From Cordylochernes scorpioides (taxonomy: Eukaryota > Arthropoda > Arachnida > Pseudoscorpiones > Chernetidae), in contig CP092872.1 of assembly GCA_030710605.1 (NCBI GenBank), positions 11,343,691 through 11,407,690 of the forward strand: a stretch of DNA of 64,000 bases, written 5' to 3'. The position numbers were made by a program, and so were the translations under genes. How positions within the stretch are numbered: position 1 is the first letter of the stretch; the number at the start of each line of letters is the position of its first letter. The notes below the pieces were generated by a model, which did not search any database, was not told the DNA's origin, and worked only from the letters and a program-made list of their open reading frames with translations. Below are positions 1-64,000 of this stretch, piece by piece.

Positions 1-125
1 TTAATAAAGAGAATTGTTGCCAATTCTGGAATAATTAGAAATCAACGAGAATAGTTGATATTTATTCTGATAGATGGCGCAAGCCAACTTTCAGTTGCAC
101 GATAAGGAGATGCCTTTTTCACAAT
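1..125. repeat. Family C interspersed repeat, fragment
   Basis: The sequence has the family C landmarks: an AATAAT..CAACGAGAATAGTTGATAT block, the GATAGATGGCGCAAGCC block and the TTGCACGATAAGGAGATGCC end. The same blocks recur near 22800-23060, 26355-26675, 33215-33465, 35840-35945, 36995-37190 and 41565-41695. No protein is encoded. It is cut by the window edge. Confidence 0.8.
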
Positions 126-164
126 ATATTCATGTTTGATTCTGTAACTTTCCCTGATAGTAAA

Positions 165-640
165 CAATATTGTACTTATGGTGGTACAATATACACATGT
201 GTATATGTCAAACTCTCATTGTTAATGTATGTATATTCCGACATAAACGCTCTCAAATAAATCATTATTTCCTTGAAATACACAAATTGGTCTTGGGATT
301 GGGGAATCGATGTATTTGATTTTATAACATGTGCAAAACATAAAAGAATTCTACTCACGTCCCTACATAGTTTTGTTTTCCTATCCCTAGATACACGTGG
401 TACAGGCCATGATAATCATGGTGGGTAGAAGTTGGCGACTGCTTTTACTGTAAGTGCACCACATGTCTACACATGTGAAAAGCAGTTCGACTTTGCACTT
501 ACAAATGTGCCTGAGCCCTGTTTGGTTACTTGCACTCGCTGGTGGGGTTGGACTTTTGCAAGAATCGGGAGCCGGGTCGTTTAAAAATTAATTTAAAAAA
601 TATTTTACAATATGAATTTCATTTTATCAGGAGTAATAAT
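165..640. repeat. Duplicated segment, other copy near 37600-38215
   Basis: The stretch with GGGGAATCGATGTATTTGATT, the ACATGTGCAAAACATAAA block, the headless SINE1 copy and the downstream GAATTTCATTTTATCAGGAG recurs in the same order and orientation near 37860-38215. Because several repeat pieces keep their order, this is a duplicated composite, not two independent insertions. It holds no gene. Confidence 0.7.
380..582 (-). repeat. SINE1 copy without its tRNA-like head
   Basis: On the minus strand this reads as the SINE1 body: CCAACCCCACCAGCGAG, then AAGTAACCAAAC, the hairpin-prone GTAAGTGCAAAGTCG/CACATGTG segment, and the tail GCCTGTACCACGTGTA. The head with the Pol III B box seen in other copies (for example 51035-51130) is replaced at 560-582 by an unrelated CCCGGCTCCCGATTC junction. 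Confidence 0.75.
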
Positions 641-699
641 AAATTTAAATATAGATAAAGAATTCTTCCTTATTTGAAATTAAACGAAAAAACATGGTG

Positions 700-953
700 A
701 AGGAAGACGAGTTTCTTTTATTGATGCATAGGTGCAAGCTTTCGGGTAAAAACCCTTCAACAGGCGAGAAATGATGAGCTACTTATAAGGACTATGGTAC
801 AAATGGTAGGAAAGAATAAATATATATAAAAATCGGTTCTTCCGTTAATATCAACATATATAAATAGTTTAAAAACTTTCTTTTATATATATATTTATTC
901 CTTCCTACCATTTGTACCATGGTCCTTATAAGTCGCTCTTCATTGCTCGCCTG
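700..953. repeat. Palindromic repeat truncated by an assembly gap
   Basis: The left arm, around 768-835 (CAGGCGAGAAATGATGAG, then CTTATAAGGACTATGGTAC), is repeated in inverted orientation at about 875-953, and the right arm runs into the N gap. Just outside the left arm, 735-768 read on the minus strand gives TTGAAGGG, a short stem and CCGAAAGCTT. This resembles the hammerhead-like end of Penelope-type repeats and matches the end of the large pair at 57.6-63 kb. Confidence 0.7.
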
Positions 954-1053
954 NNNNNNNNNNNNNNNNNNNNNNNNNNNNNNNNNNNNNNNNNNNNNNN
1001 NNNNNNNNNNNNNNNNNNNNNNNNNNNNNNNNNNNNNNNNNNNNNNNNNNNNN
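954..1053. other. Assembly gap (100 N)
   Basis: Exactly 100 undetermined bases, the conventional size for a gap of unknown length. It lies inside a palindromic repeat. Confidence 0.99.
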
Positions 1054-1331
1054 TAGGGATAATCAAAGGGAGAGGTGCCTCCCTAGGTACCTGAATGTAA
1101 TACTCATGCAACTTTATGTTGTTTTCTAACTTGAAAATTGGCCTTGTCACTTCACCAGCTTAAACACCTGTTTGGAAAATTCGACCGATTGCATAATCCC
1201 TTTCGTAGGATGTTATGGAATAGAAGCCGTCCCTGTACTGATGAGGGCCATAATCCGTATCCATAGTATACAGGTTGTTGGCTTTTGTCTGAATTTGTCA
1301 AAACTGGTGTTGTAGCTTATTCCTAATCACT

Positions 1332-1355
1332 ACTATGGAAGTTTTGTTCGGCGGT

Positions 1356-1395
<40 letters not shown>

Positions 1396-1453
1396 GGCCC
1401 CTGCGCAAAGATGACACGCAAAATCGTGAAGCGTTCCGTACTATTGAAGTTTT
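1332..1453. repeat. Target-site duplication pair around the U6 copy
   Basis: Two 14-bp direct repeats with one mismatch immediately bound the U6-like sequence. A 25-30 base GGGAGAGGT..CTAGGTAC motif also occurs on both sides further out (about 1066-1092 and 1498-1524). The locus was therefore a repeat before the U6 copy landed. Confidence 0.8.
1346..1439 (+). pseudogene. U6 spliceosomal snRNA retropseudogene
   Basis: Bases 1355-1436 match the conserved core of U6 snRNA, including ACATATACTAAAATTGG, ACAGAGAAGATTAGCATGG, CCCCTGCGCAAAGATGACA and CGTGAAGCGTTCC. U6 pairs with U2/U4 and forms the spliceosome active site; ACAGAGA is its catalytic box. The 5' stem-loop is truncated and altered, beginning at TTCGGCGG. 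No Pol III snRNA TATA box or proximal element is evident upstream. The copy is flanked by near-perfect 14-bp direct repeats (ACTATGGAAGTTTT at 1332-1345 and ACTATTGAAGTTTT at 1440-1453), the mark of LINE-mediated retroposition. A live U6 gene is therefore unlikely. Confidence 0.9.
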
Positions 1454-1534
1454 TTAATTAGGATTATAAAAATAATGTGTTGTTCTGATGCTTAATTAAA
1501 GGGAGAGGTACACCTCTAGGTACATATATCGATA

Positions 1535-1930
1535 TTTCTTGAGAATAAAGATACTTCGGCCAGTAAATCTTTTTATTACCTGGACGTTTCGACAAAATTC
1601 TTTTGTCCTCGTCAAGAGCAAACAAAAATTAGACATTTAGCAAGGCGTTCAAAATCTTTCTAAAGTTCCAAAGGCTTTCTCACGCGATATTTAAAATTTT
1701 TGTACAACATCTAAAGCAGGAGTCAAAAATGAATATTTAACTCACAAACTCATAAACTTTGGAACTTTAGAAAGATTTTTAACGCCTTGCTAAATGTTTA
1801 ATTTTTGTTTGCTCCTGACGAGGACAAAATATTTTTGTCGAAACGTCGAGGTAATAAAAAGATTTACTGGCCGAAGTATCTTTATTCTCAAGAAATATGA
1901 ATGCCGGCCAGGCAGCCTCAATATTTACAA
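1535..1930. repeat. Family A inverted pair with hammerhead-like cores
   Basis: The minus-strand copy (about 1535-1660) and the plus-strand copy (about 1765-1930) share the tail CTTTTTATTACC..GACG and the motif TGTCGAAACGTC. The plus copy has CTGACGA (1815-1821), a GACAAAA/TTTTGTC stem, then GAAACGTC. The minus copy has TTGACGA instead. Other copies are near 3930-4040, 43616-43740, 44980-45080, 45960-46040 and 52795-53070. Confidence 0.8.
1811..1850 (+). ncRNA. Hammerhead-like ribozyme motif, family A
   Basis: CTGACGA at 1815-1821 is followed by a stem of GACAAAA (1823-1829) with TTTTGTC (1833-1839), then GAA and the 4-base palindrome ACGT, then C. This gives a GUC cleavage triplet. Stem I is only CTC/GAG, and one G is unpaired between the core and stem II. 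The core matches hammerheads known in Penelope-like elements. Cleavage activity is unproven and stem I looks weak. Confidence 0.55.
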
Positions 1931-2179
1931 TAATATATCGATATATATGAAATATACCGATATGTAAATATGTAAATAGAATATCCAACCAACACTATGC
2001 ATTGTTGATAAATGTGTTGCTCATGTGAAGATAACGAGAATAAACATTTTATAAAAAGGAATTACCCCATTAGGATTTATTACTATTTAACAGAAACCTT
2101 AATTCTGAATATAGAGTAATCCATATTTGAATCTTTAAATAATAAAAGACATATATTAAATTAAAAATAAAAGAATAAT

Positions 2180-2335
2180 TTTCCAATATTTCGGTTGGCT
2201 GAATGCCAACCTTTGTCATGGCATTACATACAGAGTTTGTTTATATATAAAATGTAATGCCTTGACAAAGTTTGGTGTTAAGCAAACCGAAATATTGGCA
2301 AATACATATTTTTTTCAATCCAATAAATGCCTTTT
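2180..2335. repeat. Family B short inverted pair
   Basis: AATATTTCGGTTGGCTGAA..GCCAACC on the left is mirrored by TTGGTGTTAAGCAAACCGAAATATTGG on the right. The same pair, better preserved, is at 19660-19990 and again at 43500-43800. The unit resembles a degraded hammerhead (TTGATAA, paired arms, GAAATATT). Confidence 0.7.
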
Positions 2336-2381
2336 TATTATCTAAAGAAACATTTATGTTTATTTGTGAATGATTTTATTA

Positions 2382-2690
2382 GGAGGTCGGTGGCAGGATG
2401 GTCTAAACTGTTGGTTTTCGACCGCTAAGACTGTAATTCGATTCCCCGCATTGGGCACTTTTTTTCTGATTAAAAAAATACCCAATGGCCACCGATTATT
2501 GCAAAAGTCCAACCCCACCAGCGAGTGCAAGTAACAAAGCGGGGCTCAGGTACATTTGTAAGTGAAAAGTCGAACTGCTTTTCACATGTGTAGACCTGTG
2601 GAGCACTTACAGTAAAGGCAGTCATCAACTTCTACCCACCATGATTATAATGGCCTGTACTACGTGTACTAGGTTAAGTAAAAAAATATA
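2382..2690 (+). repeat. SINE1, full length, tRNA-headed
   Basis: The head at about 2383-2458 resembles a tRNA gene with a degenerate B box (AATTCGATTCC). A T-run and A-run follow, then the body with CCAACCCCACCAGCGAG and a tail ending GCCTGTACTACGTGTACTAG. A Pol III internal promoter would drive transcription if intact, but in this copy the B box is mutated. It does not fold as a full cloverleaf. Confidence 0.8.
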
Positions 2691-2849
2691 TATTTTATTA
2701 ATGAGAAGATATATTGCTGAAAATGTTGCAATCTATAGAAAATACATTCTAGATTTGAATGTTTTATTGGTATTTCCAATGAACTATTATTCTCCTCAAT
2801 ATTCCAATGAGCAGGCTGTAAACAAATTTCTCGAGATTTGACGTGGGAC

Positions 2850-3030
2850 TACAATATTGCCACGTGGAAAATTAGGGAAGACAAAAACTTCAGGAGGAGA
2901 CAACAATTTATTTCAAGCAAGGACAAACTATGAATTGTAAACAAAAGATAAGCCACGAGGGTAATTTACAGAGTCGCAAGATATAAACATAAAAATGACC
3001 ACACTGTTAATAAAAAATAATAAAATTAAT
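2850..3030 (-). repeat. Interspersed repeat fragment, also at 50190-50395
   Basis: Read on the minus strand, this has GCCACGTGGAAAATT, the TTTATTTCAAG..CAAGGACAAAC block and GATAAGCCACGAGGG. It matches 50275-50395 in the opposite orientation. Shorter relatives occur near 18370-18430, 19360-19470, 38630-38700 and 41855-41895. It is probably the terminal part of a transposable element of unknown class. Confidence 0.6.
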
Positions 3031-3920
3031 AAATACTATGTTACAATATTCTCACCAATCACAACATACAATATCACCTTTCAGATATACAGAACGTCTG
3101 TGATACGACCTCTAATTCCAGAACCATTTTATTTCTGAGAATTTCACTCCAATCCTCTCCTAGGAAAAAAAATCAAATAAATTAAATGATGAATTCCGAT
3201 GTTGTAACTCAATTATTCTGTTTGATATATTTTTTACAATTTGAAAGTCAAAAAGTAAATTAAAACCTCCGATTGCTACTCTGGTGTAATTCAAGTTTTT
3301 TGCTAAATTTCTCTCCACGACCGGCAGTTGGGGGAATAAATGCTAAATAAATTGGATCGTTGATTAAAATATTCCTGAAACACCGGGGTGTGTTTAGGGC
3401 TAAGTTTTATTTTAAAGTAAAAGCTAATTTTTCATATAAGGTCAGTGATCCCTTACCTTAAACCTAGATGAAATTTTCATTGATTGTCCCTATTATATCT
3501 ATTTTATATTAATTAAAACAACATTCCACGTGTGGACACTTCTACTATATGTAAAAGTGAAAGTTGTATAATCTTATGATTTTGCTTTGTTTTTAAAATG
3601 AATCGATGTTGGTTCCATATGTTTGAATTGAATATTACATCTTAGTTACATATATTTTATTGCTTAAAAAGGAACACAACAAACACAAAAAAAGAAACTA
3701 CAATTACAAAATGATTTGATAACTAAGAAAAATAATAATAATATCCAAAAATAATGATGATAAAAATTGAATATGTCTGCAAAAAGAATACTTCTATGAG
3801 TTTACAGTTTTGGTTAGCAGCCCCGTAAAATAAAGATATTTTCTCTATGAGTTTACAAATAAGAATAATTACAAAATTAGCATATAAACTTTGAACATTA
3901 ATCATAAAAACATGTATAAG
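3030..3920. other. AT-rich intergenic sequence, nothing recognised
   Basis: The sequence is strongly AT-rich with no coding frame resembling a known protein, no RNA gene and no clear repeat boundary. The longest open frames here show low-complexity composition and are best explained by chance. Confidence 0.6.
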
Positions 3921-3929
3921 GCCTTGCCA

Positions 3930-4040
3930 ATTTTTATTTTTATTTTTATCGAAACGTCGAGAGAATAAAAAACATTTACTGGCCGAAGAATCTCTCAATT
4001 CTATGAACTAAGAATACCGGCCAGGCAACCTTTATCTTCA
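3930..4040 (+). repeat. Family A fragment
   Basis: ATCGAAACGTCGAGAGAATAAA and the GGCCGAAG..CCGGCCAGGC tail match the 3' part of family A. The hammerhead 5' half (CTGACGA) is missing. Confidence 0.65.
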
Positions 4041-4049
4041 ATATGAGTT

Positions 4050-4315
4050 AGAATATAATATAATATAATGCGGCTTATAATTGTAAAACGACATTTGAAA
4101 TACTATCCCGCATGTGTTTCTTTTCAACGAAAATTCAAAATTTATTTCAAGGAGAAATAACGATTATTATTAACCTTTTGGATGAGGTATGAAAGGGTGA
4201 ATTGTGAAGAGTAATGATAAACGGAAAAATAAAAGTATCCAGGGATGGGAATCGAACCCACAGTGTTCCGCTTACCGGGCAGATGCCATGTCCACTAGGC
4301 TATGAATTAGAATAA
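4050..4315 (-). repeat. SINE2, tRNA-Thr-like head
   Basis: The minus strand starts with a tRNA-like head: AGCCTAGTGGACATGGCAT (A-box region), an anticodon stem-loop TCTGC-CCGGTAA-GCGGA with a GGT anticodon, and GTGGGTTCGATTCCCAT (B box). A body follows with TACCTCATCC..GGTTAATAATAATCG and ACACATGCGGGATAG, ending near GTCGTTTTACAATTATAAG. Other copies are at 6515-6845, 54987-55345 and 63045-63215 (headless). It is a SINE, not a tRNA gene, since body and head recur together. Confidence 0.8.
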
Positions 4316-4444
4316 TTGATGTATTTGTACATTAATCATATTGTGACTATTTTATGGCAACAAAATATTGTACAGTTCTGAGGTAAAGGAGAATTTGGTA
4401 ATTTGTAAATATAATATATACTTATATATATATATATATAACAA

Positions 4445-4675
4445 AATACGAAACTATTATAGACACGTATGATTCTCTTAAAAATAAACACAATTTCTAC
4501 TGCCCTTACTACAATGGAAAAATTAATGGGAGGGCCTGGCTCATCAGTGGTAAACCCTCCCAGCGGTTTCGCCAGTTTGAACTACCATACCGCTGTTATA
4601 TTGCATTTTTGTAACTTCCTTTTAATAGTGATACTGATGCTTGACTCTTGTCTATAATAGTTTCGTATTTTGATA
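4445..4675. repeat. Family F repeat with permuted hammerhead-like core
   Basis: The repeat carries CTTACTACAATGG..AATTAATGGGAGGG, then the conserved core. On the minus strand, 4575-4536 reads CTGGC, GAAA, an ACC/GGT-flanked loop, CTGATGA and GCCAG. CTGGC and GCCAG are fully complementary. It is bounded by ACTATTATAGACACGTATG on the left and by TAATAGTTTCGTATTTTGATA on the right, an inverted arrangement. Confidence 0.75.
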
Positions 4676-4703
4676 ACAAATGGTGCGCTAGTGCATTATA
4701 ATA

Positions 4704-4981
4704 CACCTATCCCCCGATTTACACGGTACTTGTTTTACACGTTTTCGCTTTAACACGGTTTTCCAAATAAGTTTTTTTTTTGTTTTTATCGCACTATACT
4801 AAATGCTACTGTGATTGAACACATGCGCTGTGTACACATCTCACGAGGAATCCCGAGCTTATGTTCTGACTACATATTTTAACCTGTCAATGCCTTTTAT
4901 TTTTATTTCTGTGTACACCTATCCCCCGATTTACACGTTTTTCTCAGGAACGTATCTACCGTGTAAATCGGGGGATAGGTG
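4704..4981. mobile_element. TIR MITE (CACCTATCCCCCG family), copy 1
   Basis: Terminal inverted repeats of about 23 bp start CACCTATCCCCCGATTTACA and mirror at the right end (TGTAAATCGGGGGATAGGTG). Both ends abut TA dinucleotides (4702-4703, 4982-4983), the target duplication of Tc1/mariner/pogo elements. It is 278 bp with no transposase. A second copy lies at 48110-48383. A third internal terminus (about 4917-4936) suggests an internal rearrangement. Confidence 0.9.
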
Positions 4982-5039
4982 TACTTATATACACATATAC
5001 ACGTATATATAAGTTATAATAAAGATGAAAAATAAGTAA

Positions 5040-5880
5040 AATTGAGAATTATCTAATGCGATATTATAATGAATATATTTGAGATAGGTTAGCAATAATT
5101 AAATGGTATTTGTGATTATAGCTTGTCATTTTGTGTTTTCAGGTTGAATTAAGACTAGTTAACAGCTTGTATTCAATTTCTTGAAGGCCTATAATTATGT
5201 TTCTAATGTCTACTCCTCAATACTTCTCAATATTGCTGAAGAATTTCCTTTAACTAAGTTATGAATGTCTACAGATTTAATACCATGATAGGTATGGTGG
5301 CTGGAAATTGGCCAGTATTGTAAGTATATGACGTTTCTACAAGTAATGGTGGGTAGAAAGTGGTGACTGTCTGTACTCTTAAGCATGTCTTTACACTCAT
5401 GGACAAAATTTAAGGAAGTTAAAACTTTTAGAGATTATATATTTTTATTATTATATTTTATTGTTAGTTATTTTTTAAGGAGAACGTTCGAATTCACATG
5501 TAAGGGAAATCCACCACTATATAAGCAAATAAGGAGTGGTTTATGTTTAAAAAATGAAACTTCCTTTTGTTCTTTGTGTATATTTAGTATAAAAAAACGG
5601 ATAAAAAGTTGTGCCTCTGTTTTTACTGTTAGCATACCTCTGTGTTTCTTCTATTCAAGGATTCTGACTATAAGAGGCCATAGTAGTCTGGCTCTGCAGT
5701 GATAAAATTTCCAAAAATGATTCTGACACTGACCATAGGTTGTATGTAGTACGGTGTCGTGAGTCCCGAGCCGCTACGGTAACCGTGAACAAGGAACTAT
5801 GAAATGTGGCTGACTAACGGGGCAATGGCACCCCCCTTTCCATGGAGTGGACAAGACACCTCCACCACTGACCCTAATTA
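5040..5880. other. AT-rich region with a low-grade repeat near 5650-5870
   Basis: No gene is recognised. At 5650-5720 the phrases AAGGATTCTGAC and AAAAATGATTCTGA(C/T)ACTG recur at 6890-7000. The stretch 5750-5880 is less AT-rich (CGTGAGTCCCGAGCCGCTACGG) and may be the 3' end of a LINE, but no coding match is visible. Confidence 0.4.
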
Positions 5881-5886
5881 ACAACA

Positions 5887-6512
5887 TCTATATATATAAA
5901 AATGAATGTTTGTATGTTTGTCTGTTGGTTGGTTGGTTGGTTTGTATGTCCGGTATACAAATTCGCAGTAGTTCACTAATTCAAACCAAAATTTCAATAC
6001 ATAGGTAAAAAATAACGAGGATGACGATAGGCTATTTTAAAAAATATATAAATCAATTATTAAAACTATATATTCAAATTATTCTACTTAGCTCACGAGC
6101 AGCGCCCTCTAGAACGCAGCGATTTTGACGGCGGGCGGCGCCCATTGGCTTACGGCGCAGCACGTGACTTCCCTGCCCCCCCCCCCCCCCCCCCCGCCGA
6201 GTAAATGAGATCTCCCAGCTGCCGGCCGGCTGAGCTCACGAGCAGCGCCCTCTAGAACGCGTGGCGATTTTGACGGCGGGGGGCGCTCCCGGTTGGACAG
6301 TTGCGCGGGGACAGAGTGACCTCGCGGATGCCCTCCGGGAACTACGTCCATCTTCCATATGTAATATACATTTAATCGTGTAAACCCGGGCGTTGCCCGG
6401 GTCATTCGTCATATTTATATATATATATTATTTATATAATTGTAACGAATAGTATTTGAATAAAAACATTTAATCGGGTAAAACCCGGGCGTTGCCCGGG
6501 TCATTCGTCTAG
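5887..6512 (+). mobile_element. Non-autonomous Helitron
   Basis: It begins TCTATATATATAAAAATGAA (5' TC) and ends with the hairpin CCCGGGCGTTGCCCGGG followed by TCATTCGTCTAG, i.e. the 3' CTRR terminus. It lies between host A (5886) and T (6513), the canonical Helitron insertion site. A second internal 3' hairpin at about 6383-6402 shows an earlier terminus that was bypassed. The interior holds a GC-rich island (6105-6345) with a long C run. No Rep/helicase is encoded. Confidence 0.85.
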
Positions 6513-6514
6513 TA

Positions 6515-6845
6515 AAACTATAAAACGACATTTGAAAATTATCCCGCATGTGTTTCTTTTGAACGAAAAATCAAATTTTATTTTAAGGAGAAATAACGAT
6601 TATTTCTAACCTTAGGGATGAGGTATGAAAGGATGAATTGTGAAGAGTAATGATAAACGGAAAAATAAAACTATCCAGGGATGGGAATCGAACCCACAGT
6701 GTTCCGCTTACCGGGCAGATGCTATGTCCACTAGTCTACCCAGGACATATTTTTCCGATCGTAAATAATACATATACACATGCGATATAATTTTCAAATA
6801 TCGTTTTACAATCACAAGCCGCATTATATTATATTGTATTATAAA
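6515..6845 (-). repeat. SINE2 copy flanked by an inverted 3'-end fragment
   Basis: The body and head match SINE2 on the minus strand: B box GTGGGTTCGATTCCCAT and GGT anticodon loop TCTGCCCGGTAAGCGGA. To the right of the head (about 6765-6830), ATAATTTTCAAATATCG and AAGCCGCATTATATTATAT are an inverted copy of the element's own distal end. The whole is therefore a foldback structure, as at 54987-55345. Confidence 0.75.
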
Positions 6846-6849
6846 ACTA

Positions 6850-7290
6850 TAAGAGTTCATAGAAATCAGGCTCTACAGCGCTATGTATTTCAAAAATGAT
6901 TCTGATACTGTCTACAATATACCTAACAAGGTTATGTGACGCCATAGACATGATATGGTATGAAATGATACAAGGATTCTGACACTTCTCCCTACATTAG
7001 ACACAACAAAGCTATGGGAGGCCATAGACGCCGGGCTATAATGTGGTATAAAATCGATACAAGAAATCTAACATGGCGGAATTAATTAATGATTTCCGCT
7101 AGACAAGCTTGAGACTCGCAGAGACGTTCCACTGGTTCATAGAGAACTGTGTCATCGTTTTTCTTAACATTCCAAGTTCCTATCATTCCCCCTGTTTGTA
7201 CCTATATAGAGTAGTTCTAAGTTTGTGTCCAGCAACTAAACCTTACGACAGCTAGAATCTGTCAAGAGATAATCCATATAAAATAGATAT
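6850..7290. other. Short tandem-like repeat, no gene
   Basis: AAATGATTCTGATACTG and ACAAGGATTCTGACACT introduce two related ~100-bp segments, each with (C/T)AACAA(A/G)G(C/T)TATG and GCCATAGAC. This is a diverged tandem duplication. Nothing coding is recognised. Confidence 0.5.
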
Positions 7291-7443
7291 ATCCTTCTCC
7301 TATTGCCAGATAATTCGCCAAATCACTCGGCTATATCACCTAGAAAGTTAGACACATCACTTAATATTTTCTCGAACCTACTTTCTTGCCATATATTATG
7401 GAATACAAACGCTGTTTTGGATTGTTACTGTGCCTTATCATTG

Positions 7444-8410
7444 TACTATTACTGTTATTCCTGCATGTATCCTACATTTCTGCTCGGAGAATCTGTATAA
7501 GACCAAAAGGTATTAATGAAGCTTTTTATGAATGTGTGTTGTAGTATTATATAGAACCTGTGTTAAACATTTCTGTATTATACAGTCAGTTTTCTTTTAA
7601 GTTGGTATAAACTGTATTGTACTAGATAATCACACACACACATACAGCTTTATTAAGAACACCAGACTTATAAAGATTCTTATTTTTTAATCTCCGAAGT
7701 AGAATGCGTCTACCTTTATCATCAAGACTGGGAGCACTACTCAGTAGCAGGCCGACTTTGCTCCAATATGAAATGGCCGCCTCTGACATGAGGAACAGAT
7801 GCCATGTGTAACCAATCCTAACATGAAGTACAGACTCATCCTGTATTTCTGGATCCCTTACAGGGTACTATCAGCCGGTCTAGCTGAGCCCAGGTTTTTT
7901 AGAAAGCTTGTTACTGCTACCCCTCCTCCATCCGAGATTTGGACCGGCAAAAGCGGAGTTCCTTCCTTTCTTGTTTGTCTTATTTGATGCACTGTAAATA
8001 ACATTTCTGATTACTTGTACAATTATTGTTATTCCTGTATGCATCCTACATTTCTGCTCGGAGAATAGGTATAAGACCAAAAGTTTCTAAAATAGTTTTT
8101 TTTTATTGTTATTGTATTAGACCGAGCCTGTGATAAGAGCTAAACCCTTCTGTATTATCATTTCAATTTTCTCTCAAGTTGTTAGAAACTGGGTTGTACT
8201 AGATATTCACTCACACATAAAGCCTCATTAAAACCACCGGTCTTATACAGATTCCTCTTTTTTATCTCTGAAGTAGAATGCGTCTACCCTTGTCATTAAG
8301 ACTGGGATCACTACTCAGTAGCAGGCCAATATGAAATGGCCGCCTCTGACATGAGGAACAGACGCCATTTGTAGCCACTCCTAACATGGAGCAATAACAA
8401 CAGAAACACA
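7444..8410. repeat. Tandem duplication, period about 580 bp
   Basis: TTCCTGCATGTATCCTACAT (about 7459) and TTCCTGTATGCATCCTACAT (about 8032) start two parallel copies. Both carry GCTCGGAGAAT, TAAGACCAAAAG, TAGAATGCGTCTACC, GGGA(G/T)CACTACTCAGTAGC and CCGCCTCTGACATGAGGAAC in order. The small open frames inside are not recognisable proteins. Confidence 0.8.
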
Positions 8411-8869
8411 CTCTGCTCATCCTGTATCCCTTTCACAAACACAATTTGATAAATTCCACGCTTAATTAACATTTATATTTTTGGACTCGCACCTATTCAT
8501 TGGTTGAATTTGTATTTTTATTTGTGTGTGTTTCAAACGCCACAGTAGCGGGACAATGTAATCCTGGGACAGAGATTGGGCTCCCATGAGATGGAGTCCC
8601 TCAGGATAGTTCGGATTGGTTCTCTCCTAATAACTTGGGCTTAACTTTGTATTGGGTCGCCGTTGTCACACGGATATACTTGTGGCACATCGATTCCCGC
8701 CCTCCCTACTCTCTCGTTCCGAATTATTCCACATTCTCACAATTTAAAATTCATTTAGCATAACGAACGTGATATCCCAGCTTGGGATACTTGCGCCTTA
8801 GTACAATATATCAGCTTAATTTATTGAGCGAATGCGAAACCAGTATATATGTTATATAAATATATGTTT

Positions 8870-9085
8870 TTCGGATATATTTCATAGATAAAATACTCTG
8901 CTAAATCGACCGCCAGAGGTCACTCTTCCCCTATAAAACCTCTTTGTTCTTGTTTCCCGTTGGCCGGCTCAAATCTTTGTACATTATGTGAATAATATTT
9001 TGTTTTTCATATTCTACTCGCCTTAAGCCAGGCAGTATTTTATCAAACTGTTTTTTATATATTCCTTTAATTCAATTAAATTACT
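8870..9085 (+). repeat. Interspersed repeat, second copy at 44229-44425
   Basis: AATCGACCGCCAGAGGTCA, CCCTATAAAA, GGCCGGCTCAAA, TTTGTACATTATGTGAATAA and CTACTCGCCTTAAGCCAG recur in order at 44250-44410. The CTATAAAA box followed by a short pyrimidine-rich stretch suggests an LTR promoter remnant. This is inference; no partner LTR was found. Confidence 0.7.
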
Positions 9086-9119
9086 GATCAAAACCATTTT
9101 TATTATTATTATTTCAAAG

Positions 9120-9250
9120 GTGGCGTGATTGTAGCCAACCAATAGGAGGGCGCCATTCAAAAAAAAAAAAAAAGCAAACCGTGACAGAGATGAGGAATGA
9201 CGCTCGTAACTGTATATAGAATAATATTTGGGAAAGAGTGTTCCCGGAAC
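9120..9250 (+). repeat. Interspersed repeat, second copy at 50855-50960
   Basis: CCAATAGGAGGGCGCCATTC, an A run, CCGTGACAGAGATGA and GACGCTCGTAACTGTATATA match 50868-50955. No ORF and no terminal structure is visible. Confidence 0.65.
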
Positions 9251-10295
9251 AATTATTTGTCATTCTCTGTACTCATTTCTGCAGATAGCTTTCAGCTTAT
9301 GTCCGTTAAGGTTTTACTTTAACACAAAGTTGAAAAATAATGGATGTAAAAGACTATATAACAATTTATAAAAAGAAACTCATTGTGAGAGAATTTCTGT
9401 AGTTTTTTAAACGCTGTTCACAACTTTGAATTATTGAAGTGTCTTTGCTACAAATGTAAGAAGATGAAACTTAACCATCTACAGAGCACATCAGCGCATA
9501 AATAATTCTCCGAAAATTTCACAAACATTTCTGTTAGGAATTAGAAAAAAATGAATTCATTTATCGCTAATGTGAAGAAATAAAAAGATTAAAGGCTTTA
9601 AGATAATCAGTAATGGAACATTTCAAATTATGTTGATAATTTAATCACCAAGTTTCTTAATAATTTAACTTAATTTAATTATAAGAATACGTGGGGAATG
9701 TTATCATGGGATTTAAGGATAGAGTTGAGAGTTTGTTTTTTAAATTTAGATAAGAATTTAAAGATTTATTAGTTGCAAATATAGATGAATACATAGAAGA
9801 ACTTAGATTAAATTTATTAAAATATGTTTGGTAAGATTTTGAAAGACGCCTCTCTATATCCTGGTTGTTTTATTCAAATCTGTTGGATCGGTTTTAAAGA
9901 CAACTCTCATATTTATTAAATCAAACCTTAAACATTTTCAGATATAGAGAGAGAAACGAGTTAATTACCTCGTATTTAAGGCAACAAAAGAATCATCTAA
10001 TTTATATACATCGTTCTAACCAGATTCAACTTGTGAAAAACAGACGACAAAGAAATAAATAAACAAATTAATAATAGAGGGTAAGTTCCTATTTTTACAA
10101 GCTTTCACACTCAAAGAATTTTTTTTTTTTTCAAAATCTATTTACGTTTTGCCTTAAAACCACATTCGTTATATAAACTCATTAGATAAAGATACCTGTG
10201 AAATATGTATATGCACATATAGAGTATGTAACTATGTTAATTATAAGGCGATAACGTGCCATTTACATATAAGAAATGGAAGCATTAAAGCTCGA
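9250..10295. other. AT-rich intergenic sequence, nothing recognised
   Basis: There is no plausible protein, RNA gene or bounded repeat. The sequence is uniformly AT-rich. Confidence 0.6.
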
Positions 10296-10299
10296 ATGT

Positions 10300-10570
10300 T
10301 TCTTTTAAATATATAAAATAACTTCTACTGTCCTTACTGCGATGAATAAATATTGGGAAGGCTTGGCTCATCAGTGGTAAACCCTCCTAACAATTTCGCC
10401 AATTTAATCAACCAGACCGCTTCTCTCTTAGAGCTATAATACTGTATTGGATCATTCTGATTTTATATACTGCAATAAAGGGTGGAATCTTAGAAATGGT
10501 TATAAATGGACATAAGCTTTTTGGACAGTAGAATTACAAATAAATATTTACATCGAGCAATATTCTTCCA
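10300..10570 (-). repeat. Family F copy (TTGGC/GCCAA subfamily)
   Basis: On the minus strand the core reads TTGGC, GAAA, loop, CTGATGA, GCCAA, so the stem II pair is preserved while its outer base pair differs from the CTGGC/GCCAG subfamily. It is flanked by TACTGCGATGAATAAATATT on the distal side. Confidence 0.7.
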
Positions 10571-10739
10571 CAAACAATAAGTACAAGGCCAGTTAGGCAT
10601 AATTAATTGTAAGGCGATAATATACCATCTCTATATAAGACTGAAGGAATTAATGCACGAATATATATTTTCAGATATAAGAAATTTGCTATTTACATTT
10701 ATAAAAATATTCGAAAATCTTACATAATATGTTTATTTA

Positions 10740-10870
10740 TTATAAAAAAACACCGCGTGCTTTCGAAGCTTCGCTCTTCAACACGCAAAATTACAATCTA
10801 ATTCTTAGATTATAATTTTGTTTGTTGAAGAGTTGGGATAGAAAGCTCGCGGTGTTTTTGTAATAAAGAA
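10740..10870. repeat. Short inverted pair with Penelope-like end motif
   Basis: AAACACCGCGTGCTTTCG (10748-10765) and AAAGCTCGCGGTGTTT (about 10840-10857) face each other. Read outward, each arm has TTGAAGAG, a partly paired segment, then GAAAGC, close to hammerhead wording (UGAAGA..GAAA). Between them are AATTACAATCTAATTCTTAG and its mirror. Probably a degraded pair of Penelope-type ends. Confidence 0.6.
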
Positions 10871-11057
10871 AAATATTTTTTAATAATTAAAAATCAGCGA
10901 TTAGTTAGTTGATCAGGACGATTAGTTTATTTATTTATTTATTATCAGTTGCAAACAAGACACGCTATATCCGATCTGGAATAAATGAATTACATATAAA
11001 TATTTGAATCAAGACACTTCCATCAATAATTGACAATATGACCCAGAATAAGTATAT

Positions 11058-11430
11058 TGTCACAGTAATGAAGGTGACGAGTCGTTTGGGTAGAATAAAA
11101 TAATAATTTATTAGATGACTTTAAATAGTTAATAAGTTTGACGGATAAAAAGAAATAGAGGTAAACTAAGTTAAATGGATAAAAATAATGGTAAATTAAG
11201 GAAGTAATGTCAGAGACCCAAACGGCTGGCGTTCGGCTACACCCCTCAAGATGGCGACTATTGTTTACAAACTTGCCGCCTAGCGTGCCCGCCATCTATC
11301 GGAGCTTAGGTACATAACACTTGCCGAGCTGACAGCGCGCGCCACCTATCGGGGCTTAGATACATAACATTCGCCAAGCTGCCGATGTATTATTTACAGT
11401 TACAAGCTATGTACATTTTTGGTTATGACA
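11058..11430 (-). repeat. 3' LTR of the gypsy element
   Basis: 373 bp, TGTCACAGTAATG at the left edge and GGTTATGACA at the right edge on the plus strand. It matches 16238-16610 except near 11232, 11286, 11306 and 11360. It would supply the polyadenylation signals of the element. Confidence 0.96.
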
Positions 11431-11433
11431 TTA

Positions 11434-11444
11434 CTCCCCTTTTC
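11434..11444 (-). promoter_or_regulatory. Polypurine tract of the gypsy element
   Basis: On the minus strand GAAAAGGGGAG lies 3 bases before the 3' LTR, the expected place for the RNase H-resistant primer of plus-strand DNA synthesis. Confidence 0.85.
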
Positions 11445-11450
11445 AAAAAT

Positions 11451-11469
11451 AAGCAGCGACCCGCTGCTT
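11451..11469 (-). other. Perfect hairpin between pol stop and polypurine tract
   Basis: AAGCAGCG and CGCTGCTT form an 8-bp perfect stem with the 3-base loop ACC. It sits 26 bases beyond the pol stop and next to the polypurine tract. It could shape the RNA 3' end or mark the plus-strand primer. The function is not known. Confidence 0.7.
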
Positions 11470-11495
11470 AAAAAAAAAAATTCTACACTATGTGA

Positions 11496-14400
11496 TCAGT
11501 CCTGTGTTTGTTCTTCTGGGCTTCTGTATGGTTTCATCCGCAGGACGTGGACGATGTCTTTGATATTCCGTTGTCTGGGTCTCCTCTCCAAGGCCTCTAC
11601 TTCATAAGTTACTTCAGACAGTTGTCTCACAACTTTATAGGGGCCGAAGTATCTTTTAAGTAGCTTCTCCGACAGTCCTTGTTTACGCACAGGTGTGTAC
11701 ACCCACACAAGGTCTTCCGTGCGGTACTGGACAGGTCTGTGGCTTTTGTCGTATCGAGATTTGTCTTTTTCTTGCGCCTTTAAGATGTTCAAACGGGCCA
11801 GCTGGCGTGCGTCCTCGGCATTTGTGACCAAACTCTCCACGTAGTCTTCCAGATTGGCTTCCTCTCTATACGTCAGGATGGTGTCCAATGGGGTCTCGAC
11901 ATCGCGTTCGTGTACAAGATAGAAAGGGCTAAACCCGGTGGTTTCCTGTTTGGCGGTGTTATAGGCAAAAGTTACGTAAGGGAGAACTGAATCCCAGTTT
12001 CTTTGGTCTACATCAACATACATAGACAACATGTCACCAAGTGTCTTGTTGAGTCTCTCGGTCAGGCCATTTGTTTGGGGGTGGTAGGCAGAAGTAAAGC
12101 GATGTGCGGTTCCACAGAGGTTGTTAATATCCCGAATTGTGTGGGATATAAACGTTCGACCTCGGTCTGAAATCAATTCTCTGGGGGCTCCATGTTTGAG
12201 GATCACGTCTTCTACTATAAATTTTCCAACTTCTTCCGAACTTCCATTTGGTATGGCTTTGGTCATAGCATACCTTGTTAGATAGTCTGTCGCGACCACG
12301 GTCCATTTATTGCCATCGTTCGAGGTAGGGAATCTTCCTAACAAATTTATCCCTATTTTCTCAAAAGGTCGGGATACCGGCGGAATTGGCACAAGTTGCC
12401 CTGGTGGACGTTCGGTAGAACCTTTTCGCCGTTGACATTCTCGACAATGTGCCACATATTGTCGCACAGATCTATGCAAGCCGGGCCAGAAATACTTTCT
12501 TCTAACGCGGTCGTATGTTTTGGCAAATCCCAGGTGTCCCGCCATTGGTGCATCGTGGGCTTCCCTCAAAATGTCAACCCTCATTTGTTTGGGCACTACT
12601 AAGAGCCAAGGTTTGCCCATGGGATCGTAGTTTTTGCGGTAGAGGATGCCGTCGATTATTTTGTATCCACTTTTGGAATCAATTTCCTGAATTATTTTTT
12701 TAGTCTGGACATCGCTTCTTTGCTCTTTTCTTATGTCTGTAATTGAAGACAATTCTGGTATGTTATCTTCGCTGGATTGGGGGAGAGGACTTCTTGAGAG
12801 GCAATCCGCATCTTGGTGTCTTTTGCCATTCTTATACACAATAGATATGTCGAACTCTTGAAGTCGCAAGGCCCATCTGGCTAGCCTTCCCGATGGATCC
12901 TTTACATTAGCTAGCCAACACAGGGAATGATGGTCGGAGACGACGGTGAAGTGTTTTCCAAACAAATATGGTCTGAACTTGTAAATGGCCCAAACTACAG
13001 CTAGGCATTCCCTCTCTGTCGTGGAATAATTTCTTTCTGCGGCGTTAAGTGTTCTTGATGCATAGGCGATAGGCTTTTCTTTTCCTTCTACCAGTTGGGT
13101 CAACACTGCTCCGACGCCATATCCACTCGCGTCGGTATGTACAAGTGTCTCAGCATCTTCCTTAAAATGGCCAAGCACAGGATCGGTAGTTAGGGCTGAT
13201 TTTAATATTTGGAAAGATTGTTCTTGTTCGTTAGACCAAAAGAACTTCACGTTATTCCTCAGGAGGTCGTGCAACGGCTTTGCTTTATTTGCAAAATCTT
13301 TCACAAATCGCCTGTAATATGAACACAACCCCATGAAGCTTCTTACTTCAGTTGTTGTTTTTGGAGTCGGGAAATTTGTAATTGCTTCGATTTTGTCGGG
13401 ATCAGGGCGAATGCCGCTTTCTGTAACCAGATGTCCTAACACTTTGATTTCTCTTGACCCAAAACGGCACTTCTCATGATTAATACACAAGCCTGCTTGC
13501 TGGATGCATCTGAGAACTTTCCCTAGGCGTTCAATATGTTCTTTAAAGGATGTAGCATAAACAATTATATCGTCTAAATAACAAAGACAAATTGTCCATT
13601 TCAATCCTGCTAGTAGTTTGTCCATCATTCTTTCGAATGTTGCCGGTGCGTTGCATAAACCGAAGGGCATCACCCGGAACTCATATAAGCCATCAGGGGT
13701 GATGAAAGCTGTCTTCTCCCGATCTTCCTCGTCGATTTCTATCTGCCAGTATCCTGTACGTAGATCCATGCTGGAAAAGAATTTAGCTCCTGTTAAGCTA
13801 TCCAAAACATCATCATTTCTAGGTAAAGGATACACATCCTTTTTGGTGACCTTGTTAAGCTTTCGGTAGTCTACACAAAATCTCCAGGACCCATCTTTCT
13901 TTTTAACCAAAACTACTGGGGACGACCAAGGACTTTCGGACGGTTGTACAATTCCCATCTTCATCATTTTATCGACTTCACTTTGTATAGCTCGTCTTTC
14001 GACAGGAGACACCCGGTATGGTCGTTGTTTAATAGGACGGCTGTCTGAAGTGTCGATTTTATGTTTCACATTGGAGGTTGTACTGAATGATTTTCTATCA
14101 AAATCAAAAACCTCTGAGTACTTTTCTAAACATTCTGCAATCATTGACTTTTGTTCTTCGTTTAATCTCTCGTCTACCAGAGATAAGATTTGTTGGCGTC
14201 TATCTTCATTCTTAATGTTTGATTGAGTTTTATCGTCTTCAGCTGTGTCAACACTGTAGATTCCGCTACTTCCAATTTTCCTCAAGTATCCTACAAGCAT
14301 ACCAGCTGGGATTATTTGATTCTGAGAAGTCCCATTAGTTACCCATATCTCCCCTCTGCCGTGATGGAAGTTAATTATGGATGATGGTATGACCAATTCT

Positions 14401-14894
14401 TTTTTTAAGATGAGATATTTGCTTCCTTCTATCATTAGATCTTTTCCACCTCGAATATCTTCGTTAATAACCGTGATTTTCTTAATTGAGCGATCTGGAA
14501 CAAAACAGTCTTCTAACGCATGTGTAGGCATATCTTCTTCTAGGCCGTCGTTCACACTTTCCTTCAAATGTATTTCACCTCTTCCGCAATCAATCACTGC
14601 ACTTGTGGCTCGAAAGAAATCAAGACCAAGTATTATGTGATGGCTACATTCAGAGAAGACAAAAAAAGTAAAATAAATCTCAAGTTCTTCAATTGACACT
14701 TTTAAGTTGCATCGTCCCAGAGTTTCGATGTGTTTCCTATTGGCGACTCTCAGTACAGGCCCTTTTTCTGCAAAGAACGGAATTTTCAAATATCGGCGAA
14801 AACTTTCCGAGATTACGGAATAATCGGCTCCAGAATCGACTAAGGCCTCAACATTCTGTCCATTTATGGTGATAACAACGTAGTTCCGTTTCAT
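11496..14894 (-). CDS. pol: Gypsy Pol polyprotein (PR-RT-RNH-IN)
   Basis: An 1132-residue frame from the first Met. Domains in order: aspartic protease (DSGADYS at 20-26); reverse transcriptase (FCVDYRKLNK at about 339-348, YLDD at 439-442); RNase H (HTDAS at 586-590, HQDADCLSR at 693-701); and integrase. The integrase has an HHCC zinc finger (H780, H788, C817, C820), a core with SDRG (D910) and TERLNK (E946), and a C-terminal GPY module (RYFGPYKV). The first integrase Asp, expected in the I-D-LLG motif, is Asn850 (codon AAT at 12345-12347), so strand transfer should be lost. The frame stays open upstream of Met1 into the end of gag, so Pol is probably made as a Gag-Pol fusion by -1 frameshifting, not from its own start. 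The protease would then lie about 50 residues after the fusion point. Confidence 0.97.
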   Translation of the reverse strand: MKRNYVVITINGQNVEALVDSGADYSVISESFRRYLKIPFFAEKGPVLRVANRKHIETLGRCNLKVSIEELEIYFTFFVFSECSHHIILGLDFFRATSAVIDCGRGEIHLKESVNDGLEEDMPTHALEDCFVPDRSIKKITVINEDIRGGKDLMIEGSKYLILKKELVIPSSIINFHHGRGEIWVTNGTSQNQIIPAGMLVGYLRKIGSSGIYSVDTAEDDKTQSNIKNEDRRQQILSLVDERLNEEQKSMIAECLEKYSEVFDFDRKSFSTTSNVKHKIDTSDSRPIKQRPYRVSPVERRAIQSEVDKMMKMGIVQPSESPWSSPVVLVKKKDGSWRFCVDYRKLNKVTKKDVYPLPRNDDVLDSLTGAKFFSSMDLRTGYWQIEIDEEDREKTAFITPDGLYEFRVMPFGLCNAPATFERMMDKLLAGLKWTICLCYLDDIIVYATSFKEHIERLGKVLRCIQQAGLCINHEKCRFGSREIKVLGHLVTESGIRPDPDKIEAITNFPTPKTTTEVRSFMGLCSYYRRFVKDFANKAKPLHDLLRNNVKFFWSNEQEQSFQILKSALTTDPVLGHFKEDAETLVHTDASGYGVGAVLTQLVEGKEKPIAYASRTLNAAERNYSTTERECLAVVWAIYKFRPYLFGKHFTVVSDHHSLCWLANVKDPSGRLARWALRLQEFDISIVYKNGKRHQDADCLSRSPLPQSSEDNIPELSSITDIRKEQRSDVQTKKIIQEIDSKSGYKIIDGILYRKNYDPMGKPWLLVVPKQMRVDILREAHDAPMAGHLGFAKTYDRVRRKYFWPGLHRSVRQYVAHCRECQRRKGSTERPPGQLVPIPPVSRPFEKIGINLLGRFPTSNDGNKWTVVATDYLTRYAMTKAIPNGSSEEVGKFIVEDVILKHGAPRELISDRGRTFISHTIRDINNLCGTAHRFTSAYHPQTNGLTERLNKTLGDMLSMYVDVDQRNWDSVLPYVTFAYNTAKQETTGFSPFYLVHERDVETPLDTILTYREEANLEDYVESLVTNAEDARQLARLNILKAQEKDKSRYDKSHRPVQYRTEDLVWVYTPVRKQGLSEKLLKRYFGPYKVVRQLSEVTYEVEALERRPRQRNIKDIVHVLRMKPYRSPEEQTQD

Positions 14895-14965
14895 GTTCGC
14901 AGTTATAATAGGGGGAGGATTTCTACTATCGTCAGCGGCCTTACCTCCAGTCTCGGTCGCTCTTC

Positions 14966-16243
14966 TTAGTTTCCCTGGCTTAGGCGGCGAGGAGATTGAC
15001 TGGATCGGCGAGAGGGCGACGGCGTTGCGTTTCGTCTTGAGGGGGATCTTCCACGGCCAGGATAGGGCGACGGGTTTCGAAAGCGGCGATCTACAAACTC
15101 AACTTCTTCGGCATTTTGATTGAACCAGGTATTGTAATTATTAGAGTAGGTCGGCCTTCTTACCCTGGCTTCCTCGAAAACACGCCTTCTGTCCCGGCAA
15201 TATCGGGCTACATGTCCCGGGCGACCGCAATGGAAACATATTGGAACGTTTTCGTGTGTCCTCCATTCATCAGTTCTTCTCTGTGGTGATGTCTGGTTGG
15301 GTACCGGTGGTCTTTGGTTCAGGAACTGCTGTCGTGGCGTCTGTTTGAATATTTGGGGTCGGTTAGAGTACTGTTGTCGTGGCATTGACCTTTGAACGGG
15401 CTGCGAAATTGCAGACAGGTTCCTTTCAACTTCCTTTCGGATAATTAGATCCAGGGAAGATGGTTTGAGAGTGGCTGGCTCGGGATTCAATGCATGGTAG
15501 ATTTCTTCTCGGACGATACGTCTAATGAGGTCCTCCATAGATTCCGATTCTGCTGGGTTGATGGCGGCAGCATTCGGCAGTCTATCAAAAACTATCCGCG
15601 TGTTCACACGCTTCTTTTGAGATAGTTCGATTTTTCGACACCACCTTATAAACTCCTCGGTGGTGGCAATTTCAAAGGTGACAATTGCCCTGTAAATTTC
15701 CTCAGAGACTCCCTTGACTAAATGAGCAACTTTCTCGTTTTCATTCATGTTGGGGTTAATTTGCCGACATAAATAGAGGACGTCTTGAATATACGCCTCA
15801 CTAGACTCTCCCTTTCCTTGGGCCCTGGCTTTTAGTTTTTCTAAAACCTGGTCTTTTTCGCTGGCGTGATGTCCAAAGGCCTGAGACAACATTGTCTCAA
15901 AAAGTTCCCATGAGGTTATTTGTTCCTCTACATTCTCGAACCAGACTTTGGCCGTTCCTGAGAGGAAGAAGTAAACATTCGCCAGGCACATGGAACTGTC
16001 CCAGCAGTTGAACCGAGCTACACGATGGTACTCTTTCAACCATTTTTCCGAGTTTTGGCCCAGTTCCCCCGAAAATATAGAAGGGTTTCTTATAGGTTTG
16101 AAGTGGTACTCACCCTGTGGGGTCTCTCTTCCTTCTTGTTGCATCTTAGAATATTCCAATGGGTTTAATCCTTGGATTCTACGACTTCTTCTTATAGCTT
16201 GGGCAGCGAAGGGATGATCCAGCTTGTCTCCACCAGATGTCAC
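14966..16243 (-). CDS. gag: Gypsy Gag protein with CCHC knuckle
   Basis: 425 residues, the structural capsid/nucleocapsid protein that packages element RNA in the cytoplasm. Residues about 55-210 form the helical capsid-like region, with a Retrotrans_gag-type W..F stretch at 112-120 and QVLEKLKARAQGK at 132-144. A basic Gln/Pro/Arg-rich linker follows, then one zinc knuckle C336-x2-C-x4-H-x4-C349 and an Arg/Ser-rich tail. The predicted ATG uses the last six bases of the 5' LTR (ATGACA), so the reading frame enters directly from the LTR. The next in-frame Met is residue 34 and could be the true start. The stop TAA (14968-14966) directly follows a GGGAAAC slippery site. Confidence 0.95.
   Translation of the reverse strand: MTSGGDKLDHPFAAQAIRRSRRIQGLNPLEYSKMQQEGRETPQGEYHFKPIRNPSIFSGELGQNSEKWLKEYHRVARFNCWDSSMCLANVYFFLSGTAKVWFENVEEQITSWELFETMLSQAFGHHASEKDQVLEKLKARAQGKGESSEAYIQDVLYLCRQINPNMNENEKVAHLVKGVSEEIYRAIVTFEIATTEEFIRWCRKIELSQKKRVNTRIVFDRLPNAAAINPAESESMEDLIRRIVREEIYHALNPEPATLKPSSLDLIIRKEVERNLSAISQPVQRSMPRQQYSNRPQIFKQTPRQQFLNQRPPVPNQTSPQRRTDEWRTHENVPICFHCGRPGHVARYCRDRRRVFEEARVRRPTYSNNYNTWFNQNAEEVEFVDRRFRNPSPYPGRGRSPSRRNATPSPSRRSSQSPRRLSQGN
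14969..14975 (-). promoter_or_regulatory. -1 ribosomal frameshift slippery site (GGGAAAC)
   Basis: In the gag frame the minus strand reads CAG GGA AAC TAA, giving the canonical X XXY YYZ heptamer G GGA AAC right before the stop. Pol is open in the -1 frame from this point through to its first Met at 14894, with no stop in between. Slippage here would give one Gag-Pol fusion. I see no clear pseudoknot downstream by eye. Confidence 0.85.
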
Positions 16244-16610
16244 AGTAATGAAGGTGACGAGTCGTTTGGGTAGAATAAAATAATAATTTATTAGATGACT
16301 TTAAATAGTTAATAAGTTTGACGGATAAAAAGAAATAGAGGTAAACTAAGTTAAATGGATAAAAATAATGGTAAATTAAGGAAGTAATGTCAGAGACCCA
16401 AACGGCTGGCGTTCCGCTACACCCCTCAAGATGGCGACTATTGTTTACAAACTTGCCGCCTAGCGCGCCCGCCATCTATCGGGGCTTAGGTACATAACAC
16501 TTGCCGAGCTGACAGCGCGCGCCACCTATCGGGGCTTAGGTACATAACATTCGCCAAGCTGCCGATGTATTATTTACAGTTACAAGCTATGTACATTTTT
16601 GGTTATGACA
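16238..16610 (-). repeat. 5' LTR of the gypsy element
   Basis: 373 bp, the transcription-driving LTR on the minus strand. Directly downstream (16237 and lower) the minus strand reads TC then TGGTGGAGACAAGC. This is in the position of a tRNA primer-binding site and begins with the expected TGG, but I cannot assign the tRNA. Confidence 0.95.
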
Positions 16611-16660
16611 ATATTGCTACGGCGTTTTATGGTTTCCACAAGTCCATATATCAGAAGAAG

Positions 16661-16885
16661 GCCAAGTGACACTAACTCCCCACTTTCTTACTGCTACTCT
16701 TTTTGTGTTGTTTTTCTTGATTCCCTCTAACTCTTTCTTGTTTTTTTTTTCTTTTTTTTTTCTTCTTTTTCTTCTGTCTATATTGTTGTTTCCTTTGTCT
16801 CACTGCTTTGTTCTTATGCATACCTCTGGTGAATCCTGTATAGGGTCAGTGACCCTAAATAAAGGCTTTTTATTGTTGTATTTGA
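16661..16885 (+). repeat. LINE 3' tail-like repeat
   Basis: The end GGTGAATCCTGTATAGGGTC..GACCCTAAATAAAGGC with a TTGTTGTA tail recurs at 56450-56512 (GGCGAATCCTGTATAG, CCCTAAATAAAGGC) and inverted at 48483-48535. A conserved end with AATAAA and a short simple tail suggests a non-LTR retrotransposon 3' UTR. The upstream T-rich open frame is low complexity and not a credible protein. Confidence 0.6.
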
Positions 16886-17285
16886 ATCAAGAAAGATCTT
16901 CCACAAACAATAAGTACAAGACCAGTTAGTCAAATTAATTATAAGGCGATAACGCGTGCCATCTACCGTACGTGGTATATATAAGAAATAAAGGAATTAA
17001 AGCAGGATTAGTTGATCAACGAAAGTCCGATCAGGAAATGCCTTTTTTTCTTAATTTTACGTAAGGTTTTTCGAATATTTTTATAAATACGAATGTATAT
17101 GTAATAGACTTATCATTGTGCAATGTTAATTATAAATATCACCCTCCAAATATTGCATCACCAATGGGAATAGCTAGATGTATTTATAGAGACACCATTC
17201 AATGATAGCAAAGTAAATGATGTCTAGTAAGGAAGATTGAAAGATAAGATTTGACTATTCTAAATATTTTTTGTAACTCTATATG
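16885..17285. other. AT-rich sequence with scattered repeat scraps
   Basis: CTTCCACAAACAATAAGTAC near 16896 also occurs at 10565 and 42350-42610, and TTATAAGGCGATAACG resembles 10240 and 10610. No gene is seen. Confidence 0.45.
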
Positions 17286-17289
17286 TAAA

Positions 17290-17645
17290 TTCGAAGCTAT
17301 AATAGACGTGTTTGATTCTTTTTAAAAAATTAAACAATTTTCTACTGTCCTTTCTGCAATTTAATATTAATGGGAGGGCCTGGCTCCTCAGTGGTGAATC
17401 CTCCTGGCGGTTTCGCCAGTTTAATTTTTATATATTAAATTTTATTTATTCAAATATAATTTATTACTATAAAATTTTATATTTAATCTTTTAATAGATT
17501 AAACTGGCGAAACCGCTGGAAGTGTTCACCTCTGATGAGCCAGGCCTTCACATTAATTTTTGATTGCAGTAAGGACAGTAGAAATTGTTTAATTTTTAAA
17601 AAGAATCATACGCGTCTATAATAGTTTCGAATATTCATAACAGAT
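17290..17645. repeat. Family F inverted pair
   Basis: The left arm (about 17295-17425) and right arm (about 17500-17640) mirror each other around an AT-rich centre. The landmarks CTATAATAGACGTGTTTGATTC and AATGGGAGGGCCTGGCTC recur inverted. Each arm holds the CTGATGA/GAAA core; the right one is at 17504-17543 on the plus strand. Confidence 0.85.
17504..17543 (+). ncRNA. Permuted hammerhead-like core, CTGGC/GCCAG stem II
   Basis: The order is CTGGC (17504-17508), GAAA (17509-17512), a loop, GTT, a short CACCT linker, CTGATGA (17532-17538) and GCCAG (17539-17543). CTGGC and GCCAG pair perfectly, placing helix II as the open end (type II topology). Stem I would have only about 5 bases, too short for a normal hairpin, so cis cleavage is doubtful. 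Confidence 0.5.
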
Positions 17646-17649
17646 GGCG

Positions 17650-18177
17650 CGCTGATGCATCATGATAAAATTTTATATGTGTAGACATTAGATTTGGGAG
17701 GTAGATCTCATTTGAATGGCTAACACTAGATTAAATCTCTATTTCCTTTCATTAAAAAAATGAAAATAAATTACCGAGTTTCATCCTGAAGTTTCCTAAT
17801 TTTCTACTTTACATTTTGGTAGGGATGCTGGGTAGATTAGAGAAGACAAACTGAAGATCGCTGAGAAGATCTTGAGTCTATGGGTGCTGTGATCTACATT
17901 TCCAAAGACTGACTCCAGGATTCCACCGCCGTGTCAAAGCCAAGACTTTCCTTCCAAGATGACGATGTCCCTATAGACGATACGACGACAAAGCCGCTCT
18001 TCACGCCGTAAAAAAAATGACGCACAGGTACTAGGGACAAAGTTCTAAGACTTCGATGGAATCCTTGGCAGAGGTACGTCAGATCCATGTCAGTAACTAC
18101 AATAATTGCAAGCTGTGGGTCACAGCTCCCATAGGGAAGGAGCTATGTAACAAAGTATTTATTATTTTATTAACATA
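17650..18177. other. Intergenic, no gene recognised
   Basis: The stretch 17820-18130 is less AT-rich (GACGATGTCCCTATAGACG, CTTGGCAGAGGTACGTCAG) and may be the end of an unidentified element, but no domain is visible in either strand. A GAGTTTCATCCTGAAG..TTTCTACTTTACA fragment of the 50190-type repeat lies at 17770-17815. Confidence 0.4.
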
Positions 18178-18667
18178 CTAGCGGACGTACCCGGCTTCGC
18201 CCGGGTTTTACCCGAGTAAAGGTTTTTTCTAACGAATCTCTCGATAAAGTGAACATTTTTTCCCGGTCCCTTGAAAAATACTCGATAAGTTGAATAAAAT
18301 CAATATTAATTGGTTCCCTCGGTAATTGGAAGTTAAAGGAATAGTATCTTGCCTTGGAATTGTATAATTATTCTTTTCTCAAATAAATTGCCGTGTCATC
18401 CTGAATTTTGTCTTTCCTAATTTTCTACATTACAAAATCATCGTATCATCATGATAATATTTAGAGCAGATTGTTGAATTATAACAGATAAATTAGAATA
18501 TTTATCTTGATTATTTTAAAGCGAAAAGTTATTTCAAAAATTGTATTTGCTAGAAACCTTCCCAGTACTATACTAAATAACTTCCCAAAGTTTCATGGCG
18601 TTCCAATGAGTGGTTTGGTCAGGCATAAAGGACACACAGACACACATACATTCATTTTTATATTTTA
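18178..18667 (-). mobile_element. Helitron, 5' truncated, minus strand
   Basis: On the minus strand it ends with CCCGGGCGAAGCCGGG, then TACGTCCGCTAG (CTRR terminus at 18178-18181). The upstream end reads ATAAAAATGAATGTATGTG but lacks the TCTATATA start, because the next Helitron abuts it at 18668. Confidence 0.75.
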
Positions 18668-19324
18668 CTAGCGGACCCGGCCACGCCTTGCAGTGGCTAA
18701 TTTCTAATATGTTACATTAACATTAGACTAAACTATTCAGTACAGTAGAGTCAATATTCACTTATAAAGATAAAAATGTTTTAGCAGATCGAAAGCCCAA
18801 CGGGATTGAGAATGGAACGTTACGCTAAAATTCGAAAGTGATTTTTATATATATAGATAATATAGCCCTTCATTATAAGATGGATGTAGTTCCCGGAGGG
18901 CACCCGCGAGGTCACTCTGCCCCCGCGCAACTGTCCAACCGGGAGCGCCCCGCGCCGTCAAAATCGGCACGCGTTCTAGAGGGCGCTGCTCGGCCGTCAG
19001 CCGGGAGATCTCATTTACTCGGTGGGGGGGCGGGGGGGGGGGGGGGGCAGGGAGGTCACGTGCTGCGCCGGCAGCCAATCGTCGCGCGCCGCCATCCCCC
19101 GTCTGCCGCGAGAGGGGCGCAGATTGCGAGTGAATTTACGTTTTATTGTAAATAAAAATGCAACGAAAGGTTTTTTCTAAAGAGTAATTAGCCATAAACC
19201 ATCCCGGTAGTATACTAAACATCTTCCCAAAGTTTCATCACGATTGGTTGAGCGATGTAGAAGATTATCACTCACGGACGGACCAACGGACCAACCAACA
19301 AACATCCATTTTTATATATATAGA
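18668..19324 (-). mobile_element. Helitron with GC-rich cargo, minus strand
   Basis: It starts TCTATATATATAAAAATGGA at 19324 and ends CTAG at 18671-18668, following a GC-rich stem (CCACTGCAAGGCGTGG). It sits between host A and T on that strand. The interior 18880-19130 holds the same GC-rich island as the Helitron at 5887-6512, including GATGGATGTAGTTCCCGGAG and a long G run. No protein is convincing. Confidence 0.8.
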
Positions 19325-19659
19325 TTAACATATTATCAATTTCGATTTTTTTGACACTTTGTAAACTTTCCTCTCATTGATTCTTCTGTAATTTAATCAA
19401 TGTAAATTTGTTCTTGTCTTAAGTTAATTGCTGTGTCATCCTGAAATTTGTTTTTCCTTATTTTCTACGTTACAATATTTTATACACATATATATTTCTA
19501 TTAGTTTTTAACCTCTATTTTAAATATGATAATATATTAACATATGTGCAAAAATATAAAATAATATAAATTATTGATTCATAGTAATACATTTTAAAAA
19601 TAGAGAAATCCATATTTAAATCATTAGATAATAAAAAGGTATATATTGGATTTAATAAA

Positions 19660-19995
19660 AGATTTATTTGCTAATATTTCGGTTGGCTGAACGCCAACCT
19701 TTATCAAGGCATTATATTTTTGTATAAACAAACTCAGCGCCGCATAGTGTTATAATATTACAGTTGAAATAATTTTTAAAATGCAAAGTAGTTGTTAATC
19801 ATTTTTGCTTGCACAATTTCCACCACCTACTTCGTATTTTTAAAATTATTTCAACTGTTATATTATAACACTATGCCTCGCTGAGTTTGTTCATACAAAA
19901 ATGTAATACCTTGATAAAGGTTTGGCGTTCAGCCAACCGAAATATTGGTAAATAAATCTTTTATTAAATCCAATATATGTATTTTTATTATCTAA
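19660..19995. repeat. Family B inverted pair
   Basis: GCTAATATTTCGGTTGGCTG at 19671 is mirrored by CAGCCAACCGAAATATTGGT at 19930. Inner arms CAGTTGAAATAATTTTTAAA and TTTAAAATTATTTCAACTG also mirror. The plus arm reads TTGATAA, GGTTTGGC..GCCAACC (paired), GAAATATT, a hammerhead-like layout with an ATAT palindrome where stem III would be. Two core bases deviate (C3, G8). Confidence 0.75.
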
Positions 19996-20269
19996 TAGTA
20001 ATATTATTTTGAAAGATCAAGTTTAACACACCAAGCTTTCGGAGATAGGTTTCTTTTGAAACATTTTAATTCCCAAATCTCTATCTTTCAGGTATGTAAT
20101 CCCTTATACAGGAGAAAAACTCCTTTAAAGAGTTTTTTTTTTTTGTAATTTTGATTTCAAATATTAAAAAACGTCTATGACAAAAAAAAAGATTGATAAA
20201 TGTATATCTTAATGAAATTAATGCAAACACACACACGCTCACACAAATTATTATTTTCATATATATATA

Positions 20270-20428
20270 CAGTTAAACTTGTCTTTAGCGCCCACTCTTG
20301 GGACTCACCAAATAGGGTGCTATAGACAGGCCACTTTTAATGTAAATCGTAGCGTACTACGTATTTAAAATCGGGCGCTATAGAGAGGGAGGCGCTATTT
20401 AGATGGGCGCTATAGACAGGTTTAACTG
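20270..20428. mobile_element. TIR MITE (CAGTTAAAC family), copy 1
   Basis: The termini CAGTTAAACTTGTCT and AGACAGGTTTAACTG are inverted and abut TA on both sides. GCGCTATAGA motifs repeat throughout the 159 bp. No transposase. The TIR and TA duplication indicate mobilisation by a Tc1/mariner/pogo-type transposase. Confidence 0.9.
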
Positions 20429-20466
20429 TATCGGTAAAAATTCTCAGGCAATGTATTTCAGATATA

Positions 20467-20643
20467 CAGTTGAACCTGTCTATAGCGCCCCCTCTTGGGA
20501 CTCACCAAAATAAGGTACTATAGAGATGAGGTGCTATAGACAGGTCACTTTTAATGTAAAATGTTTACATTTTAGTGTTTAAAATCGGGCGCTATAGAGA
20601 GGAAGGCATTATTTAGAGGAGGCGCTATAGACAGGTGTAACTG
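20467..20643. mobile_element. TIR MITE (CAGTTAAAC family), copy 2
   Basis: The termini CAGTTGAACCTGTCTATAGC and GCTATAGACAGGTGTAACTG are inverted with flanking TA. 177 bp. It lies 38 bp from copy 1 in the same orientation. Confidence 0.9.
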
Positions 20644-20649
20644 TATATA

Positions 20650-21060
20650 TAATATTATATATTTTAAAAGTAGAAATATAATATTATAAGTTGCGTTTCT
20701 CCCAGTTAAATTCAATCGAAAATGGTACAAATATTATCTAAATAATATCGTTTTTTTTTTATTATTTTATTATAAATTATTTTATTTATTTACAACGTGG
20801 GGGAATTTCTACAAATAAAAATGCAGTTTATTACTCCGCAATTAGGTTTTTAGAAACAATCGTAAAAAATTACATTCATATTTCCATTCGACATTATTGG
20901 ATAAAATGCCATTTCAAAGCTACACGGAAACATTAAGGGAATGGAACATAAATGGAGGATTTTCTTTCAGCGAAACATTAGCTGCTGCTGTAATTATTTT
21001 CTTCGGTCTCAAAATAACTGTGGATAATATATAACTCTGTGCTATAAATGTAGACTGGGG
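20650..21060. other. AT-rich sequence, nothing recognised
   Basis: No coding, RNA or bounded repeat signal is visible before the tandem array. Confidence 0.55.
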
Positions 21061-21061
21061 A

Positions 21062-22545
21062 TGTTACATACTGTAGCTACATGTTATAGATGGTTATATG
21101 TGTGGTTTAACCTTTGTATATAGATTTGTATATTGTGAAATCATCAAATATTCCTATAACACGTGTATTTCTGACGTCTTCCACTTTCTTATTCTTATAA
21201 AATTACATTCAATGGTTACATACTGTAGCTACATGTTATAGATGGTTATATGTGTGTTTTAACCTTTGTATATTGGTTAGTATATTGTGAAATCATCAAA
21301 TATCACTATAACACGTGTATTTCTGACGTCTTTCACTTTCTTATTCTCATAAAATTACAGTCAATGGTTACATAGTATAGCTACATGTTATAGATGGTTA
21401 TATGTGTTAATTATCCTTTTTTATATAGATTAGTATATTGTGAAATCATCAAATATAACATGTGTATTTCTGACGTCTTTTAGATTCCAGATTATTATAA
21501 TTCCTTATTCTTATAATTAAAATCTGTAGTTACATACTGTAGCTACATGTTATAGATGGCTACATGTGTTTTAACCTTTGTATATAGATTTGTATATTGT
21601 GAAATCATCAAATATTCCTAAAACACTTACATTTCTGACGTCTTTTAGATTCCAGATTAGTATAATTCCTTATTCTTATAATTGAAATCTGTAGTTACAT
21701 ACTGTAGCTACATGTTATAGATGGTTATATGTGTGAATTAACCTTTGTATATAGATTTTTATATTGTGAAATCATCAAATATTCCTTTAACTCGTGTATT
21801 TCTGACGTCCTTTAGAATCCAGGGGTTGATAGAGTTTTTTAAACAACTATCTGTAAAATTTTCTTATTAATATAAAATTACAGTCAATGGTTACATACTG
21901 TAGTTACATGTTATAGATGGTTATATGTGTGATTTAACCTTTTTTATATAGTTTGGTTTGTTGTGAAATCATCAAATATTCCTATAACACGTGTATTTCT
22001 GACGTCTTTAGATTCCAGGGTTTGATAGAGTTTTTTGAACAACTCTCTGTAAACTTTTATTATTCTACTAATTGTAATGAATGTTACAATCTGTAGCTAC
22101 ATGTTATAGATGGTTATATATGTGTTTTAACCTTTGTATATAGATTCGTATATTGTGGAATCATCAAATATTCCTATAACACGTGTATTTCTGACGTCTT
22201 TAGATTCAAGGGTTGATAGAGTTTTTTGAACAACTCTCTGTAAACTTTTATTATTCTACTAATTGTAATGAATGTTACAATCTGTAGCTACATGTTATAG
22301 ATGGTTATATATGTGTTTTAACCTTTTTATATAGATTAGTATATTGTGTGAAATCATTTAATATAACGCGTGTATTTCTGACGTATTTCAGATTCCAGGG
22401 GTTAATAGAGTTTTTGAACAACTTTCTGTAAACCTTTATTATTCTTCTAATTGTAATGAATGTTACATACTATAGCTACATGTTGCAAATGGAATAAGGT
22501 TTTTTAAACCTTTTTTTAATATAGTTTAGTATATTGTGGCGTAGA
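21062..22545. repeat. Tandem array, nine units of 150-197 bp
   Basis: Units begin near 21062, 21213, 21366, 21529, 21692, 21889, 22082, 22272 and 22460 with GTAGCTACATGTTATAGATG. Each carries TTGTGAAATCATCAAATAT, an ACACGTGTATTTCTGACGTC block and an AT-rich linker. The first four or five units are about 150-165 bp. The later ones gain a GATAGAGTTTTTTGAACAAC block and reach about 190 bp, so two unit classes are ordered along the array. A stray partial unit lies at 22765-22805. Confidence 0.92.
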
Positions 22546-22799
22546 AATCAAGTCTTGGAATATGTGAAGGTATTTATTGATGACGTCAGTACGACAAGTC
22601 GACAATTATCAACAACTCAACAAAACTATCTACAGCTAGAGAATCTTGAGCAAGCACGCAAAGAAATATTTCAATCATTATTTTGTATTGAATAATTAAA
22701 TTAAATCTGTTTCCAAATATTTTCATTGAATAATTAAATTAAATAATAAATTATTTTTTCGCCACAATATTGTGAAATTATCATTCCTATAACACGTGT

Positions 22800-23062
22800 A
22801 ATTCTGAACACGTACACGTTTCGGAATGTTGGCCCTTGTCAGCGTGGTGCAAGCTGTACCTTAACGACCAAAATAATTGGGTCATTCAGACATCCTGAAA
22901 AATCATGAAACGGGTAGTTAAGACCATAAGTATGTGAGAACGCTAAACAATGTGAAAGAAATAGTACAAATGTGATATTGTACTGGGATAAGGATGGATA
23001 AATTAAGAAAAGCTATCAGAAACTCTCATTTGCACGATAAGAAGATGCCTTTTTCTTAATAT
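22800..23062 (-). repeat. Family C/D-type repeat with degraded hammerhead
   Basis: On the minus strand, 22860-22810 reads CCACG, CTGACAA, GGGCCAACATTCC, GAAACGTGTA, CGTG. This parallels the family D ribozyme but has A at the essential G8 position and a poorly paired stem II. It is followed by the family C blocks ATAGTACAAATGTGATATTG and TTGCACGATAAGAAGATGCC. It links family C to the hammerhead-bearing family D. Confidence 0.7.
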
Positions 23063-23097
23063 ATTCAAAAGGTTTTATTAAATTAAATAGGTAAATT

Positions 23098-23514
23098 GGT
23101 AATGATCTGGCAGACTCTCTGGCAAAGGCTGGAGCTCTTGGCCTACCTGAAGCAAGAGAATCTACCACCCAACTAGACGAAAGAGACCTCCTCCGTACCA
23201 TAAAAACCCAATGCCTGCAGGAATGGAAATCTGATGCTGCACATGACTGGTACAGAGCAGGAGGGACAAGCACCGGTTCTGTCCTCCCAAGAGAACAACA
23301 GTCTTTGATTTCCAGACTTAAGTCTGGTCATCTACGGACAATGACTTTCCAGAATGGTTGCAAGGTTTTCCCACTATGTACTAAATGCAATTCTCAGCCT
23401 GCAACCCCAAAACATATTATTGACTGTATTGACTCATCCATTGATGAGCTCTACTCTTCCCCAGCAGACACCATCAAAAATCTCAAGCTTTACAAGCTTG
23501 ATACCTTAGTGTGA
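23098..23514 (+). pseudogene. LINE ORF2 C-terminus (RNase H end and zinc knuckle), 5' truncated
   Basis: An open frame of 138 codons with no start, beginning abruptly at GND.ADSLAKAGA, the last catalytic segment of a non-LTR RNase H domain. It continues through LISRLKSGHLRTMTFQ to a Cys/His knuckle (CTKCNSQPATPKHIIDC) and ends ..LYKLDTLV. This layout is common in arthropod, especially spider, LINEs. The stop is followed by ATTGAGTGGAGATAAG and an (AAG)n tail, so it is a typical 5'-truncated insertion. The listed internal Met near 23305 is not a real start. Confidence 0.88.
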
Positions 23515-23649
23515 TTGAGTGGAGATAAGAAAGAAGAAGAAGAAATAGTACAATGTCATCAGTTTCTGTTCATGATAAAAATATCATTGGACACGAAAGC
23601 TAAAATAGGGAAGGATTTTTTTTAGGATAATTTATATCTTCCAATGTGT

Positions 23650-23835
23650 GTGGTGAGACATTTTGACAATTTTCTACTGCTCTTAATACAATGATAAATT
23701 AATGGGAGGGCCTGGCTCCGCCCGGAGTGGATTCGCCCGTTCAATCTACCATTATACTGTAATATTGCACTGGGATGTTTTAACTTTATACCGATACTGA
23801 AACTAAACTCTTATAAAATGCATTTTAAATAAACT
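23650..23835. repeat. Family F fragment
   Basis: CAATTTTCTACTGCTCTTA and AATGGGAGGGCCTGGCTC match family F, but the hammerhead-like core is deleted (GCTCCGCCCGGAG in its place). Confidence 0.65.
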
Positions 23836-24113
23836 ATGAGGACAAAAAAAACTTTGAGAACAGTTTTTTTTTTTGCTTATCTCTATTACACGTGACAATT
23901 AAACAACTTTATTGACATCTCGTCAATCTTTACACTCAAAGGGAGTTATAAGGTAATAATAATGGTAGGAATGAAGAGAGATATTTACAATCGACGTAGC
24001 CCTCTCCGAGGGCACGTCATGATCAGGAGCTTAAAGCCGCCTTGAATCTAGACAGATCCCTGCCATTTGTGGATTTCATGTTCGGAACATGTTTGATGAT
24101 AATGCCGAATTAC

Positions 24114-24412
24114 ACTCTATTACACGTGGTACAGGCCATGAAAATCATGGTTGATAGAAGGCGACTGCTTTTACTGTAAGTGCACCACATGTCTTCACAC
24201 GTGAAAAGCAGTTCGACTTTGCACTTACAAATAAATATGCCAGAGCCCCGTTTGGTTACTTGCACTCGCTGGTGGGGTTGGACTTTTGCAAGAATAGGGG
24301 GACATTAAGCATTTTTTTTATCAGAAAAAAAGTGTCCAATGCGGGAATCGAATCAGGGTCGTAGTGGTCGTAAATCAACGGTTTAGACCAGCCTTCAACC
24401 GACCCCCATCTT
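24114..24412 (-). repeat. SINE1, full length
   Basis: On the minus strand the tRNA-like head lies at about 24412-24345 with the B-box region GATTCGATTCCCGC, followed by the standard body and the tail GCCTGTACCACGTGTAATAG. Confidence 0.8.
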
Positions 24413-24422
24413 GAGAACAGTA

Positions 24423-24923
24423 TCTATATTAATAAAATGCAAATTTCATAAGTGTTGTTCGCTAAAAACTTTCGTTACAATGCATCAATTTCGACCAAAT
24501 TTTCAACATTTATGTAAAACGAGATGGAGCAGGTTTTGCTTAACATCAAAATATTTTTCCTAACATTAACATGCGTAACTTCGCTGTTATCGATTAAATA
24601 CAAAAAAAATCAACAGAGTTAATTTTATTTATATATAAATACAAAAAAAATTCAACAGAGTTAATTTTTTTTTACATACTAGCTAATAATCTCAATCTAA
24701 AAAAATATTCAAAACAAGCAATTTTAAGATAACACCATATGTAAAACAGTCGGCCAAGAAAACAACAACGATATTACATCTTTCTCACATATTCACACAC
24801 TATCTTGATTAATAATTAAAACTAATCTTTAACATTGTTTATTATACTTCATAATATATAATATTCGTTAGGCAAACTTTCACTCGGATAAAACCCGGGC
24901 GAAGCCGGGTACACATCCGCTAG
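24423..24923 (+). mobile_element. Non-autonomous Helitron
   Basis: It starts TCTATATTAATAAAATGC and ends CCCGGGCGAAGCCGGG then TACACATCCGCTAG, with host A before and T after. About 500 bp. The interior TTCGACCAAATTTTCAACAT matches Helitron conserved wording at 5980. There is no Rep/helicase. Confidence 0.85.
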
Positions 24924-25327
24924 TAAATACATATAATTATAAATATATAATATACTCTAGCATTTTTTTTACTTTCCGCAAACAGAAATTGAAGGTTCTT
25001 TTTTAAATATTATTATTTAACTTGTGTTCGATGTGGGGCGAAAAAAAAGCTTATAATATTTAGAGCTATTACTTCATAATATTGTCAAGAAGCTCCATCA
25101 AGATGGGACACCTATCAATCATCCCTGGACCCCGGGGGGACCACAGGTGTGAGGGATTCTCGGAATCTGATCTGCAAATAAGGAAAACGGGACGGTGGCT
25201 GACGCCGCTCATTATTATTATTTTTACCTTGGGATAAGTTGTTTTTATCACCTGACTCTCTCTCCCTATAAATACTCTTGTAAATAATTTTATTGGAGAA
25301 CTAGAAGGTAAATACCCACCTTTATAA

Positions 25328-25427
25328 NNNNNNNNNNNNNNNNNNNNNNNNNNNNNNNNNNNNNNNNNNNNNNNNNNNNNNNNNNNNNNNNNNNNNNNNN
25401 NNNNNNNNNNNNNNNNNNNNNNNNNNN
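25328..25427. other. Assembly gap (100 N)
   Basis: Exactly 100 undetermined bases. Confidence 0.99.
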
Positions 25428-25429
25428 TA

Positions 25430-25920
25430 AATTAATTATCCCCAAATTTGCCCTTGCTTTATTTATCTCCGCGACAATATTTTCACAGCAGGAAGGAACA
25501 TCAAGGAGAAAGGAGTTTCTATGATTTTAAGATCGTGTTATACAAGTTTGTATTCATGTGTAAAGAATAAAGTAAAGAGATTGGTGTCCAAGAAATGTCC
25601 AGTAGTTCTCCAAGAAATGTCCAGTAGTTAGAATGCCTATCTCCACCGTATCTTGAGAGATAAGATGGATTTACGAGTAGAGATTGTCTTGATGAATGAT
25701 CTTCCCGTTCTTATCCTTGAATCTCGGCGTATCAAGAAATATTGGTCTTATACCTTAATTTATCACCTTCTGTTGGTCTTTCTGGCTCGTCGTAATGTCC
25801 TCTCTTATTGCTCCTTTATATATATATAGAGTGCATTCTTTTGGACAGAATACTGCACCTTTTTTGCATAATTAATTCGACGTTTGAAAGGGAATACTGC
25901 ACTTTTTTGGCATAATTACT
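25430..25920. other. Intergenic, nothing recognised
   Basis: There is a short direct repeat, GTCCAAGAAATGTCCAGTAG / CTCCAAGAAATGTCCAGTAG (25588-25630). No gene or known repeat. Confidence 0.5.
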
Positions 25921-25924
25921 TCGA

Positions 25925-26085
25925 AAGTACTACAACTCTGAAAGATATTACAGTGACCTTTATTGAAGACACACGAAATAACCAAGTGAGAACAAAATTG
26001 CCTCTGTCTCCTTAAAAAAAAAAAAAAAACAGACGACCGGTGACATCAAAGACTTTCCATTTCCTTAAGTTTTGTCCATGGGTGT
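25925..26085. mobile_element. MITE M3 fragment (GGACAAAACTTAAGGAA ends)
   Basis: TCTGAAAGATATTACAGTGA, the ACACACGA(A/G)ATAACCAAGTG block, an A run, GACATCAAAGACTTTCCA and the end TTAAGTTTTGTCCATGGGTG match the M3 family. Copies are at 40917-41165, 49262-49545, 53080-53240 and 56995-57200. The left terminus is missing here. Confidence 0.7.
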
Positions 26086-26354
26086 ATAGGAACAGAATAA
26101 AAATGCAATAGTTGTAGTGATATGGTAGATTAAATTAACGAAATTTCTGGGATGGTTCACCACTGATGAGCTAACTTTCTGAAATATATCTTCATTGTTT
26201 ATTTTTTTGAATTGGGTTAATACGAGAGGGAGATTCAAAGAATTAGCGATTAATAATTTATATTTCACATACAGATGGCAGTATGTGCTTTGTTTTCTAA
26301 TACTACAATAATATTTACAAACTAAAATTCACACAAACAGTATAAATGTAAAAA

Positions 26355-26675
26355 AAAAAAAAATAGTACAAATGTGATATTGTACTGGGATAAGGTACAT
26401 ACATTGAGAAAAAAGGCATCTCCTTATCGTGCAACTGAAAGATGCTGATGGCTTGCGCCATCTATCGGAATAAATATAAACTATTTTCGTTGATTTTTAA
26501 TTATTCCAGAAACGCGTCAGTTGTTAGATTTTCTTGATTAATCAAGAATGGGTATTTGGCCAATACTGGAATAATTAAAAAATCAACGAGAATAGTTTAT
26601 ATTTATTCCGATAGATGGCGCAAGCCATCAGCAACTTTCAGTTGCACGATAAGGATATGTATTTTTCTTAGTTTA
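26355..26675. repeat. Family C inverted pair
   Basis: GGCATCTCCTTATCGTGCAA..GCGCCATCTATCGGAATAAA on the left is mirrored by TTTATTCCGATAGATGGCGC..TTGCACGATAAGGATATG on the right. The centre keeps AAACGCG and TCAG, the collapsed remnant of a family D-like hammerhead, and TTTTCTTGATTAATCAAGAA. Confidence 0.85.
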
Positions 26676-26689
26676 AAGTTAATCTCCCA

Positions 26690-27415
26690 TTAATACTCTT
26701 ATCAATATAAACAATTTATATCAAACGAAACAACAGAAATATAACAAAAAATTATTTATTTGCATACACTGTTACATACACACAGATATAAACACATTTT
26801 AACTACTTTAAACCCTAAAATGTTACTATATAGTAAAAAATATGAAGGAAATAAAATTTTTAAAGAAGCAGACAAGTTAAAAGTCTCGTATGATCTATTT
26901 TTCTCGCTATCGTTTGATCAAAATTGTACCGCCTGGTTTGCAGCGCTCTGTGATATTTTAAAAGTGTTATAAAGGAAATTCCAGCAGCCGTTTCTATCTA
27001 GAATTCATTGAATAAACAGAAAATATTTCTCGCTAGCAGGAATCATTCCTTTTTCTTCTCGCATACTGGACATCCCCTCTATTTTTGTTTACAAGCTATT
27101 GGCGGAGTTTTTGTTTACATTTCCTTTTTAGGGATTCAATTTGTTACAAGCAGCCATTTCTTTCCGCCTAACAGATTTGTTTACAACGTTATCGTTTGGT
27201 TCTAATATCCTATTTTTATCTTCTGCGTTTTTTTTTTTCATGTTGACTTTTTATTTTTTTTATTGGTGAACATTTTCTTTTTCGACATATTATTCTTTTC
27301 CTATACTCACACTTTTTTTATATCATTATAAATATTCACGCTTAAATGGCACTATATTTTAATATGAATTATTTTTAAGTTAAATATTTTTAAAATCATC
27401 AAGATATACATATAT
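26690..27415. other. AT-rich sequence, no gene recognised
   Basis: Two short open frames (26760-26972 and 27008-27205) exist but show no domain, no Kozak-plus-splice context and low-complexity composition. I do not support them as genes. Confidence 0.5.
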
Positions 27416-27485
27416 ATATTTATATAGTGCTCGTGGTCAGGAAATGCCTTCTTTATTTTTAATATACATATATAATACATATATA

Positions 27486-28370
27486 TGGTAATTTAAAACA
27501 ACAACCTCATATGGTGTAGATAACTTATAACAAGATTGCCATGTTGTATATAGAGACACATCTATAAGTAATTATGCGCATGATTAATCTGTGTCTTTAC
27601 ATCACCCTATGTAATGTAATTTGTACAAAGTGGATAAATAAATAAAATCTGTAATAGATTTAAGAGTTGAGCTAAAGCAGAGATCGAGCATAGTATTGCC
27701 AAAACAACAGTCTAAAGATGGAACTCATAAATCAGGTAGATTTACAATTCCCACAAACAAGGCCACCCACACTGTCACATGTGGTGGAATGCAGAGACCC
27801 CTCTCACACCTGGACAGGCCAAGGCCCCCCCTTTTCTCAGAAACGCCCATGTCACATAAGGTCACCCCGTCTTTAACCTATAAATCATCACCTTACAGTG
27901 GCTTGACAGCTCAGTACAGTTCAGTCAGTTGAGTTTAGTTCACCCTTAGCGTCAGCTCACGTCGGTCGTATGTTATGTCGACCTCCTCCAACATGTAGTT
28001 AGGAAGAACTCGTCTATCTCCATCTTTTCGCTCCTAGCTCAGCTTTTATCTGTTAACGGAACTTTCTTAGTGTAACTGTGTCTTCGTTTTTTGTGTGGAT
28101 ATCCCAGCTTTCCACTCTGCCTCGACCACGACTGCCTGTATTTTGTGAGAACTTTTAAAGGTCTTCCAAGGTGCAGAGAGGTACTGGAAAACTCTACATC
28201 CTGACTGTTCCTCTTGGTCAACCCAGTACAACAAGAGCTACCAGGACTTCAACAACTATTATTTCAGTAGTCGACAGGATCTCTACAAAAGCTACTGGAA
28301 TTCTCATCATCTCATTACATGAGTCGACAGGATCTCATCACAGATAAGTCGACAGCAACTCATCATCACA
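27486..28370 (+). repeat. 885-bp direct repeat, left copy (LTR-like)
   Basis: It starts TGGTAATT and ends ATCACA. It contains AATAAATAAAATC (27640-27652), a promoter at 27878-27925, and repeated GTCGACAGGATCTC(T/A)(A/T)CA phrases near its end. It is nearly identical to 32307-33191. Confidence 0.9.
27878..27925 (+). promoter_or_regulatory. Pol II core promoter in the LTR-like repeat
   Basis: CTATAAAT at 27878-27885 lies about 30 bases before TCAGT motifs (27911 and 27921), which match the arthropod initiator. The same arrangement is in the right copy near 32700-32750. It predicts a transcript that runs through the repeat end into the internal region. Confidence 0.65.
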
Positions 28371-28436
28371 TTTAAGCCGACAGGATGACCAAAACGAAGG
28401 ATGACACAACGAAGAGGTAAGAAGACTGTTCAGATA

Positions 28437-28828
28437 GGAGGCGAGAAAGAGCGAAGATGGAGGAACAAGCCCGACCATTCCAACGAAACGTCCAAGCAAT
28501 CTCTCCCCCAAGATATTTACGAAAGAAACGCCGCCCCAACGGACTTCCGCATACCCGCTAACCGATCGCCAACGTCGGGAGCAAGCTGACCGCGCCAACG
28601 ACAGCCCCGATATTCCCGCAAGTCATGGAAACCGAGCAGCGATGTGGCCCAAACCCTGTGACAAGTTCCACACCTTCGACTTGACATCGTCGAAACAATG
28701 CTCAAGGCAACAAGCTACAATCAACTTCACAGATGCTACAAGCGTCTACAAGCTCTACATGGAGCGTCTTCAACGTCAGCAGGAATACAAGCCAAGACCA
28801 AGTTTCCTGACTGAACTTCCACACAACT
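28437..28828 (+). other. Possible exon in the LTR-bounded element
   Basis: A frame is open for about 130 codons, much less AT-rich than its surroundings, and ends at ACAACT followed by GTAAGT, a good splice donor. A second donor, GAG|GTAAGA, lies just upstream at 28415-28416 after a short MTKTKDDTTKR frame. The translation is basic and Ser/Pro/Gln-rich with no domain I recognise. It could be a degraded gag or a non-coding exon. Confidence 0.35.
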
Positions 28829-28879
28829 GTAAGTTTTTTAAAAAAACCTACCTTAACTTTATCCTCAAGTTCAAAACTT

Positions 28880-29960
28880 GATTCCCTATAAATTTTGTAT
28901 TTATATTTTCACTTTAAGCATTTTAAAATCAATTTTTACCTTTTTTATACCATTTTTTAATTCAATTTTTAAAACTTTCACATTTTCATTTATCAAATTT
29001 ACTTTAATTTTTAATCAGATTATAAATTTCAAGTTATCACTCTCAATTTTACTTAAAAAAAAAAAAAAAAAATTTTCGCGCATCACGCTTTTTTACCATT
29101 TTTACTAATCTTACATGTCGTTCTTAAATTTATCTAAAATGGTACTATCCAAATATACAACTTGAAAAAAAAAAATCATTATTATTATTAAAAAAAAAAA
29201 AAAAATCTCATTCATCATAATTCTCAACTTATTTTTGTTTTACTTATTAGTTATCTTTATACCAAAAGACCAATATCTTTATCAATTCTTAAAATTTGGT
29301 AATGTTCACCATTTCAAGTAAACGCCACAATTCAAATTATTTTTGTCACTATCACGGCATTGCCTTTTTACAAGGAACATTTTCACGCTACCATAATCAA
29401 CGATCAAAAATATCAATTTTTAAATATAAATTAACATAGGTGAAACGCTTTTTTTTTTTAATTGTAAAAATCGGAAGATACAATATCTTCAAAAACGCCA
29501 CTAGGGAAAACAACTATCTTTCCCAAAACAAGTTAGGAATAAAGATTCACTCCACTTCACCGCCAGTAGCTAATTTAAGTCACAGCCTTCCAAAACGATT
29601 ACAATCGCTAATATTCGAGGATAAATACACTCCCTCATCTTTCCTTTTACATGCATAATTAATCAACCATACATCTCTCTCAACAAACGTTACAACACCC
29701 TCACACATCACTTTCTCCAATTGGCAACAATTTTTAGTGCGCGACTTAACACACAAATCCAAATCTTGAGCCACACAAGCCTCCACTTAACTCTATATCG
29801 TCGCCACAATAAAATAATTTCACATTAAACTTGCCAAATCCACTAACAGTCAAATATTCTCTCGATGTGTTTCATACCACAACCACCCATGACTTTATTA
29901 AATTTGTTATTCATGGTGAAACAGGTTAGATTTTGTACCAAATTATGACTTCACGTGACA
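28880..29960. other. AT-rich interior of the LTR-bounded element
   Basis: A/T homopolymers (29060-29080, 29165-29205) and low-complexity frames only. No recognisable protein. Confidence 0.5.
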
Positions 29961-29962
29961 CC

Positions 29963-32450
29963 TTTGTACAAATTACATTACATAGGGTGATGTAAAGACA
30001 CAGATTAATCATGCGCATAATTACTTATAGATGTGTCTCTATATACAACATGGCAATCTTGTTATAAGTTATCTACACCATATGAGGTTGTTGTTTTAAA
30101 TTACCATAGATGGGCCCCATTCAATTCACTTCACAAGTGTCACAAGGCAACACAACAAAATTTTTCTCACTTCTCAGGCCAAAGACGCCCTTCATGCCTG
30201 TGACACTTCTCACCTCAAAGCGTGTGTCCACGTCGAAAGTTATATCTTTCACTCACTTCTAGCCTGAAATCATCGTATAACAATCTTATTAAGTCTAAAC
30301 AACTTCGAAAACAACAACTACAAACACCGAGAAAATCATATCTTTCAATATAGCAGAAAATTGCCAAACTTCAACAAAAGAAGAGAGAGAGAGAAAGTCA
30401 GTTTCGAGTAAATCTCAAACATCCCCCATGATTGACCACCCACGGCGATACCGTGAAAAACAGGGAAGTGGACGCCCTTTTTGACGTCACTCCCTGGTCA
30501 CTGTTATCTTTTGAGAATATCTTCTCTCCCCCCTCAAGCAGTCATCTTGACCGCTAGCTTCATGACGCCATTTTGAACACATGTGTCACACTACTCATTT
30601 AGATTTCCTCGAGAATCTCACAAATCTCACCAACGAGATATCACAACACAACATACTTTAAACATTTTACATGTTAATTGATAACACCAATTAAAACAAT
30701 TTGGTTAAATCTTATATAGACTTTTTAACGCGAAAGAGAAATCATTCTCTATATACCAGCATTGAGGACAAACGAAAAGATCATTTCACGTATTCCCAGT
30801 TTCAGAGTCATAGAAACACCGATGTTACCAAAGAGATATAATCTAGTCACACACCACAACTGTAACTTTTCGTCAAAAGAGACAACTTTTGTTCAATTTT
30901 ACACTACTTAAAATTTATCCAATCATTAATAACCTTCAATTATATTATAAATTTTGTATAAAATCTTGAATAATTATTCTTATTCTTACCTTTCAATTAT
31001 ATAAACAAATTTTTTTAATCCAACATTTAAAAAAAAAAAAAAACCCTTTAATCAAATTTACTTTTATTTTTCATGATATTATTTTAGTATTGTAAAACAT
31101 CTAATTGTTTCAAAAATTATTTTTATTTTATTATTTATTATATATTTTATATATTACAGGTTTAATTTTGTCCACTTACACTTTTTGTACCCGCAATCAT
31201 ATTTCTATATTTCTATTCACTATATTTTATTTGTTTAAATACCTTTATTATCTGACAAAGTTTATCATCCACTATCGGGCATCTACAACAATCGTTTTCA
31301 ACAATCATATTCTTTAACTAATTCCCTATATTTTTCATCACTATCTTTTCAGTCATTGCGTCACACCAACGTAGAAAAACGACAGCACTGCTTGACAATT
31401 TATTTTTTGATTTCGTAATTCAACAAACTCCTTGAACACACAGTTCCCCAGACTTACCAATCCAAACTTCTGGTCTGAACAAGCTTCAAGAGTTTATTTC
31501 ATTTCATCCGCAGAGCAAATCACCAACGCATACACAAAGCGTTCACTTTTTTCAACTTTCAACTTTTTTTTTTCAGCTCTAGCGGACCACATTCAACCTT
31601 TGATTTCGAGTCAAGTCAGATCACCTACTGTCGCTACAATTCTACTTATCGCATGGCTCTATTTCACTCCTTTCTCAATCATATTAATAAACAACTTTTC
31701 TTCAACAACTTTTAACCCAATAATCCTAAAATTGTGACAAAAAACTGTAACCCTTATATAGGATCGCAAGTGAAACATTGCCAAGGAAGACAGCTCAAGT
31801 CTATATCCTCGCTTTGCACCTGGATCTGAGTATTTGGTTTACATGAGCACTTCTAACAATTACATATTCTTCAACAACTTTTCAACCCAATAACACTACA
31901 ATTGTGACAAAGCACTGTTACCCTATACAGGATCACAGGTGAAACATTGCCTAGGAAGACGCTCAAGTCCATATCCTCGCTTTGCACCTGGACCTAAGTA
32001 TTTGATTGCATGTGTAAATCTCACAATTGCTTATTCTTTAACTACTAACCCTGTCCAACGCCCACCAATATTCTCTTAGAATGTGAATTTTTATGTCATC
32101 ATTTTATGTTAATCATCTTTTTTGTTAATCAAACACAATGTCATTTTTATTTCACTTTTATATATCCAACAAATATCATCTTGTTATAGCCCTTTTTAAC
32201 CCTCACAGTTTAAATTAATTAAAAGAAATTTTAATTACTTACCTGTGTTAGAGAGGCTTTACCCGCCTAAACCCGGATAAACCCTTTCACTCCCGGGGCC
32301 CATCTATGGTAATTTAAAACAACAACCTCATATGGTGTAGATAACTTATAACAAGATTGCCATGTTGTATATAGAGACACATCTATAAGTAATTATGCGC
32401 ATGATTAATCTGTGTCTTTACATCACCCTATGTAATGTAATTTGTACAAA
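29963..32450. repeat. Foldback: 156-bp inverted repeats around 2.2 kb
   Basis: 29963-30118 (TTTGTACAAATTACATTACA through TACCATAGATGGGCCCC) is the inverse of 32295-32450, the start of the right 885-bp repeat plus its GGGGCCCATCTA flank. The enclosed 30119-32294 has no recognisable gene. It may be a TIR element nested in or exapted by the LTR-bounded unit, or an inversion. Confidence 0.75.
31696..32030. repeat. Tandem duplication, period about 165 bp
   Basis: TTCTTCAACAACTTTTAACC (31697) and TTCTTCAACAACTTTTCAAC (31868) start parallel units. Both contain AATTGTGACAAA, GTGAAACATTGCC, CTCAAGTC(T/C)ATATCCTCGC and TTTGCACCTGGA(T/C)CT. Confidence 0.85.
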
Positions 32451-33191
32451 GTGGATAAATAAATAAAATCTGTAATAGATTTAAGAGTTGAGCTAAAGCA
32501 GAGATCGAGCATAGTATTGCCAAAACAACAGTCTAAAGATGGAACTCATAAATCAGGTAGATTTACAATTCCCACAAACAAGGCCACCCACACTGTCACA
32601 TGTGGTGGAATGCAGAGACCCCTCTCACACCTGGACATGCCAAGGCCCCCCTTTTCTCAGAAACGCCCATGTCACATAAGGTCACCCCGTCTTTAACCTA
32701 TAAATCATCACCTTACAGTGGCTTGACAGCTCAGTACAGTTCAGTCAGTTGAGTTTAGTTCACCCTAAGCGTCAGCTCACGTCGGTCGTATGTTATGTCG
32801 ACCTCCTCCAACATGTAGTTAGGAAGAACTCGTCTATCTCCATCTTTTCGCTCCTAGCTCAGCTTTTATCTGTTAACGGAACTTTCTTAGTGTAACTGTG
32901 TCTTCGTTTTTTGTGTGGATATCCCCAGCTTTCCACTCTGCCTCGACCACGACTGCCTGTATTTTGTGAGAACTTTTAAAGGTCTTCCAAGGTGCAGAGA
33001 GGTACTGGAAAACTCTACATCCTGACTGTTCCTCTTGGTCAACACAGTACAACAAGAGCTACCAGGACTTCAACAACTATTATTTCAGTAGTCGACAGGA
33101 TCTCTACAAAAGCTACTGGAATTCTCATCATCTCATTACATGAGTCGACAGGATCTCATCACAGATAAGTCGACAGCAACTCATCATCACA
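32307..33191 (+). repeat. 885-bp direct repeat, right copy (LTR-like)
   Basis: Near-identical to 27486-28370, with differences at AGGCC/ATGCC, CTTAGC/CTAAGC, one extra C near 32925 and CCCAG/CACAG near 33044. It ends CATCACA before TTTATATC. Confidence 0.9.
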
Positions 33192-33214
33192 TTTATATCA
33201 TACATATATATATA

Positions 33215-33465
33215 TGTGAAAAAGGCATCTCCTTATCGTGCAACTGAAACTGGCTTTCACCATCTATCGGAATAAATATCAACTATTCTCGTTTTTTTTT
33301 TAATTATTCCAGAAATAATTAAAAATAAACTAGAATAGTTGATATTTATTCCGATAGATGGCGCAAGCCATCAGCAACTTTCAGTTGCACGATAAGGAGA
33401 TGCCCTTTTTCATAATCATGCACCTTATTTCAGTACAATATCACATTTGTACTATTTTTTCATAT
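33215..33465. repeat. Family C inverted pair
   Basis: GGCATCTCCTTATCGTGCAA and TTGCACGATAAGGAGATGCC mirror each other around an AATTATTCCAGAAATAATT centre. The right flank has ACAATATCACATTTGTACTA. Confidence 0.85.
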
Positions 33466-33475
33466 ATATATACAT

Positions 33476-33836
33476 ATGAAAAAACAATAGAAAAAAATAA
33501 AAGATAAGTGGGTCAGGTGTTGATATTAAAAATAAAGAAGGCATCTCCTGACCACGAGCACATGTGCTTTTTAGATGGCAGAGCGCCATCTAGTGGAGCA
33601 AAAATAAACTAAACGTTTATTTAGCTTGCTCCGTGATATTTGGCCAACCCAATTTCTTGATAAATCGAGAAAAGCCATCCACGAACGCGTTTCGCGCTGT
33701 TGGCGCTCGTCAGCGTGGAGAAGGCTGTAACCACTGCGACCAAAAAGATTTTTTGGTCCCAATGGCTTCCCGAAAAATCAAGAAATGGGTATTTAAGGCC
33801 AAATTTGCGTAAAGACGCTTAACACATGAAAAAATA
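33476..33836 (-). repeat. Family D unit with complete hammerhead
   Basis: It runs from AAAAGATAAGTGGGTCAGG through CATCTCCTGACCACGAGCAC, AGATGGCAGAGCGCCATCTA and the hammerhead (33678-33719) to TTTGCGTAAAGACGCTTAAC. The AGATAAGTGGGTCAGG start then repeats at 33850, giving a partial tandem arrangement like the pseudo-LTRs of Penelope elements. It does not encode a protein. Confidence 0.85.
33678..33719 (-). ncRNA. Hammerhead ribozyme motif, family D (complete)
   Basis: Read 5'-3' on the minus strand: stem I TCCACG (33719-33714); CTGACGA (33713-33707); stem II GCGC, loop CAACA, GCGC (33706-33694); GAA (33693-33691); stem III ACGCGT (33690-33685); T at the cleavage position (33684, GUU triplet); stem I CGTGGA (33683-33678). 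Stem I is a perfect 6 bp and stem II a perfect 4 bp. Stem III is a 6-base palindrome that can hardly close in cis but pairs perfectly between two copies, as in dimeric hammerheads. All invariant core bases are present. Confidence 0.88.
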
Positions 33837-34035
33837 ATATAAAAAATAAAAGATAAGTGGGTCAGGTGTTGATATTAAAAATAAAGAAGGCATCTCCTGA
33901 CCACGAGCACATGTGCAAGCGGAGCAAGCTAAATAAACGTTTAGTTTATTTTTGCTCCACTAGATGGCGCTCTGCCATCTAAAAAGCACATGTGCTCGTG
34001 GTCAGGAGATGCCTTCTTTATTTTTAATATATACA
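33836..34035. repeat. Family D palindrome lacking the ribozyme
   Basis: GGCATCTCCTGACCACGAGC and GCTCGTGGTCAGGAGATGCC mirror around AAACGTTTAGTTTATTTTTG. The hammerhead segment is absent. Confidence 0.8.
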
Positions 34036-34043
34036 TATATATA

Positions 34044-34204
34044 CAGTTAAACCTGTCTATAGCGCCCCCTCAAATTGCGCCTCCCTCTCTATAGCGCCCG
34101 ATTTTAAATACGTAGTACGATGCGATATTTACATTAAAAGTGACCTGTCTATAGCACTCCCTCTCTATAGCACCCTATAGGGGCGCTATAGACAGGTTTA
34201 ACTG
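34044..34204. mobile_element. TIR MITE (CAGTTAAAC family), copy 3
   Basis: CAGTTAAACCTGTCTATAGC and its inverse bound 161 bp, with TA on both sides. Inserted beside family D copies. Confidence 0.9.
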
Positions 34205-34610
34205 TAAATAAATATAATCTATAGATATTAAAAAGATAAATAATACTCACTTTATTACAATATAAATTATTTTTTGGGCTATTTTTTTTTCACCTTTAGC
34301 AAAAATTAATCGAGTTCGACTTCCCTTACCGCTTAAAAATGGATTTCTGAAAAGTTCCTGATATATTGGAAATATAGCCTAATACAATTGTAGTTCGGTA
34401 TGGTGAAGTGGCGAAACCGCTGGGAGGGTTCACCACTGATGAGTCATAGGTCTTGGATCAGATGAAATTTTCACAATCTTCCAATGTGGTGTTTATCTGG
34501 CAAAGTAGCTATTCAAATCTATGGTCAACATATAGATATAAATAAATTTTGTGAATTAATTTTTATATATCAATATATACTGCCGGAAAAATTTCATTTA
34601 TATATATATA
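34205..34610. other. AT-rich sequence with a family F core scrap
   Basis: GTGGCGAAACCGCTGGGAGG..CACCACTGATGAGTCA at about 34408-34446 is a family F core with a damaged stem II. The rest shows nothing recognisable. Confidence 0.55.
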
Positions 34611-34613
34611 TAT

Positions 34614-35163
34614 ATGAAAAATCAATAGAAAAAAATAAAAGATAAGTGGGTCAGGTGTTGTTGATATTAAAAATAAAGAAAGCATCTCCTGACCACGAGG
34701 ACATGTGCTTTTTAGATGGCAGAGCGCCATCTAGTGGAGAAAAAATAAACTAAACGTTTATTTAGCTTGCTCCGAGATATTTGGCCAACCCAATTTATTG
34801 ATAAATCAAGAAAAACCATCCACGAACGCGTTTCGCGCTGTTGGCACTCGTCAGCGTCATGTGTTAAGCGTCTTTACGCAAATTTGGCTTTAAATACCCA
34901 TTTCTTGATTTTTCGGGAAGCCATTTGGACCAAAAATCTTTTTGGTCGCAGTGGTTACAGTCTTCTTCACGCTGACGAGCGCCAACAGCGCGAAACGCGT
35001 TCGTGGATGGCTTTTCTTGATTTATCAAGAAATTGGGTTGGCCAAATAGCTCGGAGCAAGCTAAATAAACGGTTAGTTTATTTTTGCTCCACTAGATGGC
35101 GCTCTGCCATCTAAAAAGCACATGTGCTCGTGGTCCGGAGATGCCTTCTTTATTTTTAATATA
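34614..35163. repeat. Family D inverted pair with two hammerheads
   Basis: A minus-strand copy (34614-34857) meets a plus-strand copy (34857-35163) at the TCAGCG|TCATGTG junction. The left copy keeps the core but lost its distal stem I strand at the junction, and its stem II shows GTGC/GCGC (one G-U). The right copy is complete. The 115-residue open frame across the pair is a translation of the repeat, not a gene. Confidence 0.88.
34966..35007 (+). ncRNA. Hammerhead ribozyme motif, family D (complete)
   Basis: Stem I TTCACG (34966-34971) pairs with CGTGGA (35002-35007) with one G-U. CTGACGA is at 34972-34978, stem II GCGC/GCGC with loop CAACA at 34979-34991, GAA at 34992-34994, the palindrome ACGCGT at 34995-35000 and T at 35001. 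It is the same motif as 33678-33719 in the opposite orientation, with one stem I change kept as a wobble pair. Confidence 0.87.
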
Positions 35164-35445
35164 TATATATATTAAAAACAAAGTAGGCGTATCCTGACCA
35201 GGAGCACATGTGCTTTTCAGAAGGCAGAGCGCCATCTGGTGGAACAGAAATCAACTATTCAATGATTTAACCTGTTCCATGATATTTGGCCAACCCAATT
35301 TCTTGATAAATCAAGAAAAGCCATCCACGAACGCGTTTCGCGCTGTTGGCGCTCGTCAGCACATGAGCTCCTGGTCAGTATATGCCAACTTTTTTTTTAA
35401 TATCAACACCTGACCCACCTATTTTTTATTTTTCTATTTTTTTTT
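35163..35445 (-). repeat. Family D variant, hammerhead truncated at stem I
   Basis: It uses CAGGAGCACATGTGC and GGCAGAGCGCCATCTGGTGG blocks. The hammerhead core (minus strand 35359-35324) is intact from CTGACGA to CGTGGA, but the 5' strand of stem I is replaced by TCATGTG, so it cannot fold in isolation. Confidence 0.8.
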
Positions 35446-35839
35446 TCATATATATATGTCATAAAAAAAGACGTATTCTAGTTACGTTACCAATTCATGC
35501 AGTCGTGGATGGAAATGAATGATAACTTTTGTCCCAAAACTATATTTATTTTTTGATTATTTTTAAAGCAAACAGTTTTTGCATACCTACAACTAACAAT
35601 GTTATTATCTATTTACAATAAAATAAAAATTAAGTTATATTCCTTTTGTTAAGATATTCTTTTCATTTTAAAATTTAACTCTGTGATTATAGAATTTTAA
35701 TTATTTTATGAATAATAAAAATCATATTTTTATTATGTCATATATATATAGACCGAAATGCGTACATGGTTGGATTTTCTTGATTTATTTTTTTCCAATT
35801 TTTTTTCACGGACAAGTTTATAAACTAAGAAGAAAAAAA

Positions 35840-35945
35840 AGGCTTGCGCCATCAGCAACTTTCAGTTGCACGATAAGGAGATGTCTTTTTTTCCCCTTAA
35901 TTTATTCACCTCATCCCAGTACAATTTAACATTTGTACTATTTTT
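35840..35945 (+). repeat. Family C fragment
   Basis: GCAACTTTCAGTTGCACGAT, AAGGAGATG and GTACAATTTAACATTTGTAC are family C landmarks. Confidence 0.7.
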
Positions 35946-36014
35946 CACAAGTTAAAATAAAAGTTTAGTTTATTTTTGTTTCACTAGATGGCGCTCTGCC
36001 ATTTAGAAATACTC

Positions 36015-36400
36015 ATGTGAGCCTGGTCAGAAACGACCCGAAAATGGCATCAGAAAAATTGGCTCTTGCATCATGACAACGCACGGCCACATACGGCCGT
36101 CACTGTACGACTTAAATTTGGCTAAACACGGAATTGCTTTACTACCCCAGCCACCCTATTCTCCTGACCTTGCTCCCAACGACTTTTTCCTTCACCCTAA
36201 AATTTAAAAAGTCTTAAAAGGGCGTCGATTTGACTCAATAGCTGAAATAAAGGAGAATACGAAGAATATTTTGAAAAGCCTGAAAGATGTGGATCTTCAG
36301 AGGTGTTTTGATATCGGGGAAAAAAGATGGAACAAGTGTATAGATAGTGACGGTGATTATTTTGAGAAAGTTTAAATAAAACTTTATTATACTTTTGTAT
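36015..36400 (+). pseudogene. Mariner transposase, 3' part, frameshifted
   Basis: WLLHHDNARPHTA carries the second catalytic Asp of the mariner DDD triad. After a frameshift near 36120, LLPQPPYSPDLAPNDFF carries the third. The frame breaks at a TAA after HPKI and then continues as VLKGRRFDSIAEIKENTKNI to a C-terminal DGDYFEKV. The 5' half with the first Asp is missing; the copy joins a family D scrap at about 36010. Dead element. Confidence 0.92.
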
Positions 36401-36699
36401 TTCTTTAAATATTTAGCATTCCTGGAAATTATTGATCACACTATGTATATTAACGCAATATAGTAATGGTAATCAAAAAGTTGTTCTCTAAATTGTATAT
36501 TTACATCTTCACTTATCACAAACAATGATTCCCTGAGTAATCACCAACATCAAATTTCTCTTTATTATTCGCACTGAATTTGCATATGTATCACTTCACC
36601 AATGAGACACCAAATGGAGATCTTGTTCTAAGTATAAATTCTTACATGTGTGTTTATCATAATGCGATAATGTGTCATCTATATATACAGTATATATAT

Positions 36700-36965
36700 A
36701 ATGAAAGCATAAAAGTAATAATGCTTTTTTTGCAAATGAATCGAACTTCTACTATCCTTACTGCGATGAAAAAATATTGGGAGGGCTTGGCTCATCAGTG
36801 ATGAATCCTCCCAGAGGTTTCGCCAATTTAATCTACCAGACCGCTTTTATAGCTCTAATACTATATTGGATTATTCTGCTTATATATGCTACACTGAAGG
36901 ATGGAATCTTATAAATGTTATTAAAGCAAACTATGGACATAAGCTTTTAGGACAGCAGAATTATA
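36700..36965 (-). repeat. Family F copy (TTGGC/GCCAA)
   Basis: The minus-strand core reads TTGGC, GAAACC, loop, TTCATCA, CTGATGA, GCCAA. ATCTACCAGACCGCTT and a TATATATGCTACACTGAAGG tail match 42180-42265. Confidence 0.75.
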
Positions 36966-36994
36966 TATAAAATTCGCATCCGCAAACAATAAAT

Positions 36995-37190
36995 AAAAGT
37001 GAAAAATAGTACAAATGTGATATTGTACTGGGATAAGGTGCATAAATTTAAAAAAAAGGTATGTAAAAAAGGTATTTGGCCAATTCTGGAATAATTAAAA
37101 ATCAAAGAGAATAGTTGATATTTATTCCGATAGATGGTGTAAGCCATCAGCAACTTTCAGTTGCACGATAAGGAGATGCCTTTTTCTTAA
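36995..37190. repeat. Family C copy
   Basis: AATAGTACAAATGTGATATT, GATAGATGGTGTAAGCCATC and TTGCACGATAAGGAGATGCC occur in family order. Confidence 0.8.
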
Positions 37191-37499
37191 TAAATAAAAG
37201 GTTGTTTTTATATGTATAGTTCAATATACTGTTGTATAAGTGATTCCATGCTTATATTAATCATGAACATCATGGTATATATGTAAATAAATACAGTTTA
37301 GAAATATATAAATAAAGAACTATATATATACCGCTATAGCACATCCCATTAAGCACAGTGCAGCGCCGTGTTTAATTCCCAGCGATGCAAATTGAAGACA
37401 ACTCAGGAAAGAAAGAGAAAAAGTTTAATCAAATGGACCGCTGGTGGCGTAATCCAATTGTAATTTGGTAAACAATCAATTCTCCCTCACGCAACGTGT

Positions 37500-37870
37500 G
37501 CAAATTCATTATTTCCCGGAAAAATACAAATTGTTTGGCCTGTGGAATCAATATATTTATATTTGATTCTGTAACTTCTCTGTAAACAATATTGTACTCA
37601 TACTGGGATACAATATATATGTCATTTTATCATTATTATTGTATATGCAAATATAGACACTTGTGCAAATTCATTATTTCCTTGAAAAATACACAAATTG
37701 TGTGGCTGGGGAATCAATATATTTATGTTTGATTCTGTAACTTCTCTGTAGACAATATTGTACTCATACTGGGATACAATATATATATCATTTTATTGTT
37801 GTTATTGTATAGTCAAACATAGACACACTTGTGCAAATTCATTATTTCCTGAAACATACACAAATTGGTC
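37500..37870. repeat. Three tandem units, period about 167 bp
   Basis: GCAAATTCATTATTTCC starts units near 37500, 37667 and 37834. Each continues AATACA(C)AAATTG, GAATCAATATATTTAT, TTGATTCTGTAACTTCTCTG and GGGATACAATATATAT. Confidence 0.85.
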
Positions 37871-37959
37871 TTGGGGGAATTGGGGAATCGATGTATTTGA
37901 TTTTATAACATGTGCAAAACATAAAGGATTTCTACGCACGCCCCTACATAGTGTTTTTT

Positions 37960-38172
37960 TTTTTCTTCTTATCTCTAGTACACGTGGTACAGGCCATGAT
38001 AATCATGGTAGTTAGAAGTAGGCGACTGCTTTTACTGTTAGTGCACCACATGTCTACACATATGAAAAGCAGTTCGACTTTGCACTTACAAATGTACCTG
38101 AGCTTTGTTTGGTTACTTACACTCTCGCTGGTGGGGTTGGACTTTTGCAAGAATCGGGAGCCGGGTCGTTTA
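37960..38172 (-). repeat. SINE1 copy without head
   Basis: The same headless body and the same GGGAGCCGGGTCGTTTA junction as at 380-582, supporting a shared duplication history. Confidence 0.75.
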
Positions 38173-38343
38173 AATATTTAAAAAATAATAATTTACAATG
38201 AATTTCATCTTATCAGGAGTTGATATTTTCATCATGTTGTAGCGAAATATTGATTATTTTATGAAGACAAAATTATTTTTTATAATTTCCTTCTCTGCAA
38301 ACATTTATCGCTCATATTATATTGTATTATTTATATAATTTTT

Positions 38344-38615
38344 AAAGCGCTCAACACTAGTCCATACTAGTGACTCCCCGGGTAGTTGGCGTTCTGCGCT
38401 CCCTATAAATATCCCTTTATTCTCTAGCTGTATTATATATCTATGGCCAGCCTTTCAGACTCAACCTCAGCATGGAATTTCCTGGTCAACTGGTTCAACT
38501 CAACAATATTAAAAGAGAACGCGAGTAAAAGCGCTCAACACTAGTCCATACAAGTGAGCTGGACTCCCCGGGTAGTTGGCGTTCTGCGCTCCCTGGATTA
38601 TAAATATATCTCTCT
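38344..38615 (+). repeat. Direct repeat, about 82 bp, spacing 184 bp
   Basis: AAAGCGCTCAACACTAGTCC, GACTCCCCGGGTAGTTGGCG and TTCTGCGCTCCCT occur at 38344-38415 and 38527-38602. Each is followed by a TATAAATAT stretch. These may be the two ends of a small LTR-type (TRIM) element. Confidence 0.7.
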
Positions 38616-40049
38616 ATATAATTTGTTCATACCTTAAAAATAAATTGCTGTGTCATCCTGAAGATTGTATTTCCTAATTTTCAACATGTCAATATATAAT
38701 TTTATCTTTTCTAATACGTCTATATATCCATAGCTGTGTAGAAAAAAAGGAACGTAGTAGTTTGGGCTCCATTTTAAATTCACTCACCTTTAAACTATAT
38801 GCAAATCTAATAAAATATGCATATATCGACATTTCTACCTATAAACATTGTTGAATATGAAATTCATATCTTTTTTATTATTATTTTTGCCATTTTACTG
38901 TGTTTCACGGTGAGATGTTGGAAAGTTGTGGAAAATTTTATTTGAGGCGTCGAAATATTGGATAGAAATGCAATTGATTTTTCTCTATAGAAAATGTTCG
39001 GTTATAGTTTTCTCTTTTTATTTCATATCCTTCGATAAGAGAATGTTCTTTTGGTTTTTAAAAGTTTTTTTTTCCCGTGAAATTCTGACGAACTTATACT
39101 CACTATGTATGTATATCGGCACTATAGAAATACATAAAGGTGTATACCTTATACTGCGAAATACATGATCAATCTCAAAGCAAGAACTTTTGATATATTT
39201 ATACAAGAATATTTATATTCTATTTCTTTAAAATATAGAATCACACGCATATCTCAATATACAATTATATAAATGATTAAAAAATAAAATATCTATCTCT
39301 ATTTATAAAAATCAATGTTTGTATGTTTGTTTGTTTGTATGTTTGTTTGTTTTTATGTCCGGTATACAAATTCGCAGTAGTTCACTAATTCAAACCAAAA
39401 TTTCCATACATAGGTAAAAAAACACGAGGAAGACGATAGGCTATATCAAAAAATATATAAATCAATTATTAAAACTATATATTCAAATTATTCTTCTTAG
39501 CTGACGAACAGCGCCCTCTACCAAAGATGTGCCTCTACAGACCTATAAGCTTATGTTAATAGTTTCCCTAAACACCCTAAGCTGTCTTCCATAGTAATTA
39601 CAGGATATATAAGAAAACCAATCCAATACAATAGTAGAGTGGTCTGGAGATTAATTTGGTGAAACCGCTGAGAGGGTTAAGTACTGATGAGCCAAGCCCT
39701 CTCATTCAATAACTTTTATCATTGAAGTAAGATCTGTAGAGTTATTATTTGATGATTTGTGTGAAATAAACACATTTGAAAAAAATAATTGTTAAACATT
39801 GTATCGAAAGATGTCAATTGAATTTACAAATATAAAATATTATTCTTTCAAACATTTTCTATAATTGAAGCGTAACCGTTATTTATCGCTGCTTGTTGCG
39901 CCTTATTTTAGAATGAATTATTTTGGACTCTAGTTTATTTTTAAATTAAAATATACAAGTATCAGAGTCATATTAGAGTCATCAATCAATTCTGTCATCG
40001 TTTGCTTTTGTGAATGGAATAAATACCCAAATATGGCCATTTCTTATAA

Positions 40050-40120
40050 GTATCGGTGGTTCAGTGGTAGGATGCTCGCTTGCCACGCGGGCGGCCCGGG
40101 TTCGATTCCCGGCCGATGCA
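40050..40120 (+). tRNA. tRNA-Gly (GCC)
   Basis: 71 bases that fold into a full cloverleaf. The acceptor stem GTATCGG/CCGATGC has one G-U and discriminator A. The A-box region is TGGTTCAGTGGTAGGATG. The anticodon stem CTCGC/GCGGG closes loop TTGCCAC with anticodon GCC at 40082-40084. The T arm carries GGTTCGATTCC. It is followed directly by a run of ten T, a Pol III terminator. No intron and no encoded CCA. Decodes GGC and GGU. Only one copy is in the window, unlike the SINE heads, so it is probably functional. Confidence 0.93.
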
Positions 40121-40130
40121 TTTTTTTTTT
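40121..40130 (+). terminator. Pol III terminator of tRNA-Gly
   Basis: Ten consecutive T on the non-template strand directly after the tRNA discriminator base. Confidence 0.85.
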
Positions 40131-40916
40131 ACAATTTTTAAAACTCATTTATTTAAACTATATTAATTTTGAAACAACTAAATGGATTGCAAAAAAAATA
40201 ATTAAATCAAATACCTAAACACTAATATAATACAATTTTTGCCATTACACACTTTTTTTCCTGTAGTTTATATGTTTCTTCTGTATTGCTATTCTATGGC
40301 ACTTCTACTATTTATTATTGATGTACTTTCAGTATGAAGGATACTTCACTCGGGGGATTTCTCGGGCGAAGCCGGGTCATTCTTCTAGTAAAGGTATAAT
40401 TACCACAATTAGCGAACTGAAGATAAAAAGAAAGAATTTGTGGGCTTAGCTCATCAGTGGTGAACCTTCTCAGATGATGATCCAGGTTTCTCTTCCCATA
40501 TTTTTCTTTTTAAGCTTTATTTCACTTTACTTCGTAGACAATATAAATCTTCCTTTATTTAAATAAAACCTAGCGACGAACAGAATATATTATGTGTATT
40601 ACTAACTTAGGCGGCCATAGTTCATCTAAAACATCAAATTATTGGATCAACAACAATGAAATTCATTTATCCGAACTATCTGAATATACACTCATAGACA
40701 AAATTTAAGTATTTCAATGCTCGCCTGTTATGTATTGGTTTCTTAAGCACCACTTAGATTTGATAAGGGTTGAGTTTTACTTGGAATTCAGATTTTGCCC
40801 CCAGACCTTATATAGACAAATATTTCAGCTACCGCCATGGACAAATCTTAAGGAAGCTGTATCTTTTAGCATGTATATCGGGATTCAGACAATAACTTTG
40901 AAAGATATTACAATGA

Positions 40917-41165
40917 CCTTTATTGAAGATACACGATATAACCAATATACACTCATGGACAAATCTTAAGGAAGCTGTATCTTTTAGCATTGATATCGGG
41001 ATTCAGACAATAACTCTAATAGATATTTGATACCTTGTGATCTTTATTGAGGACATACGAGATAACCAAGAATGATCTAAATGGCCTCTGTCTCCTTCAA
41101 AAAAAAAAAAAAACAGATGATTGGCGACATCAAAGACTTCCACTTTATTAATTTTTTTCCATGAA
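40917..41165. mobile_element. MITE M3 copy, with an adjacent partial copy
   Basis: TACACTCATGGACAAATCTT at 40928 follows a truncated copy (40840-40925, CATGGACAAATCTTAAGGAA). Both contain ATCGGGATTCAGACAATAAC. The right end has GACATCAAAGACTTCCACTT. A tandem partial duplication at the left end. Confidence 0.7.
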
Positions 41166-41169
41166 TATA

Positions 41170-41565
41170 AAAGGTAAATAAAACAAAATCTTTATCCATT
41201 AGTGTCTTAAATATGTATATATACAATGTTTATATAGTTTGAATATTAAATCCAAGATTTACATACAATATACTTTGACACCGGGATATATGGTTTAACA
41301 TAGGATAAAGACATATTAGTTCAACAAGTTCTCTTATTTTAATATGTGATTTATATGCAAATATAAAAATAAGACAGCATACATAACTCATTATGCAAAT
41401 TAAAACAGTTCCACGACCCGGAAGCTGTCTATGTAAATATTATGGAAGTATGTATTTTAAGCAGACGACACCGTTGTATTTATTGCTCCTTTAGAATTTT
41501 ATAAAGTTTAATGGATTCCTTTATTTTTGTACAGAAAATGTGACAATATTTATTTAAGAAAATAT
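41170..41565. other. AT-rich sequence, nothing recognised
   Basis: No coding or RNA signal. Confidence 0.5.
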
Positions 41566-41695
41566 AAAGGGGGATCTCCTTATGGTGTAACAGAAAATTT
41601 CTGCATTAATGGGTATCTCGCTAATTCGGGAATAATTAAAAATAAACGAATAGTTGATATTTATTCCGATAGATGGTGCAAATATCAAATATAGT
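41565..41695. repeat. Family C fragment
   Basis: GGGATCTCCTTATGGTG, ATTAAAAATAAACGAATAG and TTATTCCGATAGATGGTGCA match family C with small deletions. Confidence 0.7.
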
Positions 41696-42089
41696 TTGGT
41701 TTTGCCTTAAATAAATTTTATTTCACTTCTGACTTTTGTTTTTGTTTTCATTCGGGTTCGAATTCCGGCCGTCGCTTCTTTTTTTGGAGGTTCAAAAATT
41801 TTCTAATTTTATATAGCCCCGTAAATAAAGATATTTCCATTTCATTAAATAAATTTCTGTTTCATCCTGAAGTTTTCTGATTTTCCACATGGCAATATGT
41901 TGAAATAATCTCACACTTCTCAATCTCTCTATGACTTTATTATAGATTTAAAATTAATATTTGACGCTAGTTAGGGATTTCTAAATGTTTTTTGATTCAG
42001 GAAGATTCCTTGATTGATTCTAAGAACTCTCTATCTATACTAAGTTTTTAACAAATGAAAACATTAAGACACGAATTTTTCTTTTCACA

Positions 42090-42315
42090 AATAAATCAAA
42101 CTTCTACTGTCCTTACTGCAATGAAAAAATATTGAGAGGACTTGGTTCATCAGTGGTGAACCCTTCCAGTGGTTTCGCCAATTTAATCCACCAGACCGCT
42201 TCTTAGAGTTCTAATACTGTATTGGATTATTCTGCTTATATATGCTACACTGAAGGATGGAATCTTAGAAATGGTATTTAAGCAAACTATGGATATAAGC
42301 TTTTAAGACAGTAGA
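42090..42315 (-). repeat. Family F copy (damaged stem II)
   Basis: The minus-strand core is TTGGC, GAAACC, loop, CTGATGA, ACCAA. One stem II pair is lost (C opposite A). The flank ATCCACCAGACCGCTTC follows. Confidence 0.75.
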
Positions 42316-42324
42316 ATTACTTTA

Positions 42325-42665
42325 AATATTTACATCGAGCAATGCTCTTCCACAAACAATAAGGACAATTTAGGCATAAAGTAAAGACACGAATGTGTCT
42401 TTTCACAAATAAATCACACTTCTGCAGTCCTTACTTTATGCCTAACTTGTCATTATTATTTGCATCGAGCAATGTTCTTCCACAAACAAAAAGACAAGTT
42501 AGTCATAAAGACAGGATTGAGTTTTTTCACAAATGAATCACACTTCTGCTGTCCTTACTTTATGATTAACTTGTCATTATTATTTGCATCGAGCAATGTT
42601 CTTCCACAAACAATAAGGACAAGTTAGGCATAAAGTAAGGACAGTAGAAGTTTGATTTATTTGTG
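42325..42665. repeat. Three tandem units, about 120-130 bp
   Basis: GCATCGAGCAATG(C/T)TCTTCC recurs near 42336, 42463 and 42585. Each is followed by ACAAACAA(T)AAGGACAA.T and a CATAAAG.AA(A/G)GAC segment that mirrors GTCCTTACTTTATG. The units therefore also form small inverted repeats. Confidence 0.75.
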
Positions 42666-42839
42666 AAAAGAAACATTCGCGTTTTAATGTTTTCATGCGT
42701 TATATATAGATGGTGCGTAATATTTCTTTATACAAGTATTAGGTATTTGTATTTTGTTGATGATATCTGAGAATGGAATATTTCTTGATATTGTAGACAT
42801 CAACCTTTGATAACCATAAATATATTATAAGATTCAAAG

Positions 42840-43255
42840 TACAAAACTATTATAGACGCGTATGATTCTTTTTAAAATAAAACAATTTCTACTGCCCTTA
42901 CTGCAATGGAAAATTAATGGGAGGGCCTGGCTCATCGGTGGTGAACCCTCTCAGCGGTTTCGCTAGTTTAATCTACAATACCGCTGTTTTATTGCATTTT
43001 TGGAACTTCCTTTTATAGTGATACTGATGCAAGACTCTTCGAATGGGTATTTCAGATGAACTATGGACATAAGCTTTTAGGATAGCAGAATTACATATAA
43101 TTATAAATATATAAATATATATTCACCACTGATGAGCCAGGCCCTCCCATTAATTTTCCATTGCAGTAAGGGCAGTAGAAATTGTTTTATTTTAAAAAGA
43201 ATCATGCGCATCAAAAATAGTTTTGTATTTTGATAACAGATGGCGCGCTAGTGCA
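42840..43255. repeat. Family F inverted pair
   Basis: AAACTATTATAGACGCGTAT..AATGGGAGGGCCTGGCTC (left) is mirrored by GAGCCAGGCCCTCCCATTAA..AGAATCATGCGCATC (right). The left core has CCGATGA and a broken stem II. In the right arm the 5' half of the core is missing. Confidence 0.8.
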
Positions 43256-43499
43256 TCTTAATATTATAAGATTATAAATTCAAAAGGAGATTCTTCTGTA
43301 GAACATGTTTATTTTGCTAGATTTCAAACGACATTGTTCTTCAACGGGCGACAAGCTTGTCCGAAGAACTAATCTGTTTGAAAGCTGGCAATACAAACAT
43401 GTTCTATAGAAGAAGCTCCTTTTTGAGTTTATAATCTTACAATATATTCCTTAATACTCAAATTATACATTAATAAACATAATATTTTAATTAAAAAGA

Positions 43500-43800
43500 C
43501 ATATATTGGATCAAAATATCATTTATTTTTACCAATATTTCAGTTGACTGAACGCCAACCTTTATCAAGGTATTATAACATATTTAAAGTATGTCAACAA
43601 CAACTGTGTTAACTGATTTTTAACGCCTTGCCAAATGTTTTAATTTTTGTTTGCTCCTGACGAGGACAAAAGATTTTTGTCGAAACGTCGAGGTAATAAA
43701 AAGATTTACTGGCTGAAGTGTCTTTTATTTCAAGAAATGTGTCAACTGAGATATTGGTAAAATAAATGATATTTTGATCCAATATATACTTTTTAAATTG
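43500..43800. repeat. Family B inverted pair with a family A insertion
   Basis: ATTTTTACCAATATTTCAG..CCAACCTTTATCAAGG on the left and AACTGAGATATTGGTAAAAT on the right are the two arms. Family A (43616-43740) interrupts the right arm. This gives relative ages: B pair first, A later. Confidence 0.75.
43654..43693 (+). ncRNA. Hammerhead-like ribozyme motif, family A
   Basis: CTGACGA at 43657-43663, a GACAAAA/TTTTTGTC stem and then GAAACGTC. Same layout as 1811-1850, including the weak CTC/GAG stem I. Confidence 0.55.
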
Positions 43801-44225
43801 AAGATTTATTTATAGATTGCTCTATTTTCAAAATAAGTGTAATATATAAAGTTTATGCTATAAATATATCTCTCATAAAAAACAACACTCTATAAAAAGA
43901 AGTGTCATGTGGGGGAAACATTAGTGCCTTAATAAATCCATAAATCTCATCCATTTTCACTAGAGAGATCCTTCAAACTTAATTGATTTATGAAGACAAG
44001 TGGGAAATTTTAAGGTAAAAAAAATGAACAAACTTACACACACTGTCTTATAGAAGTTTTAGTCATATTTAGACCTAGAGACTGAACGCTTGTTTAAAGA
44101 ATGAACCTAAATCAACAAGCAATTTCTTTTTTAATTTAACAATTGCATAATACACGCTATATCCACAAATCGGATATTTTCGTGTGAAATATATACATGT
44201 TATATTAAAATATTATTCTATTTAA
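43800..44225. other. AT-rich sequence, nothing recognised
   Basis: No gene or bounded repeat. Confidence 0.5.
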
Positions 44226-44228
44226 AAT

Positions 44229-44425
44229 TAAATTTCATAGATCCAAATACTCTGTTAAATCGAACGCCAGAGGTCATGCTTACCCTATAAAAACTCGTTG
44301 TTCTTCCCCGATGGCCGGCTCAAAACTTTTGTACATTATGTAAATAATCTTTTGTTTTCCTTGTTCTACTCGCCTTAAGCCAGGGAGTACTTTTATCAAT
44401 TTTTTTTATATATTCCTCAGCTCAA
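44229..44425 (+). repeat. Interspersed repeat, second copy of 8870-9085
   Basis: AAATCGAACGCCAGAGGTCA, CCCTATAAAAAC, TTTGTACATTATGTAAATAA and CTACTCGCCTTAAGCCAG occur in the same order as at 8870-9085. Confidence 0.7.
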
Positions 44426-44644
44426 ATAAAGAAATCAATGATCAAAACTATTTTCTATAATATTATTCTGTTACCACGATTACATTACCATAATCCTCAA
44501 CATGATCTAAAATTCAAGCAGAAAATCTCATTTCTATTCATTTTTATAACATACATTTGAATGAATAAAAAGTAGTTTAAAGGGATATATACATATTTAC
44601 ATGTCAGTATGCAAATTGATTACATTAGTAGTCAGTTATTTAGT

Positions 44645-44810
44645 AAAGTACATTCTGCAGAATTTGTTGAATCTTTGGTGTATGTCCTTAGTGTTGGCCA
44701 GATGTTTGTTATGGGAAGTTGATTTAGTTCCCTAAGGTCAGCGGGCAGTCAGTTAATAAGTGTCTGGGGTTCTGTTCTTCGCCTCCACACGAGCAAATTT
44801 GATTACAATT
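44645..44810 (-). pseudogene. LINE C-terminal fragment (CCHC-type knuckle)
   Basis: On the minus strand a short frame reads CSCGGEEQNPRHLLTDCPLT, the C-x-CG..H-x4-C knuckle at the end of many arthropod LINE RNase H proteins, then stops. It is degenerate and lacks RT. Confidence 0.7.
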
Positions 44811-44979
44811 GTCTTAATATTATTTTATTTGCAAAAAAAGAATAAATAAAATCAAGAATTTATTTTAATTTTGATTTCGCAAGCTTTCAATAAAAATGTA
44901 TAATCTTCAACGGGCAAATGCTTCTATGTAACAATATAAAGATGAAACTCCTTACCTTGATTTTTATTTCTTGAAATTA

Positions 44980-45085
44980 AAGACACTTCGGCCAGTAAAT
45001 ATTTTTATTGTCTCGACGTTTCGACAAAAATCTTTTGTTCTCGTCAAGAGCAAACAAAAATTAAAACATTTGGCAAAGCTGTAAT
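44980..45085 (-). repeat. Family A copy
   Basis: GACACTTCGGCCAGTAAAT, CTCGACGTTTCGACAAAAAT and CTTTTGTTCTCGTCAAGAGC match. On the minus strand the core is TTGACGA..GAAACGTC. Confidence 0.7.
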
Positions 45086-45128
45086 ATGTTTCGTTCATAC
45101 TTATTATTGATGAAAGATATATTGTTAT

Positions 45129-45482
45129 ACAAATAAATTTACTGGCAATGCGTTTCTTTTAATATCATCAAATATTATCTCTACAGACCTCACTGCAATG
45201 ATATGAGTTATTGAATGAGAGGGCTTAGCTCATCCGTAGTGAACCCTCTAAGCGGTTTCGCCAAATTAATCTCTAGACCGCTCTACTATTGTTATGGATT
45301 GGTTTGGAATATACCCTGTATTTTCTAGCGGTCTAGAGATTAATTTGGCGAAACCGCTGAGAGGGTTCACTACTGATGAGCCAAGCCCTCTCATTCAATA
45401 ACTCATATCATTGCAGTAAGGTCTGTAGAGATAATATTTGATGATATTTAAAAGAAACGCATTGCCAGTAAATTTATTTGTG
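45129..45482. repeat. Family F inverted pair (TTGGC/GCCAA subfamily)
   Basis: Arms of about 165 bp from ACAAATAAATTTACTGGCAA to its inverse, centred near 45305. The landmarks are CATTGCAGTAAGGTCTGTAG and AGGGTTCACTACTGATGAGC. Both arms carry the core; the left one has GGATGA in place of CTGATGA's start. Confidence 0.88.
45345..45384 (+). ncRNA. Permuted hammerhead-like core, TTGGC/GCCAA stem II
   Basis: TTGGC (45345-45349), GAAACC, loop, GGTT, CACTA, CTGATGA (45373-45379), GCCAA (45380-45384). Compared with 17504-17543, the outer stem II pair has changed on both sides (C-G to T-A), a compensatory change. Stem I remains only about 5 bases. Confidence 0.55.
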
Positions 45483-45654
45483 TAAAATATTAACGATAGA
45501 TGGCAATAAAATTTAATTTACTAAAATATTTTTATAAAATATTTATTTTATTTATCTTAAGTGAACAAAGTACAACATAATGTAAATATAGATGTATTTT
45601 ACATATTTATAAAAAAAACAATAATATTGCTCGATGGTCAAATATATTTAAACA

Positions 45655-45960
45655 TATATTAAAAATGGCATATCCTGACCAAGAGCACATGTGCTTTACA
45701 GAAGGCAGAACAGAAATCAACTAATCATTGATTTAGCCTGTTCCCTATTTATCTGTAGCCTGATTTATCAAGAAATTGGGTTGGCCAAATATCAGGGAAC
45801 AGGCTAAATCTATGTGTAGTTGATTTCTGTTCCACTAGATGGCGTTCTGCCTTCTGTAAAGTACATGTGCTCCTGGTCAGGATATGCCATTTTTATTTTT
45901 GAATTCAACACCTGACCTTTTTATCTTTTTTTTTTCTTTCATTTTTTTCATAAAAATGAA
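45655..45960. repeat. Family D inverted pair, ribozyme lost
   Basis: GGCATATCCTGACCAAGAGC and GCTCCTGGTCAGGATATGCC mirror. The centre retains ATCAAGAAATTGGGTTGGCC but the hammerhead segment is deleted. Confidence 0.8.
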
Positions 45961-46045
45961 ATAATAAAAAGATTTAGTGGCCGAGGTGTCTTTTATTTCA
46001 AGAACTATGAATGCCGGCCAGACAGCCTCTATCTTTTCCTTAATT
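45960..46045 (+). repeat. Family A 3' fragment
   Basis: AATAAAAAGATTTAGTGGCC, GAGGTGTCTTTTATTTCAAG and AATGCCGGCCAGACAGCC match the family A tail. Confidence 0.7.
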
Positions 46046-46259
46046 TTATTTATTATTTTTTTTTCAAAAAATTTCTAGGTAACTTTTGTTCATATTATTG
46101 TATTTATTGTGATAGCATCAATTATCAATTATTTTACTTCCAAAGCGCTATATCCCGCAAGGGATACTTACGCCAAACAAGGAGAAAAGTTTATTTACAT
46201 AAGTTATTTACATTATTCAACACATGAAAACATTAGAGATCCAGATTTTGTAGAAAGTT

Positions 46260-46510
46260 TAGAATGATTTACAACTTTAAATATGATTTTTTATCGGAAA
46301 TCAAATCGTTAAGTTCACAAACAACTGGTTCATTCTTCATTCTATAATCTTGAAATGCTAAGCAATCGATCAGTAAATGTCTTGAGGTTTGTTCCTCAAT
46401 ACCACAAAAACAACTTGAATCCTCCACTACCTTTATTCTATTTAAAAAATAATTTGAAATTTCCGTGGTTTGTAACAAATTGAGTATTATAAAAATTTGG
46501 ACGAAAGTAT
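46260..46510 (-). pseudogene. LINE C-terminal fragment
   Basis: The minus strand carries LNRIKVVEDSSCFCGIEEQ and then TSRHLLIDCLAF, a C-x-CG..H-x4-C knuckle of the LINE RNase H end. Just upstream the homologous frame (FVTNHGNFKLFFK) is one base off, so there is a frameshift near 46440. No start and no catalytic RT. Decayed insertion. Confidence 0.75.
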
Positions 46511-46559
46511 TTAGGGATTTCTTGGGGGAAAAAACTTATTGTGATAGCATCCTCGTATT

Positions 46560-47795
46560 ACCTTTTATTGTGATCATTATTGTTATCATCATTATAAATA
46601 TTAGTAAAATAGGTCTTAAGTTTCATCATCATTAAATTTTGCCATCGTTATCTTAGTTTTTTTTTTTATTATTATCTTTCTATAGATGAATGTGTGGCTC
46701 GTGTGTATTAGCATGGGAATGATTCGATTGGATATTTGATGGAAATTGTTGTGTATGTAAATAGATTATTTGCATTCATTAAAGCGTCCATTATGTAAAT
46801 TTTTATGTGTATATAAATCGGACATTAATTGTTGTCAGTTAGTCGAAAGAATAAGAGATAAATAAAAAGTCATTCTCAAGTGTTAGTTGCTGTACTTCTA
46901 ATATCGACACAACAGAAATAATATTCTCCTTTCTAATTGTTATCATCATTAATGGTTAATATCATCATTCTAATGATCCATTATAATAATCTACGCTTGG
47001 AGTGTTTCGTCCTTACATAATCACAAACTGACAGAATGTGTTTAAAGTTCAGAGAATACAATTTTACACTCGATGGAGAGAAATTTTCCTGAAGGATATT
47101 CATCAATAAAAATAAAGGTCATCTCTCCCGTCAAAATACAATATATGAAATGTAAATAATAAAGTTTATCTAATAAAAATTTAAATCTTAAATATAATTT
47201 AAATTAAGTTGATATTATAAAGTAAGTTAACATGGATTTATATATTGACAGAACTATATTTAAAACTTGTAATAATAGTAATATTTTATATATAAATAGG
47301 GAATTATATTAGATTAGCAAGCTAAATCTAAATTAAATATATAAGATAATAGATATATATATTGGTGTAAGCCGCTGCCACAAATAAAGGAAAGTTAACC
47401 CATTTGAAGAATCCTCACAAGAAATAAATAGATGACCCCCCCCCCCCCCATCTCAAAACTTTACCTCCCCTATAAATAAAAGATATCCCGTTCGAGATGT
47501 CCAATTGTTGAGAGCTCCCTGGAAAAAAGGAGTATGCTGCCGGTAATTCCACCATTTCTCCAAGACGTCTCCTAATCCCAACTTTACAATTTCCAGGTAG
47601 AACATTTATCATCTAGGATCATCTAATCCACGTTTAATATCTTCAGCGGCCATATTCTTGTGTTCAGAGACACATTTATCAATTAGTTAATCTTCTAAAC
47701 TTTTGTAGCTTTGATAGAGTAGGTAGGTTCCTTCCATACTAATGTTCTTAATAGGATTCCATCGTGGCACAGAATTAAATAACTATTTTTTATTA
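46560..47795. other. AT-rich sequence, nothing recognised
   Basis: It contains a C run at about 47433-47446 and no plausible gene. The open frame antisense to 47415-47612 is an ordinary chance frame. Confidence 0.5.
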
Positions 47796-47797
47796 TG

Positions 47798-48045
47798 GAA
47801 ATTTTTGCCGGGAGGATATTGATCTATAAAGATAAAGGTTCACCTCTCCCCCGTCAAAATAGACGTCAAAACTAGATGCCATCTATTGACCGTCGGGGAA
47901 AACTAACGGCTTCGGGTCGGTGACAGAGCTACAAACCAGCTTTGGAAAACTGAGAAGCGTCCTCCTAGAAACCATGGTTTCGGTCTAATGGCCCTCGTCA
48001 TTCTAGGGCGGACTTTATTGAGACTTATAGGAGATCCATATGATC
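47798..48045. repeat. Family E copy with degraded hammerhead
   Basis: It starts TTTTTGCCGGGAGGATATTG and includes CCCGTCAAAATAGACGTCAA and CATGGTTTCGGTCTAATGG. On the minus strand, 48007-47964 reads CCTAGA, ATGACGA, GGGC..GACC, GAA, ACCATGGT: C3 is mutated to A and stem II has one mismatch. Confidence 0.8.
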
Positions 48046-48109
48046 ATATGATATCGTCCGCCTTCCCCATCTCGCCATCAGATAAAATACAGTAATCATA
48101 AATGCAATA

Positions 48110-48383
48110 CACCTATCTCCCGATCTACACGGTACTTGTTTTACACGTTTTCGCTTTTACACGGTTTTCCAAATAAGTTTTTTTGTTGTTTTTATCGCAC
48201 TATACTAAATGCTACTGTGATTGAACACATGCGCTGTGTGCACATCTCACGAGGAATCCCGAGCTTATGTGCTGACTTGCTTAACACGTACACTGTGTCT
48301 GTATTTCTATTTCATTTTTTTTTATTTTCGATTTACACATTTTTCTCAGGAACGTATCTACCGTGTAAATCGGGGGATAGGTG
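48110..48383. mobile_element. TIR MITE (CACCTATC family), copy 2
   Basis: The termini CACCTATCTCCCGATCTACA and TGTAAATCGGGGGATAGGTG are flanked by TA. 274 bp, collinear with copy 1 (ATCGCACTATACTAAATGC, TCACGAGGAATCCCGAGC). Confidence 0.9.
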
Positions 48384-48482
48384 TATAGTATGTCAGTAAA
48401 ATAATGTAATTGATAAAATAACTTATGGACACTGAGAAACCCATTACCGAACTTAATCAACGATATCAAACAAACAAAAGAC

Positions 48483-48560
48483 TTTTATTAGGGCCCATTG
48501 CCCTGTATGGATTCGCCATACAACAACAAAACAATACAGCAATTCCTCTCCCTTTCCCCA
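48483..48560 (-). repeat. LINE 3' tail-like fragment
   Basis: On the minus strand: GGCGAATCCATACAGGGCAA, GGGCCCTAATAAAAG. Matches the ends at 16840-16870 and 56450-56500. Confidence 0.55.
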
Positions 48561-48867
48561 TGTACACGCGATTCTTTGTGTGAAAAGGGATTTATTTAGG
48601 CATCTGTTCTAAAAAACTTTCCTCACTACCTCTTCAAAGATATCAATAGAAAGTTAAAAATATAATAGAACGTATCTACAAATGAGCAGGCAAATTAATT
48701 TAAAATATTAAAGCAGACAATTTCCAAATTTATGCGGTCTACCAAAAAGCATAATGCCAAATATATGCTGTATCTCTACTCTACTCTTCAGAAAGATATC
48801 TCTCTTCCATAACCTTCACTTAATTCTACAGAAACTACCTTAAGTCATTCAGAATCAAACTACAGAG

Positions 48868-49146
48868 GTTCGGTGGAAGAATGGTCTAAACTATTGTTTT
48901 TCGACCGCTACGACCTGGGATCGAATCCCACATTGGGACCTTCTTTTTCTATTAAAAAATTATCCAATGGTCCTTGATTCTTCCATAAATCTAACCCACC
49001 AGCGAGTTCAAGTAACCAAACGGATCTTTGAAACGCTTTTGAGTGCAAAAAAGTCGAACTGATGTAGACATGTGGTGCACTTACAGTAAAAGTAGTCGCC
49101 AAATACTACCTACCATGATTATAATGACCGGTACCACGTGTACTAT
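48868..49146 (+). repeat. SINE1, full length
   Basis: Head TTCGGTGGAAGAATGGTC, B-box region GGGATCGAATCCCAC, body AACCCACCAGCGAGTTCAAG, tail GACCGGTACCACGTGTACTA. Some deletions in the body. Confidence 0.78.
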
Positions 49147-49261
49147 GGATAATGGTTACTAATTTGCATAACTAGAGTGTCAAAATATGGCGTTCCAACA
49201 ACCGAGTTTCTCACAAGATACGACAGAGAGAATGCTCACAGGTAAAATACACACACACAAC

Positions 49262-49545
49262 AAGTAAAACATACACTAATGGACAAAACTTGAGGAAGTT
49301 GTACCTTTTAGCATGTATATCGGAATACAGACAATAACTCTGAAAGATACACTAATGGACAAAATTTAAGGAAGTTGTACCTTTTAGCATGTATATCGGG
49401 ATTCAGACAATAACTCTGAAAGATATTACAGTGATATTTATTGAAGACACGTGAGTTAGCCAAGTGTGAACAGAATTACCTCTGTCTCATTAAAATATAA
49501 AAGAGACAATGGCGACATCAAAGACTTTCAACTTTCTTAGGTTTT
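49262..49545. mobile_element. MITE M3 copy with tandem partial left end
   Basis: TACACTAATGGACAAAACTT (49271) and again TACACTAATGGACAAAATTT (49348), each followed by GTACCTTTTAGCATGTATAT. The right half has GACATCAAAGACTTTCAAC. Same tandem left-end duplication as at 40840-41165. Confidence 0.75.
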
Positions 49546-49549
49546 TCCA

Positions 49550-50185
49550 AGATTATATTTACATATGTCTACTTCTAGATGAGAGATAGAAAGTCTATAT
49601 AGACTCTGTAGACCTACACAGAACAGTAGATGCTATATTTATGCAGACGATGTTGATGAAAACCAGTCAAAACGCACCAAACTCAAACAACACCAAACTG
49701 TATTTATTAAAGTTCCAAAGAGAATATAGGTCAAATACGTTATATTGTGTTATATATAATTTAACACTTTTTTATAATTCAGTATGTTGTTAAATGGAAT
49801 AGAGGGGGAAAAAGTTAGTGAATTAACAAACAAAATAGTTGATTAACGCTATGGATTTCTTGAAAGTTTTCTATTCTAATCATTACACACGCAAACTCTG
49901 GAGAAATCAATAAATGATCAATACTTCTGTTTTCTTAAACACACAGAGTTAAGACGAGAATGGTTTAAACGAAATATGTTTGGATTCTCTATTCTACTAC
50001 AAGCAAAGGATGATTCTATAGCCTGAAATACCAATTCAGCAATAACTGTAGAACATGAATGTTGGGAAACGTAGAAAGATTTTTTGAAAATAATGTACAC
50101 CACTTTGAAAAAAAAACCCTTTAGAATAGGAATTAAACTTTAAAAAATGACATGACAGAAAACTCTCGTATTTTTTGTGTGTGTA
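49550..50185. other. AT-rich sequence, nothing recognised
   Basis: No coding, RNA or repeat structure I can support. Confidence 0.5.
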
Positions 50186-50189
50186 AGGC

Positions 50190-50395
50190 TATATTGTAAC
50201 AAAGTATTTATTAATTTTATTATTTTTATTAACAAAGTGGTTATTTTTATGTTTATATTTTGCTACTCTGTAAATTTCCCTCGTGGCTTATCTTTTGTTT
50301 ACCATTCTTAGTTTGTTCTTGCCTGAAATAAATTGCTGTCTTATCCTGAAGTTTTTGTCTTCTATAATTTTCCACGTGGCAATATTTTTAGACTT
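50190..50395 (+). repeat. Interspersed repeat, fuller copy
   Basis: TATTGTAACAAAGTATTTAT, TTGCTACTCTGTAAATTTCC, CTCGTGGCTTATCTTTTG, AATAAATTGCTGTCTTATCC and TTTTCCACGTGGCAATATT. It shares its start with 18140-18170 and is inverted relative to 2850-3030. Confidence 0.6.
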
Positions 50396-50529
50396 TCAAC
50401 TAAAGGGGCATGTATAGTTAGCTGGAAGTTATAGTTCTTCTGTTGATGGACATGTTAGCCTGAATGTTAGAGAAATAAAAAAGGTAAAATAAACTTAACT
50501 TTTTATTGCATGTTGATTTTATTAAATTA

Positions 50530-50600
50530 CTAGCCGAATGACCCGGGCAACGCCCGTGTTTTACCCGATTGAATGTTTTTATTCAAATACTAGTTGTTAC
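50530..50600 (-). mobile_element. Helitron 3' end
   Basis: On the minus strand: ACGGGCGTTGCCCGGG hairpin, then TCATTCGGCTAG, followed by host T. The 5' end cannot be placed with confidence. Confidence 0.6.
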
Positions 50601-50854
50601 AATTATAAATTGGCGCCTTAAATAAATGCATATATTAGTTAATAACTATAGCCCATGTGCTTTATCTGTCTATATACTGTTGGCTTCCGTAGGCGTCTCT
50701 TACTGGGAAAAAGAAAGAGAGGATTCCATTTAGTTATTAACTAATATATGCATTTATTTAAGGAGCGACCCGCTCCAACACAATAGTTACAAAAACCAAA
50801 AAGCGAGTGGGGGGGGGGGGGGGGGGGGCAAAGTGTCTCGCGCAGTGGCGGCGC

Positions 50855-50965
50855 CATCGTAGCGAACCAATAGGAGAGCGCCATTCCAAAAAAAAATAGC
50901 AAACGGTGACAGAGATGAAGAACGCATGACGCTCGTAACTGTATATAGAATAAGTCAGGGATGAA
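50855..50965 (+). repeat. Interspersed repeat, second copy of 9120-9250
   Basis: CGAACCAATAGGAGAGCGCC, AAACGGTGACAGAGATG and GACGCTCGTAACTGTATATA. A G run of about 20 precedes it at 50810-50828. Confidence 0.65.
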
Positions 50966-51034
50966 CCGTCAATTTTAATAATAGTCGTTTGGTATTACTC
51001 AAGATGGAATCTCAGTATTCGCAAAGTTGAGAAG

Positions 51035-51331
51035 GGGGTCGGTGGAAGGATGGTTTAAACCGTTGGTTTTCGACCGCTACGACCCGGGTTCGATTCCTGC
51101 ATTGGGCACTTTTTTTCTGATAAAAAAAGGCCCCAATGCCTCCCGATTCTTGCAAAAGTCTAACCCCACCAGCGAGTACAAGTAACCAAACGGGGCTCTA
51201 GCACATTTGTAAGTGCAAAGTCGAACTGCTTTTCACATGTGTAGACATGTGGTGCAATTATAGTAAAAGCAGTCGCCTATCTCTACCCACCATGAATAGC
51301 ATGGCCTGTACCACGTGTACTAGGGATAAGC
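51035..51331 (+). repeat. SINE1, best-preserved copy
   Basis: The head GGTCGGTGGAAGGATGG, anticodon-loop region GTTGGTTTTCGACCGC and B box GGTTCGATTCC (51087-51097) are followed by a T run, an A run and the body to GCCTGTACCACGTGTACTAG. An A-rich tail follows. The head looks tRNA-derived (a TTC loop is possible), but the anticodon stem is imperfect. Confidence 0.85.
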
Positions 51332-51399
51332 AAAAAAAAAAATTTGAGAATGGTGTTAGATCCCATCCAGAATATTATCAGAGAAAAATACTGGGGATA

Positions 51400-52140
51400 G
51401 TAATGAAGAATAGATCTCTCATTCATACATAACTAAGAGCAGCGGTCTATGGATACATTAAGATTAGGTTCTAAGCCATAGCTAAGCTCTTTACCACGAA
51501 TCTCATGGTCGTAAACGAATGTTTCAGTTTGCTGAGGAAGGACTTGCCCGAAATCTACTTTATATAATTAATAAAAAAGGGTTGCGACATCTTATACCTT
51601 TTTTGTAATTTGTCGAAATCCGCAAACTTGTGTTAATGCATGAAATGGGAGTTTATTATTCCATATTATATTATCCCTGTATCGTTCCTATGGCTTTCTG
51701 TGTATTTGGACTTCTGACTAAATGATACCGAATACATTGAAAAGCATCTAGAAAGGTAACTTGGAATGCGTGGGAAGAAATTGTTAGGAATATTGTAGTT
51801 AGCGTCTATTAAGTTGAGTTGAACTTTTGATGACCATATGGACAAATATTCTTCAATTTGATCTGATTTTTAGTCCATATATTGATGGATTGCTCTGCGG
51901 TGTTTGATGCAGAAGTAGTTTGCCATTACCTTCTTCCAACTATGCCGTTGGCTAAAGGAATTTGACTCTTCCGTCTTTTGGATAGATTTATCCTCCCAAG
52001 GACAAGAGAGTGTCCTTCTTTATTATAAGAATGAAGTCGAAAATTTATCCCGGATTTTATTCGGTCCACTTTTGTATTAGCCATCTCATTAGGATGTTGT
52101 CTGTCCTCTACCAGATTTGGACTCACACTGGGAGGTACAA
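51400..52140. other. Intergenic, no gene recognised
   Basis: The base composition is mixed and a few short frames occur, but there are no recognisable domains or RNA signatures. Confidence 0.45.
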
Positions 52141-52199
52141 ATAAGGGTTTTCTATTCATTGGGATTGAGACCAAATGTAATTTATCAAAACCCTCCAGT

Positions 52200-52450
52200 A
52201 TATCGGTGGCCGAGTGATCTAAACCGTTGGTTTTCGACCGCTACGACCCGGGATCGATTCCCGCATTGGGGATTTTTTTTTTGTAATAAAAAATGCTCCA
52301 ATGGTCACCTATTCTTGCAAAATTTTAACTCTTCCAGCGGAGTGCAAGTAACCAAACGGTGTTATAGCAGTACTGGGGAAGAGTTCGACTGTAGATGTGC
52401 CACAGTGAAGTACAGTGAGGTGTAACTGTGGTATAGTGAGGGGAAGAGAG
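52200..52450 (+). repeat. SINE1, diverged copy
   Basis: The head ATCGGTGGCCGAGTGATC, B-box region GGGATCGATTCCCGC and AGTGCAAGTAACCAAACGG are recognisable. The distal body is rearranged into GTG-rich short repeats. Confidence 0.65.
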
Positions 52451-52794
52451 GACACCACTGACAGGATCAATAAACCTGCCATCAAGACAATTACGTCAGG
52501 CAGTAAAATGTGGTGTGAGGTTGAAATCACCTGATTATGGTGTGGTTAGGGGGCGATTACGTTAGGTTAGCTTGTAATAGTGCTCGTTTGGACGCTGGTA
52601 AATCTCCCCATATTGCGGGCTGATCGAAGGAGGAATGGGACTTTGCTCAGATATATGCTGGGTCTCCTCAATACCTATTTACATATTTACTCCAGAATTC
52701 TTATATATATATCTTTAATGTCAACATATATATATATATGATATGATAATATGTATTATTTGAATAGAGTAATATATAACCATATAAGTGCACT

Positions 52795-53070
52795 TCAAAT
52801 TAAAGACACTTCAACCAGTAAATCTTTTTTATTATCTCGACGTTTCGACAAAAATATTTTGTCCTCGTCAGGAATGAACAAAAATTAAAACATTTGGCAA
52901 AGTGTTAAAAATTATTGTTATTTATTTTCTGTTTCAAGAGCGTCAATAGCGCTTGACGAGGACAAAAATATTTTGTCGAAACGTCGAGATAATAAAAAGA
53001 TTTACTGGCCGAAGTATCTTTAATTTGAAGAACTATGAATGCCGGCCAGACAGCCTCTATCTATATCATA
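52795..53070. repeat. Family A inverted pair
   Basis: The minus copy (52795-52920) and plus copy (52940-53070) share GACGTTTCGACAAAAATATT and its inverse. The plus core is TTGACGA, a GACAAAAAT..TTTTGTC stem, GAAACGTC; the C3 position is T. Confidence 0.8.
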
Positions 53071-53299
53071 TAAGTGTTCTCATTTAAATTGTACCTTTCA
53101 GCATGTATATCGAGATTCAGACAATTCATTGATGTCTCACGAGATAACCTAATATGAACAGCCTCTGTCTCTTTCAAAAAAACAAAAAGGTCGATTGGCG
53201 ATACTAAAATATAAAACTTTCTAAAGTTGTATCCATGAATGTAAGTCTAATAGTCTATCCTTCACCAAGAGTATCCGTGCCTTGTGTTGGTCACATCCT

Positions 53300-53425
53300 A
53301 TGTACAGAGCGGTCTGGAGATTAATTTAGCAAGGGCGCATGAGAGAGTTCACCACTGATGAACCAAACCCTCTCGTTCATTAACTTTTATCATTATAGTA
53401 AGGTCTCTAGATATAATAAATAAGT
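53300..53425 (+). repeat. Family F degraded copy
   Basis: GCGGTCTGGAGATTAATTTA, GAGTTCACCACTGATGAACC and CATTATAGTAAGGTCTCTAG match the TTGGC subfamily, but the GAAA block is destroyed. Confidence 0.65.
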
Positions 53426-53574
53426 ATTTTATGAAATTGTTAATAGGAAACACATTGCCAAATAATTAATTGTTAGAAATTTTAACGATAGAGAGAGAAA
53501 AATAGCATTTGAATTCATAAACCTAACAGAATTCAAGCAAAGTGTTGCACACGCCTCATGGTAGCGTGTTAAAA

Positions 53575-53770
53575 GAACTAAAGAGACAAAGGTCGCCTCT
53601 CCCGTCAAAATAGACGTCAGAACTAGACGCCATCTATTGACCGTCGCCGCAACTAGCGGCCTTGGGTCGGTGACAAAGCCACAACACCAGCTTTGGCAAA
53701 CTGAAAAGCGTCCACCTAGAGACCATGGTTTCGGGCTAATGGCCCTCGTCAGCCTAGGGCGGACTTTATT
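53575..53770 (-). repeat. Family E unit with complete hammerhead
   Basis: Landmarks GGTCGCCTCTCCCGTCAAAA, TAGACGTCAGAACTAGACGC and GGTGACAAAGCCACAACACC lead to the ribozyme at 53715-53758. The open frames across it are translations of the repeat and recur in the inverted pair next door. Confidence 0.85.
53715..53758 (-). ncRNA. Hammerhead ribozyme motif, family E (complete)
   Basis: On the minus strand: stem I CCTAGG (53758-53753); CTGACGA (53752-53746); stem II GGGC, loop CATTA, GCCC (53745-53733); GAA (53732-53730); stem III ACCATGGT (53729-53722); C at the cleavage position (53721, GUC triplet); stem I TCTAGG (53720-53715). Stem I pairs over 6 bp with one G-U and stem II over 4 bp. Stem III is a perfect 8-base palindrome suited to dimer folding. 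All invariant core bases are present. Confidence 0.88.
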
Positions 53771-53867
53771 CCATGAGATCCACACGGGATCTAATGGAAT
53801 CTTGACAATCTGCCAAAGAGGTGTTTAGCTGGCAAAGTGGCTGGGCCATATCTATGGCTAAAATATG

Positions 53868-54081
53868 GATGGAAATTTTGCCGGGAGGATATTGATCTAA
53901 AGAGGCAAAGGTCGCCTCTCCCGTCAAAATAGACGTCAGAACTAGACGCCATCTTGTCACCGACCCGAGGCCGCTAGTTGCGGCGACGGTCAATAGATGG
54001 AGTCTAGTTCTGACGTCTATTTTGACGGGAGAGGCGACCTTTGTCTCTTTAGATCAATATCCTCCCGCCAAAATTTCCATC
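53868..54081. repeat. Family E inverted pair without ribozyme
   Basis: GATGGAAATTTTGCCGGGAG to AGACGCCATCT is mirrored by AGATGGAGTCTAG to CTCCCGCCAAAATTTCCATC around a short centre (53956-53993). The ribozyme half of each unit is absent. Confidence 0.88.
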
Positions 54082-54084
54082 TGT

Positions 54085-54985
54085 GTTAAAAGAAGTTGTT
54101 TGATTTCTAAAAATGTAGTTTTTTAACTTTTAAAATACGTTTTCTCTTTGTTCCTATAGTGAGAAAGCAACAAGGACTTCCTGTATTGATCGGACATCCG
54201 CTATGGAAATTAGCCATTCAGTCCAAAGACAATAAAGAGTCAAACATAAATCTAAATTTCAGGCCATAAAAACCTATCTAGGAATCTATAAAAGAAAACT
54301 CCATAGATTCGGGGATCCTTCCAAACAAATACACTTTTCGATTTTCCAAATGGACGGCTGTATAACCCAGGTTTGGGGCTAACCCTTGTAAATCTGCCCC
54401 AGACGAAAACTGATATTGGCGCCGTAAATTTTCGTCTGCGTCTTTTTTTTTTTTTTCTGTTGTTCGTCTGCGTTGTTTTTATAATTCACATTTGGCGTCT
54501 CTATAGTTTGCTGCCATCTTCAATTGTAACGTTTACAAAGTTGCATAAAGATTTTTTTTTATATTTCCATTTTCTATTTTAGAGTATGAATCTTTTTTAA
54601 AAGATAAATCTTTTGAAATATAACAAATATATTACTATAGAGATTCTTTTTTTTCTCTCTCTCTTCTTCAACAATAAGAGAAACATCCTTTTAAGTATAT
54701 GAATATTTTTCTCTGTTTTAATTGTTCGAGTTCTAAATTGAATAGTTCTTTACAAAATTGAATACAACTCTTTTGTTTCTCAACTTTACATAATTTCTTT
54801 TCATCGTCTGTTTTATGAATTTCGGAAATTTATTATTCTATGTTTTTACTACAGTCAAACTTGAATAATTCGTAGCCCAAGAAACCAAGCAAAAAAATCT
54901 AATTATCTAAAAATTCGAATTAAAAACGGAAATTCTATTCATAGGAAATTTTAGCAACCAAGATAAATATTCGAAAACAACACTT
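54085..54985. other. AT-rich sequence, nothing recognised
   Basis: T-rich tracts and no supported gene. Confidence 0.5.
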
Positions 54986-54986
54986 G

Positions 54987-55345
54987 AAGTTACAGCGCAT
55001 GAGTTTCTTTTCAATGAAAAATCAAAATTTATTTCAAGGTGAAATATTGACTATTTCTAACCTTTTTGGATGAGGTATGAAAGGGTGAATTATGAAGAGT
55101 AATGATGAACGAAAAAATAAAAGTGTCCAGGGATGGGAATCGAACCCACAATGTTCCGCTTAGGTTCGATTCCGATCTCTGGACACTTTTATTTTTCCGT
55201 TCATCATTACTCTTCATAATTCACCCTTTCATACCTCATCCAAAAAGGTTAGAAATAGTCAATATTTCACCTTGAAATAAATTTTGATTTTTCATTGAAA
55301 AGAAACTCATGCGCTGTAACTTCAAGTGTTGTTTTACAATCACAA
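54987..55345. repeat. SINE2 near-perfect palindrome
   Basis: Two SINE2 copies face each other with arms of about 160-175 bp. ACTTGAAGTTACAGCGCATG at the left is mirrored by CATGCGCTGTAACTTCAAGT at the right. The tRNA-like heads meet in the centre and both are truncated there (TTCCGCTTAGGTTCGATTCC). Confidence 0.88.
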
Positions 55346-55349
55346 GTCG

Positions 55350-55600
55350 CAGTGTATTATATAAATATTCAAATTAAAATGTTTTCAAATTAAAGACGTT
55401 TGAAATATTTAAGTTCTGCTGTATTTGGCTATTGAGATTTATAATATGTTTAATGAATTTTGTTTGAAGAGATATTGGTAAAGTATTGTTTAATGCTATC
55501 ATTGGAAGCTATCGGGTCTTTATCAACCACAATTATATTAGGATGTAAATATGCCCTTTTCCTGTCATCAGATTAATCGCGCAATTTAGAACCTTTCAAT
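55350..55600. other. AT-rich sequence, nothing recognised
   Basis: No gene or repeat boundary visible. Confidence 0.5.
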
Positions 55601-56380
55601 TTTTTCAGAGAACACCATCTGATTTTAATGAGGGGTGAAGACCTGAAATGTACTTTCTGTGGATCAGGAAAAACAATGGAGATGTTGCACTACTTATTTG
55701 ATTGTGCTGCTCTGCCTCACGAACCAAGACCGAATAAAGCGCGCCAAGTTCGGTCGAATGTGAAAGTTTTGCTGACAGATTTCTTCGATTGCAGGGGCGT
55801 GGTGCATCATGAGTTCTTGCCACAGGGTAGAACGGTCAATAAGGAATATTACCTGCAAGTTATGCGCAATTTTCGCGAAGCAATCCGCCAGAAACGCTCG
55901 GATTTGTGGAAGAACAAAAATTGGGTTTTGCACCACGATAACGTCCCTGCTCACACAGCGTTGCTTGTGCACGACTTTTTGGCCAAACAAGACACACTAA
56001 TGATGCCGCAGCCACCGTATTCCCCAGATCTGGCCCCCTGTGACTTTTTCTTGTTCCCTAAACTGAAGAGGCCCATGAAAGGACGACGTTACGCTAGACG
56101 AGATAAAGACGGCATCGAAGGAGGAGCTGAAAAAGATTTTTTAAAATCTTCTTCTTTCTTATCTCCACACAATCATATTACGGTATCAAGCTTGTAAAGT
56201 TGACAACCAGATTTTAAAAAAATATATTTTTGAAGTGCTTCGAAGATTGGAAAAACCGTTGGCACAAGTGTATAATATCTCATGGAGATTACTTTGAAGG
56301 GGACAAAAAAGGTATTCATGAATAAATACATAATTTTTGAAAAACACAAAGGTCGCGATACTTTTTGAACACACCTCGTA
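55600..56380 (+). pseudogene. Composite: LINE end fused to mariner transposase, then interrupted
   Basis: The frame from about 55628 begins with a LINE-type knuckle (CTFCGSGKTMEMLHYLFDC). At about 55722 it switches in frame to mariner transposase (RPNKARQVRS..). FFDCRGVVHHEF holds the first catalytic Asp, WVLHHDNVPAHTA the second and PYSPDLAPCDFFLFP the third (DD34D type). At about 56143 a minus-strand scrap of the LINE 3' end (the same tail as after 23514, with CTTCTTCTTTCTTATCTCC) cuts the protein. Mariner sequence resumes at about 56215 (CFEDWKNRWHKC-like region, DYFEGDKK). The 3' terminus GGTCGCGATACTTTTTGAAC..CCTCG abuts TA (56379-56380). The element cannot make a full transposase: the N-terminal DNA-binding part and left TIR are gone. 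Confidence 0.88.
56350..56378 (-). repeat. Mariner 3' terminal inverted repeat
   Basis: On the minus strand it reads CGAGGTGTGTTCAAAAAGTA then TCGCGACC, next to TA. The matching left terminus was lost. Confidence 0.7.
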
Positions 56381-56389
56381 TAGCGGTGG

Positions 56390-56990
56390 CGATATTCCAC
56401 AAGACTATATCCCGGAAAAAGGCCACAGAGTGTTCTCCCCATCCCTTGTGAACTGGCGAATCCTGTATAGTGCGAGAGGCCCTAAATAAAGGCTTTGTTG
56501 TTGTATGTAAATATGGAATCCGTTTAAAGAGAATAGAAGTAAATATGCGAATAAAGAAACTCTCACGTTTTAAATAGAGATTATATAATAGAATGGAGGT
56601 TGAAACTGCTCTATATTTGCATAGTTTACGTTGAGAATGGACAAGAATTTTCGTTTGGAATTTTAAAAAAATTTGTGATATATGTTAGGTATATTAATTC
56701 AATTCTCTATTTAAATAAATTTTATAGATATATGAATAAATATAAATTGATGATGATAACATTAGCTAGCATATGATGATTAACAATTGGCAACTGAGTT
56801 AGTGCCTTCTTGATTCTTTTTTTTTTTTTTTGTATTTCTTCTTAATTCTTAAATTTTACTTTTGTAGTTTCTATGCATAAAGATAACATTAAAAATATAT
56901 TTAAGTAACATTTTCTCTTTTTCACCCCCAAAAACACCAACAATATATTCTTCAAACAATTATCAGTATTCTTTATCCAGTCATTGCACA
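56390..56990. other. LINE tail scrap then AT-rich sequence
   Basis: 56450-56512 carries the GGCGAATCCTGTATAG..CCCTAAATAAAGGC tail. The rest shows nothing recognisable. Confidence 0.5.
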
Positions 56991-56994
56991 GATA

Positions 56995-57050
56995 CACTCA
57001 TGGACAAAACTTAAGAAAAGTGAAATTCTTTGATGTCGCCTGTTGTTGTT

Positions 57051-57082
<32 letters not shown>

Positions 57083-57200
57083 GAGAGAGGCAATTTTTTC
57101 CATACTTGGTTATCTCGTGTGTCTTCAATAAAGGTCACTGTAATATCTTTCAGAGTTATTGTCTGAATCCCGATATACATGTTAAAAGGTACAACTTCTT
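56995..57200. mobile_element. MITE M3 copy
   Basis: CACTCATGGACAAAACTTAA at the left and GTTAAAAGGTACAACTTCTT at the right, with a T run (about 57052-57079) and CAATAAAGGTCACTGTAATA. TA precedes the left end. Confidence 0.75.
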
Positions 57201-57205
57201 CACTC

Positions 57206-57348
57206 ACTGGTCGGGTTGAACCTTTGCATGAATCGGGGCATTTGAAGCATTTATTTTAATTAGGAAAAAAGTACCAATGCGGGATTTGATCCCGGATCGT
57301 AGAGGTTGAAAACTAAGCTTTAAACTGCCCAACCACCGATACCCGTCT
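57206..57348 (-). repeat. SINE1 fragment (head and proximal body)
   Basis: On the minus strand: GGTATCGGTGGTTGGGCAG, GGGATCAAATCCCGC and a truncated body ending at CCGACCAGTGAGTG. Confidence 0.65.
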
Positions 57349-58147
57349 TAAAATGAAATGATTATAACATTAGAGATGTTTTAATTAAATAATTAAGGTT
57401 TCTGGAATTGCCTTTTTTTATTGAAGCAGTTTCAAGCTTTCTGGCTTCTCTGTCCGTCTACAGGGGAATATATCAGCAGCGGTTTATTCGTTTTATATAA
57501 TGTTCTCCTGCAGAAGGGCAGAGATGTCCAAACACTTGAGACTGATTCAATATAATTAAAAAAAAACTCATTTCCAGAAACCTTTTTTATAACATGAATC
57601 ATGAAAATTTCTCTTATAGAATTGTAAATAGTTATAAAACGAAGAGAAATTTTTTATTTTTATTTTTAATATACATGGGCTACAAGCTTTCGGGCTTCAC
57701 GCCCTTCGACGGGTACAACATATTGAGAGAAAATAACGCTATATATAGTATCGATATGTGAGGAATCTGCATACATAACCATATAGGAGTTAACAATATC
57801 AGATTAAGTTATGGAAATAAGGCTTTTTTATAGAAATATTTGACGAAAGTAGGATGTGATGCTAATTAAAAATTAAAAATGAAAAACTAAAAATATTTTG
57901 TCAGATTTAACATAACTAAGACTATTGCAATTTATAGAAGAACATATGATCATCTATGGATGTCAATCAACTTAAACCAATGTGATGTTATATTAAAAAA
58001 CCACCAACAGTGAGGAACTATGGCATGGCCCGCCATCAGCGCGATCATCGGACAAAGGAAAAAATTATATAGGAGTAGGTGTCTGGGTGGGGGGGTGGTT
58101 TGTTTGCAGTGGGATTAACAGTAAGATCAGGGAAAGAAGTGAACGGC

Positions 58148-60280
58148 CTATAGGTTATTACAAATATCTAAATACTGCGATGGTATGTCGATGTGTCTGT
58201 TAATACTATGGTTATTGATGGATAAAATAGCTTCAATGATCAACCTTTGGTACTTGGTATTGACATTAGAGTACAGGGTGGTAGGGGAGGAAAGGTTGAA
58301 TGAATGGCCGGTGGTGTTAATATGGTTGAAAATGAGCGACCTGTTGTCTCTGTTGGCAATGCATCTACCGTGTTCGGTCATCCTGATGGCCACGGACCTA
58401 CCAGTCTCGCCTATGTAAGATGCACTGCAATCGTTACAAGAGACTGAGTAGACCGAGCCACCAGAGGACCGAGCAACGGTAGATCTAGGTAATCTGGTGA
58501 TAGGGTGTCTGAGGATGGCGCCGATACTATTGCTATTAGTAAAATGGGTGTTAATTCCGTGCGTTCTGAGGATGCGGGAGATGGCGACTGATTGGGTGGA
58601 GAAGGGAAGTAAACAACTGTTTCTGGTAATTGCAGGAGGTCTAACGGAAGAAGGGTCAAATTTATACTTATGTATGAAATGGGGGGGGGGGGGGGGGGGG
58701 GGGTATTGGGACCGGGCCAACTGTTTAATGATTAGGGAAAATTCAATGGTTCTAAACAGTGGAAGGGAGCAGTGGGTGAACAATCTCTTGGTAAGAGTAC
58801 GGACAGTATTTATTTTATGCGATAGGGGACATGAAGATTTGAAGTCTGTATAAAATGTGGGATTGTTAACCTTGTGGTATACGGTGGTGTGGTAATGAGA
58901 GGCAGTACGTATGACCAGTATATCAAGATACGGCAATACGGACCTGTTTTCCAATTCTAGGGTGAAAGAGATCTCGGGATGATAGGAGTTTAGAGAATCT
59001 AAAATATTGATTTCTTGTCCGGTATCACATATGCAGAAGATATCATCAATATATCTCCGCCACATGTGAATGCCCGGTGCAATTTGCTGTTGGACCCAGT
59101 GGTCTATGTTGGCCATGACTATTTCTGCAAGTGGGGAGGATAGTGGGCTGCCCATGGGCGAGCCTCTGATTTGTTTGAACAACTGGTTGTTAAATGTGAA
59201 AGTAGTAAAGTCCAAACACAGTGAGGATAGTGCGACTATGGATTCTGCGGTACGGTGATCTACCTGGTTATCCTGTAAGAAAATAGTCAAGTGCCTAATA
59301 ATAAGCTGGTGGGGGAGGGAAAGATACATGGCAACTACATCATAAGACACCATAACGGTGTTGGGGACAGGGCAGAGAGAGTTAACGGATTGCACAAATG
59401 AAGGGATATCCCTAATGGCAGAGGATTGTGAACTGGCCCTCACCCAAGGTGTGAGAAAGCCAGTCAGATATTTGGACAGCTTATAGGCAGGTGAAAGATG
59501 GTAGGCTATGATGGGGCGTAGGGGGATGCCAGGCTTATGGGTCTTAGGAAGACCATAGATATAGGGGGTATTATTAAGGTCGGAGATGAAAGTACTATAT
59601 TGATCCGGTGTTATGTGACCCGATTTTTTCAAACGCAATAACCCCAATCTGAAAGATTTAGTTGAGGCAGATGCATCAGACTGTGTAATGGGAACAAATG
59701 TATTGCGGTCGCTGAGTATCTCCGTCATCTTGGAGGCATAGTCAGCCGTGTCCAAGACGACGGTCTGGGAACCTTTATCCGATCTGGTGACTATAATGTT
59801 AGGGTTTCGCCTTATGGTAGCCAGGGAGCGGTACTTACCAAGAGATTGGGACTGAGAAGGGGATTGGGACTGAGAAGGGGTGGGTTTCCGGAGGATATGG
59901 GCTATGGAACTCCGTATGTCATATTGGGCTGTGTGGGAAAGGGAGCTGATGGCGGGCTCAACACCAGAAATAATTCTGGGAATGTCAGGCGTTGTGGGAG
60001 GACGGTACTTGAGGCCTAAGGAAAGAACCTCGGTCTGCGAAGGAGACAACACTGTAGATGACAGATTGAGGAGAGTGGGAACCGGTTGGTTGTCGGGGTG
60101 AAATTCCTCTGGGAAGCCATATTTGCTGATCCAAAAGGATAGCTTCTTGTATTGACGCCCTTTAATGATGCTGTCCTGCTGTCTGATGTCGGCGGTGAGG
60201 AGACCAAGGAGTTCAACCATATTGGATTGGGATATGAGATTGGTGACTTGGGAAATGACGCCTTTAATGGTCTTGGACAA
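58148..60280 (-). CDS. Penelope-like reverse transcriptase with GIY-YIG endonuclease, intact
   Basis: 710 residues, full family length. The N-terminal region (1-240) is of unknown fold. The RT core carries IYGLPKTHKPGIPLRPI (241-257), motif A SYDVVAMY with D314, the GSPMGSPLS block (373-381), the catalytic YIDD (410-413) and LPYLDI (449-454). A polyproline run (527-533) is encoded by a 23-base homopolymer. The C-terminal GIY-YIG nuclease has VYSVSCNDC (609-617, with a CxxC), SYIGETGR (621-628), R633, H637 and a late Glu near 683. RT copies element RNA at the nick made by the nuclease. Start chosen at the first Met after the leader; it lies about 50 bases from the palindrome centre. All key residues look present, so this copy may still be active. 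Confidence 0.96.
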   Translation of the reverse strand: MSKTIKGVISQVTNLISQSNMVELLGLLTADIRQQDSIIKGRQYKKLSFWISKYGFPEEFHPDNQPVPTLLNLSSTVLSPSQTEVLSLGLKYRPPTTPDIPRIISGVEPAISSLSHTAQYDIRSSIAHILRKPTPSQSQSPSQSQSLGKYRSLATIRRNPNIIVTRSDKGSQTVVLDTADYASKMTEILSDRNTFVPITQSDASASTKSFRLGLLRLKKSGHITPDQYSTFISDLNNTPYIYGLPKTHKPGIPLRPIIAYHLSPAYKLSKYLTGFLTPWVRASSQSSAIRDIPSFVQSVNSLCPVPNTVMVSYDVVAMYLSLPHQLIIRHLTIFLQDNQVDHRTAESIVALSSLCLDFTTFTFNNQLFKQIRGSPMGSPLSSPLAEIVMANIDHWVQQQIAPGIHMWRRYIDDIFCICDTGQEINILDSLNSYHPEISFTLELENRSVLPYLDILVIRTASHYHTTVYHKVNNPTFYTDFKSSCPLSHKINTVRTLTKRLFTHCSLPLFRTIEFSLIIKQLARSQYPPPPPPPHFIHKYKFDPSSVRPPAITRNSCLLPFSTQSVAISRILRTHGINTHFTNSNSIGAILRHPITRLPRSTVARSSGGSVYSVSCNDCSASYIGETGRSVAIRMTEHGRCIANRDNRSLIFNHINTTGHSFNLSSPTTLYSNVNTKYQRLIIEAILSINNHSINRHIDIPSQYLDICNNL

Positions 60281-60383
60281 GCAGCGTATTCGCGAATAAC
60301 ATCCCTGGGTTCTAGCCCATAGTAATCGCCAACGCCAATTACTATGGGCTAGAACCCAGGGATGTTATTCGCGAATACGCTGC

Positions 60384-62511
60384 TTGTCCAAGACCATTAA
60401 AGGCGTCATTTCCCAAGTCACCAATCTCATATCCCAATCCAATATGGTTGAACTCCTTGGTCTCCTCACCGCCGACATCAGACAGCAGGACAGCATCATT
60501 AAAGGGCGTCAATACAAGAAGCTATCCTTTTGGATCAGCAAATATGGCTTCCCAGAGGAATTTCACCCCGACAACCAACCGGTTCCCACTCTCCTCAATC
60601 TGTCATCTACAGTGTTGTCTCCTTCGCAGACCGAGGTTCTTTCCTTAGGCCTCAAGTACCGTCCTCCCACAACGCCTGACATTCCCAGAATTATTTCTGG
60701 TGTTGAGCCCGCCATCAGCTCCCTTTCCCACACAGCCCAATATGACATACGGAGTTCCATAGCCCATATCCTCCGGAAACCCACCCCTTCTCAGTCCCAA
60801 TCCCCTTCTCAGTCCCAATCTCTTGGTAAGTACCGCTCCCTGGCTACCATAAGGCGAAACCCTAACATTATAGTCACCAGATCGGATAAAGGTTCCCAGA
60901 CCGTCGTCTTGGACACGGCTGACTATGCCTCCAAGATGACGGAGATACTCAGCGACCGCAATACATTTGTTCCCATTACACAGTCTGATGCATCTGCCTC
61001 AACTAAATCTTTCAGATTGGGGTTATTGCGTTTGAAAAAATCGGGTCACATAACACCGGATCAATATAGTACTTTCATCTCCGACCTTAATAATACCCCC
61101 TATATCTATGGTCTTCCTAAGACCCATAAGCCTGGCATCCCCCTACGCCCCATCATAGCCTACCATCTTTCACCTGCCTATAAGCTGTCCAAATATCTGA
61201 CTGGCTTTCTCACACCTTGGGTGAGGGCCAGTTCACAATCCTCTGCCATTAGGGATATCCCTTCATTTGTGCAATCCGTTAACTCTCTCTGCCCTGTCCC
61301 CAACACCGTTATGGTGTCTTATGATGTAGTTGCCATGTATCTTTCCCTCCCCCACCAGCTTATTATTAGGCACTTGACTATTTTCTTACAGGATAACCAG
61401 GTAGATCACCGTACCGCAGAATCCATAGTCGCACTATCCTCACTGTGTTTGGACTTTACTACTTTCACATTTAACAACCAGTTGTTCAAACAAATCAGAG
61501 GCTCGCCCATGGGCAGCCCACTATCCTCCCCACTTGCAGAAATAGTCATGGCCAACATAGACCACTGGGTCCAACAGCAAATTGCACCGGGCATTCACAT
61601 GTGGCGGAGATATATTGATGATATCTTCTGCATATGTGATACCGGACAAGAAATCAATATTTTAGATTCTCTAAACTCCTATCATCCCGAGATCTCTTTC
61701 ACCCTAGAATTGGAAAACAGGTCCGTATTGCCGTATCTTGATATACTGGTCATACGTACTGCCTCTCATTACCACACCACCGTATACCACAAGGTTAACA
61801 ATCCACATTTTATACAGACTTCAAATCTTCATGTCCCCTATCGCATAAAATAAATACTGTCCGTACTCTTACCAAGAGATTGTTCACCCACTGCTCCCTT
61901 CCACTGTTTAGAACCATTGAATTTTCCCTAATCATTAAACAGTTGGCCCGGTCCCAATACCCCCCCCCCCCCCCCCCCATTTCATACATAAGTATAAATT
62001 TGACCCTTCTTCCGTTAGACCTCCTGCAATTACCAGAAACAGTTGTTTACTTCCCTTCTCCACCCAATCAGTCGCCATCTCCCGCATCCTCAGAACGCAC
62101 GGAATTAACACCCATTTTACTAATAGCAATAGTATCGGCGCCATCCTCAGACACCCTATCACCAGATTACCTAGATCTACCGTTGCTCGGTCCTCTGGTG
62201 GCTCGGTCTACTCAGTCTCTTGTAACGATTGCAGTGCATCTTACATAGGCGAGACTGGTAGGTCCGTGGCCATCAGGATGACCGAACACGGTAGATGCAT
62301 TGCCAACAGAGACAACAGGTCGCTCATTTTCAACCATATTAACACCACCGGCCATTCATTCAACCTTTCCTCCCCTACCACCCTGTACTCTAATGTCAAT
62401 ACCAAGTACCAAAGGTTGATCATTGAAGCTATTTTATCCATCAATAACCATAGTATTAACAGACACATCGACATACCATCGCAGTATTTAGATATTTGTA
62501 ATAACCTATAG
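60384..62511 (+). pseudogene. Penelope-like RT/GIY-YIG, frameshifted sister copy
   Basis: The same protein as the left arm up to about residue 473, including D314 and YIDD. A lost base in the CCC run near 61804 then shifts the frame, and the ORF ends at 61853. The downstream polyproline tract is four bases shorter than in the left copy, adding a second shift. The GIY-YIG part (about 62200-62511) remains readable in isolation, ending with the same ..YLDICNNL terminus. This copy cannot make a complete protein. Confidence 0.94.
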
Positions 62512-63044
62512 GCCGTTCACTTCTTTCCCTGATCTTACTGTTAATCCCACTGCAAACAAACCACCCCCCCACCCAGACACCTACCCCTATATAATTTTTT
62601 CCTTTGTCCGATGATCGCGCTGATGGCGGGCCATGCCATAGTTCCTCACTGTTGGTGGTTTTTTAATATAACATCACATTGGTTTAAGTTGATTGACATC
62701 CATAGATGATCATATGTTCTTCTATAAATTGCAATAGTCTTAGTTATGTTAAATCTGTCAAAATATTTTTAGTTTTTCATTTTTAATTTTTAATTAGCAT
62801 CACATCCTACTTTCGTCAAATATTTCTATAAAAAAGCCTTATTTCCATAACTTAATCTGATATTGTTAACTCCTATATGGTTATGTATGCAGATTCCTCA
62901 CATATCGATACTATATATAGCGTTATTTTCTCTCAATATGTTGTACCCGTCGAAGGGCGTGAAGCCCGAAAGCTTGTAGCCCATGTATATTAAAAATAAA
63001 AATAAAAAATTTCTCTTCGTTTTATAACTATTTAGAAACCTTTT

Positions 63045-63215
63045 TTATAATACAATATGGCTTATGATTGTAGAACGACATATGAAAATTATCCCGCATT
63101 GTGTTTCTTTTGAACGAAAAATCGAAATTTATTTTAAGGAGAAATAACGATTATTTCTAACCTTAGGGATGAAGTATGAAAGGATGAATTGTGAAGAGTA
63201 TTGATAATATTATTT
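63045..63215 (-). repeat. SINE2 body without head
   Basis: CGACATATGAAAATTATCCC, AGGAGAAATAACGATTATTT and GGGATGAAGTATGAAAGGAT match the SINE2 body. The tRNA-like head is absent. Confidence 0.75.
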
Positions 63216-63293
63216 AATTAATGTCCAGGATATTTAAATCAGTTGATTAGAGATAATTGACATGGTGAGGTGATGTAAGCTGTGTTGTCACAG

Positions 63294-63555
63294 AGCATGG
63301 GTGCTGCTGGTGGTACCCGGGCTGTGCCAAGACCCTGAGTACCGTCCTACCCAGCGGGTTGCCCATCTCACCCAGGACGTGGCTACGGGAGCTGTCTACG
63401 TAGGCTGTACCAACCTGCTGGCCCAGCTCACCGCCGATCTTTCCCCCCGGGCATCTGTCGCCACCGGCCCCGTGCCCGACAGTCCACAGTGCAGCCCACA
63501 GGAGGACTGCCCGCCCGGGGCTCCGGGCCGCAAACCCACCGACAATGTCAGCAAA
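63294..63555 (+). CDS. Plexin N-terminal sema-domain exon (partial gene)
   Basis: A GC-rich frame in an AT-rich setting reads a hydrophobic WVLLVVPGLC, then VAHLTQDVATGAVYVG, TGPVPDSPQC, two Cys-containing steps (CSPQEDCP) and TDNVSK. This order (H-L..TG.VYVG, then TGPV-DSP-C..C.., then DN-NK) is characteristic of the first blade of plexin sema domains, extracellular semaphorin receptors for axon guidance. The frame ends exactly at a consensus splice donor (AAA|GTGAGTATA at 63555/63556). A plausible acceptor (TTGTCACAG) precedes 63292. No ATG is in frame, so the start lies in an upstream exon, or the exon begins differently. Usual N..RLYQL wording is NLLAQL here. The rest of the gene is outside the window or further 3'. 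Confidence 0.82.
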
Positions 63556-63952
63556 GTGAGTATACCCTCATATGATCCGAATAAATTACGCATGCTGCAA
63601 AACAGTTTCAAATCGAGAATTATCCATACAACTTAATAAAAATCGATACGTTTAAACAGCATTTTCTCCTTAAATTCCTGATTAAAAGGGGTTAACCAGC
63701 AAGCCTACCTAGACCTTTCTATAGAATAGAAAGATTTGACTACATAAATAAATAAATAAATGTGGCAATAATAAAATAATAAGGTGGGGAAAGAGAAATA
63801 AGGACACTACAATTTGGAAGAGGAACCCAGACAACCAGAGAGAGAGAGACGGGCCTGCCACCGCTGAGCGGCCGTTCGTGTCGCACACAATCACCAACTG
63901 TCCTAAAAGTCCCAAGGTGTTGACGGACGGGCCCCATTTGCCGCCCCTTGAA
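63556..63952 (+). other. Intron or intergenic sequence after the plexin exon
   Basis: AT-rich from 63556 to about 63800, then a purine-rich (GAGA) segment and a GC-rich stretch. No repeat family of this window is recognised. Confidence 0.5.
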
Positions 63953-64000
63953 ATGTCGCTGCTGTCTCAATTGACCGGACTTTTCCTCCTGTCTCTCTCT
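63953..64000 (+). CDS. Possible start of a signal peptide, cut by window end
   Basis: ATG at 63953 (G at -3) opens a frame of 16 codons to the window edge. It reads as Met, a short polar start and a Leu/Phe-rich core (MSLLSQLTGLFLLSLS), typical of a secretory signal. The upstream 110 bases are GC-rich like the plexin exon. Too short to identify; chance is possible. Confidence 0.3.
   Translation, partial: MSLLSQLTGLFLLSLS

Follow-up and report, generated by a model that had tools for sequence, protein, structure and literature searches.

The 64,000-nucleotide stretch of pseudoscorpion DNA analysed here (the window) contains repeat families D, E, F and probably C that we interpret, with a probability of roughly three in four, as short non-coding arachnid retroelements, D and E carrying type I hammerhead ribozymes and F the type-SGC form, which are alike in insertion layout and partly have a 3' box in common. 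Coordinates of all features are given in Table 1.

Table 1. Positions of hammerhead copies, insertion features and Penelope-like sequences in the window
Feature	Position	Strand	Remarks
D1, complete type I (CGS) hammerhead	33678..33719	-	predicted cut 33684/33683
D2	34819..34860	-	core intact, G-U in stem II, stem I of 3 adjoining pairs only
D3, complete type I hammerhead	34966..35007	+	predicted cut 35001/35002
D4	35324..35365	-	core intact, stem I of 4 pairs, 3 being G-U
D5, decayed type I hammerhead	22797..22856	-	CTGACAA
E1, complete type I hammerhead, second family	53715..53758	-	GUC site, predicted cut 53721/53720
E2, decayed E hammerhead	47956..48015	-	first core C gone
E3, decayed E hammerhead	1224..1284	+	GAA to GTA; stem I re-paired CCUGUA/UACAGG
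F1, best type-SGC	4528..4595	-	all three stems and bridging helix paired
F2, SGC copy	42910..42997	-	mutated core CCGATGA
F3, type-SGC	45327..45392	+	re-paired stem I UAG/CUA, bridging helix GAGAGGG/CCCUCUC; predicted cut 45333/45334, after AGCGGUC
F4, type-SGC	10346..10433	-	stem III with 3 G-U pairs; H17 at 10415
F5, SGC copy	36770..36857	-	two core blocks intact; mismatches in stem III and bridging helix
F6, SGC copy	42125..42212	-	two core blocks intact; stems II and III and the bridging helix contain mismatches
F7, SGC copy	39626..39712	+	broken stem I
F8, SGC copy	53296..53383	+	without GAAA
F9, SGC copy	45208..45294	-	mutated core CGGATGA; inverted partner of F3
F10, decayed SGC copy	26104..26191	+	broken bridging helix
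F11, type-SGC	34396..34446	+	S 34396-34407, G 34409-34419, C 34429-34446; predicted cut 34400/34401; bridging helix absent
Inverted F pair	17363..17560		17363-17445 minus, 17473-17560 plus; without S block
F copy, C block alone	43095..43157	+	other arm of F2's locus
Weak F copy	40429..40513	-	without S block
Weak F copy	23695..23770	-	seen via model alone
D locus 1	33450..34045	-	3' piece in antisense, then a partial and a full sense unit, the latter with 3' tail
D locus 2	34590..35170	-	D3 arm (antisense) fused to D2 arm (sense), within (AT)n
D locus 3	35160..35470	+	antisense arm carrying D4, then sense 3' piece and tail
E1 insertion	53578..54082	-	antisense piece, partial unit, full unit; 319-bp repeat
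E1 target site duplication, left copy	53566..53577	+	12 bp, GTGTTAAAAGAA
E1 target site duplication, right copy	54083..54094	+	12 bp, GTGTTAAAAGAA
TAGTT-N15-AGATGGCG box of D1	33584..33611	-
Box, further D sites	34725..34752, 35074..35101, 35230..35257	-, +, -
Box in E1	53628..53655	-
Box in F elements	17622..17649, 43218..43245, 4658..4685	+, +, +	last with 2 mismatches
Penelope-like element, reverse transcriptase ORF	58148..60364	-	candidate mobiliser
Penelope-like element, second inverted copy	60300..62511	+	frame broken

An initial annotation of this DNA had reported hammerheads in four copies of family D, and the sequence confirms these as genuine type I cores, with cleavage predicted only. 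The four copies do have a common core, the 28-base CTGACGAGCGCCAACAGCGCGAAACGCG (at 33713-, 34854-, 34972+ and 35359-, with 0, 1, 0 and 0 mismatches, respectively), for which a scan of the window tolerating up to three mismatches gave four matches compared with none in 100 shuffles. D1 and D3 are complete and contain every part claimed for them: a six-pair stem I, CTGACGA, a GCGC/GCGC stem II with loop CAACA, GAA, the palindromic ACGCGT, and U at H17, which in D1 lies at 33684, with the predicted cut where it had originally been placed. The proposal that structure is kept while sequence drifts likewise holds, with G-U pairs preserving stem I in D3 (UUCACG/CGUGGA) and stem II in D2 (GUGC/GCGC), and 6 of 12 core pairs changed on both sides across eight sites. 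Absent from that annotation were a second part of stem I beyond an internal loop (AGCC/GGCU in D1, AGUC/GGCU in D3), an intact relative with different stems (E1, 53752-), whose stem III is an 8-nt palindrome, and three decayed type I sites (D5, E2 and E3). The defining features of type I (CUGANGA, GAA, A15.1-U16.1, H17 and three stems ordered C-G-S) are complete in D1, D3 and E1; cores are broken in three of the eight type I sites, and D2 and D4 combine an intact core with a weak stem I, D4 failing to pass the block-order scan for core plus stems.

In the Rfam search that had been put forward as a check, all four D copies fell below the gathering scores; at a laxer threshold three of the four matched Hammerhead_HH9, with a best score of 27.5 bits where the cut-off is 52. 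A model of D1–D5 and E1–E3 recovers all eight sites, which are its own training sequences, at E <= 4e-14, with no other match below E = 2.8. Pairing in the D/E alignment amounts to 90.6% of 96 cells, and covariation reaches 0.542 compared with 0.258 ± 0.045 for shuffled alignments and at most 0.176 for slid versions.

The palindromic stem III had been suggested to permit a double hammerhead formed either by two strands or by both arms of an inverted pair. Two same-sense strands can indeed be paired in this way, with 34 standard pairs for D1 and D3 and 36 for E1, in a structure that differs from the computed optimum fold. For the arms of an inverted pair the proposal is not supported: transcription turns one of the arms into its reverse complement, and the read-through RNA of D2 and D3 is predicted to pair core-to-core (34854 with 34972). 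No D or E locus in the window has two same-sense hammerheads, and therefore none could free a unit circle alone.

Family F is represented by 16 copies in 64 kb (model search, E < 0.001) and so outnumbers the neighbouring family D. Its blocks are ordered S-G-C, which is the non-circularly permuted, pseudoknotted form of the hammerhead. It was not mentioned in the initial annotation, although F11 sits inside the interval described there; the CTGATGA at 34436, which could be taken for a chance occurrence, is part of this copy. An E-like piece lies inverted behind F11. When the window was scanned for each of the six possible block orders, four SGC matches (34436+, 45373+, 10374- and 4547-), four CGS matches and none in other orders were obtained; a stricter block scan gave two SGC and one CGS. 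SGC matches were absent from 60 Markov-1 sequences (strict scan), from 100 Markov-2 sequences and from both strands of the reversed window, and 300 Markov-3 sequences contained five SGC and one CGS. Random expectation is thus at most ~0.02 SGC per window, and chance as the source of the CGS or SGC matches is rejected on the basis of the shuffles, Markov sequences and reversed window.

Eleven F copies could be aligned; the other five have no S block or are too far decayed, and these enter no pair count. The full core-plus-stems scan is passed by just 4 of the 11, in which the three blocks span 51–56 nt, and CUGANGA and GAAA are kept in eight. Conservation in 10 copies (without F11; mean identity 71%) is 95% in core columns, 85% in paired columns and 74% elsewhere, with H17 being A in three copies and C in seven. 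A bridging helix that links stems I and II on their free sides and joins stem III directly has 81.8% of its cells paired across 11 copies and 85.7% across nine (without F8 and F11, as in the F covariation test). It is broken in F10 and absent in F11, a copy misplaced by MAFFT (a needed gap is missing) which therefore weighs against the structure in the 11-copy count. The two hairpins are recovered on folding F1 (z = -3.28), which is predicted to be cut at 4588/4587, after CAGCGGUA, and F3 (z = -2.71); the fold of F11 is no better than shuffles (z = 0.12). Covariation in F is modest: its 10 double-change cells were matched by 4 of 500 shuffles, the covariation score by 13, the share of cells paired by 32 and the pairs with a double change by 48. 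Judged by its letters, family F agrees with type SGC in block order, core, stems I–III and bridging helix, and is predicted to self-cleave.

The families have a similar layout. D and E are partial tandems of non-coding units with periods of 349 and 319, respectively, the D1 and E1 loci in this window each having ~1.3 units and one same-sense hammerhead; of family C solely 3' halves of the hammerhead were observed. Insertion sites of D and E are AT-rich, and direct and inverted pieces are combined in a Penelope-like manner. GTGTTAAAAGAA is found just twice in the window, as the duplication that flanks the whole E1 structure, and C37 is also flanked by a 12-bp duplication. G+C is 40.7% in the D unit, 50.2% in the E unit and 28.6–32.6% in F stretches. 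The TAGTT-N15-AGATGGCG box is common to C, D, E and some F loci, and where TAGTT occurs up to 60 nt upstream of AGATGG the distance is exactly 20 nt in 18 of 25 cases. Only three loci of the F family matched the box (4658, 17622 and 43218), and the F copies on its strand at 17622 and 43218 lack the S block. AGATGGCG could presumably be read as a CTCF or YY1 motif; a literature text search for its letters gave nothing helpful among the matches listed.

The Penelope-like element at 58148-62511 encodes RVT_1 (Pfam). GIY-YIG was not found by Pfam in the three pieces of it searched, and several of its relatives carry PF01541 or bear a GIY-YIG protein name. In the C, D, E and F units no ORF was found, whether for reverse transcriptase with GIY-YIG or otherwise. 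A hammerhead-like stretch behind the Penelope-like ORFs (~62947+, 57720-) was rejected, with two core letters wrong and a poor stem I.

Comparisons with known systems refer to excerpts of the cited papers. Animals are known to contain short non-coding elements, the metazoan retrozymes, that carry type I hammerheads (Cervera and de la Pena 2020, PMC7229834) and are characterised there by a G+C below 50%, typically below 45%, and head-to-tail tandems with a hammerhead per unit. D and E resemble the non-LTR retrozymes of that account in their type I hammerhead, non-coding unit of ~170–400 nt, (partial) tandem arrangement, target duplication exceeding 4 bp, co-occurrence with Penelope elements in one genome and, as predicted for D and E, dimeric action where stem III is weak (PMC7229834). 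The initial annotation's candidate for an undescribed system thus fits, as far as D and E as such are concerned, a known group, and the unusual part is family F, which it did not name. Unlike in metazoan retrozymes, every D/E locus in this window has an inverted piece and a single same-sense hammerhead, the low G+C is not seen in E units and F has the SGC order, and the shared 3' box of C, D, E and some F loci is unmentioned in the excerpts on metazoan retrozymes (PMC7229834). D and E also share a type I, supposedly dimeric hammerhead in animal retroelements with Penelope-like elements and their minimal hammerheads (Cervera and de la Pena 2014; Lunse et al. 2017; via PMC7761336), but the latter are described in these excerpts without helix III or loop contacts, whereas D and E have a palindromic stem III of 6–8 nt and a two-part stem I. 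Hammerheads of newt and Aedes repeats are likened to them by description, sharing a palindromic stem III permitting a dimeric ribozyme (PMC3088659). In an Anolis Penelope-like element no RNA ends were seen at the hammerhead site, according to an excerpt of PMC11167929.

Type-SGC hammerheads have been described as HRIMA-1 and variants (Eckert et al. 2023, PMC10085705), mostly from metatranscriptomes and, in the excerpts of that paper, from no known-organism genome except for a weak bacterial candidate of another order. F agrees with them in S-G-C order, conserved core letters and a helix bridging stems I and II, which lies directly on stem III as in some type-SGC members (PMC10085705). It differs in forming multicopy repeats in an animal genome and in its linker between stems I and II, which is 7–8 nt in F1, F3, F5 and similar copies (1 in F11) compared with typically 3, and not essential, in type SGC (PMC10085705). 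Among openly licensed PMC papers, none combined pseudoscorpion and hammerhead ribozyme, and type SGC occurred, besides the 2023 paper, in two structure-comparison papers. Among the matches listed for open PMC, RNA permutation in permuted hammerheads was treated only in the 2023 paper and one structure-comparison paper, and the arthropod search gave nothing relevant except a plant retrozyme paper.

Could D, E and F derive from full Penelope-like elements, as pseudo-LTRs (solo or double pLTRs) left after loss of the ORF, rather than form an independent retrozyme lineage? Inverted terminal copies and AT-rich targets have been described for Penelope elements (PMC3846280), and our loci resemble those of Adineta vaga Penelope in having an inverted copy next to direct ones, a 3' tail that is optional, palindromic junctions, AT-rich targets and short target duplications, but not in their units without ORF (PMC3846280). 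Two direct copies with an adjacent shorter inverted copy and a 3' tail at one end are the pLTR layout of Penelope (PMC3846280), and the window's own Penelope-like element has the same inverted layout; however, queries from C, D, E and F gave no match of at least 30 bases in or beside this one element, and we regard such a derivation as unlikely. Fold-back DNA transposons (MITEs) with incidental hammerheads would account for the inverted arms and the 12-bp duplications at E1 and C37, but not for unequal arms, a tail on a single end, the 349/319-bp partial tandems or a hammerhead kept with covariation in two families, which makes this origin highly improbable.

For family F, its conserved segment might be two hairpins of other function that fit SGC by coincidence, as the minimum-energy fold consists of just these two hairpins and covariation is modest. 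This seems improbable given that core letters, the A-U by the site, an H17 that is not G, stems I–III and the bridging helix all agree, in addition to the rarity of SGC matches in random sequences. An ordinary hammerhead assembled over three tandem units or several molecules, with no pseudoknot within the unit, is conceivable in that C, G and S blocks would be consecutive across three head-to-tail units. No tandem F array was found among the loci inspected, however, and the compact spacing of the blocks in the four passing copies and the local bridging helix also make such an assembly very improbable.

If D, E and F are short retroelements with ribozymes of their own, D and E (order C-G-S, palindromic stem III) should cleave best as same-sense RNA dimers. 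In F, stem III and the bridging helix would form two side-by-side hairpins, the loops of which would pair via stems I and II to build the catalytic core. We posit a life cycle in which read-through transcripts would self-cleave, and the cleaved RNA would be ligated to small circles, or multimers used. A Penelope-like enzyme, the candidate mobiliser, would carry out reverse transcription at AT-rich sites, and insertion would leave a partial tandem whose 5' end carries an inverted piece. We further hypothesise, tentatively and at somewhat under even odds, a single animal retroelement superfamily with two block orders (type I in D, E and probably C; SGC in F), tied by layout and TAGTT-N15-AGATGGCG, a reading weakened because the box matches just three F loci. 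The permutation may have arisen within it, as template jumps making direct, inverted and chimeric pieces would re-order ribozyme parts (compare the E-like piece behind F11).

The window places the SGC form in the genome of an animal, where numerous diverged copies accompany type I relatives, and the origin, covariation and life cycle of this form become directly testable. How non-circularly permuted hammerheads evolve is a question raised in the 2023 paper (PMC10085705, excerpt), and our results suggest that surveys limited to the three circular permutations miss elements. The superfamily, if real, would give SGC hammerheads an animal genomic home and provide a natural case with a traceable origin. 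A viral contig scan, in which no locus had an F-type core, detected six loci with the D/E-type core.

Consistent with the initial annotation of repeat family D, the sequence at 33678-35363 matches its description and all four claimed copies of the hammerhead core were found, two of them complete; shuffled sequence yielded not even one near copy of this core. A covariance-model search, which that annotation had proposed, called none of the four D cores at Rfam thresholds, the probable reason being the loopless stem III; in a lax search, three of the four are weak Hammerhead_HH9 matches. A scan for core plus stems added one complete site in a second family, E (E1), and sequence comparison a further three, decayed sites (D5, E2, and E3). 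In D1, D3, and E1, stem I extends past an internal loop (AGCC/GGCU, AGUC/GGCU, and GUCC/GGAC, respectively). The D/E-like core pattern is also matched by six IMG/VR contigs (L001-L006). Type I hammerhead 3' halves occur at 26509-26560 plus (GAAACGCGTC) and 35754-35788 plus (GAAATGCGTA), the former within an element of the short repeat family C, an indication that hammerheads belong to this family as well. A U6 snRNA gene or copy (1341-1445 plus; 100.6 bits) starts ~22 nt beyond position 1318, where the E3 match ends.

Selected hammerhead sites, elements and box-bearing loci (window positions)
Feature	Position	Strand	Description
E1 hammerhead	53752	minus	stem II GGGC/GCCC, stem III ACCATGGT, stem I CCUAGG/UCUAGG, GUC site
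D locus 1			sense order: antisense 3' piece, partial sense unit, full unit; spacing of partial and full unit 349 bp
D loci 2 and 3			antisense arm joined to sense arm with 3' tail
E1 element			plan as in D locus 1, repeat 319 bp; structure 505 bp
F11	34396-34446		within 33678-35363
F locus with box	4658		2 mismatches
F locus with box	17622		
F locus with box	43218		

An alignment of eight D/E sites (D1-D5, E1-E3) supports the earlier proposal that structure has been kept while sequence drifted. Standard pairs fill 90.6% of the 96 pair cells, and the covariation score is 0.542, as opposed to 0.258 ± 0.045 in shuffled controls and at most 0.176 with partners slid. Both sides have changed in 6 of 12 pairs, a count reached by 31 of 500 shuffles, and double changes occupy 16 cells, reached by none of 500; these counts include D2 and D4, where part of the stem I changes accompany rearranged flanks that break pairs as well. 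Because the palindromic stem III lacks a loop, two same-sense strands are able to pair there, and the resulting double hammerhead contains standard pairs only (34 in D1, 34 in D3, and 36 in E1). Its computed energies (-45.1, -33.9, and -47.8 kcal/mol, respectively) set against the computed dimer optima (-47.7, -42.3, and -52.6 kcal/mol) place the active form within reach, yet not at the optimum. The palindromic stem proposed for the double hammerhead would serve two same-sense strands but not the two arms of an inverted pair, since the predicted D2/D3 read-through RNA pairs the three core positions examined with their complements in the other arm (e.g. 34854 with 34972).

A further family, F, was found by tracing a box shared between elements, its repeat copies containing GAAACC...CTGATGAG. 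The consensus (AGCGGUC UGGUA.. UUGGC GAA ACCGCU GGGAGGG UUC ACCA CUGAUGA GCCAA G CCCUCCC) comprises stem III (AGCGGU/ACCGCU), stem I (UGGU/ACCA), stem II (UUGGC/GCCAA), and a bridging helix (GGGAGGG/CCCUCCC). Its blocks run from substrate (S) to GAA (G) to CUGAUGA (C), which, judged by sequence, is the type SGC that Eckert et al. 2023 (PMC10085705) described. That type likewise includes a helix that bridges stems I and II at their free sides, and a few members have 0 nt between this helix and stem III. A lax scan of the window for all six block orders (minimum of 3, 4, and 4 pairs in stems I, II, and III) returned SGC sites at 34436+, 45373+, 10374-, and 4547-, sites in the type I order, CGS, at 34972+, 53752-, 34854-, and 33713-, and none in any other order; a strict scan (4 pairs per stem) returned SGC 34436+ and 4547- and CGS 53752-. 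Among controls, 60 Markov-1 sequences under the strict scan gave one match each in two orders other than these, 100 Markov-2 sequences gave 6 matches, none of them SGC or CGS, 300 Markov-3 sequences gave 20, including 5 SGC and 1 CGS, and both strands of the reversed window gave zero block-order matches.

The F copies are related and hence not independent events, but have diverged nonetheless: ten copies (without F11) share a mean identity of 71%, with 95% in core columns, 85% in paired, and 74% in other columns, and H17 is A in three and C in seven. Of 11 copies, nine retain CUGANGA, ten GAAA, and eight both; a nested-part model recovered 16 window copies (E < 0.001), including the 11 used to train it. 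Covariation in F is modest. Across nine copies 88.2% of 204 cells are paired compared with at most 52.5% with slid partners (reached by 32 of 500 shuffles), both-side changes affect 6 of 23 pairs (48/500), double changes 10 cells (4/500), and the covariation score is 0.238 versus 0.198 ± 0.018 shuffled (13/500); with all 11 copies, F11 being misaligned, it is 0.240 versus 0.197 ± 0.016 (1/500). Copy F1 keeps every counted pair, and F3 all except a single mismatch and one position absent from stem I. Folded alone, both form stem III and bridging-helix hairpins, equalled in 0/200 and 3/200 shuffles, respectively; F11 alone does not do so (97/200 shuffles fold as well). The two hairpin loops would then expose the strands that pair with each other in stems I and II, giving a kissing arrangement. 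Behind F11, on the opposite strand (34455-34543 minus), a piece shares 77% identity with the region that lies upstream of the hammerhead in E, and this two-family chimera suggests that such elements get joined together. The arms of an F pair at 17363-17560 start ~3-6 nt past the predicted cut, and the pair looks as if copied from cleaved RNA.

A 12-bp duplication, GTGTTAAAAGAA, borders the whole 505-bp E1 structure and is absent elsewhere in the window; E1 was thus most likely inserted as one event. The element C37 is bordered on both sides by AATAAATAAAAG, which has no other occurrence in the window, and target duplications of the D loci are unreadable because their surroundings are (AT)n. 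Tandem repeats at 21063-22484 form an array whose periods span 152-191 bp.

Family D fits the already known metazoan non-LTR retrozymes, its inverted layout being in the style of Penelope, and E agrees with these retrozymes except for its G+C of 50.2%. The D/E units may instead derive from the pLTRs of a full Penelope-like element. A similar plan is described for Adineta vaga Penelope (PMC3846280), in which direct copies adjoin a shorter inverted one, a 3' tail is optional, and the targets are AT-rich; a reverse transcriptase element in the window is likewise arranged as an inverted pair. We label the latter Penelope-like because proteins related to its own combine a reverse transcriptase and GIY-YIG (as PF01541 or by name), although Pfam found RVT_1 only and no GIY-YIG in the window's reverse transcriptase ORFs. 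With 8000 candidates scored, the best 76 of 120 matches listed are from the pseudoscorpion Cordylochernes scorpioides, including the best four at 90-96% identity and 70-87% query cover, which makes this species or a close relative the most likely host. The pair lies head-to-head at 57640-63030, and each of its ORFs is followed by a degenerate hammerhead-like sequence. We infer mobilisation of retrozyme-like D and E units by a Penelope-like element, a role proposed for Penelope elements in an animal retrozyme paper (PMC7229834); for an Anolis Penelope-like element, RNA ends at the hammerhead site were not seen, according to PMC11167929.

The shared box, TAGTT with AGATGGCG 20 nt on (TAGTT-N15-AGATGGCG), is shared by elements of families C, D, and E and by three F loci, with unrelated intervening letters; the remaining F loci, including F3, F4, and F11, have no box match. 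Retrozymes seem to be without promoters, as stated in a review (PMC7761336), and one idea is therefore that the box is a promoter. At up to two mismatches the window holds 22 matches against 1.11 expected, three of which (11229, 16409, and 30566) do not start with TAGTT, and for AGATGGCG by itself the count is 21, with 0.72 expected. TAGTT lies within 60 nt upstream of AGATGG in 25 cases, with a spacing of exactly 20 nt in 18. The box presumably resembles CTCF or YY1 sites, and in D its second half begins a hairpin (AGATGGC/GCCATCT). AGATGGCG is also found at 11.25-11.30 and 16.43-16.48 kb, each time on both strands, in flanks that we take to be the LTRs of a Ty3-like element (11200-16500), either side of its two long ORFs of 1200 and 444 aa.
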